Assembly (NCBI GenBank): GCA_020444075.1
Contig: JAHLLR010000042.1
Location: 1 to 44,775, forward strand
Source of the DNA: Deltaproteobacteria bacterium
Lineage (GTDB): Bacteria; Desulfobacterota; Desulfobacteria; Desulfobacterales; Desulfosarcinaceae
Length of the DNA stretch: 44,775 bases
Direction of reading: 5' to 3'
The notes under the pieces were generated by a model that was not told the DNA's origin, searched no databases, and worked only from the letters and a program-made list of their open reading frames with translations. The stretch's first letter is position 1; the number at the start of each line of letters is the position of its first letter. The position numbers and the translations under genes were made by a program. Shown piece by piece: positions 1-44,775 of the stretch.

Positions 1-1
1 G

Positions 2-931
2 CTGGAAGATGAACTGAACACCACCAGGGAATACCTGCAGTCGACCATCGAAGAGCTGGAAACGTCGAATGAGGAGTACAAAGCCGCCAATGAAGAGCTG
101 CAGTCGGTCAACGAGGAACTGCAGAGCGCCAACGAAGAGCTGGAGACTTCGCGCGAAGAGCTTCAGTCCACCAATGAGGAACTGGTGACCGTCAACTCCG
201 AACACCAGCAGAAGATCGACGAACTGACTAAATCCAACAACGATATCAACAACCTTCTGGAAAGCACGGAGATCGCCTCGCTGTTTCTTGACCTCAACCT
301 GTGCGTGCGCCGTTTCACCCCGGCGGTGACCCGGATCATCAACCTTCGCCAGACGGACATCGGGCGTCCGGTCAGCGACATTACCACCCTGATAAAAACG
401 GTGAACATCCATGATCACGCCAAAACAGTCCTTGAACGGCTGGAACGCCAAAAGCTGGAGGTAAGGGATAAGAACGACCGGTGGTATGAGATGCGCATCA
501 TGCCCTATCGAACCATCGATAATGTCATCGACGGGGTGACCCTCGCTTTTATCGACATCACCGATCTGCGGCAGCTCCACCTGCTTCGGCGGATCACGGC
601 CGTGTTTGAAAATTCATCGGACGCCGTCACGGTGCAGGACTTCGACGGCAATATCCTGTCGTGGAACCGGACCGCGGAAAGGCTTTACGGATGGACGGAG
701 AAGGAAGCCACCCAGATGCACATCACCGAAATTACCCCGGAGAACCATCGCCATGATTACGCGGCGGTGGCCCGCCGGCTGCAGCGCGGCGAAACGGTGG
801 AGCCCTTTGAAATCACCCGGATCCCTAAATCCGGTGATCTTCTCACCGTCTGGCTGCACGTGTCGACCCTGGTGGACGAAAAAGGCCGGCCGGTCAAATT
901 CGCCACCTTTGAAAGACCGGTGATCCGATAA
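2..931 (+). CDS. CheB/CheR-PAS fusion sensor, C-terminal part (5' end outside window)
   Basis: The reading frame is open from base 2 to the TAA at 929-931, so this is the 3' part of a longer gene. The first 60 or so residues are a heptad-like coiled coil built on repeated NEELQS/NEELETS/REELQS units. In chemotaxis proteins that fuse CheB methylesterase and CheR methyltransferase domains, this segment is the linker leading to PAS domains. After it comes a PAS-like segment (LCVRRFTPAVTRI, then RWYEMRIMPYR) and a canonical PAS domain (FENSSDAVTVQDFDGNILSWN). The CheB and CheR parts are not in the window, so the family assignment rests on the linker and PAS order. Only 30 bases separate it from the histidine kinase that follows, which suggests a common signalling locus. 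Confidence 0.8.
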   Translation: MEDELNTTREYLQSTIEELETSNEEYKAANEELQSVNEELQSANEELETSREELQSTNEELVTVNSEHQQKIDELTKSNNDINNLLESTEIASLFLDLNLCVRRFTPAVTRIINLRQTDIGRPVSDITTLIKTVNIHDHAKTVLERLERQKLEVRDKNDRWYEMRIMPYRTIDNVIDGVTLAFIDITDLRQLHLLRRITAVFENSSDAVTVQDFDGNILSWNRTAERLYGWTEKEATQMHITEITPENHRHDYAAVARRLQRGETVEPFEITRIPKSGDLLTVWLHVSTLVDEKGRPVKFATFERPVIR

Positions 932-961
932 CCATCCAAAATACCCCACGGACCCATTGGT

Positions 962-2788
962 ATGGCAATGCAAAAAATCGGAGATAAACAGTGGGCGGAG
1001 CTGCGGCGCAAAGCTGAGATGCTGGTGGGCCTGCCATCCTCGACGATCGACCATCAGGTGGGACGTGAGATTACGCGCCTGATTCACGAGATTCAGGTCA
1101 ACCAGGCCGAGCTGGAGATGCAGAATGAGGAGCTGTCCAGAATCCGTGACACCGCCGAGGCGACCAGCCGCAAATACGAAACGCTTTATCGCAACTTTGC
1201 CAGCCTGTTCAACTTCGCCCCCATCGGCTATCTGATTATCGACCGGGACGGGGAGATCCATGAAATCAACCTTGCCGCTTCCATCTTGTTCGATGCCCCC
1301 CGGAGCACCCTGGTCGGGCAGTGCATCACCGCCTTCATCCACCGGGACGATCAGGATGGCTTTTATTATCAAAAACTGAACTGCCAGAAGCATCTGGAAA
1401 ATTCCATCTTTGAACTGAAAATGAAAAAAGCGGATGGCCGCCTGTTCGATGCCCAGTTGCAGATGCAATCCTTTTTCGAAGCCCACAGCGATGAACGGCG
1501 CTACACGATCTCCATCGTGGATATCAGCGAGCAGGTGCAGCTCTCCTCCAGCTATGCATTGCAGCAGAACGCACTCGAACTTTCCTGCCGCGCCACCACC
1601 ATGGCGGCCCTGCTGGAGGGGTATGTTCAACTGGTAAAATCCTATCTGCAGTGCGATGCGGTGGGCATCCGCCTCCGCGACGAGGCCGGCAACATCCCCT
1701 ACCAGGCCTATGACGGCTTCAGCCAGGCCTTTTATGAATCCGAAAGCCCCTTGTCCCTTCATACCGATCAGTGCATGTGCATCGCGGTGATCAAGGGTGC
1801 CACCGATCCCGGCCGGCCTTTTTTTACGAAAAATGGATCGTTTTTCATCAATGGAACCAGTCGGTTTCTGGCCACGCTGTCCCCTATGGACCTGGGTGCC
1901 ACCCGAAATGTGTGCAATGCCCACGGCTACGAATCCGTCGTTCTGGTTCCCATTGGCATTGGCGGCACCATCGACGGGTTGATCCATGCGGCCGACCATC
2001 GGGAGAACCGGTTTCCTCTCCGGCTGGTCGAAAACCTGGAAAATGCCGGTTCGCGGCTGGGCCTCGCGATTCAGCGGTTTCACCTGCAGAAACAGCTTGG
2101 CGATTCGATAGAGGCGCTCAACGATCTTTCCAGCCACCTGCTGACGGTTCAGGAAGATGAGCAGCGGCGCATTGCTCTGGAGCTACACGACGGATGCGGC
2201 CAGGACCTGAACGTGCTCAAGCTTCGCCTGAAAAGCATCCAGCACCGGCTGCCGGCCGATGCGGCCGATCTGAGTCAAGCGTGCGATGAACTGCTGGCTT
2301 TTTCCGACAAGATCATCGACGAGATTCGCAACATCGCCCACGGCCTGAAGCCGGCGGCATTGGAGACGCTTGGACTGAGCGCCGCCATCAGGCAGATGAT
2401 TCGTGAATATTCAACTTATGCAAAGGTTCAGGTGGAGGCGCAAATTGAATTGCTTGACCAGATCAAGGATTCAAAAGCTCAGATATGTCTGTTTCGCATT
2501 TTCCAGGAAGCGCTGACCAATGTCCACAAGCATGCCCGGGCCACATGGGTGGTCTTGGCTGCGAGCCGCGACAAAGACGCCATCCGGATCCGCATCGAGG
2601 ACAACGGCATCGGTTTTGATGCCCGGAAGGAGTTTTATCAGGCCAATGGCCGCATGGGAATGGGACTGTCCGCCCTGGCCCTGCGCTGCCGGATGATCGG
2701 TGCGGACCTGTCCGTCGACAGTGAGGCGGGCAAAGGCTGCCGGCTGGTCATCCGCGTTCCCTGCCCGAACCCGGAGGCCGTCCGATGA
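962..2788 (+). CDS. PAS-GAF sensor histidine kinase, HisKA_3 (NarX/LytS-like) type
   Basis: 608 residues with no clear transmembrane segment, so probably cytoplasmic. The order is an N-terminal helical segment, a PAS domain (about 78-195, FNFAPIGYLIIDRDGEIHEIN), a GAF domain (about 215-375), a HisKA_3 dimerisation domain with phospho-accepting His409 in ELHDGCGQ, and a HATPase_c domain (about 505-605) with an N box EALTNVHKHA and the G1 motif EDNGIGFD. The gene overlaps the downstream NarL-type regulator by four bases (ATGA), the usual arrangement for a cognate pair. The ligand of the GAF domain cannot be read from the sequence. The start lacks a strong ribosome binding site; Met3 (968) is an alternative. 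Confidence 0.92.
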   Translation: MAMQKIGDKQWAELRRKAEMLVGLPSSTIDHQVGREITRLIHEIQVNQAELEMQNEELSRIRDTAEATSRKYETLYRNFASLFNFAPIGYLIIDRDGEIHEINLAASILFDAPRSTLVGQCITAFIHRDDQDGFYYQKLNCQKHLENSIFELKMKKADGRLFDAQLQMQSFFEAHSDERRYTISIVDISEQVQLSSSYALQQNALELSCRATTMAALLEGYVQLVKSYLQCDAVGIRLRDEAGNIPYQAYDGFSQAFYESESPLSLHTDQCMCIAVIKGATDPGRPFFTKNGSFFINGTSRFLATLSPMDLGATRNVCNAHGYESVVLVPIGIGGTIDGLIHAADHRENRFPLRLVENLENAGSRLGLAIQRFHLQKQLGDSIEALNDLSSHLLTVQEDEQRRIALELHDGCGQDLNVLKLRLKSIQHRLPADAADLSQACDELLAFSDKIIDEIRNIAHGLKPAALETLGLSAAIRQMIREYSTYAKVQVEAQIELLDQIKDSKAQICLFRIFQEALTNVHKHARATWVVLAASRDKDAIRIRIEDNGIGFDARKEFYQANGRMGMGLSALALRCRMIGADLSVDSEAGKGCRLVIRVPCPNPEAVR

Positions 2789-3441
2789 CAGATTACCGCA
2801 TCATTCTTGCCGACGATCACGTGATGATGCGGGAAGGCATCAAAACCATGATCGATGCGGTGCCCGGGCTTGCCGTGACCGGTGAAACCGGAGACGGCCT
2901 GAAGCTTCTGAAATTGCTCAAAAAATCACTGCCCGACATGGTGATTCTGGATATCTCCATGCCCGGGCTGCGGGGCCTCGAAGCGGCCCGCGAAATTCAC
3001 TCCCTGTACCCGGGCGTCCATGTGCTCATGCTCAGCATGCATAAAAGCGAGGAATTCCTTTCCATGGCCTTGGCGGCCGGCGCCAAGGGCTATCTGCTGA
3101 AAGAGGATTCGGGGGATGAACTGCTCCAGGCCATCGACCGGATCCGCAACGGGGAAACCTACCTGTCCAGAAAGTTGGCCAGCGCATTTCCCTCGGCCAT
3201 TATTTCCATCTGCCAGGGCACGCATAACGCCGGCCCGGACCCCCTCACCCCCCGCGAGCGCCAGGTGCTGCAGATGATCGCCGAGGGCAATACCGACCGG
3301 CAGATCAGTGATCAGCTGTGCATCAGCGTTCGCACGGTCCACCGCCACCACGCCAATATCCGCTCCAAACTCAACCTCAAGGGTACGGCAGCTCTGGTGC
3401 GATACGCCATCGCCCAAGGATACACCCCCAACCATTCCTGA
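2785..3441 (+). CDS. NarL/FixJ-family response regulator
   Basis: 218 residues. The receiver domain has the acidic pair Asp10-Asp11, phospho-acceptor Asp56 in VILDISMPG and the conserved Lys in YLLKED. The C-terminal LuxR-type helix-turn-helix is complete (LTPRERQVLQMIAEGNTDRQ, then ISVRTVHRH). Its start codon overlaps the stop of the HisKA_3 kinase, which fits translational coupling and a kinase-regulator pair acting on transcription. Target genes cannot be read from the window. Confidence 0.95.
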   Translation: MTDYRIILADDHVMMREGIKTMIDAVPGLAVTGETGDGLKLLKLLKKSLPDMVILDISMPGLRGLEAAREIHSLYPGVHVLMLSMHKSEEFLSMALAAGAKGYLLKEDSGDELLQAIDRIRNGETYLSRKLASAFPSAIISICQGTHNAGPDPLTPRERQVLQMIAEGNTDRQISDQLCISVRTVHRHHANIRSKLNLKGTAALVRYAIAQGYTPNHS

Positions 3442-3632
3442 CCCCCCGAACCGCCTCCGCCATAGGCAAAATTACCTATACGCCATCCGGTAATTGGGCA
3501 GTTGTGCGAATTGTTTCTGCCGCACCGGCTGCAGTATAAAGAAACTGAAAGAATCTGTGCCTGCCCCGACGCTGTTTCCCCCCTGTCCGTAAGATTCTTT
3601 ATGCCCGAAACCGACGGAAAAGGAGACGCCGC

Positions 3633-4148
3633 ATGGCAACGATGATCGCAAACCGATCGGAACCCTCGCTCGACGGCCGGTTTCCCGCCTCGCCCGCCGG
3701 TCTTCACCCATCGCCGGAAGATCAGCCGGCGCCGCCGGCTGGCGGGTTGAGGCTTGATTCCGGGGCCAGCCGGATCCTGATCGTTGACGACGATCCGGCC
3801 GTGCTGGAACTCGTGTCTAAAATGGCGGCGCGTCTGGGCTATCATCCTACTGTTGCCGAAGACGGGGTGGACGCGCTCTATTACCTGACCCGGAACCGCT
3901 ACGACCTGGTCCTGACCGACTACGAGATGCCCTTCATCGATGGCTACCAGCTGGCCGATCAGATCAAGGAAAGGCATTTCGGGACCCGGGTCATCGTCAT
4001 GACCGGCAGCTGCGATCCCGATGTCCTGGATATGCTCGACGGTTGCGGTATCGTGGACGGGGTGCTGTTGAAGCCCTTTAACCTGAACACCTTGAAAGAA
4101 AAAATCGAGCGGGTGAGCCCCTCATATCCCGGGAAATGGGGGGCCTGA
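3633..4148 (+). CDS. CheY-like receiver-only response regulator
   Basis: 171 residues preceded by a good ribosome binding site (AAAGGAG). A Pro/Ala/Gly-rich, probably disordered extension of about 45 residues precedes a single receiver domain with acidic residues at 52-54, phospho-acceptor Asp96 (LVLTDYEMPF) and the conserved Lys in LLKPFN. No output domain follows, so it must act through protein contacts or a phosphorelay. It stands alone, about 190 bases after the NarL-type regulator, and may belong to the upstream kinase or the CheB/CheR-PAS sensor. Confidence 0.9.
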   Translation: MATMIANRSEPSLDGRFPASPAGLHPSPEDQPAPPAGGLRLDSGASRILIVDDDPAVLELVSKMAARLGYHPTVAEDGVDALYYLTRNRYDLVLTDYEMPFIDGYQLADQIKERHFGTRVIVMTGSCDPDVLDMLDGCGIVDGVLLKPFNLNTLKEKIERVSPSYPGKWGA

Positions 4149-4301
4149 TTTCGGTGATACACCCGCTCATGCCGTTGCATGCAGGGTCTGGGTGTCCACG
4201 CTTTCCAACCTGTAAAAAATGCCAACACCCACCGGGGGTTGCCGTCGGGAAGGGCGACCCGATAGTGTAATGAAATTAGTTGGATAGCGGTTTCTAAACC
4301 T

Positions 4302-4317
4302 CGGCATGTATTTTGCT
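4302..4317 (+). promoter_or_regulatory. Candidate sigma-54 (-24/-12) promoter upstream of the STAS gene
   Basis: CGGCATGTATTTTGCT has the GG-N10-GC spacing of RpoN promoters and matches the -12 TTGCT box well; the -24 box is CGGCAT rather than TGGCAC. A transcript would begin near 4328, about 45 bases before the start at 4374. The match is by eye and has not been scored. Confidence 0.4.
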
Positions 4318-4373
4318 GACCGTTTCGATGAGGATGATCGCAAGCGGATGACCGGATGGATGGAGGAGAACCT

Positions 4374-4652
4374 ATGGCCAGGAATTTTCGTGTCCATGCC
4401 AAAGAAGCCGGCGATCAATCGCTGGCCTTGCAGCTGTTCGGCGATTTTGATGCATCATCGGCGTGCGAACTGATCAATCTGCTGGATGAAACCCTTAAAC
4501 CGTCCCGCAAGGTGGCCATCGACATGGACGGATTGAAAACGATCAATGCGTTCGGTCTCGATGTCTTTCTTCCGCGAATGTCCAGGCTGAACAGCACCGT
4601 GGCGGATATCGAGGTGACCGGACGGTTCAGCGGGGTCTTTCGGGAAGAGTGA
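4374..4652 (+). CDS. Small STAS-like (anti-anti-sigma factor type) protein
   Basis: 92 residues from the ATG that follows GGAGGAG at good spacing; an in-frame ATG at 4356 lies upstream of that site and is less likely. The pattern of a beta strand, GDFDASSACELINLLDETL, then KVAIDMDGLKTINAFGLDVF matches STAS domains such as SpoIIAA. At the usual phosphoserine site (DSSG in SpoIIAA) this protein reads NAFG, so the classic switch serine is missing. It lies behind a candidate sigma-54 promoter at the head of the glycogen and stress block. No partner anti-sigma factor gene is visible nearby. Confidence 0.65.
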   Translation: MARNFRVHAKEAGDQSLALQLFGDFDASSACELINLLDETLKPSRKVAIDMDGLKTINAFGLDVFLPRMSRLNSTVADIEVTGRFSGVFREE

Positions 4653-4762
4653 GCGGTCCGGATGGCTTTTGGGGGCCTTCTCACCGGGAACACGCCGTAT
4701 CCGCGTGTAGAAGAGAAACGCTAATCATCAGGTGGGGTGGGATTCAGCAAACGGAGGTAACC

Positions 4763-5071
4763 ATGGGCATCCGCAAACAGTTTCTGAAGAGTAAACCGGT
4801 GTGCAAAGTCACTTTCAAGATTCCGGAAAAAGAGGGGAATGGGCCGACCATGGCGCATGTGGTGGGTGAGTTCAACGACTGGTCCACCACGGCGACACCC
4901 ATGAAACGATCGAAAAACGGTGCGTTCAGCGCCACCGTGGAGCTGGAAAAAGGCCGGTCCTACCAGTTCCGCTACCTCTTGGGACAAACCCACTGGGAAA
5001 ACGATCCCGATGCCGACGACTATCTGCCGACCCCTTTTGGAGACAGCCACAATTCGGTGATCAGCCTGTAG
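4763..5071 (+). CDS. Stand-alone CBM48/AMPK-beta-type glycogen-binding protein
   Basis: 102 residues starting at the ATG after ACGGAGGT; the open frame extends further upstream but has no ribosome binding site there. The sequence shows the carbohydrate-binding module 48 fold seen at the N terminus of branching enzymes and in AMPK beta: VVGEFNDWST, a central KRSKNGAFSATVEL strand pair, YQFRYLL, and WENDPDADDYLPTPFG. There is no catalytic domain. With glycogen synthase and alpha-glucan phosphorylase downstream, it probably binds alpha-glucan as a targeting or regulatory factor. Confidence 0.8.
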   Translation: MGIRKQFLKSKPVCKVTFKIPEKEGNGPTMAHVVGEFNDWSTTATPMKRSKNGAFSATVELEKGRSYQFRYLLGQTHWENDPDADDYLPTPFGDSHNSVISL

Positions 5072-5293
5072 GGTCCTTGCTCGTCTCTCCCCTTCACCGC
5101 GCGCTTCCTGTACCTGCCCAGGAGCCAACCGCCGTATTCGTCGCGATCGGATCGACACCTTTTCTCAAGGGCACCGGGCGAAGGCGACGCCTGAATGAAG
5201 GAAGGGCCGCGGGGGCTGGAAATGAAACGACGATCGACGGTGCAGGTGGACTTTTTCCCAAACCCTATCAACTGCTCGAAAGGAGACAACGCC

Positions 5294-5755
5294 ATGTTTG
5301 ATTTAATGCCCCATCGAAGACGATCCGGCAGGGAACTGGTCAGTTTCAGAGATGAAATGGATAATCTGTTCAACCGCTTCTTTGACATGGATGTGCCGAT
5401 CTCCCGACGTTTTTTCGGTGACGGGGAATGGGCGCCGCGCCTGGATGTGATCGAAGGCAAGGGTGAAATCACGGTCAAGGCGGAGATCCCGGGCTGCGAG
5501 GCCAAGGACATCGATGTGAAGCTGGATGGCCGGATCCTGACGATCAGTGGTGAGAAGAAACAGGAGAAGGAAGAGAAGGATGAAAATTTTCACCGTGTGG
5601 AAAGAACTTACGGCAGCTTCAGCCGCAGGGTGGAACTGCCCGGGGAGGTCGATCCGGAAGCGATCGACGCGACCTACAAAAAAGGGGTGCTGAAACTGGT
5701 CTTTAAAAAGACCCAGGCGACCGAGGCTAAAAAAATCCAGATCAAAACCGGTTAG
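5294..5755 (+). CDS. Hsp20/alpha-crystallin small heat shock protein
   Basis: 153 residues, starting at the ATG that follows AAAGGAG with good spacing. The N terminus (LVSFRDEMDNLFNRFFD) and the alpha-crystallin domain (about 45-140, PRLDVIEGKGEITVKAEIPG, then ERTYGSFSRRVELP and YKKGVLKLVF) are typical of bacterial class A small heat shock proteins acting as ATP-independent holdases in the cytoplasm. No HrcA/CIRCE or sigma-32 promoter was recognised in the 220 bases upstream. The stop codon lies inside an inverted repeat that may terminate transcription. Confidence 0.95.
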   Translation: MFDLMPHRRRSGRELVSFRDEMDNLFNRFFDMDVPISRRFFGDGEWAPRLDVIEGKGEITVKAEIPGCEAKDIDVKLDGRILTISGEKKQEKEEKDENFHRVERTYGSFSRRVELPGEVDPEAIDATYKKGVLKLVFKKTQATEAKKIQIKTG

Positions 5756-5774
5756 CCATTTTCTAACCGGTTTT
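5744..5774 (+). terminator. Inverted repeat at the end of the hsp20 gene, terminator-like
   Basis: AAAACCGGTTAG (5744-5755) and CTAACCGGTTTT (5763-5774) are a perfect 12-base inverted repeat around a 7-base loop. The left arm contains the hsp20 stop codon, and the right arm ends in four T. The stem is only moderately GC-rich, so termination may be partial. Confidence 0.55.
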
Positions 5775-5776
5775 CG

Positions 5777-5832
5777 TGCAGCACGCCGGCGTTGCATCCT
5801 TTTTAACGGGAAGGGGTGTACGGCGTGCTGCA
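5777..5832. repeat. Second perfect inverted repeat downstream of hsp20
   Basis: TGCAGCACGCCG (5777-5788) pairs perfectly with CGGCGTGCTGCA (5821-5832) across a 32-base loop. It directly follows the terminator-like repeat and lies upstream of the PilZ gene. No T-run follows, so it is not a standard terminator; it could be an RNA stability element or a protein-binding site. Confidence 0.6.
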
Positions 5833-5875
5833 TAGACACCAGGATGCAGAGGGCGGGATCCGTCCCGGATGAAAA

Positions 5876-6217
5876 ATGAAAAAACCACCGGAGGAAAAAA
5901 AGAGAAAACGAGGGGCGCCGCGCAGTCCCACGGAAGCCGCCATTACCTGCCGGCCGTATACCAGCAGCGGGGCCGTTCATCTATCGGATGGCGTCATGCG
6001 CAATTTTTCAAGCGACGGATCCTATATCGAAACCTCCCACGAATTCAAATCCGGAACCATCCTCATCGTGCGGATGCTCTTCTATCCCCCCCCGGCGTCA
6101 ACCGTAAATGAAGAATCGCGGCCGCGCACCATCTGCCTGGCGGAAGTCAAATGGCGGCAGAAACTGGCGGACGAAAACGCTGTTCGCTTCGGCATGGGGC
6201 TGAGATATCTCGATTAG
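5876..6217 (+). CDS. PilZ domain protein (putative c-di-GMP effector)
   Basis: 113 residues. A basic N terminus carries RGAPR (Arg12-x3-Arg16), followed by NFSSDG (Asn43-x-Ser45-x2-Gly48). These are the two c-di-GMP-contacting motifs of PilZ domains (RxxxR and [DN]xSxxG) at the usual distance. The rest, with GTILIVRM, AEVKWRQ and a final FGMGLRYLD, fits the PilZ barrel. The ribosome binding site is weak. It sits between the hsp20 gene and the glycogen synthase, so c-di-GMP control of storage metabolism is possible but only inferred. Confidence 0.75.
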   Translation: MKKPPEEKKRKRGAPRSPTEAAITCRPYTSSGAVHLSDGVMRNFSSDGSYIETSHEFKSGTILIVRMLFYPPPASTVNEESRPRTICLAEVKWRQKLADENAVRFGMGLRYLD

Positions 6218-6240
6218 CAGGCTGCCCAACGGAGAAAGGC

Positions 6241-7797
6241 ATGACATCCCACCGTCACCATCCACGAATTCTGGTGGTCACCCCGGAAGTGACCTCCGTG
6301 CCGCAGGGCATGGGGCCGCCTTCCCGGTCCATCTCCGCCCGGGCCGGTGGTCTCGGTGACATCTGTGCTGCCCAGATCCATGCCCTCTACGAGCGTGGCG
6401 TCGATGTTCACCTGGCAATACCCAACTATCGGAATGTATTTAAAATAAACGCCAACCGCATGCCGGAGGTCGATATCCGCAGCCGCCGGCACGAAATGCC
6501 CGACAGTCGCATCCATCTGGCCCAGGACCGATCATTCTACTACCATCCCAAGCTGTTTTCGAACACCGACCGGGAAAATATCCGCATTTCCCTGGCATTT
6601 CAGCGCGAAGTGATCAACCGCATCATCCCCGAAGTCCAACCGGACCTGATCCACTGCTACGACTGGATGACGGGGCTGATCCCGGCCATGGCCCGCCGCA
6701 ACGGCATCGCCTGCCTGTTTACCCTGTACCGCCTGGATTCACCCCGGCTGCTCCTGTCGACCATCGAAGAGCGCGGCATCGATGCAGCCTCATTCTGGCA
6801 GCATTGCTACTATTGCCGAATGCCCGTCAATTACCAGGAAACCAGGAGCACCAACCCTCTGGACATGCTGACCAGCGGGGTGTTTGCCTCCGGCCTGACC
6901 GTCACCCTGAGCCAGACCTTTATAAATGCGTGTGCCGATGCCCAATGCCAATTGGGCGGACCCTTGCTGAAGGCGGAACTGCAGCACAAGTTGCGGAGCG
7001 GTAACCTTTGTGCCGTGGCCCCGGCCCTGGATCCTTCCTTCAATCCGGCCATCGACCGGGTGCTGGCACGGACCTACGGACCGGATACCCACTACGCGGG
7101 TAAACTGTTCAACAAACTCCAGCTTCAGGAAACACTGAACCTGCACATGGATTCGACGGCGCCGGTGTGTTTCTGGCCCACGCGACTGGACGGCAGCCGG
7201 CCCGGATGCCGGCTGATGGCCGACACCCTGGCCGTCATTCTGGACCGCTACCGCGAACAACGGCTGCAGGTGGTCTTTGTTGCCGACGGCGATTGCCAAG
7301 CGCAGGTGTGCGCAATGATCGACCGGCTGCATGCCGCGGACCGTGCGGCCGTGTGCGATTTTGACGCCCGACGCTACCGGCTGGCCTATGCCGGTGCGGA
7401 TTTTGTGCTCATGCCGCTGTACCTGGATCCCTGCGCACTGCCCTGCAGGATCGGCCAGCGATACGGCACCCTGCCCATTGCCTTCAATGCGGGCGCCATC
7501 CGCGATTGCGTGACGCATCTGGATGTCGAATCCAACCGTGGCACCGGGTTCCTGTTCGAGCATTTCGATGCCAGCGGTTTCCTGTGGGCGATCGATCAGG
7601 CCATGGCTTTTTACGGTCGCCCCCGCGACACCCGATCATCGCAGGTGCAAAGAATCATGACCGACAGCCTGGCGCGGTTCGACGCCGGGGAAACTGCGCG
7701 TCACAGCATCGGGCTTTATGCGCGTGTCCTTGGCTGCCAACCGGCGCATCTGACCGCCGATTCCGAGCTGTCGGCCGACGTACAGATAGCGGCCTGA
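6241..7797 (+). CDS. glgA: Divergent glycogen/starch synthase (GT5-like)
   Basis: 518 residues starting after GGAGAAAGGC; the frame is open further upstream but overlaps the PilZ gene. The two-domain GT5 layout is clear: PRILVVTPEV and ARAGGLGDI at the start, CYDWMTGLIP, then the C-terminal nucleotide-sugar domain with LDPCALPCRIGQRYGTLPI. Relative to E. coli GlgA several catalytic positions differ. The ADP-glucose lysine of KTGGL is Arg34. The HN of HNLAYQG is replaced (TLYRLDS, Tyr163). The lysine of SRLxxQKG is Arg320, although Arg315 is kept. The Glu of EPCGL is Asp396. The family is clear, but activity or donor specificity could differ. The phosphorylase gene follows within 65 bases, so it belongs to glycogen metabolism. 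Confidence 0.75.
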   Translation: MTSHRHHPRILVVTPEVTSVPQGMGPPSRSISARAGGLGDICAAQIHALYERGVDVHLAIPNYRNVFKINANRMPEVDIRSRRHEMPDSRIHLAQDRSFYYHPKLFSNTDRENIRISLAFQREVINRIIPEVQPDLIHCYDWMTGLIPAMARRNGIACLFTLYRLDSPRLLLSTIEERGIDAASFWQHCYYCRMPVNYQETRSTNPLDMLTSGVFASGLTVTLSQTFINACADAQCQLGGPLLKAELQHKLRSGNLCAVAPALDPSFNPAIDRVLARTYGPDTHYAGKLFNKLQLQETLNLHMDSTAPVCFWPTRLDGSRPGCRLMADTLAVILDRYREQRLQVVFVADGDCQAQVCAMIDRLHAADRAAVCDFDARRYRLAYAGADFVLMPLYLDPCALPCRIGQRYGTLPIAFNAGAIRDCVTHLDVESNRGTGFLFEHFDASGFLWAIDQAMAFYGRPRDTRSSQVQRIMTDSLARFDAGETARHSIGLYARVLGCQPAHLTADSELSADVQIAA

Positions 7798-7862
7798 TGC
7801 CGGTTCCCCTCGCCCTGTCCTCTTTACGCTGCTCTTAACCGCCCCGCCGGAAGGAGGTACCC

Positions 7863-10004
7863 ATGCCGACGCCCACCGTCCATCCCAATTTCCACAATCT
7901 GCCTGAAAAGATCTCGGGACTCGCCAATTTAGCGGAAAACCTGTGGTGGAGCTGGCGCCCGCGGGCCCGGATGCTCTTCAAGATGCTGAACCGGCAGGCC
8001 TGGAAGGAGAGCGGCCACAATCCGGACAAGATGCTTCGGGAGCTGTCTCCCGAAATATTGTCCGCCGCCGCCGACAATCCCGACTACCTGCGCCACTACA
8101 ACGTCGTCATGTCCCTTTTCAACAGTTACATGGTCAGGAAAGAGAACCCTTTATTCAATGCGGAGCTTGAATCGGCCTCGGATACGGCGGCGGTGGCCTA
8201 TTTTTCGGCTGAGTACGGCCTGCACCGGTCGCTGCCGTTCTACGCCGGCGGCCTCGGGTTCCTGGCCGGTGATTTTATCAAGGAGTGCAGCGATCTGAAC
8301 ATTCCGGTGGTGGCGGTAGGCTTTATGTACCCGGAGGGATATCTGCTTCAACGAATTCGTGACGACGGGTGGCAGGAGCATATCGATGAACGCTTCGACC
8401 GGGAGGCGGCCGCCATTTCACGGGTCATGACGGACAAGGGCCGCCAGCTGATATTCAAAGTTCCGCTGATCGATCCGCCCATCCATGTGGCGGTCTGGAA
8501 AATTGCCGTCGGCACCAATGCGCTCTACCTGATGGATACCGATATCGAGCAGAACGACCCCTGGAACCGGACCATCTCCGCCCGGCTCTATTCCGGGGAT
8601 CTGGAACAGCGGCTGCGCCAGGAGATCGTGCTGGGTATCGGCGGAGCTGAAATGCTGGAAAAACTGGGACTGCACTTCCGCCTGATCCATCTCAATGAAG
8701 GCCACGCCGCCTTTGCCCTGCTGGAACGGATTCGTGACTACCGCCTCGACGGCATGTCCTTCGACGACGCCTTTACCGCCGTCCGGGATCGTACCGTCTT
8801 CACCACCCACACCCCGGTGGCTGCCGGTCACGATGTGTTCCCGTTTTACCTGATGGAGAAGTATTTTCGATCCTACTGGCCCGATCTGGGATTGGACCGC
8901 AACGGCTTTCTGCAGCTGGGTGTCCATCCGCAGTATCCCCACCAGGGATTCAACATGACCGTCCTGGCGCTGAAGGCATCGGCGTTCCGCAATGCCGTCA
9001 GCCGGAATCATGCGCTGGTTTCCCGCAAGATGTGGCAATCCCTCTGGCCGGACAAAGCTTTGGCAGACGTTCCCATCGATTCCATTACCAACGGCGTCCA
9101 CATTCCCACCTGGGTGGAACCTAAAATCAAGATGCTCTATGATCGCTATCTCGGGTCCACCTGGCGCGACAATCACGACAACCCGTATATCTGGGAACTG
9201 GTGGAAAAGATCCCGGACCAGGAACTCTGGCAGACCCACTACTGGCTGAAGATCAAGCTGATCGACGCCATTCGGGAACGCTGCCGGAAACGCTGGGTGT
9301 CCGAACATGCCAGCCCGTCCATTCTCCTGGCCGGCGGCGCCATGCTGGACCCGTCCATTCTGACCCTCGGGTTTGCCCGCCGCTTTACCACCTATAAACG
9401 GGCCGATCTGATCCTGAACGATCTGCCGCGCATCAAACGCCTGCTCAACGACCGCTGGCAGCCCATCCAGATCATTTTCGCCGGAAAAGCCCACCCGGCC
9501 GACGACCCCGGGAAACACATCCTGCAAAAGGTGTTCAATGCCTGCCGCGACCCCCAGATGGGCGGCCGTATGGCCTTCGTGGAAGATTACGGCGAGCAGA
9601 CCGCCCAGGTTCTGCTTCACGGGGTGGACCTGTGGCTCAACAACCCCCTGCCGCCCATGGAGGCCTGCGGTACCAGCGGCATGAAGGCCGCCTTGAACGG
9701 TGTTCCCCATCTGAGCATCCTGGACGGTTGGTGGATCGAGGGATACAACGGCAGGAACGGCTGGGCTTTCGGGGACGTATCCGGCGAAAGCGACCGCACC
9801 GGCATCGATGCCGGATCCATCTATCAGCTTCTCGAGGATGAGATCATTCCCCTCTATTACGATATGAGCGACGACGGCTTCCCCAAAGGCTGGGTGAGGG
9901 TGATGAAAGAGGCCATCCGCAGCAACGCGGCGCGGTTTTCCGCCCGGCGGATGGTCAAGGAATACGTCCAGCGGTACTATGTGAATGCCATAAAAACCCT
10001 GTAG
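7863..10004 (+). CDS. glgP: Alpha-glucan (glycogen/maltodextrin) phosphorylase, GT35
   Basis: 713 residues after a strong ribosome binding site (GGAAGGAGGT). The N terminus (LAENLWWSWRPRARMLF) is the DUF3417-type start of the shorter archaeal/bacterial alpha-glucan phosphorylases, and the length fits that subfamily rather than the 800-residue GlgP. Conserved segments include AYFSAEYGLHRSLPFYAGGLG, HLNEGHAAFA, TTHTPVAAGHD, FARRFTTYKRADL and the pyridoxal phosphate site EACGTSGMK with Lys608. It releases glucose 1-phosphate from alpha-1,4-glucan in the cytoplasm, and would mobilise the polymer made by the adjacent synthase. Confidence 0.95.
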   Translation: MPTPTVHPNFHNLPEKISGLANLAENLWWSWRPRARMLFKMLNRQAWKESGHNPDKMLRELSPEILSAAADNPDYLRHYNVVMSLFNSYMVRKENPLFNAELESASDTAAVAYFSAEYGLHRSLPFYAGGLGFLAGDFIKECSDLNIPVVAVGFMYPEGYLLQRIRDDGWQEHIDERFDREAAAISRVMTDKGRQLIFKVPLIDPPIHVAVWKIAVGTNALYLMDTDIEQNDPWNRTISARLYSGDLEQRLRQEIVLGIGGAEMLEKLGLHFRLIHLNEGHAAFALLERIRDYRLDGMSFDDAFTAVRDRTVFTTHTPVAAGHDVFPFYLMEKYFRSYWPDLGLDRNGFLQLGVHPQYPHQGFNMTVLALKASAFRNAVSRNHALVSRKMWQSLWPDKALADVPIDSITNGVHIPTWVEPKIKMLYDRYLGSTWRDNHDNPYIWELVEKIPDQELWQTHYWLKIKLIDAIRERCRKRWVSEHASPSILLAGGAMLDPSILTLGFARRFTTYKRADLILNDLPRIKRLLNDRWQPIQIIFAGKAHPADDPGKHILQKVFNACRDPQMGGRMAFVEDYGEQTAQVLLHGVDLWLNNPLPPMEACGTSGMKAALNGVPHLSILDGWWIEGYNGRNGWAFGDVSGESDRTGIDAGSIYQLLEDEIIPLYYDMSDDGFPKGWVRVMKEAIRSNAARFSARRMVKEYVQRYYVNAIKTL

Positions 10005-10042
10005 AAACCGTTAATCGGTGGATGCGCCCGGCAGAACGATCG

Positions 10043-10780
10043 TCAATCCCGCATAAAAAAATCAGCATGGTAGCCGATGTGGTCGGAAACCCGCCGATAG
10101 CCCTCGGGTAGAAGCCCTGCGTGGCTGACCGACAGGTACCGGGGGTCGAAGAAGATGTGATCGATGCGGAGGTTGTGCAGAATCATTGTGCCCACGGCAT
10201 CGGCTTCCCTGGCGCCGGTGGCATCGACGGCGCTGCAGGTGTCGACCATCCGGGTCCGGAGGGGTGACAGGGCGGGGTCCTCGGCCGGGCAGTTGAAATC
10301 TCCCGCTATGACCAGGGGAGAGTTGATGGCTGATATCAGCGACAGGAGTATCTCCGCCTGTTGATGAACAGCACGGGATTCAAGGTGGACATTGACAACG
10401 GTCAGCGGCAGGGTCGCCAATTGCAGTTCGGTGATCAGAGCCAGCCGGCCCGAGCGGATGACTGGATCGAAGGTCAGGGTCCAGCTGTCGGAACGGATCA
10501 GCGCGGACCGGAATATCGTCGCCAGGCCCCATTCGAAAAAGTCGAAGGCGTAGCTTGTCGGGTGGGCGGCGTAGGCGTGGCGCATACCCAGAAGCTCGGC
10601 TATCCGTCGGGCCTGACGGGCATTCCTGACCTCCTGGAGGACGATGATGTCCGGATCCACGGAGCGGATAGCGTCGGCAAGGGCGGACAGTTTTTTCTCC
10701 GAGGTGGAGATGTCGTAACCTGGCTTCTCCGGGAACCGTCCACCGGCGCCGAAACGGATATTCAAGGTGAGAAGGCGCAT
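10043..10780 (-). CDS. Endonuclease/exonuclease/phosphatase family protein
   Basis: 245 residues from the internal ATG (MRLLTLNIRFGAGG); the frame also allows a TTG start at 10813, but the fold begins at MRLLTLNI. Motifs of the Mg-dependent EEP superfamily are present: TLNIRFG, IVLQEVRNA with the metal-binding Glu, GDFNCPAED, and the C-terminal LRIDHIFFD and VSDHIGYHADF with the catalytic Asp-His. Substrate (nucleic acid, phospholipid or phosphosugar) cannot be told from the sequence. It converges with the phosphorylase gene, with 38 bases between the stops. Confidence 0.85.
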   Translation of the reverse strand: MRLLTLNIRFGAGGRFPEKPGYDISTSEKKLSALADAIRSVDPDIIVLQEVRNARQARRIAELLGMRHAYAAHPTSYAFDFFEWGLATIFRSALIRSDSWTLTFDPVIRSGRLALITELQLATLPLTVVNVHLESRAVHQQAEILLSLISAINSPLVIAGDFNCPAEDPALSPLRTRMVDTCSAVDATGAREADAVGTMILHNLRIDHIFFDPRYLSVSHAGLLPEGYRRVSDHIGYHADFFMRD

Positions 10781-10882
10781 GGTGGCCGCTTTTCGAGGCT
10801 GCCTATCCTGCAAATGGCGGCTTGAACCGCGATAGAGAACGGATTCGCCGTCGCTTGCATCGGGGAATCTTCAATGAGGCCT

Positions 10883-11818
10883 TCAAATAATCCAGATCGC
10901 CTTGTTGTATGCCATGGAGAGAACCTTGCGCGTCACCCGGCCCATGGTGAATTCCTTTACGGAAGAGGCGCCATGGCGGCCGACAACGAGGGTTCCGAAT
11001 TCATGGGCGTCCGCTTCCCTGACAATCGCATCCGCCCGACTGATCTTCTTTTTCAAAATGGCGGTCCGGAAAGTATCGGGATCGAATCCGATGCTGCTCA
11101 GATGCTTCTTCACATCGACCATTGCCGGAATGATCAGCCGTGAGTGCTCATCCAGCCAGTGCGCTTCGGTTTTGGTTGAGAAATAGGTGCAGGTTACCGG
11201 ATGGGGAACGGACAGGGGGCGGATGATGTGGCAGAGCAGGATTTCCTCAAGGGATCTGGAAAACAGGCGGCTGACGCTTTCAAACCCCTTGCGGATGCTT
11301 CGGGAGCGATCGAATGCCACAAGCACTTTGGTGGTTTCGGGCTGGCCGCCGACGACGACCAGCGGCACATGGGACATGCTTTCCGCCAGTTTGGCGGCAA
11401 TGCTGCCCATCATGAAATCGGGCAGGGTACCGAGGCCCTTCCGGCCGATGACGACCAACGAATACGCCTGTTTGGACTCGTTGATGATATCGCGGGCGAT
11501 ACCGGTTTTTCTGGACCGGATGGTGGTATTGACCGCATCCGGCGGGAACCCGGCAGTCGTGAACACCTTCCTGGCTTTGTCCATGAAGGCTTGTATTTCG
11601 GTTCCCTTCAGGTCGTTCCACTGGCTGATCTCCGCCTCATATGCGGTGGTTCCGTCATCGCCGCCCTGGTCAAACACGGCTTCCGGCACCCCGGCCCTGA
11701 CGTGAAACAGCTCGATAGCGATCTGGTTCGGAGAAAGGATGCGGCTGATGTAGGTTATGGCATCCATACACGGGTCGGAACCATCCACGGCCACGAGAAT
11801 GACCGGCAGTGTCGTCAT
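10883..11818 (-). CDS. Tandem universal stress protein (two UspA domains)
   Basis: 311 residues with an excellent ribosome binding site (AAGGAGGTG). Two UspA domains in tandem: the first begins VILVAVDGSDPC and has the nucleotide-binding signature GRKGLGTLPDFMMGS; the second begins TKVLVAFDRSRS and ends GRHGASSVKEFTMGR. The second signature has Gly-Arg in place of Gly-Ser, so ATP binding may be confined to the first half. A cytoplasmic stress or energy-status protein. Its neighbour downstream on the same strand is the EEP protein. A second, single-domain Usp lies at the end of the hydrogenase operon. Confidence 0.92.
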   Translation of the reverse strand: MTTLPVILVAVDGSDPCMDAITYISRILSPNQIAIELFHVRAGVPEAVFDQGGDDGTTAYEAEISQWNDLKGTEIQAFMDKARKVFTTAGFPPDAVNTTIRSRKTGIARDIINESKQAYSLVVIGRKGLGTLPDFMMGSIAAKLAESMSHVPLVVVGGQPETTKVLVAFDRSRSIRKGFESVSRLFSRSLEEILLCHIIRPLSVPHPVTCTYFSTKTEAHWLDEHSRLIIPAMVDVKKHLSSIGFDPDTFRTAILKKKISRADAIVREADAHEFGTLVVGRHGASSVKEFTMGRVTRKVLSMAYNKAIWII

Positions 11819-12352
11819 GGTGCACCTCCTTGGGTTGGTGGAACCCGGTTAAGGAACAAGCTGTCCAAACGTGTCTGTTGGCCCCATGGTTTTTCAGATT
11901 CAGCGTTTCACTGATTCATTTTAGCAAGGGCCATGCCATGGGCCAACGCCGGTGTCACTTCCTGGAACCGATCGTCCACCCGTGTATTGGCGCATCGCGC
12001 CAGGCGGCAGGCAGCGAATTGGGGTCGGGATCGACATCCCTTCCTGTCAGTTAATTTTTCAGTCTGTAAAAGATGACGATGGCCGGTTACCGCCGGCATC
12101 GTTATCGAGGGGGGCGGATTTTACTCGCTTACGCAGCACCATGGCCCAAACAGAAAGGCCGGGACCTGTTTGAATCATGAACGCAATTCTTTCGACGCTG
12201 ACGGCATGGTTTTTGATGGATTCCATGGTGGACATCGCTTCCGCCCGGGAAAGGGATGAAATTTCCCGCAACGATTACCGCTCCATAATTTTTACACGCG
12301 GGCATGCTGTCTGGCGCCGGGCCTCGACGGTCGACCCATTCAGGAGGAAAAC
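11819..12352. other. Intergenic region between divergent Usp gene and hydrogenase operon
   Basis: This 534-base non-coding stretch must hold the promoters for the Usp gene (-) and the hydrogenase operon (+). I see an interrupted palindrome TGGCGC-ATC-GCGCCA at 11988-12002 that could be an operator, and a hairpin at 12077-12101. No convincing sigma-54 or sigma-70 consensus pair was found by eye. The short open frames here have no recognisable product. Confidence 0.5.
12077..12101. repeat. Hairpin upstream of the hydrogenase operon
   Basis: CGAT-G-GCCGG and CCGGC-ATCG form a nine-pair stem with one bulged G and a six-base loop. No T-run follows in either direction close by. It may be an operator or a structured leader element. 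Confidence 0.4.
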
Positions 12353-12865
12353 GTGGTGGATCCCCAGTCAAAACCTGCCTTTCAATCGACGGATGCGCCG
12401 GATTTCACGGCTGAAGAAATGTCGGCGGTGGATGCGATCATCGACCGCCACCGATCCACACCGGGCTCGCTGATACCCGTGCTCGAAGATGTTCAGGAAG
12501 CCCTGGGCTACCTTCCTCCAGCCATTCAACGCAAAATCGCGCTGAGCCTGGGGGTGCCTTTGGGCGAGGTCTATGGCGTGGTGACCTTCTACTCGTTTTT
12601 CACCATGGTGCCCCGGGGAAGGCACACCGTAAAATGCTGCCTGGGAACGGCCTGTTACGTGAGGGGGGGCAAAAAAATCCTTGAAAAACTCTCGACGACC
12701 CTGGGGATCGAACCCGGGACCACCACTGCCGACAGGCGTTTTTCCCTGGAAACCGTCCGCTGCCTGGGGGCCTGCGGTCTCGCGCCCGTCATTACCGCCG
12801 ATGCCGATACCTTCCGGCATGTCAAGCCGGCGAGGCTGATGGAACTACTCGACAAATATGATTAA
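12353..12865 (+). CDS. hydC: NuoE/HydC-like [2Fe-2S] subunit of a NAD-linked [NiFe] hydrogenase
   Basis: 170 residues from GTG after AGGAGGAAAAC. The N-terminal helical bundle and C-terminal thioredoxin-like [2Fe-2S] domain of NuoE/HoxE/HydC are present, with ligands Cys96 and Cys101 (CCLGTACYVRGG) and Cys137 and Cys141 (CLGACGLAP), the full C-x4-C and C-x3-C set. The segment GEVYGVVTFYSFF is characteristic. It passes electrons within the diaphorase part of the complex encoded by the next four genes. The gap to the next start is 38 bases. Confidence 0.93.
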   Translation: MVDPQSKPAFQSTDAPDFTAEEMSAVDAIIDRHRSTPGSLIPVLEDVQEALGYLPPAIQRKIALSLGVPLGEVYGVVTFYSFFTMVPRGRHTVKCCLGTACYVRGGKKILEKLSTTLGIEPGTTTADRRFSLETVRCLGACGLAPVITADADTFRHVKPARLMELLDKYD

Positions 12866-12903
12866 GTTGTCCGTTGCGGTTATCAACGCCTGGGGGAAGG
12901 ACC

Positions 12904-15900
12904 ATGCTTCAGCTCACCATAGACGATCTCCATCGGATTAAGGAAGCGGTCCTCAGGGCCTCGGTGCTGGAAGCGGGTAAAACAAGCACCCGCATTACCG
13001 TGCACATGGGCACCTGTGGAATCTCTTCCGGAGCGGACAGGGTTTACCGCATATTCAGTGAGGAACTGGCGGCAGCCGGGAGAAAAGACATCGCCATCAC
13101 CACTTCAGGCTGTGCGGGAATCTGCAACCGGGAACCGATCATCAGCGTGGAAAGGGTCGGGGAGGAGACCGTTAAATATGCCGCGGTTGATGAAAACAGG
13201 GCCAGGCTGATCTTCCGGAAACACATTCTCGAGGGACAGGTCGTCGCTGACTGGGTATTCGCCCGGGGATGGGAGCAGAAGGACGCTGACGGAGGCGAGT
13301 CCGCGTCGTCGGAGGCCCCGGTGGGCGATCACATCCGGCAGCTGCCTTTCTTCGGCCGGCAGGAACTGCGGGTGATGCGCAACCGCGGATTGATACGGGC
13401 CGAGAAGATTGACGAAACTATCGCCCGCGACGGCTACTTCGGTGCCGCCAGGGCGCTGCTTCACATGACGCCGAATGCGATAATCCGGGAAGTCAAGGAT
13501 TCTGGCATCCGCGGGAGGGGCGGCGCCGGGTTTCCCACCGGGATGAAATGGGATTTTGCCGCCCGGTCGGCAGGCGATGTCAAATACGTCCTGTGCAATG
13601 CCGATGAAGGCGACCCGGGGGCCTTCATGGATCGCTGCGTGCTGGAGTCGGACCCCCATGCCGTGCTGGAGGGAATGATTATCGCCGCCAGGGCCATCGG
13701 CGCGCATCAGGGGTATATCTACTGTCGGGCCGAGTATCCGCTGGCGGTGAAAATGCTGGCCCTGGCCATCGAGCAGGCCCGACAGTACGGCCTGCTCGGC
13801 GAGAATATCTTAGGGACCGGTTTTGGTTTTGACATCGACGTCTACCGCGGGGCCGGCGCATTCGTATGCGGCGAGGAGACTGCCCTGATGACCTCCATCG
13901 AGGGCAGGCGCGGGACCCCCCGACCCCGCCCGCCTTTTCCCGCCGTCCAGGGATTGTGGAAAAAACCGACCATCCTGAACAATGTGGAAACGCTGGCCAG
14001 CATCCCTCAGATCATCCTGAAGGGCGCGGCGTGGTACGCCGGTGTGGGCACCCTGCGCAGCAAGGGCACCAAGGTGTTTGCCCTGACCGGCGACGTCGCC
14101 AACGTCGGGCTGGTTGAAGTGCCCATGGGCATCCCCCTGGGGGATATTATCTTCGACATCGGCGGCGGCGTGCCCAGGGGCAAAACATTCAAAGCCGTCC
14201 AATTGGGGGGGCCGTCGGGCGGGTGCGTGCCGGCCGGCCACCTGAACACCCCGGTGGATTATGAATCGATCACCCGGCTGGGGGCCATTGTGGGCTCGGG
14301 CGGCATGATCGTGATGGATAACGACAAGTGCATGGTGGACGTCGCCCGGTTTTTCATGGAATTCTGCATGGAGGAGTCCTGTGGCAAGTGCACGCCCTGC
14401 CGGGTGGGAACCCGCAAAATGCTGGAGGTGCTGACACGCATCTGCCATGGGGAAGGCCGGGCAGGCGACATCGCGACCCTGGAACGATGGTCGGCGATCC
14501 TGCAGCAGTCGGCCCTGTGCGGTCTGGGCCAGACGGCGCCGAACCCGGTGCTGTCGACCCTGCGATATTTCCGGGATGAATATGAAGCCCACATTTACGA
14601 AAAGCGATGCCCGGCGGCGGTCTGCACCAGTCTGTTTAATGCACCCTGCCAACACGCCTGCCCCATCGGCATGGAGATCCCCGCCTATATTGCATTGGTC
14701 AGGACCGGAAGAGTGGACGATGCCTATCAGGTGCTGCTTCAGACCAATCCGTTTCCCAGTGTCTGCGGTCGGGTGTGCGACCACGTGTGCGAAACGAAAT
14801 GCCGACGGTCAACCGTCGATGAACCGCTCAGTATCAAGCATCTTAAACGCTACATCACCGATCATGCCTCCCGGCCGCCGGTCAAGCGGATGCCGGTTAC
14901 CCGCCGGGAAAAAGTGGCGATCGTCGGTGCCGGTCCCTCCGGCCTGACCGCCGCCCGGGATCTCATTTCCAGGGGATATGCGGTGACGGTTTTCGAGGGG
15001 CTGCCGGACCCGGGCGGCATGCTGCGATGGGGCATCCCGGCCTATCGCCTGCCGCGGGAGATCCTGGCCCGGGAGATCAGGGATATCACCGACATGGGGG
15101 TGGAACTGCGCTGCAACACCTGGGTGGGCCGGGACGTCGGTTGGGAAACGCTTAAAAAGAACGTCGATGGCATCTATCTGGCCATGGGTGCCCAGAAAAG
15201 TGTATCGATGGGTGTGCAGGGAGAAGAACTGGCCGGTGTCGGGGGGGCCGTGGAATTTCTCAGGGCTCACAACCTGGGGAAAAATCCCGAGGTGGGCAGG
15301 CGCGTGGCCGTCGTCGGCGGTGGAAATTCCGCCATCGATGCCTCCCGATGCGTGCTGCGACTGGGGGCCCAGACGGTCATGATCCTCTACCGGCGGCGGC
15401 GGTCCGATATGCCGGCCCAGAAGGAGGAGATTCGCGCGGCGGAAGCCGAAGGGATAACGATTCACGATCTCGTTGCCCCCGTCCGCCTGGAAGGCGGGAA
15501 CGGCCGCGTCGGGCGGATCGTCTGCCAACGGATGGTCCTGGGCGAGTTCGGGTCCGACGGTCGCCGGAAACCCATTGTACAGGCCGGTGCCGAGTTCGAC
15601 CTGGAGGTGGACCAGGTCATTGTGGCCATCGGCCAGCAACCGGATTTTTCGGCGGCTTTTCCCGCGCCCGATGTTCAATTGACCCCCCATGGCTTTATCG
15701 AAGCGAATCGGGACGGCCGTACGGCCGCGGCCATGATTTTTGCCGGCGGAGATGCCGTCCGGGGGCCAGATTCGGTCGTTCACGCCATTGCGGACGGCCA
15801 TCGGGCCGCGGCGGCCATGGACCGGACCATTCGGGAAAAAAATGGAGAACCGCCATACCGGCCGTCACCGGGAGAAGGCATCGACATCCCCATGACCGTT

Positions 15901-16059
15901 GCCGAAGAGATCCGGGAGGCACCGAGAGTCCGCATGCCGGAGAGCGATGTCAGCCAGAGATCCAGGACGTTTAAAGAGATTGAACTGGGCCTGTCCCCCC
16001 AGGATGCACAAGCGGAGGCCGACCGGTGCCTGCGCTGCGACCTAACGTCTTCCGGATAA
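12904..16059 (+). CDS. hydB: HydB-type NADH/FMN subunit fused to a GltD/NfnB-like FAD oxidoreductase
   Basis: 1051 residues, starting at the ATG after GGGGGAAGG. Modules in order: a thioredoxin-like [2Fe-2S] domain (1-120; Cys38, Cys70, Cys74); the NuoF core with FMN motif GRGGAGFPTGMKW (204-216) and NADH motif GAGAFVCGEETAL (317-329); an SLBB segment; the [4Fe-4S] N3-type site Cys493, 496, 499 and 539. Then, in place of the usual C-terminal 2x[4Fe-4S] ferredoxin domain, there is a complete GltD/NfnB-like module: a Cys-rich double cluster region (569-633), an FAD Rossmann motif VAIVGAGPSGLTAA (671-684), and a second dinucleotide site VAVVGGGNSAIDASR (801-815). The protein ends with the family's FAGGDAVRGP and CLRCD. 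It should oxidise or reduce NAD(P)H at two flavin sites in the cytoplasm. Confidence 0.93.
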   Translation: MLQLTIDDLHRIKEAVLRASVLEAGKTSTRITVHMGTCGISSGADRVYRIFSEELAAAGRKDIAITTSGCAGICNREPIISVERVGEETVKYAAVDENRARLIFRKHILEGQVVADWVFARGWEQKDADGGESASSEAPVGDHIRQLPFFGRQELRVMRNRGLIRAEKIDETIARDGYFGAARALLHMTPNAIIREVKDSGIRGRGGAGFPTGMKWDFAARSAGDVKYVLCNADEGDPGAFMDRCVLESDPHAVLEGMIIAARAIGAHQGYIYCRAEYPLAVKMLALAIEQARQYGLLGENILGTGFGFDIDVYRGAGAFVCGEETALMTSIEGRRGTPRPRPPFPAVQGLWKKPTILNNVETLASIPQIILKGAAWYAGVGTLRSKGTKVFALTGDVANVGLVEVPMGIPLGDIIFDIGGGVPRGKTFKAVQLGGPSGGCVPAGHLNTPVDYESITRLGAIVGSGGMIVMDNDKCMVDVARFFMEFCMEESCGKCTPCRVGTRKMLEVLTRICHGEGRAGDIATLERWSAILQQSALCGLGQTAPNPVLSTLRYFRDEYEAHIYEKRCPAAVCTSLFNAPCQHACPIGMEIPAYIALVRTGRVDDAYQVLLQTNPFPSVCGRVCDHVCETKCRRSTVDEPLSIKHLKRYITDHASRPPVKRMPVTRREKVAIVGAGPSGLTAARDLISRGYAVTVFEGLPDPGGMLRWGIPAYRLPREILAREIRDITDMGVELRCNTWVGRDVGWETLKKNVDGIYLAMGAQKSVSMGVQGEELAGVGGAVEFLRAHNLGKNPEVGRRVAVVGGGNSAIDASRCVLRLGAQTVMILYRRRRSDMPAQKEEIRAAEAEGITIHDLVAPVRLEGGNGRVGRIVCQRMVLGEFGSDGRRKPIVQAGAEFDLEVDQVIVAIGQQPDFSAAFPAPDVQLTPHGFIEANRDGRTAAAMIFAGGDAVRGPDSVVHAIADGHRAAAAMDRTIREKNGEPPYRPSPGEGIDIPMTVAEEIREAPRVRMPESDVSQRSRTFKEIELGLSPQDAQAEADRCLRCDLTSSG

Positions 16060-16072
16060 GGAGATGATCCCC

Positions 16073-18172
16073 ATGGAACGGGAGGCCATTCAAGTGAAAA
16101 TAACCATCGACGGGAAGGAAACCCTCGTCGGCGCCGGCCTCACTATCCTGGAAGCGGCCCGGCAGCAGGGCATCTCCATCCCCACGCTCTGCCACCATCC
16201 AGCCCTTTCCGAGCGCGGGGGGTGCCGCATGTGTGTCGTTGAGGTGGACGGCGCACCCCGGTTGGCCGCCAGTTGTGTCACGCCGGTCAGGGACGGCATG
16301 AACGTGGTCACCGTCAACGCACGCATCATCGAAACCCGCCGCACCATGCTGGAATTTCTGTTTGCCGAGAGAAATCACCATTGCATGTTCTGCCCCCGCA
16401 GCGGTGATTGTGAATTGCAGGCGCTTGCCTACGCCCTGCATATGGATCACCTGACGGTGCCCTCATCCTTTGATGCCTTTCCGGTGGACGCCACCAGCGA
16501 TTATATCGGACTCGACCATAACCGCTGTATCCTGTGCGGCCGTTGCGTGCGTGCCTGCGAGGAATTGTCCGGATGCCGCGTCCTCAACTTCCACAACCGG
16601 GGACCCGCCACCCTGATTGGTTTCGACCTGAACGAGACGCGCGAGCATTCCACCTGCACCAGTTGCGGCGCCTGTCTGCAAGTCTGTCCGACCGGCGCCC
16701 TGTACCATCGTCACCGGACCCATTACGCGGTCAAGGGACATTCCAGAAACTGGCAGACGATCCGGACGGTTTGTCCGCTGTGCGGGTTGCTGTGTCCTAC
16801 CGTCTCGACGGTCAGGGACAATGATTTGATAAAAATCGAAGGAATCGTCCCCGCCGGCGAGGACCGGCCCGACCGCGGCATCCTTTGCCATTTGGGAAGA
16901 TTTGAGGTGCTCAAGCCTTCCGGCCGTCGCCTTCTGCACCCCATGGCCAGGCAAACGGACGGATCCTGGGCTGAAACGAGCCGGGAGCGCGCCCTGGACC
17001 TTACCGTTGAAGGGTTGAACCGGGTGCGCGATGCCCATGGCGGCCATGCGGTGATGGGACTGGTTTCGGGCCTGTCCTCCAATGAGGAACTGGTCTGTTT
17101 CAGGGACCTGATGGAAAGCGCGTGGCAGGCCGGAGCCATTGCCACCGTGGAATCGTCCGAATTTCAAAATATATACGACCTCGGGCCGGATAACGGACAG
17201 CCCTTTACGGAAGCCTCCTGGAGAAAGATGGCCGAAGCCGATTTTATTCTTACGGTCGGCGCCGTTTCCCCTGACCGCCAGCCGGCGGTGGGCAACCTGA
17301 TCCGCAGGTGCTTGATCGAGCACCACCTGCGGTCCGCCGTTATCGGCCCGGATGATTTTCTGTATCCCCATGGAACCCATCATCTTCCGGTTAAAAATAA
17401 AGATGCGCTGTTGCTGGTCAGACTGATTTCAAACGAAGCCGCCAAAGGAATGAAAAAAACGACTGCTGCGGCCGGCCCGGGTGAATCCGTCAGGCCGATT
17501 GAAACGGTAAAGGCCACGGATATCGTTAAACGGTTGCATCTGGACGGTACGGCTCAGATCGTTTTGCATGAAATCATCCGGGATTTCGTGGATTCGGTCA
17601 ACCCGTTGATTCTCGTTGGCGAGAACGTCGCCGCCCAAGCGGATAAGACCGGCCTGGGAGCGCTGGTGAACCTAGCCCGGTTAAAGGGGCTTGATCATGA
17701 TCGGCGGTTGCGGCTGATTGTGCTGAAGCCGTGCGGCAACAGCATGGGTGCCTGGCGGCTGCTGAACCGGTCGGGCCGGAAGCATCGGGCCCGGGCCGGG
17801 ATAAAAGGCGGTCTGATCCTGCTTGAGCAGGACCCGTTTCAAGGCGCGGTTGATTTAAAAATCCCCGATGATCTGGGATTCCTGGCGGTCATCAGCCCCT
17901 GCTGGCCCGATAGTCTGGATGACCGTGCCCATGTGCTCATACCCAAATCCTCGTGGAGGGAAACCGACGGCACCTGGTCCGGCCTGGACGGCTGCGAAAC
18001 CGTGTTTCGCCGGAAAATGCTGGATGCCCCGGCAGGCATTCAGGCAGCCTGGCAAACCCTGGCGGATCTGGCCGTACGGGCGAATGTCACTTCAGGCTGC
18101 ACCACATGGGAAGCCTTGCGCCGGCAGGCCGAACACGAGATGCAGAAGGAGGCCATCGGTGAAAAAACCTAA
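16073..18172 (+). CDS. hydA: NuoG/HydA-like iron-sulfur subunit of the hydrogenase complex
   Basis: 699 residues, starting at the second of two in-frame ATGs (16073), which has the ribosome binding site AAGGAG nine bases away; the ATG at 16064 touches that site. Domains: plant-type [2Fe-2S] (Cys40, 51, 54, 68), a His/Cys [4Fe-4S] site (HHCMFCPRSGDCELQ, about 102-116), two ferredoxin-type clusters (CILCGRCVRAC, then CTSCGACLQVC with its following CP), and the molybdopterin-oxidoreductase-type cluster (CPLCGLLC). After that comes a degenerate molybdopterin-binding-like domain to the C terminus, which in NuoG-type subunits is structural. It links the HydB flavin sites to the hydrogenase module. 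Its 3' end overlaps hydS by 14 bases. Confidence 0.92.
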   Translation: MEREAIQVKITIDGKETLVGAGLTILEAARQQGISIPTLCHHPALSERGGCRMCVVEVDGAPRLAASCVTPVRDGMNVVTVNARIIETRRTMLEFLFAERNHHCMFCPRSGDCELQALAYALHMDHLTVPSSFDAFPVDATSDYIGLDHNRCILCGRCVRACEELSGCRVLNFHNRGPATLIGFDLNETREHSTCTSCGACLQVCPTGALYHRHRTHYAVKGHSRNWQTIRTVCPLCGLLCPTVSTVRDNDLIKIEGIVPAGEDRPDRGILCHLGRFEVLKPSGRRLLHPMARQTDGSWAETSRERALDLTVEGLNRVRDAHGGHAVMGLVSGLSSNEELVCFRDLMESAWQAGAIATVESSEFQNIYDLGPDNGQPFTEASWRKMAEADFILTVGAVSPDRQPAVGNLIRRCLIEHHLRSAVIGPDDFLYPHGTHHLPVKNKDALLLVRLISNEAAKGMKKTTAAAGPGESVRPIETVKATDIVKRLHLDGTAQIVLHEIIRDFVDSVNPLILVGENVAAQADKTGLGALVNLARLKGLDHDRRLRLIVLKPCGNSMGAWRLLNRSGRKHRARAGIKGGLILLEQDPFQGAVDLKIPDDLGFLAVISPCWPDSLDDRAHVLIPKSSWRETDGTWSGLDGCETVFRRKMLDAPAGIQAAWQTLADLAVRANVTSGCTTWEALRRQAEHEMQKEAIGEKT

Positions 18173-18701
18173 ACTGGCCACGGTCTGGTGCGAGGCCTGT
18201 GCCGGCTGCCACATGTCGTTTCTGGATCTGGACGAAGGGCTGGTCGATATTCTCTCACAGGTGGAATTGACGGTCTCTCCACTGACGGATGTCAAGGATT
18301 TCGCCTTTCCCCACGTCGACGTAGGAATCGTGGAAGGCGGCGTGGGCAACCAGGAAAATCGGGAAGTGATCGAACGGCTTCGCAGGCAGTGCCGTTTGCT
18401 CATCGCCTGGGGAGACTGCGCCGTTTTTGGCGGCATCCACACCCTGCGCAACGGGCTGTCCACGGGCGAGGTGCTGCGCTGCAGCTATGTGGAAACAGCC
18501 GGCACCGTAAACGGGGTCATTCCCTGCCATGAAGACATTCCCCCGCTTCTGGACAAGGTGCTGCCGGTCAACGCGGTGGTGGCGGTCGACGGGTATGTGC
18601 CCGGCTGCCCGCCGGCGCCGGAAGTTCTGGCCTATTGTCTCAAGGAACTGCTGGCGGGCAGGCTGCCTGTGTTGCCCGAGGAAATGATCCATTTCGATTA
18701 G
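18159..18701 (+). CDS. hydS: [NiFe] hydrogenase small subunit (HydS/HoxY-like)
   Basis: 180 residues from a GTG start preceded by AAGGAGG inside the 3' end of hydA; the open frame continues upstream, but that part is a shadow of hydA. Proximal [4Fe-4S] ligands are visible in WCEACAGCHMSF, AWGDCAVFGG, the Cys of VIPCHE, and GYVPGCPPAPE. The short form without medial and distal cluster domains is typical of group 3c/3d and HydS-type cytoplasmic enzymes. There is no Tat signal. The stop codon sits inside the left arm of a large inverted repeat that separates this gene from hydL. Confidence 0.95.
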   Translation: MKKPKLATVWCEACAGCHMSFLDLDEGLVDILSQVELTVSPLTDVKDFAFPHVDVGIVEGGVGNQENREVIERLRRQCRLLIAWGDCAVFGGIHTLRNGLSTGEVLRCSYVETAGTVNGVIPCHEDIPPLLDKVLPVNAVVAVDGYVPGCPPAPEVLAYCLKELLAGRLPVLPEEMIHFD

Positions 18702-18847
18702 GAGTGGTTTAAAAATCTCCCCTCAGGCCCAACCTCCATGTTGGGGAGGTGGATTCAATACTCGACATACCCGATGTATGCCTCCGTTTGAATCCACCTC
18801 CCCGCCTTGATCTTGAACCTGATTGAAGGTTTTTAAACCACTCCTAA
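18698..18847. repeat. Large nested inverted repeat between hydS and hydL
   Basis: The outer arms are a perfect 18-base inverted repeat: TTAGGAGTGGTTTAAAAA at 18698-18715 and its complement at 18830-18847. Inside is a second perfect 16-base pair: GGGGAGGTGGATTCAA at 18743-18758 and its complement at 18788-18803. In the loop CATAC and GTATG can also pair. The left outer arm contains the hydS stop codon, and the right outer arm runs into the AAGGAGG that serves hydL. It contains no gene. It could be a small mobile palindromic element or an RNA structure that sets HydS/HydL expression. Confidence 0.9.
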
Positions 18848-18857
18848 GGAGGGCTTC

Positions 18858-20288
18858 ATGGCCCGGCCATCTAAAATTACCATCAATCCCCTCAGCCGCA
18901 TCGAAGGCCACGGCAAGATCACGATTCATCTGGATGAAAACGGCGATGTGAGCGAGTGCCGGTTTCACGTTACCCAGTTTCGTGGCTACGAGCGGTTCTG
19001 CCAGGGCAGGCCTTTCGAGGAGATGCCCGTGATCACCCAGCGCATCTGCGGCATCTGCCCGGTCAGCCACCAGCTGGCCTCGGCCAAGGCCTGCGATGCG
19101 ATCCTGGGTGTGGATATTCCGCCCACCGCCAGGCGATTGCGGGAACTGCTGCATATGGGACAGTTCATTCAGTCCCATGCGCTGCATTTTTTTCATCTCG
19201 CCAGCCCCGACCTGCTGCTCGGCTGGGATGCCGATCCGGGCAGGCGCAATGTGGTGGGGCTGATGGCGGCGTTTCCGGATCTGGCCATGAAAGGCATTCG
19301 GCTCAGAAAATTCGGGCAGGAAATCATCAAGGCCCTGGGGGGCAAGAAAATCCATCCGGCCTTTGCCGTGCCCGGCGGGGTCATGAATCCGCTGAAGGAT
19401 GATGATCGCGGCAACCTGTTGCGCGGTTTCTCCGACGCCTATGCGTCAACCCATGCCGCCCTGGGTGTCGTCAAAAAATGGCTCGGAACCCATAGGGATG
19501 AGGTGAAACAATTTGCCAATTTTTCATCCAGTTACGCCGGACTGGTAGATGAAAAGGGATGTCCGGCATTGTACGACGGCGTCATGCGCATGAGGAGCCA
19601 TGACGGCGGCATCCTGGCCGAATTCGACCCGGCGCAATACCTGGAGTTCATCGCCGAACATGTGGAACCCTGGTCCTATCTTAAATTTCCGGTTTTCAAA
19701 CCCCTGGGATATCCGGCCGGCTGCTACCGGGTGGGACCGCTGGGACGGCTGAATGTCGTCGATGCCATGGGAACCCCCCAGGCACAGGAGGCGTTCGACG
19801 ACTATCGTCAAAGGACTGCAAACGGGCTCAAGGGCGGATCCCTGATTTTCCATTACGCGCGGCTCATCGAACTGCTTTACTGCCTGGAGAAGGCTGAAAC
19901 CCTTCTGGAAGACGACCGGATCTGCGGCCGGGATATCCGCATTTCATCCAACCCGGCCAACCGGCAAGGGGTGGGGGCCATCGAAGCCCCCAGAGGTACT
20001 TTGATCCATCATTACCGGGTGGATCAATACGGAATCCTTGAAGCCGTCAATCTCATCGTGGCCACCGGGCACAACAATCTGGCCATGAACCGGGCGATCG
20101 ACCTCGTGGCCAGAGCCTATATCCGCGGCGGTGAGGTTAAAGAAGGTCTGCTAAACCGCATCGAAGGCGCTATCCGATGCTACGATCCCTGTCTTTCCTG
20201 TTCCACCCATGCCGTCGGGCAAATGCCGCTTGCCGTCGAGATTTTCAGCAGTACCGGCGCACGGGTGAAAAAACTCGGGAGCACGTAA
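18858..20288 (+). CDS. hydL: [NiFe] hydrogenase large subunit (HydL/HoxH-like)
   Basis: 476 residues after AAGGAGGGCTTC. The NiFe active-site ligands are Cys64 and Cys67 in [10 protein letters not shown] and Cys445 and Cys448 in DPCLSCSTH. After His451 there is a 25-residue C-terminal extension (AVGQMPL...), the peptide removed by a specific endopeptidase during maturation; such a protease is encoded next. The [11 protein letters not shown] start and cytoplasmic partners fit a group 3 bidirectional enzyme. With HydC, HydB, HydA and HydS it forms the five-subunit layout known for the electron-bifurcating [NiFe] hydrogenase HydABCSL. Confidence 0.96.
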
Positions 20289-20291
20289 ACC

Positions 20292-20843
20292 ATGATCCTG
20301 CCGGAAACAACATCATCTGAATATTGGATCATCGGCTATGGCAACGCCCAGCGCCGGGATGACGGCATCGGCCCGTATATCGTCAACCGGTTGCGGCCCC
20401 TCTTGGCGAGCCGCGGAGATGTTCACCTGCGGGTTTCACACCAGCTGGAACCTGATTGGATTGAACTGCTGAAAAACGCGACTACCATTTTGTTTGTGGA
20501 CGCCGCCATCCGCAGGGGAGGGGAGGGGCGTCGCTGGACGGCCATTCAACCGGAATTCAAAACCCTGCCCTGCCTGGGCCATCAGGTTACCCCGGCCTTC
20601 ATCCTGGGTTGGCTGCAGTGCTTGTACCGCCGTTGCCCGACCGCATGGCTGGTCACCATTGAGGGAAACGATTTCGGCTTCGGCAGCGGACTGTCCCCCG
20701 TGGCCCGGAAAAGTGCTGAACAGGTCATCGGCGAAATCACCGCGTTGGTGTTGACGCAAGGGGGGGGAACCCTACCGGAACTCCCGGACAAACCGGGAAA
20801 GGTAATTAATAACGGACAAAACCCTATCAGGAGGCCGACATGA
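20292..20843 (+). CDS. Hydrogenase maturation endopeptidase (HycI/HoxW family)
   Basis: 183 residues. The family's nickel-probing motif is present as IIGYGNAQRRDDGIGP (Asp23/Asp24 region), followed by LFVDAAIRRG and LGHQVTPAFIL, the positions of the other metal-binding Asp and His. It follows hydL by three bases and should cleave the 25-residue C-terminal peptide of HydL once Ni is inserted. The second large subunit in the window has no such peptide and should not need it. The stop overlaps the start of the receiver gene (ATGA). Confidence 0.92.
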   Translation: MILPETTSSEYWIIGYGNAQRRDDGIGPYIVNRLRPLLASRGDVHLRVSHQLEPDWIELLKNATTILFVDAAIRRGGEGRRWTAIQPEFKTLPCLGHQVTPAFILGWLQCLYRRCPTAWLVTIEGNDFGFGSGLSPVARKSAEQVIGEITALVLTQGGGTLPELPDKPGKVINNGQNPIRRPT

Positions 20844-21253
20844 GTGCCGGAAAAGATATACTCGTCATCGACGACGACCGGGACCTGGTGGATACCCTTC
20901 GGATCGTGCTGGAAAGCAAAGCCTATGCGGTCAGGACGGCCTATGACGGTCAGGACGGGTTTCGCCGCATCGAAGAAAAAATACCCGATCTCATCATCCT
21001 GGATGTCATGATGGCTACGGTTACCGAGGGATTCGATCTGGCGTGCATACTCAACAACCGGCCCGAATACCGGGATATACCCATTATCATGGTCACCTCG
21101 TTTCCAAAGGTCATGGCCGAAACAGGTCCAGACACGTTTCAACACATCCTGGGAGAGGACTGGCCGGTATCGATCTTTATTGAAAAACCGGTTGATCCGG
21201 AGAAATTGCTGACCGCCATCGAGGATATCTGGAAGGAAAAAGACGAGACATAA
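20840..21253 (+). CDS. Receiver-only response regulator in the hydrogenase operon
   Basis: 137 residues. Single receiver domain with acidic cluster at 11-13, phospho-acceptor Asp55 (LIILDVMMAT), Thr/Ser switch in IIMVTSFP and Lys in FIEKPVDPEKL. No output domain. Translation is coupled to the protease upstream (4-base overlap) and the histidine kinase downstream (1-base overlap, TAATG), so the three genes are expressed together with the hydrogenase. It probably signals by protein-protein contact. Confidence 0.92.
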   Translation: MSAGKDILVIDDDRDLVDTLRIVLESKAYAVRTAYDGQDGFRRIEEKIPDLIILDVMMATVTEGFDLACILNNRPEYRDIPIIMVTSFPKVMAETGPDTFQHILGEDWPVSIFIEKPVDPEKLLTAIEDIWKEKDET

Positions 21254-23151
21254 TGACGGACGGCCTCCACATGCAATTGGGCGATGAACTGGTCAAGGAA
21301 CAGCTGTTTTTCCGCAAGGAACTCAGGGAACGGATCCGCTGGTTGATCCGTCTGAGGTGGATTGCCGCCGGTTCATCGCTGGTCGCAAGCTGGCTGGTCT
21401 ATTATCAATGGCGGACGCTGCCGGTTGTCACCGTCGATCTCATCCTCCTTTTTGTCTTGCTTTACAATCTCGGTTTTCATTTCATCTGGCGGCGGCTGCA
21501 AACGGGCAACCCCCGGGAAGTAAAGCCCTTGACCATTTTTACCCACGCACAGATCATTTGCGACTTCTCAGCCCTTTATCCGTTAATTTATTTTACCGGA
21601 AATTTACACAGCCCGCTGCTCATATTTTTAATTTTCCATGTCATCCTGTCAGGGATGTTGCTCTCCCCGCTGAGCTGTTTTTTATATTGCTTCTCGGTCC
21701 CGGCTGTCCTGGGCGGGCTGGTGACATTGCAGGCGTTGGAAATTCTCCCTATCCAGCCGGCCATGTTCCACGGACCGTCGTGGGTTTATCGTTTGTATGT
21801 TCCGGTGGATGCTCCGGACATGGTGCCTTTCTTTCTTCTCTTTGTTGCCGCCCTGTTCATCACCGCTTTTCTGGTCACCTCCCTCAAGTTGAGTCTGAGG
21901 GTCAAAGGCAGAGCACTGCTTCAGGTCTCTAAAGCACTGGATGCCGGTAATGTTAAATTGAGGGCCCTGTACAAGATGGTCACGGAGATGGGCGGCTGCG
22001 TGTCGCTGCAGCCGTTGATGGATGTGGCCACCCGAAACGCGGCCCGGATAATGGGGGTCGACACCTGCTCCATCAAACTGCTGGACGATCAGCGGGAAAA
22101 CCTGATCTTTGCTTCCACCTTCGGTCTCGGCGAGGAGTATAAGAAAAACAGTCGGGGGGTCAAGGTTGCCGGAAACCCCATTGCCCAGAAAATCATGGAT
22201 GGGACGCTGAGCGTCATCGGTAAAATAGGTGAAAAGGATTATTCACAGTATCCGGAAGATATCCGCAAAGAAGGAATTGCTTCCATGATCTGCCTGCCCC
22301 TTTCCGTGGGCAAGACCGTTTCGGGGATATTTTGCGTATACAGTGCCGAGCCCGGCACTTTTTCGGAGGATGACGTCAAATTTTTTTCGTTGATGACCGA
22401 CCTGACCGCCCTGTCCATGGAAAACCTGAAAAGGGACCTCGATAAATCATGGTTCCTGCAGAAAGCGGCCCACCAGCTTCGCTCACCGTTGAATACCGTG
22501 TTGAGCATGCTCAACCTGATAAAAAACCGTTATCTCGGTCCCGTGACGCCGAAACAGGCAACTACGCTCGACCGCAGTGTGAAACGCCTCCAGATTCTGG
22601 GAGACGTGGTTGCCGACCTGCTCAATCTTGAAATTAAACGGATGGACCTGCAAAAGGTTGTCTTGCATCCGGTCACGGCGGCCAGTGTATTGAACCCCCT
22701 GAGGGAGCCATACCAGGTGCTGGCGGCCGAAAAGCATGTGGACGTCGCCTTCGATATCGACAAATCACTGCCTCCTGTTCTGGCCGATGAGAAGCTTGTC
22801 GACGACCTGTTCACCAACCTGATTGCCAATGCGGTGAAATATACGCCGGTGGGAGGGGCGGTGCGTGTGACGTTAAGCCGGGAAAACAGCAAGCATGTCC
22901 GGTTTCAAGTCCGTGACACCGGTATCGGTATCACGCCGGATGATCTTCCCTGCATTTTTACGGAATTTTTCAGATCCGCCAACGCCAGACAGTTTGAGGA
23001 AGAAGGGACGGGACTGGGACTGGTGGTCGTAAAGGAAATTATGGATCGTCTGAAAGGCACCATATCCGTGAAAAGTACGCTGGGGGAGGGCACCTGTTTT
23101 ACCTGCCGTCTGCCGATAGCCGACCGGCCTTCAGCCAATGAGGATAACTGA
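21253..23151 (+). CDS. Membrane-bound GAF sensor histidine kinase in the hydrogenase operon
   Basis: 632 residues. The N-terminal 220 residues hold about six hydrophobic membrane segments. Then follow a GAF domain (about 245-385, with CSIKLLDDQRENLIF and GIASMICLPLSVG), a HisKA domain with His407 in AAHQLRSPL, and a HATPase_c domain with NLIANAVKY, DTGIGITPDD and GTGLGLVVVKE. The neighbouring receiver protein is the obvious partner. Being the penultimate gene of the hydrogenase unit suggests that it reports redox or H2-related state, but no ligand can be read. Confidence 0.93.
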   Translation: MTDGLHMQLGDELVKEQLFFRKELRERIRWLIRLRWIAAGSSLVASWLVYYQWRTLPVVTVDLILLFVLLYNLGFHFIWRRLQTGNPREVKPLTIFTHAQIICDFSALYPLIYFTGNLHSPLLIFLIFHVILSGMLLSPLSCFLYCFSVPAVLGGLVTLQALEILPIQPAMFHGPSWVYRLYVPVDAPDMVPFFLLFVAALFITAFLVTSLKLSLRVKGRALLQVSKALDAGNVKLRALYKMVTEMGGCVSLQPLMDVATRNAARIMGVDTCSIKLLDDQRENLIFASTFGLGEEYKKNSRGVKVAGNPIAQKIMDGTLSVIGKIGEKDYSQYPEDIRKEGIASMICLPLSVGKTVSGIFCVYSAEPGTFSEDDVKFFSLMTDLTALSMENLKRDLDKSWFLQKAAHQLRSPLNTVLSMLNLIKNRYLGPVTPKQATTLDRSVKRLQILGDVVADLLNLEIKRMDLQKVVLHPVTAASVLNPLREPYQVLAAEKHVDVAFDIDKSLPPVLADEKLVDDLFTNLIANAVKYTPVGGAVRVTLSRENSKHVRFQVRDTGIGITPDDLPCIFTEFFRSANARQFEEEGTGLGLVVVKEIMDRLKGTISVKSTLGEGTCFTCRLPIADRPSANEDN

Positions 23152-23165
23152 AAAGGAGAGATGCC

Positions 23166-23618
23166 ATGTACAAAAAAATACTCGTGCCCCTGGACGGTTC
23201 CATGCGCGCAGAGGCCATTTTACCGCATGTGGAGAGTCTGGCCCTGTGCCTTAAGGCCAGCGTGGTCCTCCTGTATGTGGACGAGACATCCGATTTGGCG
23301 CTCGAGCGCGACGAAGTGGTCGATGTGAACACGTACCTGGAAAAACGCCGGAAACGGATATCCACCACCCAGGCCTACCTGCAGACGATCATCGATAAAT
23401 GGCGTTCTATCGATATCGATGTGCAGATGCGTATCGGCCGGGGCGGGGTGGTGGCCTGCATCATTGACACCGCCAAGCGGGAATCGGCGGATCTGGTGGC
23501 CATGGCCAGTCATGGCCATGGTGGGGTGGCACGGACCTTTTACGGCAGTGTTGCCGTGGGCGTGCTCAATCGCATCGACCGGCCGCTGCTGCTGATCCGT
23601 TCGCGTTTCGCGAAGTAG
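23166..23618 (+). CDS. Universal stress protein (single UspA domain)
   Basis: 150 residues, preceded by AAAGGAGAG. YKKILVPLDGSMRAE begins the domain, and ASHGHGGVARTFYGSVAVGVL carries the ATP-binding G-x2-G-x9-GS-type signature. It starts 15 bases after the histidine kinase and is probably the last gene of the hydrogenase operon. Usp proteins near hydrogenases are usually expressed under energy stress; its exact role is unknown. Confidence 0.93.
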   Translation: MYKKILVPLDGSMRAEAILPHVESLALCLKASVVLLYVDETSDLALERDEVVDVNTYLEKRRKRISTTQAYLQTIIDKWRSIDIDVQMRIGRGGVVACIIDTAKRESADLVAMASHGHGGVARTFYGSVAVGVLNRIDRPLLLIRSRFAK

Positions 23619-23644
23619 CCGGCAGACAGCGTCCCGGCCGCTGC

Positions 23645-24628
23645 TCATAAAGAGGGTTCGACAGCGCTGGTAAAAGGCTTGTTTTCCATGCTGCCGGCAG
23701 CCAGCGACCGGGTCACATCCACAGGCATGCCATCCTGGCGGTCGAGGGCCCGGCGATACTTGTCGAGGTCGACGCGCCAGGCATGCCTGCTCATTCGTAA
23801 ATGAAATAAGCCATATTGCTGAAGGTTTCCGACCCTGCCGTAGATGTCCCGATGGACTTCCACGAACACCCGATCCGCCAGCGTGCCGATCTTGACCGGT
23901 TCATAGACCATGGTGACCCGCGTCCCCGGTTGAACGCGTTCGAAAAGCCGTTCGATGTCCTCGGGATACAGCCGGATGCACCCACGGGTCACCGCCCGCC
24001 CGATCGACCATGGGAAATCGGTGCCATGGATGCCATAGTGCGTGTTCTCAAGGCCCATCCAGAACGCTCCCAGGGGATTGTCCGGGCCGGGCGGAAGATA
24101 TTGAAAATCATACTTTTGTCTCAACGAGGGCGGTACGGCCCAACCCGGGTGGATCTTCTTCTCTTTGATGGCGAAGGTGCCCTTCGGCGTCGGCCAGGAC
24201 TTCTCACCGATGCTTATGGGAAAAGTGACGACGCTGCCATGGTCCGCGCTGAAGCAATACAGCCGTAATTCGGCGATATTGACAACGATGCCATTGAAAA
24301 CGCCCTTCGGCAGGACCCACTGGGAAGGGATGTCCATGAGCATGCCCTCGGGGGGCAGCCAGGGGTCAAGTTGCGGATAGAGGTCCTGAATTTCATTGAA
24401 ACCCAGGTTATATTGCCGGGCGATGTCCAGCAGCGTTTCCTTTTTACGGATCTGGTGCCGCCGGATCGTGCCGATGACCTCCCGGGCCGTTGAAAAAGCA
24501 GTCGGTCCACTGACCCCTGGTGCGGACCGCCCACCCATCGACTGGCCGGAGGCGTTTGCCCCGGCCGCAGCAACTGTGACGGCTGCCGCCATTGCCGTCA
24601 GCAAAACAATCCGGTTAATCCCGTTCAC
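23645..24628 (-). CDS. LysM L,D-transpeptidase (YkuD family), exported
   Basis: 327 residues from a GTG at 24628 that has AGGG upstream and gives a clean signal peptide (NGINRIVLLTAMAAAVTVAA, then GANA). An ATG at 24637 and a GTG at 24679 are possible but have poorer ribosome binding sites. A LysM motif (ETLLDIARQYNLGFNEIQ) precedes the YkuD catalytic domain with the signature HGTDFPWSIGRAVTRGCIRL, including the catalytic His and Cys. Enzymes of this layout (ErfK/YbiS type) attach Braun lipoprotein to peptidoglycan or make 3-3 cross-links in the periplasm. The gene just upstream encodes a Braun-type lipoprotein ending in lysine, which supports the first role. Confidence 0.9.
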   Translation of the reverse strand: MNGINRIVLLTAMAAAVTVAAAGANASGQSMGGRSAPGVSGPTAFSTAREVIGTIRRHQIRKKETLLDIARQYNLGFNEIQDLYPQLDPWLPPEGMLMDIPSQWVLPKGVFNGIVVNIAELRLYCFSADHGSVVTFPISIGEKSWPTPKGTFAIKEKKIHPGWAVPPSLRQKYDFQYLPPGPDNPLGAFWMGLENTHYGIHGTDFPWSIGRAVTRGCIRLYPEDIERLFERVQPGTRVTMVYEPVKIGTLADRVFVEVHRDIYGRVGNLQQYGLFHLRMSRHAWRVDLDKYRRALDRQDGMPVDVTRSLAAGSMENKPFTSAVEPSL

Positions 24629-24694
24629 GGCGACCATCCCTGCCGCGGCGCTGAAGACCCACCACCGGCAGCCTGTCACTAAAATGATCGTGCA

Positions 24695-25045
24695 TTATTT
24701 TTTCATTTTCTGCATAAATACGGCTTCCGCTTTTTCGGCCATGGCCTGGGCCCGGTCAGCAGCGGCTTCGGCCCGGCTGGCGGCTTTTTCGGCCCGGGCA
24801 GCCGCATCCATGGCGCGGTCGGCAGCCAACTCGGCCCGCGAAGCGGCCGCATTGGCATCGGCAGACATGGCTTTGGCCTGTTTCGCATCTTCCATCGCCC
24901 GGCTGGACTGCTCCAGCGCCTGGTCCGCCTTCTCCTGAATCGAGGATACCTGAGTGGTACCGGCACACCCGGAAAGCAGGCACCCGACGACGATCAGTAC
25001 AACCAGACCGGAAATCAGCCATCTCGATTTTGTTGCTTTATTCAT
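24695..25045 (-). CDS. Alanine-rich Lpp/OprI-type outer-membrane lipoprotein
   Basis: 116 residues after AGGGAGTG. The signal peptide ends in lipobox LSGC with Cys27 as the lipidated residue. The mature part is almost entirely a heptad-repeat helix rich in Ala, Asp, Glu and Lys (repeats of the type ASRAELAADRAMDAAARAE), the alanine-zipper pattern of Lpp and OprI. The C terminus is MKK; a C-terminal lysine is the residue through which Braun lipoprotein is bound to peptidoglycan. It is longer than E. coli Lpp (78 residues). The L,D-transpeptidase gene follows 66 bases downstream on the same strand. Confidence 0.88.
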   Translation of the reverse strand: MNKATKSRWLISGLVVLIVVGCLLSGCAGTTQVSSIQEKADQALEQSSRAMEDAKQAKAMSADANAAASRAELAADRAMDAAARAEKAASRAEAAADRAQAMAEKAEAVFMQKMKK

Positions 25046-25577
25046 GATTACTCACTCCCTATGATTCCTCAAGGTTTGGTACCGGTGATAATGAAAGGTG
25101 CCAATTGAACGTTATATCGCCGCCGAACGTCCGACACCGGCGGTTGTTGTCAATCTACCGAAAAATGAATGAGAATGCCGCTGCCTGCCGGACCATGGAA
25201 TGATTGCCTGGCAGTCGATGTGGACGTGAATCTTTCCTGCAAACAACCCGGGATCTGGTCAACAGGGAGGGGGGAAACAGCAACGCATCACAGTTGAAGC
25301 CGTATCATATCAGGTGGAATGGTTCTTTTTATAATCGTTTTCGAGCCCGGGAAACAATGCGTACTATTGCCCATTTGTAGGCGGCAATCTGAGTATTAAT
25401 ACCTATGTAGATCAGAATGGTTTTGTTTTCTGCGTATTTGATTTCCAACGATTTCCATTAGATCAGAAGTTTAAGGCCGGCGTCTATTTGTCAGCGTATA
25501 TGCTTCATCAGACCAACGCTTGCCGAAAACGTCGACAGGGACTGTTTGGCAACCGCCATCTCGGCTCCAGTGGTCAA
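25046..25577. other. Intergenic region upstream of the lipoprotein gene
   Basis: 532 bases between the lipoprotein start and the end of the GAF gene, both on the - strand. It must hold the lipoprotein promoter, but I could not pick out a convincing -35/-10 or -24/-12 pair. A short inverted repeat ATTGCC...GGCAAT lies near 25369-25391. Composition is more AT-rich than the coding regions. No gene is supported here. Confidence 0.5.
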
Positions 25578-26708
25578 TCAAACCAATTCAAGCTGCCTGG
25601 CGCATGGTGTCCAGGATTTAAGCGGTCGCACGCAACCCTTGCAACTCATCTGGCCTTGCCGCATTTTGCAATAGGAGTTGACGACGTAGTCAAACATGCG
25701 GGCATTCTTAACGGCCAAACCGACTTCATCGGCAATCGCGATCAACATCCTTTTGTCGCTTTCGTCGAAATGATCGCTGCCGACCTTGTTGATCGCTTCA
25801 ATGACGCCTACCTTCTCCTCTCCCACGATGATCGGTGCCGCCAGGATCGATTTGGTCACGAAGCCGCTGCCATTGTCGAAATCACTGAAAAAATAGGGGC
25901 ATGTCGTGACATCATTGACGATTACCGGTTCCCCATCCTGAAGGGCTTTGCCGGCAACCCCCTTGTCGGCCGGAAAACAGCATTGAATAAAACTCTCTCC
26001 GGTCTCTCCCATGGCGCTGAAAAATTCCAATTGGTTGGTGGCGTCATCAAACAGAAGGATAGATCCTTCCTCGGAGGGTATTTCCGATACGATGATGCTG
26101 ATAATCGAGGTCAGCAGTTCCTGCAGGTCGCCGGCATAACACAGGGAAGAACTCACGGTTTCATAAAGATTCAAGAAGCGGATTTTTTCCTGGTTCAGAT
26201 GATGGGACCACGTGTTGTAAAGCACATTCGACACCAGCGCATTGAACCACCGCAATCGATTTATGTCATCGATCAGGGCAGCCACGGCGTCTTCATCCGT
26301 GACCAATGAAAAAGCCCCAAATTCGTTGTTTTGGCTGGACAGGCCAAGGGCGACGCCGTTTGCTGTCGTTATCCCGCCGTCATCCGTCGTTTCGAAAATG
26401 GTCAGGTCGCCATTTTTTAAATTGAACAGCACCGGCGCGCCATTGGCGTGGTTCTGGATGGTATGGTTTCTTTGGGCAACATGCAGGGCGATTTCGTGGA
26501 TCTGATTTTCACGAAAATTCACGGCAAAGGTATGATCGCCATTCGCCGGTTCATTGATCGAAAAACCGATGGCATGAACCGGAATCAGCGGATCGAGCCA
26601 GTTTTGAATGTTGGTGACCTGATTGTCGATACTGGTTTCGGTGATTAGCCCTGGCAGGGCGGTCGCAAGCGCATTCAGATCCAAGGCGGGCAGTCCAGTG
26701 GGTGGCAT
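25578..26708 (-). CDS. GAF domain protein with C-terminal Cys motif
   Basis: 376 residues, starting after AAAGGAGAACGC. Residues 1-160 form an unrecognised N-terminal region. A GAF domain covers about 185-345 (EGSILLFDDATNQLEFFSAM, GVAGKALQDGEPVIVNDV, then KSILAAPIIVGEEKVGVIEAINK). The last 30 residues carry CKGCVRPLKSWTPC, three Cys in a compact motif that might bind metal. There is no output domain, so it is either a ligand-binding adaptor or a signalling subunit. It lies 428 bases downstream of the cNMP-domain hydrogenase on the same strand, which makes a functional link plausible but unproven. Confidence 0.8.
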   Translation of the reverse strand: MPPTGLPALDLNALATALPGLITETSIDNQVTNIQNWLDPLIPVHAIGFSINEPANGDHTFAVNFRENQIHEIALHVAQRNHTIQNHANGAPVLFNLKNGDLTIFETTDDGGITTANGVALGLSSQNNEFGAFSLVTDEDAVAALIDDINRLRWFNALVSNVLYNTWSHHLNQEKIRFLNLYETVSSSLCYAGDLQELLTSIISIIVSEIPSEEGSILLFDDATNQLEFFSAMGETGESFIQCCFPADKGVAGKALQDGEPVIVNDVTTCPYFFSDFDNGSGFVTKSILAAPIIVGEEKVGVIEAINKVGSDHFDESDKRMLIAIADEVGLAVKNARMFDYVVNSYCKMRQGQMSCKGCVRPLKSWTPCARQLELV

Positions 26709-27136
26709 GAGCGTTCTCCTTTCCTGCTGGTTGATCCGTATAAGAAAATACCTGCTGCAATCGAGCGGGCAAACGAAGCCGTACTATTGACATCGGTGTC
26801 GAATGAGTGCGACCCGTCCTCAAAGCCCGTGATTTAAGCGATAGGTCTGCTCCCGGGCATCTGAGACGTGTTCGGATAGGATGATTCAGCCGATATATGT
26901 AAATCGGTGCCTCGGGTGTGCTGCCCCGGAAAATTGGAAAACATCACATTTGGCGTATGACAGCGTGGCATGGGCAGTATTCTTACCGATGATGAATCGG
27001 TTTCATTTTATTACAATATATTATTTTGTGATTAGTCTGCAGCCATAAAAAAGTAAACACTGAAATTACACTGATAAAACCTGTATCAGGGCTAAGGGTA
27101 CCATTGATCGCAGGGTTGCCTATATGGGTTGTTCGG
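26709..27136. other. AT-rich intergenic region between hydrogenase large subunit and GAF gene
   Basis: 428 bases with two perfect short hairpins: ACCGAT-5-ATCGGT at 26985-27001 and CTGATA-7-TATCAG at 27071-27089. On the - strand the second, followed by T-rich sequence, could weakly terminate the hydrogenase transcript. The GAF gene promoter should be here too, but no clear consensus is visible. No gene is supported. Confidence 0.5.
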
Positions 27137-28444
27137 TCAGTGTGTGGCGCAGGTCAGGCAGGGGTCGAAGAGACGGATGCAGCGTCCGATAGCCTTTTGT
27201 CCGGATTCGGATAGCCCGCCCGTTTCCATGTGCTGTTCGGCTAAATCCTTGATGATGAGGTTGATCAACGGGTTGTTGAACTGGGTGGCCACCAGGAGCT
27301 TCAGGCGCTCGATCCGGCCGCGGTTAATGGTATAGCTGTGGATCAGGACGCCCCGGGGTGCCTCCACGACACCGATGCCTTTCCCGCTTTCATCGGGATT
27401 CACGGGGGTGGTATCGATTGCTGACAGGTCGATGCCCTGCAGCAGTTCCTCTATCCGGGTTGCCGCCCAGTATATTTCGGCAAGGCGCATGACATCGATA
27501 TATTCGATGTGAATTCCCCTCGAAGACCTGGCCCGTTGGATAATCTCAAAATCCTCCAATTCCCCCATGTTGATGGCGGAGTGTTCCGAAAAGGCGCGTG
27601 AGAGGGGGCCGACGTGAAAAATGCCATCCGGGAAGCCCAGCCGGGACAGGTAGGGGAATTTCGCAAACGACCAGTCGACGCGCATTTCCGACACATGATC
27701 CTCGAAGGCGGAAACGTCGAAGCGATCATCACGTGCACCATCGGAGGCATAGACCTTGAGATGGCCCTGAGAGCCTGAATTCTCATCATAACACAAAAAG
27801 TTGACCCTGTTGTGCCGGGGGAAGGCGATCCTGCGGTCAGGCAGTGTCCGCTGATCCAGGCTGCCGATTATCTGCCGGGTCTGTTCGGCGACGTTTCCGG
27901 CAATTGAGACGATCTCATCGAGGTCGTTTATGGAGGGCCTGACCGCCATCCCGCCTACGCACATGGCAACGGGGTGGACGGATCGCCTGCCCAGCATTTC
28001 CACGATCCGGCTGCCGGCTTTCTGGATCGAGAAGGCCGTTTCAGCGATCTGAGGATGGTGCTGAATCAGACCAAAAATGCCTTCACTGGTTCCGAGAATG
28101 TCCGGCTGGGTAAGAAAGAAGTAACTGAGTGCATGGCTTGCGATCCATTCGCCGTAAACGGCTGCCTGGCGAAGCTTCCTGACCGGGTCGGGCACATCGA
28201 TTTCCAGCGCGTCCTCGATGGCCCTTACACTTGCCGCCTGATGCGCCATGCAGCACAGGCCGCAGATTCGGGAGATGATGTGGGGAACAAAGGCGACCTC
28301 CTTTCCCTGGCAGAGTTTTTCGAAGCCGCGGAAATCCTCCACCATGAATCTGGCGTACTGCACCCGGCCCTGATCGATTTCAACATGGATGGTGGCATTG
28401 CCTTCGATCCGGGTGGCCTTTTTGAGCAGTATTTGCTGTCTCAC
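27137..28444 (-). CDS. [NiFe] hydrogenase large subunit lacking the C-terminal maturation peptide
   Basis: 435 residues from a GTG that overlaps the stop of the small subunit gene (GTGA). Active-site ligands are Cys61 and Cys64 in RICGLCCMAH and Cys429 and Cys432 in DPCLTCATH. The protein ends exactly at that final His435, followed by TGA. Most catalytic large subunits carry an extension after this His that a protease must remove; its natural absence is known for H2-sensing regulatory hydrogenases (HupV/HoxC) and some group 4 enzymes. The overall sequence (TRIEGNATIHVEIDQG, GVVEAPRGVLIHSY) resembles cytoplasmic group 3 enzymes. Its partner small subunit is fused to two cyclic-nucleotide-binding domains. 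Confidence 0.93.
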   Translation of the reverse strand: MRQQILLKKATRIEGNATIHVEIDQGRVQYARFMVEDFRGFEKLCQGKEVAFVPHIISRICGLCCMAHQAASVRAIEDALEIDVPDPVRKLRQAAVYGEWIASHALSYFFLTQPDILGTSEGIFGLIQHHPQIAETAFSIQKAGSRIVEMLGRRSVHPVAMCVGGMAVRPSINDLDEIVSIAGNVAEQTRQIIGSLDQRTLPDRRIAFPRHNRVNFLCYDENSGSQGHLKVYASDGARDDRFDVSAFEDHVSEMRVDWSFAKFPYLSRLGFPDGIFHVGPLSRAFSEHSAINMGELEDFEIIQRARSSRGIHIEYIDVMRLAEIYWAATRIEELLQGIDLSAIDTTPVNPDESGKGIGVVEAPRGVLIHSYTINRGRIERLKLLVATQFNNPLINLIIKDLAEQHMETGGLSESGQKAIGRCIRLFDPCLTCATH

Positions 28445-30291
28445 CTGACCCTCAACAGTTTATCTGTGGCGTCGCTGTCCATATTGAACATGAAATGGCC
28501 GCCCTGTTTGATCCGCCTGATCGTTTCAGTAATGTCGCCGTCGTCTTTGCCATACCGTTGTCCGATTCCCCGTACGGCGATTTCCTCGAGGGTCTCACCG
28601 TTTTTAAGGCTCAGGATGGTTTTTTTCGAAGGCCCCCGACATCCCCAGCATGGTGCGCCGCCTTTGGGACAAACCGACTCGTAGCCGCCTCGGGTCATGA
28701 ATCCCAGGCAAACCCGTCCCAATGAATTGAAGCAGATCTTGTCGGCAGGCAGGTGAGAGGTTGCACCTTTTTCAAAGTAATCTGCGGCCGGTTTGCGACC
28801 GCAGCGTGAACACACGACGGGTAATGTTTTGGATGTCTGGCCGCCGGTTAATTCCAGGATCAGGTCATACAGCAATGTCGGGTCCGGCGGACATCCGGGA
28901 AGATAGTAATCGACCTTTTCGAAACTGTCTAATGCAAAAGCCCTGCGCTGGAGATCGACTCCGTTGATCTGTTGGACATTGCATCGATCGATACCGGAAG
29001 GGCCGGAAAAATAGTAGGAAAAGGCATCGTCGGTGGATCCATAGCTTTCCTCGATCACCGTTTCCACTTCGAAGCGGTTGGCCAGGCCGGGAATACCGGC
29101 AAATGCCGCGCAGGTTCCCCATGCCACCAGATAACGGCATTTACGGCGCGCTTCATTCAACCTGATTTCATCTTCCCTCAGACGGACGACACCGTCGACC
29201 AATATGATATCCGACTCCGGCAAGGCTTCCCGGTCCATCAGCATTTGACAATAGTCGATGGACGATTTGGAGAGGATTTTAGAAAGAACGGTGTAATCGA
29301 GAAGGACGGCCGAACAGCCGGCACATGTCGAAAGAGAGACGATGGAAAGCGACATGCGATCTCGTTTGACCAGCTTCGGAACCCACGGTGAGTGCTGCTG
29401 CACCCGAAACGTTCCGGGGTTGGAAAGCATGCTTTCAAGGCAGGAGAGCCTTAGAATCAGCGTTTTGATAATCGCGATGGCCAGGTCCGGCTGGTTTTCG
29501 AGGCACTCTACAAACTGCTCTTTATCGATGACAATCAGGTCCGTGGCTTCCAGCGCCGTGACCGTGGCGCTTCTGGGCATGTCGGCGATCAGGGCCATTT
29601 CCCCGAAAAAATCTCCCGGACCGATAGTGTCGATCAGCCGGGTAACATGGGCTTCGTACTTGCTGACGCCCACACGGCCGCTCAATATCAGGTACATGCA
29701 GTCGCCGGTTTCACCTTCATGAAAAATAGTCTCTCCGGGCGCGGCATGGTGCCGGCAGCGGTTCGTGCCGATGTTTGCCTCGGCCAGAAGCAGATCATTC
29801 GTAAGGTCCCTGCTGCCGGGCAACGCATCTGGCGCTTCGACCGGTGAGAAGCCCCGGTCACCTGCCAATAGCTTTTCGCTATAGGCGGCGACGGCATTCC
29901 TGAACTCCTCGTTTTCCAAAAGTTCCTGCCGGTAGCGCCGGTGTGCGCGTTGAATTCGCTGAATCAGTTTCCTCAGTAGATGCAGCGATACGTCGGGGTC
30001 CCGCTTCAATCGGTCAACCAACAGGGCTTTGGTCAACGGGATCAGGCGGGTGCGGCTGATCGCGGTGATTGTAGCGGATCTGCCGCCGGTTTGCAGCAGT
30101 GCCATTTCCCCGAAAAAATCACCTTTTTCGAGAATTGCGATCACGTTTTCGCTGCCGTTTTTATCCTGCGAAACTTCGACCGCCCCGGACTGAATGATAT
30201 ACATGACATCCCCAGTTTCGCCCTGGCGGAATACGACTTCTCCCCTGAGGTAGGTTGAACCGAAAAGTTCGGGACCATATTTTCTGTCCAC
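28441..30291 (-). CDS. Two cyclic-nucleotide-binding domains fused to a [NiFe] hydrogenase small subunit
   Basis: 616 residues from a GTG with AAGGA nine bases upstream; a TTG at 30321 would add ten residues. cNBD1 (about 10-110) has the phosphate-binding cassette GDFFGEMALLQTGGRSAT, and cNBD2 (about 180-285) has GDFFGEMALIADMPRSATVT. Both keep the Glu and the Arg-Ser that hold the cyclic phosphate in CRP. A linker leads to a group 3-like small subunit from about 312, with proximal cluster residues Cys323/Cys326 (CAGC), AWGTCAAF and LPGCPPDP. Further cluster ligands follow in CSRCGRKP, RVCLGFMTRGGYESVCP and GAPCWGCRGP. There is no helix-turn-helix after either cNBD, so this is not a CRP-type regulator, and no Tat signal, so it is cytoplasmic. 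It should bind cNMP and form a heterodimer with the overlapping large subunit. Confidence 0.92.
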   Translation of the reverse strand: MDRKYGPELFGSTYLRGEVVFRQGETGDVMYIIQSGAVEVSQDKNGSENVIAILEKGDFFGEMALLQTGGRSATITAISRTRLIPLTKALLVDRLKRDPDVSLHLLRKLIQRIQRAHRRYRQELLENEEFRNAVAAYSEKLLAGDRGFSPVEAPDALPGSRDLTNDLLLAEANIGTNRCRHHAAPGETIFHEGETGDCMYLILSGRVGVSKYEAHVTRLIDTIGPGDFFGEMALIADMPRSATVTALEATDLIVIDKEQFVECLENQPDLAIAIIKTLILRLSCLESMLSNPGTFRVQQHSPWVPKLVKRDRMSLSIVSLSTCAGCSAVLLDYTVLSKILSKSSIDYCQMLMDREALPESDIILVDGVVRLREDEIRLNEARRKCRYLVAWGTCAAFAGIPGLANRFEVETVIEESYGSTDDAFSYYFSGPSGIDRCNVQQINGVDLQRRAFALDSFEKVDYYLPGCPPDPTLLYDLILELTGGQTSKTLPVVCSRCGRKPAADYFEKGATSHLPADKICFNSLGRVCLGFMTRGGYESVCPKGGAPCWGCRGPSKKTILSLKNGETLEEIAVRGIGQRYGKDDGDITETIRRIKQGGHFMFNMDSDATDKLLRVR

Positions 30292-31161
30292 GTCGATCCG
30301 TCCTTCGCGTCTGGTGGTCAAGAGGCCATCCGTACGTGCGCCTTGGTGGAATCCGGAAATACCTGAATGGTTATAAATTGTCTCGACAAATGCCGATCAG
30401 CCCATACAAGCCTGGCAGTGATCGAGGCAACTGGACCGATCGGAGTTGCCGATTACATGGCGTTTCGCTATTGGGTTTGTATCTGGAATGAAGTTGTCGC
30501 AATGTAAGAACACCGAACCCGACAATCGCGCATCATACCATCCATGGCTGACGTTGCAAGCCTCTTCTTTGATTCGTAGACGACGGCCCCCAGGTGAATT
30601 GGCCAGAACCAAAAAGAGTCGAATCGCGGGACCCGCAATCTCCGACGGCCCGTCGAACTGCTCAGAATCCTATTCCTCGAAATAGGAGGACGCCTTAAAC
30701 GCCGCAAATCTTGGTTCTTTATTGTGTCTGGTGCCCTTTCAGGATGAGCGTGTCGAACAATAAAACCCGTAGAATGCCTAAGGGTTTAATCAGTGCATTT
30801 TTATTGTTTACTATTTCTGTTGATTCGATAATATTCATATTGGGATGAAATTCCCATTTATTTAATATCTGTATTTTTTTGCAAAATCCTCTCGCCTGAT
30901 GGCAGATATATTTTTTCATACTGAAGTTTCCTTTTGAATCTGGGTCCGCATTACAAACGGTTCAGGGTGATGGGTTATATTGTGCCCAGTATATCACCAA
31001 CTATTTAAAATTTATATATTTTTAATGCTGCAGAGGTGAAGTTCTCTCCTTTTCCGATGCCGGCATCTGTTTGTTCCAGGGTCGTTAACCTATATGGGCC
31101 CTTGAAGTCAGACCCGTCAACCTCGGTGTTTGATTTTATTGGGCAACAGAGGGGATCTAAT
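30292..31161. other. Divergent regulatory region between cNMP-hydrogenase and FecR-barrel genes
   Basis: 870 bases with no confident gene. A perfect 12-base palindrome-like site TTGTC-TC-GACAA lies at 30378-30389, about 90 bases upstream of the hydrogenase small subunit start, and could be an operator. From about 30720 to 31040 the sequence is markedly AT-rich, unlike its surroundings, and contains one small possible gene. Promoters for both directions are expected here but could not be fixed by eye. Confidence 0.5.
30719..30919 (-). CDS. Possible small protein, unknown function
   Basis: 66 residues, basic, starting MKKYICHQARGFCKK. The ATG has AAGGAA eight bases upstream, the only reason to list it. 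It lies in an AT-rich stretch that differs from the surrounding genes. No family is recognised, and it could be a chance open frame or the remnant of a transferred gene. Confidence 0.25.
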   Translation of the reverse strand: MKKYICHQARGFCKKIQILNKWEFHPNMNIIESTEIVNNKNALIKPLGILRVLLFDTLILKGHQTQ

Positions 31162-34100
31162 ATGAATGGGGTAGCGCCTTATTTTATTCGCTTTTTCGTC
31201 GCTGTTTCACTGTTTATGGGTATCCCGGGCCTCGCTGTCGCTGCCGCAACCAACTGCGATCCATCGGCGGCCACAGCCGTGTCCGTGCAGGGAACGGTGG
31301 AAACCAGGACAGCCGGCGGGGGAAGTTGGCAACCGGTCAGGCTGGATGACACCTTCTGCCCGGGCGATGAAGTCCGGGTGCTGGACAACAGCCGGGCCAG
31401 TCTGGCACTGGCCAACGAGTCCGTCCTGCGGCTCAACGCCAACTCCTCCATCGTCGTCCAGAAATTCGAGGAGAAGACCTCTTTCATCGACGTGTTCAAA
31501 GGCGCAGCCCACCTATTTGCCCGCAAGCCCAATAAACTCGAGGTCAACACGCCCTATGTCGTCGCCGGCGTACGCGGCACCGAGTTTCTCGTCCGGGTGG
31601 AGGACGACCAGACCTTCCTGTCCGTCTTCGAAGGTAGCGTGTTGGCGTCCAACGACGCCGGTGAAGTGCCCCTGATCAGCGGGCAGAGCGCCGTTGCCCA
31701 GAAGGGCAGGGCGCCGGTTTTAACTACCGTGGTGCGGCCCCGGGATGCGGTCCAGTGGGCGCTCTATTATCCCCCGGTGGTTTACGTGCCGCCCGGCCAG
31801 CCGGAAATGCGCGAAGACCTCAACGATCCGGTCTTCCTGGCCAATAGAGCCTCCCAATCCCTTGACGTGGGAAAAATCGACGAAGCCGAAGCGGATCTAC
31901 AAAAGGCCCTGGCCCTCGATCCGAAAATGGCCGACGCCCTTTCCCTGCAGGCCATCGTGGCCCTGGTCCGCAACGACAAGGAAAAAGCATCTGCCCTGGC
32001 CCAGCAAGCCGTCGACGCCAATCCCAAGTCGTCAACGGCCCTTGTTGCCAAATCCTACGCGCAGCAGGCCAGATTCGATCTTGAGGGTGCACGAAAAAGC
32101 CTGATGGACGCCGTGGCGGCATCCCCCGACGACGCCCTGGCCTATGCGCGGCTGGCAGAGATACAGCTCTCCTTCGGCGAATTGGACAAATCCCTGCAAT
32201 CGGCGCAGAAGGCGGCCACACTGGCGCCGGACCTCTCCCGGACCCAGACCGTGCTGGGGTTCGCCAACCTGACCCAGGTAAAAACCGATGATGCCAAGGC
32301 GGCATTTGAGAAGGCCATCCAGGCAGATCAGGCCGATCCGCTTCCCCGCCTGGGAATCGGGCTGGCCAAGATCCGCGAAGGTCAATTGGAAGCGGGCCGT
32401 ATGGACCTCGAGGTCGCCGCCAGCCTGGATCCCAACAATTCCCTGATCCGCTCTTATCTGGGCAAAGCCTACTACGAAGAGAAGCGCACCGGGCTGGATG
32501 AACGCGAATATAAGGCCGCCAAGGAGCTCGACCCCAACGATCCGACACCTTGGTTTTATGACGCCATTGCCAAGCAGACTACCAACCGTCCGGTTGAGGC
32601 CTTGCGTGACTTCGAGACCGCCAAGCAACTCAACGACAATCGGGCGGTATACCGCTCCAAGCTGTTATTGGACGCAGATCTAGCCGCCCGCAGTGCAGCC
32701 ACAGCCCGGATTTACAACGACCTGGGGTATGGGCAACGCGGCCTGCTGGAAGGCTATAACGCGGTTAAGGCCGACCCGACCAATTTTTCAGCTCACCGTT
32801 TTCTGGCCGATACCTATGCCACGCTGCCGCGCCACGAGATCGCCCGGGTCAGCGAGCTGTTGCAGTCCCAACTCCTGCAGCCGATCAACATCACGCCCAT
32901 CCAGCCGGCCCTGGCGGAGAGCAACTTGTTTCTGGTCAGCGCCCAGGGCGCGGCCCAGAACTCTTTTAACGAGTTCAATCCAATGTTTACCCGCGACGGG
33001 GCGACATTGCAAGCTAGTGGATTGTATGGAAACAACGAAACGTGGGGCGGGGAAGGCATTGCCTCCGGTATTTATAGCGGGCTTTCGATGAGCGCCGGTT
33101 ACTCCCACTACGAAACCGACGGCTGGCGGGAAAATGCCGACCAGGAGGACGACATCACCAACATTTTCGCCCAGTGGGAAATCACTCCTAAGACCAGCAT
33201 TCAGGCGGAATACAGGTACAGAGACAACGAAAGAGGAGACATAGAGCAGAGGTTCTTTCAGGAGGATTATTTTCAAAACCGACGAACAGAGGTCACGACT
33301 CGTTCGGGGCGAATCGGTTTCCGACATGCCTTTTCGCCGGGTTCGATTGTCTTGGGCAATTTTCATTATGCAGACAGGGAGACCGATTTATCTGACTTGC
33401 GTTATTTCGATGCCTCCTTTGCCGGTTTTTTCCCTCCTCCGCTTGGAGAGGAAATTGCTGAAAATCCAATAGAACAGGATGATTACGCCGGTGAGCTTTC
33501 CTATCTTTTTCGCTCTAAATACTTCGACCTGGTGAGCGGCGCAGGATATTTCAGAGAAGAGAAGGATGACACCCTATCCGTTGCCTACCAGTGGCCGGGA
33601 ATTGACCCGCCGATCGAACTTTTTTCCTTCACTGACCCCCTATCGTTTGAGACGGATCACTACAATCTATACGCATATACCTATATCAGGCCGCTTGAAA
33701 ACATCTCCTTTACTGTTGGCGCAAGTGGCGACTTCTATGATCAGGAAGAAAAAAACTATGGAGATGACGTTAGTACATCTCAGTTTAATCCCAAATTGGG
33801 TGTCAACTGGAACCCGATTCCTTCTACGACCATTCGCGGTGCCGTGTTCAGGACGTTTACCAGATCGCTGGTAACGGACCAGACCCTCGAACCCACTCAG
33901 GTGGCCGGTTTCAATCAATTTTTTGACGATCCCGAAGAAACCGAATCGTGGGTATATGGTGCTGCAATCGATCAGAAATTGCCTAACGATGTATACTTCG
34001 GCGCGCAATTGTCTTACCGAGACCTGAGTGTGCCTTTCCAAGACCTGGATCTAACGCTCAAAGATGCGGATTGGGAGGAATACTTGGGCCGGGCCTACAT

Positions 34101-34518
34101 TTACTGGACTCCGCATGAGTGGTTGGCGCTGAAGGCGGAATATCTGTATGAAGACTTTGAGAGGGGAGAGGAATTCCCCGGTGGCATAAAGGATCTAAAG
34201 ACGCAAAGTGTTCCATTGGGGATTACCTTCTTTCATCCTTCCGGATTGAGCGTCGGCTTGACAGCGACATATTATGATCAAAAGGGTGAGATCGAGCGGA
34301 CAGCAATCGGATTTGATGTTTTTGAGGACGGTTCGGATCAGTTCTGGCTGGTGGATGCCGCTATCGGGTACCGCTTTCCCAAGCGCTATGGTTTCGTCAC
34401 CTTGGGTGTGAAAAATCTCTTCGATGAAGAATTCGATTATTTTGAGGTAGACAAAAAAAACCTAAGGTTGCAGCAGGACACGCAGGTCCTTTTTAAAGTC
34501 ACCCTTTCACTTCCATAA
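31162..34518 (+). CDS. FecR-TPR-beta-barrel outer membrane protein
   Basis: 1118 residues from the ATG after AGGGGATC, which begins a good signal peptide (about 1-30). The open frame extends 42 codons further up without an export signal. A FecR-type domain (about 36-180) has ESVLRLNANSSIVVQK, DVFKGAAHLFARKPNKLEVN and TPYVVAGVRGTEFLVRV. Roughly seven to ten TPR units follow (about 225-580; for example AEADLQKALALDPKMADALS). The last 500 residues are amphipathic strands typical of an outer-membrane barrel, with TonB-receptor-like strand motifs (FNPKLGVNWNPI, GFVTLGVKNLFDEEF). No TonB plug domain is seen in front of the barrel. It probably exposes FecR and TPR domains to the periplasm. The CHASE2 cyclase encoded nearby is a plausible partner. 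Confidence 0.85.
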   Translation: MNGVAPYFIRFFVAVSLFMGIPGLAVAAATNCDPSAATAVSVQGTVETRTAGGGSWQPVRLDDTFCPGDEVRVLDNSRASLALANESVLRLNANSSIVVQKFEEKTSFIDVFKGAAHLFARKPNKLEVNTPYVVAGVRGTEFLVRVEDDQTFLSVFEGSVLASNDAGEVPLISGQSAVAQKGRAPVLTTVVRPRDAVQWALYYPPVVYVPPGQPEMREDLNDPVFLANRASQSLDVGKIDEAEADLQKALALDPKMADALSLQAIVALVRNDKEKASALAQQAVDANPKSSTALVAKSYAQQARFDLEGARKSLMDAVAASPDDALAYARLAEIQLSFGELDKSLQSAQKAATLAPDLSRTQTVLGFANLTQVKTDDAKAAFEKAIQADQADPLPRLGIGLAKIREGQLEAGRMDLEVAASLDPNNSLIRSYLGKAYYEEKRTGLDEREYKAAKELDPNDPTPWFYDAIAKQTTNRPVEALRDFETAKQLNDNRAVYRSKLLLDADLAARSAATARIYNDLGYGQRGLLEGYNAVKADPTNFSAHRFLADTYATLPRHEIARVSELLQSQLLQPINITPIQPALAESNLFLVSAQGAAQNSFNEFNPMFTRDGATLQASGLYGNNETWGGEGIASGIYSGLSMSAGYSHYETDGWRENADQEDDITNIFAQWEITPKTSIQAEYRYRDNERGDIEQRFFQEDYFQNRRTEVTTRSGRIGFRHAFSPGSIVLGNFHYADRETDLSDLRYFDASFAGFFPPPLGEEIAENPIEQDDYAGELSYLFRSKYFDLVSGAGYFREEKDDTLSVAYQWPGIDPPIELFSFTDPLSFETDHYNLYAYTYIRPLENISFTVGASGDFYDQEEKNYGDDVSTSQFNPKLGVNWNPIPSTTIRGAVFRTFTRSLVTDQTLEPTQVAGFNQFFDDPEETESWVYGAAIDQKLPNDVYFGAQLSYRDLSVPFQDLDLTLKDADWEEYLGRAYIYWTPHEWLALKAEYLYEDFERGEEFPGGIKDLKTQSVPLGITFFHPSGLSVGLTATYYDQKGEIERTAIGFDVFEDGSDQFWLVDAAIGYRFPKRYGFVTLGVKNLFDEEFDYFEVDKKNLRLQQDTQVLFKVTLSLP

Positions 34519-34612
34519 CCATCATGCGATCGTATTTGTCAGAAGGGGGGGATGATCAGTCTTCGAGAGCATAAATAACTTTATATATAACATAAAGCCA
34601 AAGGAGGATGTC

Positions 34613-35830
34613 ATGTTTAAACGACTATTGATGGGCTTACTTGCTGCAAGCTTGCTTGTGGTATGGGTGGTGCCTGAGGCTCATGCGATCGTTCGGCGGT
34701 ATTGGTATACTGTAGAGAATAACCATGATTGTTCTGTCGGTGATCTATGTGAGGGGGCCACATCAGTTACGGACACATTATACGGTTGGGATGGAACAAA
34801 TGCCACTTGTGAAGTGACGGGTAGGGTGATTTGTATCCCGCTGAACGGTGGAGAAATTTGTTCAGATGAAAACACCACCGCTGGCCTATCCACAGGCGAC
34901 AATTTTACTGACCAGGAAGACTTTGATATTGAAACGAAATTAGCATCGACCCTAACTAAGTTGGATCCCTTGGTTGGTGATTTGCTCTGTTCTGAAAAGT
35001 ATTCAACCACGGAAACTCAATACAAAGATTTTATACCCAATGGATTCTTGGCGCATTCGGTTTATGAAGGTAGTTTTGGGAACATCGACGAAGAAACCCC
35101 ACCAACAACCTATGAATTAATCGAATCTTGCATTATAGTAAACGGTACTAATCAATACGACTGCACGAAGATTTGGGATTCGACATCCTCAGATCCACCT
35201 CCCCCGCTTCCATGCTGCGGTGTCACAAATACACTCACAGTTGCAATTGCTCCTAATGGGACTGGTACGGTTGAATCGTCTGGAGGGAATCAAACTGATC
35301 CAAATGTACCTGATATCAACTGTCCGGAAGATTGCAGCGAGGAATACAATGGCGCCGAGCCTCCTTATAATGGATGCCCGGAGGTCGTGCTGACGGCTGC
35401 GCCAATTGATAATGGCTTAGATGGCGTTGCATTTACTGGATGGGATGGTGGCGATTGCACTGGCATAACTGAAACCACATGCACTACTTCCGCAAAGGGC
35501 AGCCACACGATAACGGCCAACTTTGAAACATCTTATGTAACCCTAAGAGTGCAAGTAATAAATGGAAATGGTAAGGGCAAAGCGTACATTTGGTCACCGC
35601 GTTCCGATTTTGATGATCCAGCGGAATATTATTGTGACAACACTTATGAAAATTGTGATAAGAAATTCGGCGAATTGTGCGAATTTCCTATGGGCACATC
35701 CGTTGTCATCAAACGTCAAGGAGCCCCTTTTAAAGAATGGGGCGGCGTTTGCGAAGGGACACCTAACTCCTCTGATACTTGCTCATTTGTTATGGATCAG
35801 AGTCAAGTTGTAAAGGTAATCTTTTATTGA
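34613..35830 (+). CDS. Secreted Cys-rich protein with bacterial B-repeat-like domains
   Basis: 405 residues after AAAGGAGG. A signal peptide (KRLLMGLLAASLLVVWVV, cleavage after AHA) leads a Cys-rich exported protein. From about 205 it has a repeat of the type TLTVAIAPNGTGTVES ... TLTAAP...FTGWDGGDCTG ... ITANFE, and a second diverged copy to the end (VQVINGNGKGKAY ... FKEWGGVCEG ... VVKVIFY). Such repeats occur in bacterial surface proteins (InlB B-repeat-like). Residues 30-200 are unrecognised. The gene is clearly more AT-rich than its neighbours, which suggests transfer or a fast-evolving surface protein. It follows the FecR-barrel gene and ends before a strong terminator. Confidence 0.75.
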   Translation: MFKRLLMGLLAASLLVVWVVPEAHAIVRRYWYTVENNHDCSVGDLCEGATSVTDTLYGWDGTNATCEVTGRVICIPLNGGEICSDENTTAGLSTGDNFTDQEDFDIETKLASTLTKLDPLVGDLLCSEKYSTTETQYKDFIPNGFLAHSVYEGSFGNIDEETPPTTYELIESCIIVNGTNQYDCTKIWDSTSSDPPPPLPCCGVTNTLTVAIAPNGTGTVESSGGNQTDPNVPDINCPEDCSEEYNGAEPPYNGCPEVVLTAAPIDNGLDGVAFTGWDGGDCTGITETTCTTSAKGSHTITANFETSYVTLRVQVINGNGKGKAYIWSPRSDFDDPAEYYCDNTYENCDKKFGELCEFPMGTSVVIKRQGAPFKEWGGVCEGTPNSSDTCSFVMDQSQVVKVIFY

Positions 35831-35886
35831 TCTTTACACGCAAGAAACGTCCGATCCTATTCGTAGACAGATGATCTAAACCAGAA

Positions 35887-35922
35887 AACGGCAGGGCCAT
35901 TAATCGCCCTGCCGTTGTTTTT
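35887..35922. terminator. Bidirectional rho-independent terminator
   Basis: AACGGCAGGGC (35887-35897) and GCCCTGCCGTT (35906-35916) form a perfect 11-pair stem with an 8-base loop. TTGTTTTT follows on the + strand, and on the - strand the stem continues into TTTT. It separates the converging secreted-protein and cyclase genes. Confidence 0.92.
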
Positions 35923-36013
35923 GGGGACCTATTGATGGTTGGACGTCCTTATTTAACTTGCGTCCCGCTATGATATCGCACGGCTTTTCCCCGTCCATTC
36001 ACATCCGTCCGGA

Positions 36014-38278
36014 CTATTTGGTTTTGGGCTCAAACACACATTCCCAATCCTCCGGCGGCGGATCATCCTTATAGACCATGCAACGCTGGAGCATGGTCTT
36101 GGATGGCCCGTCGTCGGGGCGCAAGGCAAGGGCACGCTTGAAGTGGGCGATCGCCTGGGGCCAGTGCTGGCGGCAGTACTCGTCATAGCCGGCGGCATAG
36201 GCCTCCAGGGCACCCAGGTGTTCCGGTGACAAGGTCTCGCCGGCACGGGCGATCAGTTCGTAGACCCGCACGCACTGCTCCTTGCCCACCACCCGCACCA
36301 GGTCCATATCCCGCACAATGAAATCTTCCTTGACCAGTTCGTAGGTATTCTCACCGATGATGATGCTGGTTTTGTACTGCTTATTCAGGCCCTCCAGGCG
36401 CGAGCCCAGGTTGACCTGGTCCCCCAGGACGCCATAGGCGAAACGGTAGCGAGACCCCAGATTGCCGATGAGCATGGGCCCGCTGTTGATCCCGGTGCGT
36501 GCGTGAAGAATCGGCCGTCCAGAATCGGCCCATTCCTTGGACAATTTATGGCGTGCGTCACGCATGGCCAAGGCTGCCTCGCAGGCCCGCTTGGCGTGGT
36601 CGGGCTGCTCGATGGGTGCCCCGAAAAAGGCCATGACCTCGTCGCCCACGTACTCCTTGAGCGTGCCGCGCTGTTTGAAGATTTCCTCCGACACGCGGTT
36701 GAAGTATTCGCTGAGGATCTTGATCATCTCCTTCGGCCCGTAGCGCTCCGAGTAACTCGTGAAGCGCTCCAGGTCGGAAAAGAGCACGGTCAGCACCTTT
36801 TCCTCGCCCCCCAGGGTCAGTTGTTCGGGGTCCTTGAGCATCTCTTCGATGACCATGGGGGCGACGTACTGCCGGAAGGTGCCCTTGATCCGTCTGCGGT
36901 CTTTTTCCACCGTGGCGTAGCGGAAAACGGTGACGAAGGTGTAGCTGATCGCCAGGGAGGCCAGGGGATAGACCATGTTGAGCCAGAGGTTGAACTGGAT
37001 GAAAAGCCATCGAGTGAAAAGAATATGCAGGGTGAAAATGCCAAGCGCAATAATAAGGCCGGCCATGGCTTTCACCCGGGGCAGGAAGACGCCGGGCAGC
37101 AGGCCGATGGAAATGATGGCGATCAGGTCGAAGATCTCGGACCAGCGGGGCTTGTTGATGAACCGTCCGGTGAGCATATTGTCGATGACCGTCGCATGGA
37201 TCTCCACCCCCGGGTAAACCGGGCTGAAGGGCGTCGACCTCAGGTCATGGGTGCCGACGGCGGTGGCCCCCACCAGAACGATCCGGTCCTTGAACGTCCC
37301 GGCCGGTGTCTCGCCTTTTAAAATGTCGGTGATGGAATAGTGGGGGAAGACCCCGGCAGGGCCGAGGTAGTTGATCCGAAGATGCCCATTTTCGTCGGTG
37401 GGAATAAATTGGGGGCCCATCTGGATGCCTTTTACACCATAGTCGGGGACGTTCACGATCAGCTGGGGCCGATCCAGGTACTGCCAGACGCACTGCACCG
37501 TCAGGTGGGGAAAGAGGTCTTCGCCGCACTTGATCATCAGGGGAACGTTGCGCACCACGCCGTCCAGGTCGCTGGCCACGGTGAAAAACCCTGATCCGTC
37601 GGCGGCATCGGAGAGTATTTTCAGGTTGGCTTCCGGTGCATAGGCGGTGATGAACGGAAGCCGGGAGGCTTCCGGTTCCTGTTGGAGAATCATGGGATAC
37701 TTGGATTTGTCGATCAGTGCCAGCTGACGGTCGATTTCTTTCTTTCCGATGTCGTAATTCAATTCCGACGGGCTCATGTGGAAGAAATAGCCCAGCACCG
37801 TGGTCGAATGGGCCTGGCGGATTGCATCCGCAAGGATCCGGTCGTTGATGTCCTTCCGCACCTGCCCGGACGTTAGATCGACCAGGCCTTCGTTGGTCTC
37901 TGCCAGGCGGTCGAGAGCCTCTTGAAACTCCTGGGAAACGGTCGGGTCGCTATTTTCTTCCGGCTCCAGGAATCCGATGTCAAAGCCGATCACCTTGGCG
38001 CCGTCCTCGGAAAGCCGGTCCACCAAAAGGGCGATCTTGGAACGCGGCCACGGCCAGCGGCCCTCCTGGTCGAGGCTCTTTTCATCGATCATGGCCAGCG
38101 CTACCACCGGTGAGGGTTGCAGACGGCCCCGTTGGAGAAAACGCATATCGTAGAGTTTTAATTCAAAGAGGTCCAGAATGGGAACATCGATCTGGAACAG
38201 GAAAACGGTCAAGGCAATTGAAAGCAGGGTGACGACGGCAACGCCCTTCAGATATTTCGGTATTTTAGGCGATTTCAT
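36014..38278 (-). CDS. CHASE2 class III nucleotide cyclase with guanylate-cyclase-like purine residues
   Basis: 754 residues. One N-terminal membrane segment (about 11-31), an extracytoplasmic CHASE2 domain (about 33-345), three membrane segments (about 380-455), then a class III cyclase domain (about 490-680) and a C-terminal TPR-like tail. Metal-binding Asp502 (LFSDLERFT) and Asp546 (EYVGDEV) and the transition-state pair Asn623 and Arg627 (NLGSR) are all kept, so it should be active. The position that is Lys in adenylate cyclases (K-x-x-GD) is Glu542, as in guanylate cyclases, and the second purine position (usually Asp/Thr) is Gly616. The product may therefore be cGMP. The start abuts the stop of the HD gene upstream, so both are one transcript. 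Confidence 0.93.
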   Translation of the reverse strand: MKSPKIPKYLKGVAVVTLLSIALTVFLFQIDVPILDLFELKLYDMRFLQRGRLQPSPVVALAMIDEKSLDQEGRWPWPRSKIALLVDRLSEDGAKVIGFDIGFLEPEENSDPTVSQEFQEALDRLAETNEGLVDLTSGQVRKDINDRILADAIRQAHSTTVLGYFFHMSPSELNYDIGKKEIDRQLALIDKSKYPMILQQEPEASRLPFITAYAPEANLKILSDAADGSGFFTVASDLDGVVRNVPLMIKCGEDLFPHLTVQCVWQYLDRPQLIVNVPDYGVKGIQMGPQFIPTDENGHLRINYLGPAGVFPHYSITDILKGETPAGTFKDRIVLVGATAVGTHDLRSTPFSPVYPGVEIHATVIDNMLTGRFINKPRWSEIFDLIAIISIGLLPGVFLPRVKAMAGLIIALGIFTLHILFTRWLFIQFNLWLNMVYPLASLAISYTFVTVFRYATVEKDRRRIKGTFRQYVAPMVIEEMLKDPEQLTLGGEEKVLTVLFSDLERFTSYSERYGPKEMIKILSEYFNRVSEEIFKQRGTLKEYVGDEVMAFFGAPIEQPDHAKRACEAALAMRDARHKLSKEWADSGRPILHARTGINSGPMLIGNLGSRYRFAYGVLGDQVNLGSRLEGLNKQYKTSIIIGENTYELVKEDFIVRDMDLVRVVGKEQCVRVYELIARAGETLSPEHLGALEAYAAGYDEYCRQHWPQAIAHFKRALALRPDDGPSKTMLQRCMVYKDDPPPEDWECVFEPKTK

Positions 38279-39160
38279 TTACAAATCCGGGTACTCGATA
38301 TCCGCTGGTTTCTCGTTGGTGAACAGATAGTTTCCGAATACGTTGGATTGCAGGTTGGCGATCCACTGTTTGCCCTCGTGGGTTACCTTCAGGTATCCGA
38401 GGGCTTCTTGAACGTAGGGGCTGACCCTGTCCCAGTAGAATTTCGCGTTGCAGTCCCTGAGGTCCCCGGGGGTCTTGTAGCCGAGCTTCTGGTTGAGCCC
38501 CAATTCTTCGAACTCATAGAACAGAGCCGTGCATTTCTGCAGCCGGTTGGGGTCGGCCAGCTGCCCGATGAAATCAGCGGCGCGCACCAGCCCGGGGAAT
38601 CCGGACGTATCCTTGTACCGGTCGTCATCGGGAACAGGGAAGCGGGTCATCTCGATGTACGAGGCGATCAGCTCTGCGTCCACCAGACCGCCCGACTCTC
38701 TGAGCATCTTTTTCCCGAAACGCTCGAGAACGAAACGTTTGCTCCGGTCGATGTGGTAGGGCGCCAGCTGGGCATCGGTGGTGCCTTCCGGAAGGGTGAT
38801 CGTTTTTTTGCCTATCCCCGTGGCCAGCTTGTAGCCATTGTCATCCGCGCAGATTCCCTTGACATAGCCGATGTCGTGGCACAGCAGGGCGATCATGAAA
38901 TGCGTCCAGTCTTTTGGAGATACGCGCCCTTCCGACAGGTGCTTGCCTTCAAGGATGGACTGCCCGGCCAGGGTGACCATGATCGTATGTTCTGCGTCAT
39001 GATAAAGGGCGTCGGAATTGGCGATGTTCTCCAAGGCCAGGTGCGCCGTCCAGGTGATGATGTTGCCCAAGCCTTTTTCCATGTCACTGTAGGTTCGCTG
39101 ATAGGCCTCCATGATCTGGGTTTTACAGTAATCTGCCTTGATTTTCTGAAGATTAAGCAT
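38279..39160 (-). CDS. HD-domain phosphohydrolase, phosphodiesterase-like
   Basis: 293 residues from the second ATG (39160), which has AAGGATGG at good spacing; the ATG at 39169 touches AAGG. The HD metal site is seen as YHDAEH (His54, Asp55, His58) and LLCHDIGYVKG (His95-Asp96). The first motif resembles the H[ND]xxH of cyclic-nucleotide phosphodiesterases. It is a soluble cytoplasmic protein. Because its gene directly precedes the CHASE2 cyclase without a gap, hydrolysis of the cyclic nucleotide made by that enzyme is a reasonable guess. Other HD activities cannot be excluded. Confidence 0.8.
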   Translation of the reverse strand: MLNLQKIKADYCKTQIMEAYQRTYSDMEKGLGNIITWTAHLALENIANSDALYHDAEHTIMVTLAGQSILEGKHLSEGRVSPKDWTHFMIALLCHDIGYVKGICADDNGYKLATGIGKKTITLPEGTTDAQLAPYHIDRSKRFVLERFGKKMLRESGGLVDAELIASYIEMTRFPVPDDDRYKDTSGFPGLVRAADFIGQLADPNRLQKCTALFYEFEELGLNQKLGYKTPGDLRDCNAKFYWDRVSPYVQEALGYLKVTHEGKQWIANLQSNVFGNYLFTNEKPADIEYPDL

Positions 39161-39478
39161 GATTGCCATCCTTATTATTTATTCTTAGAAAAGCTGGTCC
39201 TTGGGCTTGATCAGAGGCCGTAGGTTACGCCTTGGCAGTTTGTGTCAAAATCACAAGCACCAAATTACCAATAAATTTCAAATTCCAATAACCAATGACC
39301 ACAACCTTCCAGAGCGAGACCTTGTTTGGAGTTTCGAATTTCGGTCATTGGGAATTATTTGATACTTGTCATTTGATATTTGGGATTTCGATAAATCAAT
39401 GAACTTCCCACCAAGCACATCCCCTTTGGGGATAACCAAAGCCTGACATGGTCCAGTATCCTTTACACCGTCCTTTCA
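39161..39478. other. Intergenic region with AT-rich inverted repeat
   Basis: 318 bases between the RND-fusion gene and the HD gene, both on the - strand. It contains the inverted repeat at 39281-39356 and a tight hairpin ATCCCC-TTT-GGGGAT at 39419-39433, 46 bases past the RND stop, that may end or slow transcription. On the - strand a TTGACA hexamer is present (39201-39250 region), but without a clear -10 partner. No gene is supported. Confidence 0.5.
39281..39356. repeat. AT-rich inverted repeat, probably a dispersed intergenic element
   Basis: AATTCC (39281-39286) plus CAATGACC (39293-39300) are mirrored by GGTCATTG (39343-39350) plus GGAATT (39351-39356). The flanks are unusually rich in short A/T words such as AAATTTCAAATTCC and TCATTTGATATTTGGG, different from the rest of the window. 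No open frame. It looks like a small non-coding repeat rather than a regulatory leader; copies elsewhere in the genome would confirm this. Confidence 0.55.
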
Positions 39479-42400
39479 TCAGTTCGCGGACCCGGCTATA
39501 AACGTCCAGAGCAGGTCGCCGTCGGTTTTCAGTCTATTCAAGGTCTCTTCGAGAAGCTGTTCGCCGTCGTTATCCACCTCCAGGAGCAGGGTGGTGGCCT
39601 TGAAGGCAATTGAAAAGGCGACAATTTTTTCAAAACGGGTTTGCAGTGCGCCGATATCCCCTTTGAAGCGATCCATGACCAAACGGATGCCATCGTCGGC
39701 ATGGCTGGGAATCAACACGGCAAACGCGTCCGTGTCGATACGGCTGACCATGTCGCATCGCCTGATGTTGGCACTGAGTGTTTTGCCGATCTCCCGAAGG
39801 ACGTCGTCTTTGATCCGGTTGAGACGATTATCAGGGGTACCGGCAAAGTTGATCTCTATCTCGGCCATGGCAAGTTTTTCCCCGAGCCTGTAAGCACGAT
39901 TGGCCTCCTGCTCAAGGGACCTGACGAATCCTTTGCGGTTGCTTAATCCGGTCAGGTCATCCACCAGGCTTTCATTGGCCAGGCAGGTGGTCAGACGTTC
40001 CACGCGGTCGCAGAGAATGCGCATCATGTTGACGAAGAACTTCTGGGCGGTGGGCGGATAGAGCCATTGCAGCCGCTGGATCACCTTCCAGTTGATGGGC
40101 AGCAGTTCACTGTCTTTCGTGGCCATCACGGTGGCCGAGCGCGGCGCGGAGCGCAGCAGCCCCATTTCACCCAGGATATCACCGGTGCCGACTTTGGCAA
40201 TGCACTTCTGGATGCCTTCGTGACTGCTCAGCGTGCAGGTGGGATCGTAGTCGATGACGTCAAAGCCGCCCGATATGATCGCATACATGGATTCGCTCCG
40301 GTCGCCCTTGTAGAACAGCGGCTGCCCCGCGTTGACCTTCTTGATCGTGCCGGCCATGATGATGGAATGAACCTCTGCGCGCGAAAGCCCCTGGAACAGG
40401 GGAATGCCCAGGCCGGTTTCCCCGCCCATCTTGATGCGCACCAGATCCCAGAGGGTTACCAGCTCGACGCGCTGCATCAGGATCGGCAGCAGGACCAGGT
40501 CGCCCACCAGGGCCGAGACCATCGTGATGACCATCATCGTCCCGAAGATGGCGGTGGGCTTGAATCCCGAGAAGGCCAGGATGAAAAAGCCCGTGCTGAT
40601 GGTCAGGGTGGTGAAGATGATCGGTCGCCCGATGTGGCTGATGGTCTCTCTCAACGCCCGCTTGTCGTCTAGGTCTTTCTTGAACTCATGGTTAAATCGC
40701 ACCAGGTAGTGGATGGTATCGTCCACGGCCAGGCCGATGGCGATGCTGGCGATGAGGCTGGTCGCCATGGACAGTTCGATGCCCAGCCATCCCATGAGCC
40801 CGAAATTGATCACGATGGGGAACAGGTTGGGGACGATGGCGATCAGGCCCACCGTGGATGAGAGAAACAGGGCGAACATGATGATGAAAATAATGGCCAT
40901 GGTCAGAAAGAAGCTCTTGACCTGCCCGGATACCAGGTGGTGGCTGCTGGCGGAGATGACGATGCCGAACCCGGTGACGTCCCATTTCAGATCCCGGTTG
41001 AAGGCTTCGGCGACATGGCGGAGAATCGTTTTGCGCAGGCCCAGGAAGTCTTTGGAGCTGGATATGTGGGTCAACAGGAGGATGTTGGCCTGTGACAGCG
41101 ACGGTCCCATGAAGGCGTTGAACATGTCCATGCCCAGTATGGATTTGTAGGTGTTCATCAGCATCCTGAGTTCCCAGGATTCCGTGGGCAATTTGTAGAA
41201 GGCGGGATCGAAGCGGTTGGAGGCGTAGTTGACCAGTTTCAGGTAGTCGGCAAAGGAGATGGTTTTGTCGACGCCGGGGAGGGTGTCCAGAAACGCTTGA
41301 AGCGTTTCGATGGAAGCGATGTTTTCCGCACTTTCGAAGTAATCCTCCGTCGGTGACGACATGACCACATTGACGGGAAAACTGCCCGACAGGTGCTGGT
41401 AGATGTCGTGGAAATTTCTGATTACCCGGGTGTTATCCTTGAAATACCCGACCGGGTTGGTTTCCGCTTTCAGACGCAACAGTCCGAAACCGGCGAACAG
41501 CGCCATCCCCGCAATCACCATCAGGGTCATGCGCTGGTGATGGAGATTCAGATCGACAATCCAGCCGAGGAAACGATCCATCATCGACGATGCTTCTTTT
41601 TTTTCGGGGGAGACCTTTTGCCCGCAGGGGACCAAAGAGAGTACGGCGGGCAGGTAGGTCATGACCAGGATCAGAAATGCGGCCATCCCGATGCACGAGA
41701 AAAGGGCAAATTCCCGGATGGCGGAGATGCGGTTGACAAACAGGGACCCCAGGCCGAGCAGGGTGGTCAGGATAGCCAGAAGGGTCGGCAGGGTCGTCCG
41801 GGAAAAGGCGATTGCCGCTGCATCGACGGACGACCGATCCGGACTGGCGGATTCCCGATATTCAGCCAGGATATGCAGGCAGTAGGCCGTTCCCACGGCA
41901 ATCAGAAAGACCGGCACGATCATGGTCAGGATCGACAGCGGAACCCCGAGAAGGGAAACCATGCCGAAGGTCCAGATCAGGCACAAGGTGACGCAGGAGA
42001 GCGGAATCAGCGTGTATAGTACATTTCTGAACAGCAGGAAGAGAACCACTGCGATCAGCATGAACGTGATCGGCGGCAGGCGCAGGAAATCCCTTTTCGT
42101 GAATTGTGCCAGCGCCTGGGAAATCAGCGGCATGCCGATCTGGTAAAGCCGGATATCCGGGTCGGTTTTATCGATCAACGACTGGACGGCATCGATGACA
42201 TCGTCCTGAATGGCGTCTTTATTCAGCACCAGGGTGATCGCGGTGGTGTTGTGGTCTTCGGAGATCAGATTGTGTTCGAACAGGTCGGCGCCGGAAACGA
42301 AGGCCATGAATTGCTCCATCGGCCAATTCCCGGAAAGGTCAACCGCGTTCTTGATTCCGGAGAGGCCGATAACCCGCTGGACCCCTTCGATCTTTTTCCC

Positions 42401-42712
42401 CGCTTCTTCCAGTTGGGCGATCTTCTGAAAGTTGAGCGGATCGAAAACATTGTTGCACTTGACGACCACGCGGATGATCTCCTCCGATCCGAAAACCGTC
42501 TTGAATGCTTCGTATTGAGCGTTCTCGGGGAGGTCTTCGATAATCAGGTCGTGGATCGATGTCTTGAATGAGAGCCGGGGGATGAAGGCGGCCAACAGGA
42601 GGGTTATCCCGGCAACCACCGCGAGGGCGAGCCGGCGGTGGTCAAGCACCCGCTGGACATAATCGATCGGGTTTAAGGACCTGGCAATCTGATGAAGACG
42701 ATGGTTGTGCAT
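39479..42712 (-). CDS. RND/MMPL-type transporter fused to a cNMP-binding domain and degenerate GGDEF domain
   Basis: 1077 residues from the third in-frame ATG (42712), which has GGAG six bases upstream; the ATG at 42736 has none. Residues about 25-760 are an RND superfamily exporter with two six-helix bundles, including the GLAVDDTIHYLVRF helix near 661, and two periplasmic loops. A cyclic-nucleotide-binding domain follows (about 773-887) with cassette GDILGEMGLLRSAPRSATV, keeping the Glu and Arg-Ser. The C-terminal 155 residues align with GGDEF domains (DDLTGLSNRKGF), but the signature motif reads DTDAF, so it is probably inactive as a cyclase. Such a fusion suggests export gated by cyclic nucleotide. 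Substrate unknown; related RND proteins move hopanoids and other lipids. Confidence 0.88.
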   Translation of the reverse strand: MHNHRLHQIARSLNPIDYVQRVLDHRRLALAVVAGITLLLAAFIPRLSFKTSIHDLIIEDLPENAQYEAFKTVFGSEEIIRVVVKCNNVFDPLNFQKIAQLEEAGKKIEGVQRVIGLSGIKNAVDLSGNWPMEQFMAFVSGADLFEHNLISEDHNTTAITLVLNKDAIQDDVIDAVQSLIDKTDPDIRLYQIGMPLISQALAQFTKRDFLRLPPITFMLIAVVLFLLFRNVLYTLIPLSCVTLCLIWTFGMVSLLGVPLSILTMIVPVFLIAVGTAYCLHILAEYRESASPDRSSVDAAAIAFSRTTLPTLLAILTTLLGLGSLFVNRISAIREFALFSCIGMAAFLILVMTYLPAVLSLVPCGQKVSPEKKEASSMMDRFLGWIVDLNLHHQRMTLMVIAGMALFAGFGLLRLKAETNPVGYFKDNTRVIRNFHDIYQHLSGSFPVNVVMSSPTEDYFESAENIASIETLQAFLDTLPGVDKTISFADYLKLVNYASNRFDPAFYKLPTESWELRMLMNTYKSILGMDMFNAFMGPSLSQANILLLTHISSSKDFLGLRKTILRHVAEAFNRDLKWDVTGFGIVISASSHHLVSGQVKSFFLTMAIIFIIMFALFLSSTVGLIAIVPNLFPIVINFGLMGWLGIELSMATSLIASIAIGLAVDDTIHYLVRFNHEFKKDLDDKRALRETISHIGRPIIFTTLTISTGFFILAFSGFKPTAIFGTMMVITMVSALVGDLVLLPILMQRVELVTLWDLVRIKMGGETGLGIPLFQGLSRAEVHSIIMAGTIKKVNAGQPLFYKGDRSESMYAIISGGFDVIDYDPTCTLSSHEGIQKCIAKVGTGDILGEMGLLRSAPRSATVMATKDSELLPINWKVIQRLQWLYPPTAQKFFVNMMRILCDRVERLTTCLANESLVDDLTGLSNRKGFVRSLEQEANRAYRLGEKLAMAEIEINFAGTPDNRLNRIKDDVLREIGKTLSANIRRCDMVSRIDTDAFAVLIPSHADDGIRLVMDRFKGDIGALQTRFEKIVAFSIAFKATTLLLEVDNDGEQLLEETLNRLKTDGDLLWTFIAGSAN

Positions 42713-42741
42713 GTCACGCTCCAACATGGGTTCCATTAAAC

Positions 42742-42757
42742 AGCGAATTCAATGCCC
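42742..42757 (-). promoter_or_regulatory. Candidate sigma-54 promoter of the RND-cNMP-GGDEF gene
   Basis: On the - strand GGGCATTGAATTCGCT has GG-N10-GC spacing with a GGCA -24 box; the -12 box is TCGCT instead of TTGCT. The predicted start near 42732 leaves a leader of about 20 bases to the ATG at 42712 and would exclude the upstream ATG. One mismatch in a core box makes a chance match possible. Confidence 0.3.
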
Positions 42758-42920
42758 TGTTTATGATATTACGGATCGGTCGCCCTGGTTTTTCCGCGAC
42801 CGCTCAATTCACCATTGGAAAGAGCCGCCTAAGTGTATGTGCTATAAATGGTAATAGAATCGGAAGGATGAGACTATACTAATTCAGCCACGTGAAGTGT
42901 GTCAAGGTAGAATCAGCAGG

Positions 42921-42949
42921 CGCCGACTGCCCTGCCGAAGCAGTTGGCG
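42921..42949 (-). repeat. Hairpin downstream of truA
   Basis: CGCCGACTGC and GCAGTTGGCG pair over ten positions with one mismatch and a 9-base loop, about 65 bases beyond the truA stop on the - strand. No T-run follows, so termination would not be of the classic intrinsic type. Confidence 0.4.
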
Positions 42950-43015
42950 GGACCGGTGGAACCTATCCCCTCCACAGCGTTTGGCATCGAATGACACCGA
43001 TTTGAAAAGGTTGCT

Positions 43016-43771
43016 TTACGGGTAGGTCACATCGACCAGAAACAATCCTTGAGGGGGGGCTGTGGCGCCGGCCCGTGAGCGGTCTTTCGACAGCAGAATG
43101 GCCGGCATGGTTTGAGGATCGATTTTGCTCAGGCCCACTTCCACCAGCGTGCCCACGATATTTCTCACCATGAAGCGCAAAAATCCGTTGGCTTCGATAT
43201 CATAGATGAGGTTGCCGCCGCCGGTCTCTTTTACGGTCGAATCGGTTACGGTACGGACGGTGTGGTCTCTGGGGCTGCCGGTTCCCTCAAAGGCCTTGAA
43301 ATCATGCGTGCCCAGCAAACTGCCCGCGGCTTTCGCCATCGCCGCCGTATCCAGCGGTCTGCGGATGTGCCAGACGAACTGCCGGCCGATGGCCGGGGCG
43401 AGGGGCCGGTTGAGGATATGGTAGCGGTAGCGTTTGGACGCCACATCAAAGCGGGCGTGGAAGTCGTCGGGCATCTGCTCACATGCGCGGATCACCACAT
43501 CACCGGGCAGAAGACTGTTAAGGCCGTTGAAAAAAGCCTCGGCATCCAGACGGGACCGGGTTTTAAAACCGGCCACCTGGGCCAGGGCGTGAACGCCGGC
43601 GTCGGTGCGGCCCGAGCCGATGACGGTTACCTGTTCGCGGGTCATGACGGCCAGGGCGTCTTCGATGGTTTCCTGAACCGTGCGGTCTTTTTTCTGTCGC
43701 TGCCAGCCATGGAATCTTGAACCGTCGTATTCGATGATCAGCCTGAATGTTTTTGGGGATGGTTCAGTCAA
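43016..43771 (-). CDS. truA: tRNA pseudouridine(38-40) synthase TruA
   Basis: 251 residues, the normal length, from a TTG start with AGGAG upstream; no in-frame ATG fits. The catalytic motif GSGRTDAGVHALAQ holds Asp57. Other family segments are LIIEYDGSRFHGWQRQ, ARFDVASKRYRYHI and FLRFMVRNIVGTLVEVG. It converts uridines 38-40 of the tRNA anticodon stem to pseudouridine. It follows the AEC permease gene by 19 bases, so the two are probably co-transcribed. Confidence 0.97.
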   Translation of the reverse strand: MTEPSPKTFRLIIEYDGSRFHGWQRQKKDRTVQETIEDALAVMTREQVTVIGSGRTDAGVHALAQVAGFKTRSRLDAEAFFNGLNSLLPGDVVIRACEQMPDDFHARFDVASKRYRYHILNRPLAPAIGRQFVWHIRRPLDTAAMAKAAGSLLGTHDFKAFEGTGSPRDHTVRTVTDSTVKETGGGNLIYDIEANGFLRFMVRNIVGTLVEVGLSKIDPQTMPAILLSKDRSRAGATAPPQGLFLVDVTYP

Positions 43772-43790
43772 CGGATCATTCTCCTGTGCG

Positions 43791-44708
43791 TTAGAAGGTC
43801 AATAGCACGACGCTCATGGAGAAGAAAGAGAGCAGTGTGGACAGGACGATGGCCGCGGAGGCGAATTCCGTGTCGCTGTTGAGCTGGGACGAGAGCACGA
43901 TGATGGCCGGCGAAGCGGGCAGGGCGAAAAAGAGCATGCCAACCTGAAAGGAGAGCATTGAGGCATCAAAGACCTTGAGAAAGAAAAAGCCGACGACCGG
44001 CAGCATCAGCAGCTTGATGGCGGATCCCAAAAATGCATGACCCAGGTGGGTTTTGAGGTTCTTCAGGGTCAACGTGCCGCCGATGGAGAGCAGGGCCAGG
44101 GGCAGGGCCACCATGGCGGCCAGGCGAAAGGTGTTGTCCAGGAAAACCGGGAATTCGCCTGCGAGCCGGGAATAGGCCATACCGGCCAGGCAGCCGATGA
44201 TCAGCGGATTGGAAATCAGGGCACGCAGGGTGATGCGCAGCCGTTCACGGGCGTCGAGGGTCTGGCCGGAATACCAGATCAGGGTGGAAACGGCCAGTAC
44301 GTTGATGATGGGAATGATGAACCCGATCAGTATGCCGAATCGCGACACGCCCGTTTCGCCCAAAGCATTCATGATCACGGCCATTCCCACGTAGGTGTTG
44401 AACCGGTAGCAGCTCTGTGAAAAGGAGCCGGCGGCAAAATGTGACACCTTGAACAGCTTCAGGCAGACGGCGCTGACCAGGTAGATGGTGGCCACGGCGC
44501 AGATGGCGGCAGCGATCAGGTCGGTGGCGCCATTGTCCATTGAGGGCGCCGAGCCGATCTTCCAGAAGAGCATGGCCGGGAAAAAGATGAAGTAGACCAG
44601 TCGGTCCGAGGACCTGAGAAATCGCTCACCGGTCAGGTGGATGTGTTTGAGCAGGGCGCCCAGGCCGATCAGTGCGAATACGGGAAACAGGTTGTTGAGA
44701 ATGAGCAT
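43791..44708 (-). CDS. AEC (auxin efflux carrier) family permease
   Basis: 305 residues, almost entirely hydrophobic with about ten membrane helices. The pattern fits the AEC/BART family: an N-terminal LILNNLFPVFALIGLGALLK, a central LTLRALISNPLIIGCLAGMA and a C-terminal MLFFALPASPAIIVLSSQL. Bacterial members export or import organic acids such as malate or malonate; the substrate cannot be told here. The ribosome binding site is weak. The end of another gene lies six bases upstream, suggesting an operon that runs into truA. Confidence 0.88.
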   Translation of the reverse strand: MLILNNLFPVFALIGLGALLKHIHLTGERFLRSSDRLVYFIFFPAMLFWKIGSAPSMDNGATDLIAAAICAVATIYLVSAVCLKLFKVSHFAAGSFSQSCYRFNTYVGMAVIMNALGETGVSRFGILIGFIIPIINVLAVSTLIWYSGQTLDARERLRITLRALISNPLIIGCLAGMAYSRLAGEFPVFLDNTFRLAAMVALPLALLSIGGTLTLKNLKTHLGHAFLGSAIKLLMLPVVGFFFLKVFDASMLSFQVGMLFFALPASPAIIVLSSQLNSDTEFASAAIVLSTLLSFFSMSVVLLTF

Positions 44709-44714
44709 GGCGGT

Positions 44715-44775
44715 TTATACCCTGTCACAGCGCAAACCGGCCAGCTGCTGCTCCATGGCTTCGTCCATGAGATGG
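44715..44775 (-). CDS. C-terminal end of an unidentified gene (cut by the window)
   Basis: On the - strand one frame is open from the window edge to a TAA at 44715-44717 and would encode a tail of about 19 residues ending in GLRCDRV. The short distance to the permease start fits an upstream operon gene. It is too short for any family call. Confidence 0.3.
   Translation of the reverse strand, partial: HLMDEAMEQQLAGLRCDRV

Follow-up and report, generated by a model that had tools for sequence, protein, structure and literature searches.

The nearest case that we found of a cyclic-nucleotide-binding domain (cNBD) in a hydrogenase complex is HoxI, a cNBD protein of the group-3 soluble hydrogenase of C. 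necator; cNBD proteins also occur in group 3b operons, according to the accessible parts of the literature. HoxI is encoded by a separate gene and carries a single cNBD, and the accessible text places it on the diaphorase, acting with NADPH. Three further systems are close in other respects. The regulatory hydrogenase (RH) HoxBC of group 2b also has two hydrogenase subunits; it is reported to be bound to a histidine kinase, and to have Gln in place of a His that other [NiFe] hydrogenases conserve (PMC5665086). The group 3c enzymes Mvh/Vhu (MvhAG; PDB 5odc, 9sw2, 9sfi) resemble the small subunit described here, and NiFe-HydABCSL of A. mobile (PDB 7t2r), which has HydABC bifurcating partners in the accessible text (PMC9304861), resembles the large one. 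The available HydDB rows include groups linked to kinases, cyclases and phosphatases but no group with a cNBD (PMC5037454), and the available portions of five more articles (PMC12319191, PMC13332983, PMC8346489, PMC10547907, PMC10787695) describe no cNBD-[NiFe] fusion.

The window analysed here, a stretch of 44,775 nucleotides, encodes such a fusion, with two cNBDs in frame with a [NiFe] small subunit. We read the two-gene unit, at a probability of about 0.5, as a [NiFe] hydrogenase that descends from group 3, consists of two subunits, is probably soluble and is directly controlled by a cyclic nucleotide. A preliminary description of the locus had known of no account of control by direct fusion: the direct tandem fusion was indeed not found in the open-licence literature outside preprints, but HoxI and the group 3b cNBD genes provide a precedent.

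A small subunit fused to tandem cNBDs

The fusion gene (28441..30291) is a single open frame running from 30291 to 28441 and encoding 616 residues, in the order cNBD-A, cNBD-B and Mvh/Vhu-type small subunit. The coordinates and the continuous frame given in the preliminary description were thus correct, and the strand, absent there, is the minus strand. The GTG start aligns with the ATG of a 71%-identical relative from the same genus, and the frame stays open upstream as far as a TTG at 30321. When the bases of the 6 kb around it were shuffled 200 times, the longest open frame had 270 codons, as against 616 residues in the fusion. Pfam finds PF00027 in two stretches (7.2e-50, 167.4 bits, cut-off 27.5) and Oxidored_q6 above its curated cut-off (5.3e-21).

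Both PF00027 domains lie on the minus strand, cNBD-A at 29914..30267 (approximately residues 9-126) with the cassette GDFFGEMALLQTGGRSAT, and cNBD-B at 29392..29754 (approximately residues 180-300) with the cassette GDFFGEMALIADMPRSAT, so that the earlier statement that both keep the cyclic-phosphate residues is confirmed. The cassette Glu and Arg are retained in both cNBDs of all four fusions that we located, and to judge from these residues the tandem domains would bind cNMP. The cNBD-B cassette is irregular in the Chloroflexota fusion (FGEWAL...RYSSAT), which counts against cNMP control. The domains might instead bind another ligand, such as the NADPH reported for HoxI, or only dimerise, making the fusion a built-in analogue of HoxI; yet HoxI has His at the position of the cassette Arg (GELGFIDQTPHSLS), and we regard this explanation as improbable.

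The small-subunit domain occupies approximately residues 310-555 (28627..29364, minus strand), as delimited by Oxidored_q6, by an alignment with MvhG and by the VhuG model, its best curated small-subunit match (135.6 bits). Its cysteine pattern is that of group 3c but for one position: among the 12 cysteines aligning with those of MvhG, which we take to be cluster ligands, 11 are kept in the window and in the same-genus relative (G005), and all 12 in the other two fusions. The exception, residue 537, is Tyr in the window, His in G005 and Cys in the other two, and the earlier reading of a small subunit with all its clusters therefore holds for 11 of the 12 cluster cysteines. A C-terminal tail of 61 residues (28444..28626, minus strand) follows, with an R-x-R end in 4/4 fusions.

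Relatives of the two-gene unit, the fusion with an overlapping large-subunit gene (4/4 loci), were found in the same genus (71% identical), in another family of the order (37%) and in a Chloroflexota MAG (42%), so that it spans two phyla, three lineages and four genomes. Because it recurs in three other genomes, the fusion is not an assembly error; a frameshift or misassembly near residue 300, raised earlier as a possible cause, was ruled out, one of the four genomes being a single contig of 7.3 Mb. The architecture search proposed in the preliminary description located fusions in at least four genomes and mapped their taxonomy and neighbours; counts from the genome searches are lower bounds, since most large searches scored the best 3-7 candidates per genome, and the genome sets overlap. 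A scan of genome contigs with patterns falling in the cNBD gave one fusion among the 80 loci listed. Every domain of the fusion, as well as the large subunit, is under purifying selection, with dN/dS between the window and the same-genus relative of 0.135 for cNBD-A, 0.176 for cNBD-B, 0.129 for the small subunit and 0.106 for the large subunit; the linker between the cNBDs gave 0.294.

A Ser/Thr protein kinase is found at the N-terminus of at least three other small subunits (one in G043 and two in G053, 2 of 234 genomes of the order). Since these fusions occur at the same end, the N-terminus of the small subunit evidently accepts signalling modules. The G043 case differs from the cNBD fusion in having an FlpD-type gene directly upstream and a large subunit with a 30-residue C-terminal peptide. 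Of two further long small-subunit frames, the one of 508 codons in G535 proved to contain Oxidored_q6 only and is no signalling fusion; the other, of 475 codons, occurs in G496.

The large subunit among [NiFe] hydrogenases

The large-subunit gene (27137..28444, minus strand; 435 aa; PF00374, 3.3e-29) overlaps the stop of the fusion by 4 bp (GTGA). All four fusion-linked large subunits have the four cysteines of two CxxC motifs, C61, C64, C429 and C432, and retain E14, H68, D115, P363, R364 and D427, which we take to be the Ni/Fe-ligating and catalytic residues; with these in place the protein would probably catalyse H2 turnover. It is about equally near to the curated VhuA (204.9 bits) and ShyA (197.9 bits) models, and the nearest PDB chains are 7t2r_D, the best match at 220 bits, and MvhA. 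A plasmid collection gave 106 matching records, all below 60% identity and at most 31% in the best ten of the 106. A structure prediction from two sequences (the window and one related locus) had a mean pLDDT of 34.5.

The window protein ends at DPCLTCATH, and a DPC..CATH terminus without maturation peptide is common to all four and to a truncated fifth, whereas in 29/29 of the remaining closed large-subunit frames that have it, the motif is followed by a C-terminal peptide of 23-30 residues; in the large chain of 7t2r, the last His is residue 450 of 475, with 25 residues after it. This terminus brings in another explanation, namely that the heterodimer is a two-input sensor, taking H2 as the signal at the hydrogenase part and cNMP at the cNBDs, and reporting to a cyclase, a phosphatase or a GAF protein while passing no electrons into metabolism. 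HoxC likewise ends at its last His (DPCMVCTVH), and a 2025 review lists the 2b and 2d sensors among the groups lacking the peptide, and groups 4c and 4e with them (PMC12134894), so its absence proves no sensing. The L1 His is also lost in both, being replaced by Asn in the fusion-linked large subunit and by Asp in RH HoxC, and the four fusion-linked sequences have RIEGN in contrast to R.EGH in 68 other large-subunit rows. On the other hand, HoxC reads CGICSVSQ, with Gln, which we read as the Gln meant in PMC5665086, where the fusion-linked large subunits keep His68.

In the tree, the four fusion-linked large subunits form one clade (100/100) inside the group-3 part, joining six other unclassified rows on a long stem at 92/86, below the tool's mark of 95/80; HoxC is placed elsewhere, together with HoxG (100/100) and separate from the remaining 71 rows. 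Membership of group 2b was rejected on the strength of His68, of this placement and of the lack of a directly adjoining histidine kinase gene. Membership of group 3c was rejected as well. The scores lie far below the group 3c cut-offs (135.6 of 450 bits for VhuG, 204.9 of 800 bits for VhuA), with 11/12 cysteines in the window and G005, and no MvhD/FlpD or HdrA gene was seen beside the four operons, examined mostly with Pfam and otherwise by eye, the Chloroflexota contig ending 0.8 kb upstream. The fusion further differs from group 3c in its N-terminal tandem cNBDs, and its partner in lacking the C-terminal peptide and belonging to a separate long-stem clade.

The stem of the clade is very long, 2.34 changes per column. 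Such divergence would fit a sensor; it would also fit a chance fusion or decaying gene, in which a diverged, inactive hydrogenase relic has become joined to cNBDs, as would the cluster Cys missing from 2/4 fusions, a truncated relative in G180 and the sporadic occurrence. Yet dN/dS is low on all domains, the catalytic residues persist in 4/4 and the unit is shared across two phyla, which makes decay very unlikely.

Cyclases and other neighbours

A class III nucleotide cyclase with CHASE2 (36014..38278, minus strand; PF05226 and PF00211) is encoded in the window, and the same-genus relative has it in the same order and orientation with respect to the fusion; a link between the two is no more than suggestive. 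In G161 a class III cyclase domain lies 923 bp from the operon, on the same strand (chance 0.010 given the number in the genome); the distance is 483 bp in G005 (0.012 on the same basis) and 5981 bp in the window (0.047, non-independent of G005). PF00211 matches are numerous in the four fusion genomes (17, 19, 22 and 6), which counts against the link, and none was found on the Chloroflexota fusion contig, whose upstream end is about 0.8 kb from the fusion.

Signalling genes occur among the neighbours, namely an RR-cyclase and a GAF-SpoIIE gene in G161, an FHA-cyclase gene in G005, a GAF protein gene in the window and, at the Chloroflexota locus, a double receiver whose frame is truncated close to the contig end. 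The genes flanking the four operons, most of them examined with Pfam and the rest by eye, showed no electron-transfer partner; this would be unusual in a metabolic enzyme and counts against a cNMP-controlled hydrogenase. Both observations favour the two-input sensor; against it, the fusion has no output domain and no histidine kinase gene directly adjoins any of the four operons, the nearest in the window (21253..23151) lying about 4 kb off on the opposite strand, after a HydABCSL-like operon. On balance we consider such a sensor the main rival, though rather unlikely. The HydABCSL-like operon (12353..20843) is the window's own.

Proposed direct control by a second messenger

To our knowledge, cNBDs serve as input modules in the proteins characterised so far, and for this reason the cNMP-controlled hydrogenase is favoured over the H2 sensor. 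In the favoured reading, a class III cyclase would make cAMP (or cGMP), which would bind to the tandem cNBDs preceding the small-subunit domain; the C-helix would move, and the movement would be relayed via the short segment preceding the first [4Fe-4S] motif. The electron exit or the partner-docking face of the small subunit might then open or close, or the oligomer change, and H2 turnover would thereby be raised or lowered. What we infer, besides cNMP binding and H2 activity, are the direction and route of the coupling between cNBDs and hydrogenase, and which partner takes part in electron transfer. The preliminary description had already proposed a cNMP-gated hydrogenase; the direct fusion, the intact cassettes, the occurrence in two phyla, the catalytic residues and the cyclases nearby all speak for that proposal, which is thereby supported in part, while its supposed lack of precedent is not. 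The other option given there, an H2 sensor whose redox state alters cNMP binding, is less likely but gains from sensor-like traits of the large subunit on which that description did not draw, namely the missing C-terminal peptide, the long-stem divergence and the lack of a visible electron partner.

The recurrence of this build in distant bacteria suggests that hydrogen chemistry is directly controlled by a second messenger. More tentatively, the unit may be at once a second-messenger-gated hydrogenase and an H2/cNMP coincidence detector, a regulatory [NiFe] lineage born inside group 3, independently of RH/HupUV and with a covalent input, and Mvh-type small subunits, taken together with the Ser/Thr-kinase fusions, may repeatedly have gained N-terminal signalling modules. 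If the sensor is real, it would represent a second, independent origin of H2-sensing [NiFe] hydrogenases, this time in group 3 and not in group 2. With two subunits only and a large subunit needing no C-terminal cleavage, the fusion would offer a compact system for studying allosteric control of the [NiFe] site. If the covalent cNMP input is real, H2 turnover or H2 sensing would be directly responsive to cAMP or cGMP, and the H2 metabolism of these bacteria would be tied to their sets of cyclases.

A cNBD-hydrogenase fusion and its large-subunit partner

A single open frame on the minus strand of the window, from a GTG codon at 30291 to 28441, encodes 616 residues in which two cyclic-nucleotide-binding domains (cNBDs) precede a [NiFe] hydrogenase small subunit, as assigned by Pfam (Oxidored_q6 for the hydrogenase part); the start was set by alignment to the ATG of a relative in a genome of the same genus, G005. 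Both phosphate cassettes are intact (GDFFGEMALLQTGGRSAT and GDFFGEMALIADMPRSAT), and PDB matches of the fusion include PKA-R, PKG and SthK. VhuG is the best curated model for the small subunit (135.6 bits, cut-off 450), and its nearest PDB entries are small subunits of the F420-non-reducing/Mvh type (9sfi, 5odc and 9sw2). Eleven of the 12 cysteines aligning with those of MvhG are present, and residue 537 is Tyr here, His in G005 and Cys in the other two fusions.

Compared with G005, dN/dS was 0.135 for cNBD-A, 0.176 for cNBD-B, 0.129 for the small subunit, 0.106 for the large subunit, 0.219 for the C-terminal tail of the fusion and 0.294 for the linker, values that are approximate because dS is about 1 or more. 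By these estimates, constraint on the cNBDs is about equal to that on the hydrogenase part; that the gene represents a hydrogenase fusion in decay seems to us very improbable.

The next gene (27137..28444, minus strand) overlaps the stop of the fusion by 4 bp (GTGA); its product is a 435-residue [NiFe] large subunit. Ten positions that we take, from their roles in the [NiFe] family, to be catalytic (E14, C61, C64, H68, D115, P363, R364, D427, C429 and C432) are identical in all four large subunits encoded beside such fusions. The window protein terminates at DPCLTCATH, and this last His is the C-terminus in all four partners and in a fifth, truncated relative; 23-30 further residues follow it in 29 of 29 other closed frames showing the C-terminal motif (of the 74 rows compared, 69 lay outside the clade; 40 of these were excluded because the locus end truncated them or the motif was missing). 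The partners also share RIEGN, as against R[ILV]EGH in all 68 outside rows in which that motif was found (68 of 69). In a tree of 73 large-subunit rows, three of them typed from PDB alignments, the four form one clade (support 100/100) with a stem length of 2.34 changes per column. The clade falls within the group-3 part and joins six other unclassified rows at 92/86, under the 95/80 mark of the tool.

A recent review describes the C-terminal peptide as absent from groups 2b, 2d, 4c and 4e (PMC12134894). HoxC of the regulatory H2-sensing hydrogenase resembles the partners in terminating at the last His and in carrying RVEGD where they have RIEGN; unlike them, however, it has Gln at the position of their His68 and is placed outside their clade. 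A sensor that reads both H2 and a cyclic nucleotide (cNMP) is a possible, if tentative, reading of the unit.

Distribution of the two-gene unit

Full-length fusions were found in G005 (71% identical, a single-contig genome), in G161 from another family of the same order (37%) and in an Anaerolineae (Chloroflexota) MAG, CAIJPN010000158.1 (42%). Counting the window's own genome, the fusion occurs in at least 2 of 60 relatives, 2 of 30 genomes of the family, 2 of 242 of the order and 1 of 395 of the phylum, as well as in at least 1 of 4 genomes of the G161 family and 1 of 396 of the Chloroflexota class, the one being that MAG itself. A large-subunit search of 385 genomes of the order recovered at least three complete clade members and one truncated relative. 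The unit is therefore rare and patchy, and is present in two phyla. The truncated copy (L161, G180:C100, 364-1137) lacks its 5' half near the contig start and is without the C-terminal peptide. In the large-subunit tree G161 pairs with the Chloroflexota copy (99/94), apart from the window and G005 of its own order, and this grouping across phyla points to a probable horizontal transfer of the unit.

Genomic neighbourhood

No genes for FlpD/MvhD, HdrA, a diaphorase or cytochromes were seen beside the operon at the four loci, where Pfam was run on most flanking genes and the rest were judged by eye. Class III cyclases do lie nearby: in G161 the cyclase domain of an RR-cyclase is 0.9 kb downstream on the same strand (random placement, 0.010), in G005 a convergent FHA-cyclase is 0.5 kb downstream (0.012), and CHASE2-cyclases lie 6 kb from the operon in G005 (0.041) and in the window (0.047). 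The last two distances are not separate cases, since the loci are of common ancestry, and gene order around the CHASE2-cyclase is the same in both by eye. The Chloroflexota contig, which ends 0.8 kb upstream of the fusion, gave no PF00211 match; a frame with a double receiver domain lies at that end. This proximity is suggestive of a link between cyclases and fusion, but is not proof of one.

Other genes of the window were also noted. Between fusion and CHASE2-cyclase, here as in G005, lies a FecR-TPR protein gene (31036-34518, plus strand) whose product has an outer-membrane-like C-terminal part by eye. Directly upstream of the cyclase gene, an HD-domain protein (38279-39169, minus strand) matches the NCBIfam Npun_R2479 family at 379 bits, with a cut-off of 400, and has no Pfam match. 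A further protein (39479-42736, minus strand) combines an MMPL-family transporter with a C-terminal cNBD and a GGDEF domain; in relatives, cNBD matches recur in frames of about 1070-1180 residues, in which the cNBD alone was scored. A further gene set (12353-23151, plus strand) looks like an electron-bifurcating HydABCSL operon: it encodes HoxE/NuoE, NuoF-like and NuoG/HoxU-like subunits, both [NiFe] subunits, small and large, and a maturation protease, followed by a GAF histidine kinase. In the tree, the large subunit encoded there falls with HydL of A. mobile (7t2r_D), and the A. mobile operon likewise carries hisK and hydD (PMC9304861). Elsewhere, locus L143 encodes (13381-14514, minus strand) a protein in which a ParA-type ATPase is joined to a glycogen-binding domain of the AMPK1_CBM/CBM48 type.

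Signalling modules at the hydrogenase small subunit

C. necator HoxI is described as a cNBD protein bound to the diaphorase and serving as an NADPH activation site (PMC3702609), and cNBD genes are reported in group 3b operons (PMC12319191, PMC13332983). HoxI is a separate protein, whereas the cNBDs here are fused, and its cassette, by sequence comparison, lacks the Arg; that the fused domains bind another ligand, as in HoxI, is unlikely. No description of a cNBD-[NiFe] small-subunit fusion was found in the open-access literature searched.

In characterized proteins such as PKA-R, PKG, CRP, SthK and Pat, cNBDs are known as input modules. For this reason our preferred reading is that a cNMP controls the hydrogenase, to which we assign a probability of about one half. 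Binding of a cNMP to the fusion would alter the hydrogenase part, a step that this reading would share with a sensor of H2 and cNMP; the two would differ in the output, electrons versus protein contact.

A Ser/Thr protein kinase is joined to the N-terminus of the [NiFe] small subunit in at least three proteins, which come from two genomes among the 234 searched in the order: G043:C123:38015-39871 (L190), G053:C134:725-2608 (L189) and G053:C122:7322-9160 (L193). The G043 fusion has a FlpD-type gene directly upstream, and its large subunit carries a 30-residue C-terminal peptide. Judging from the domain architectures of the kinase and cNBD fusions together, the N-terminus of such small subunits has therefore evidently received signalling modules of two or more kinds.
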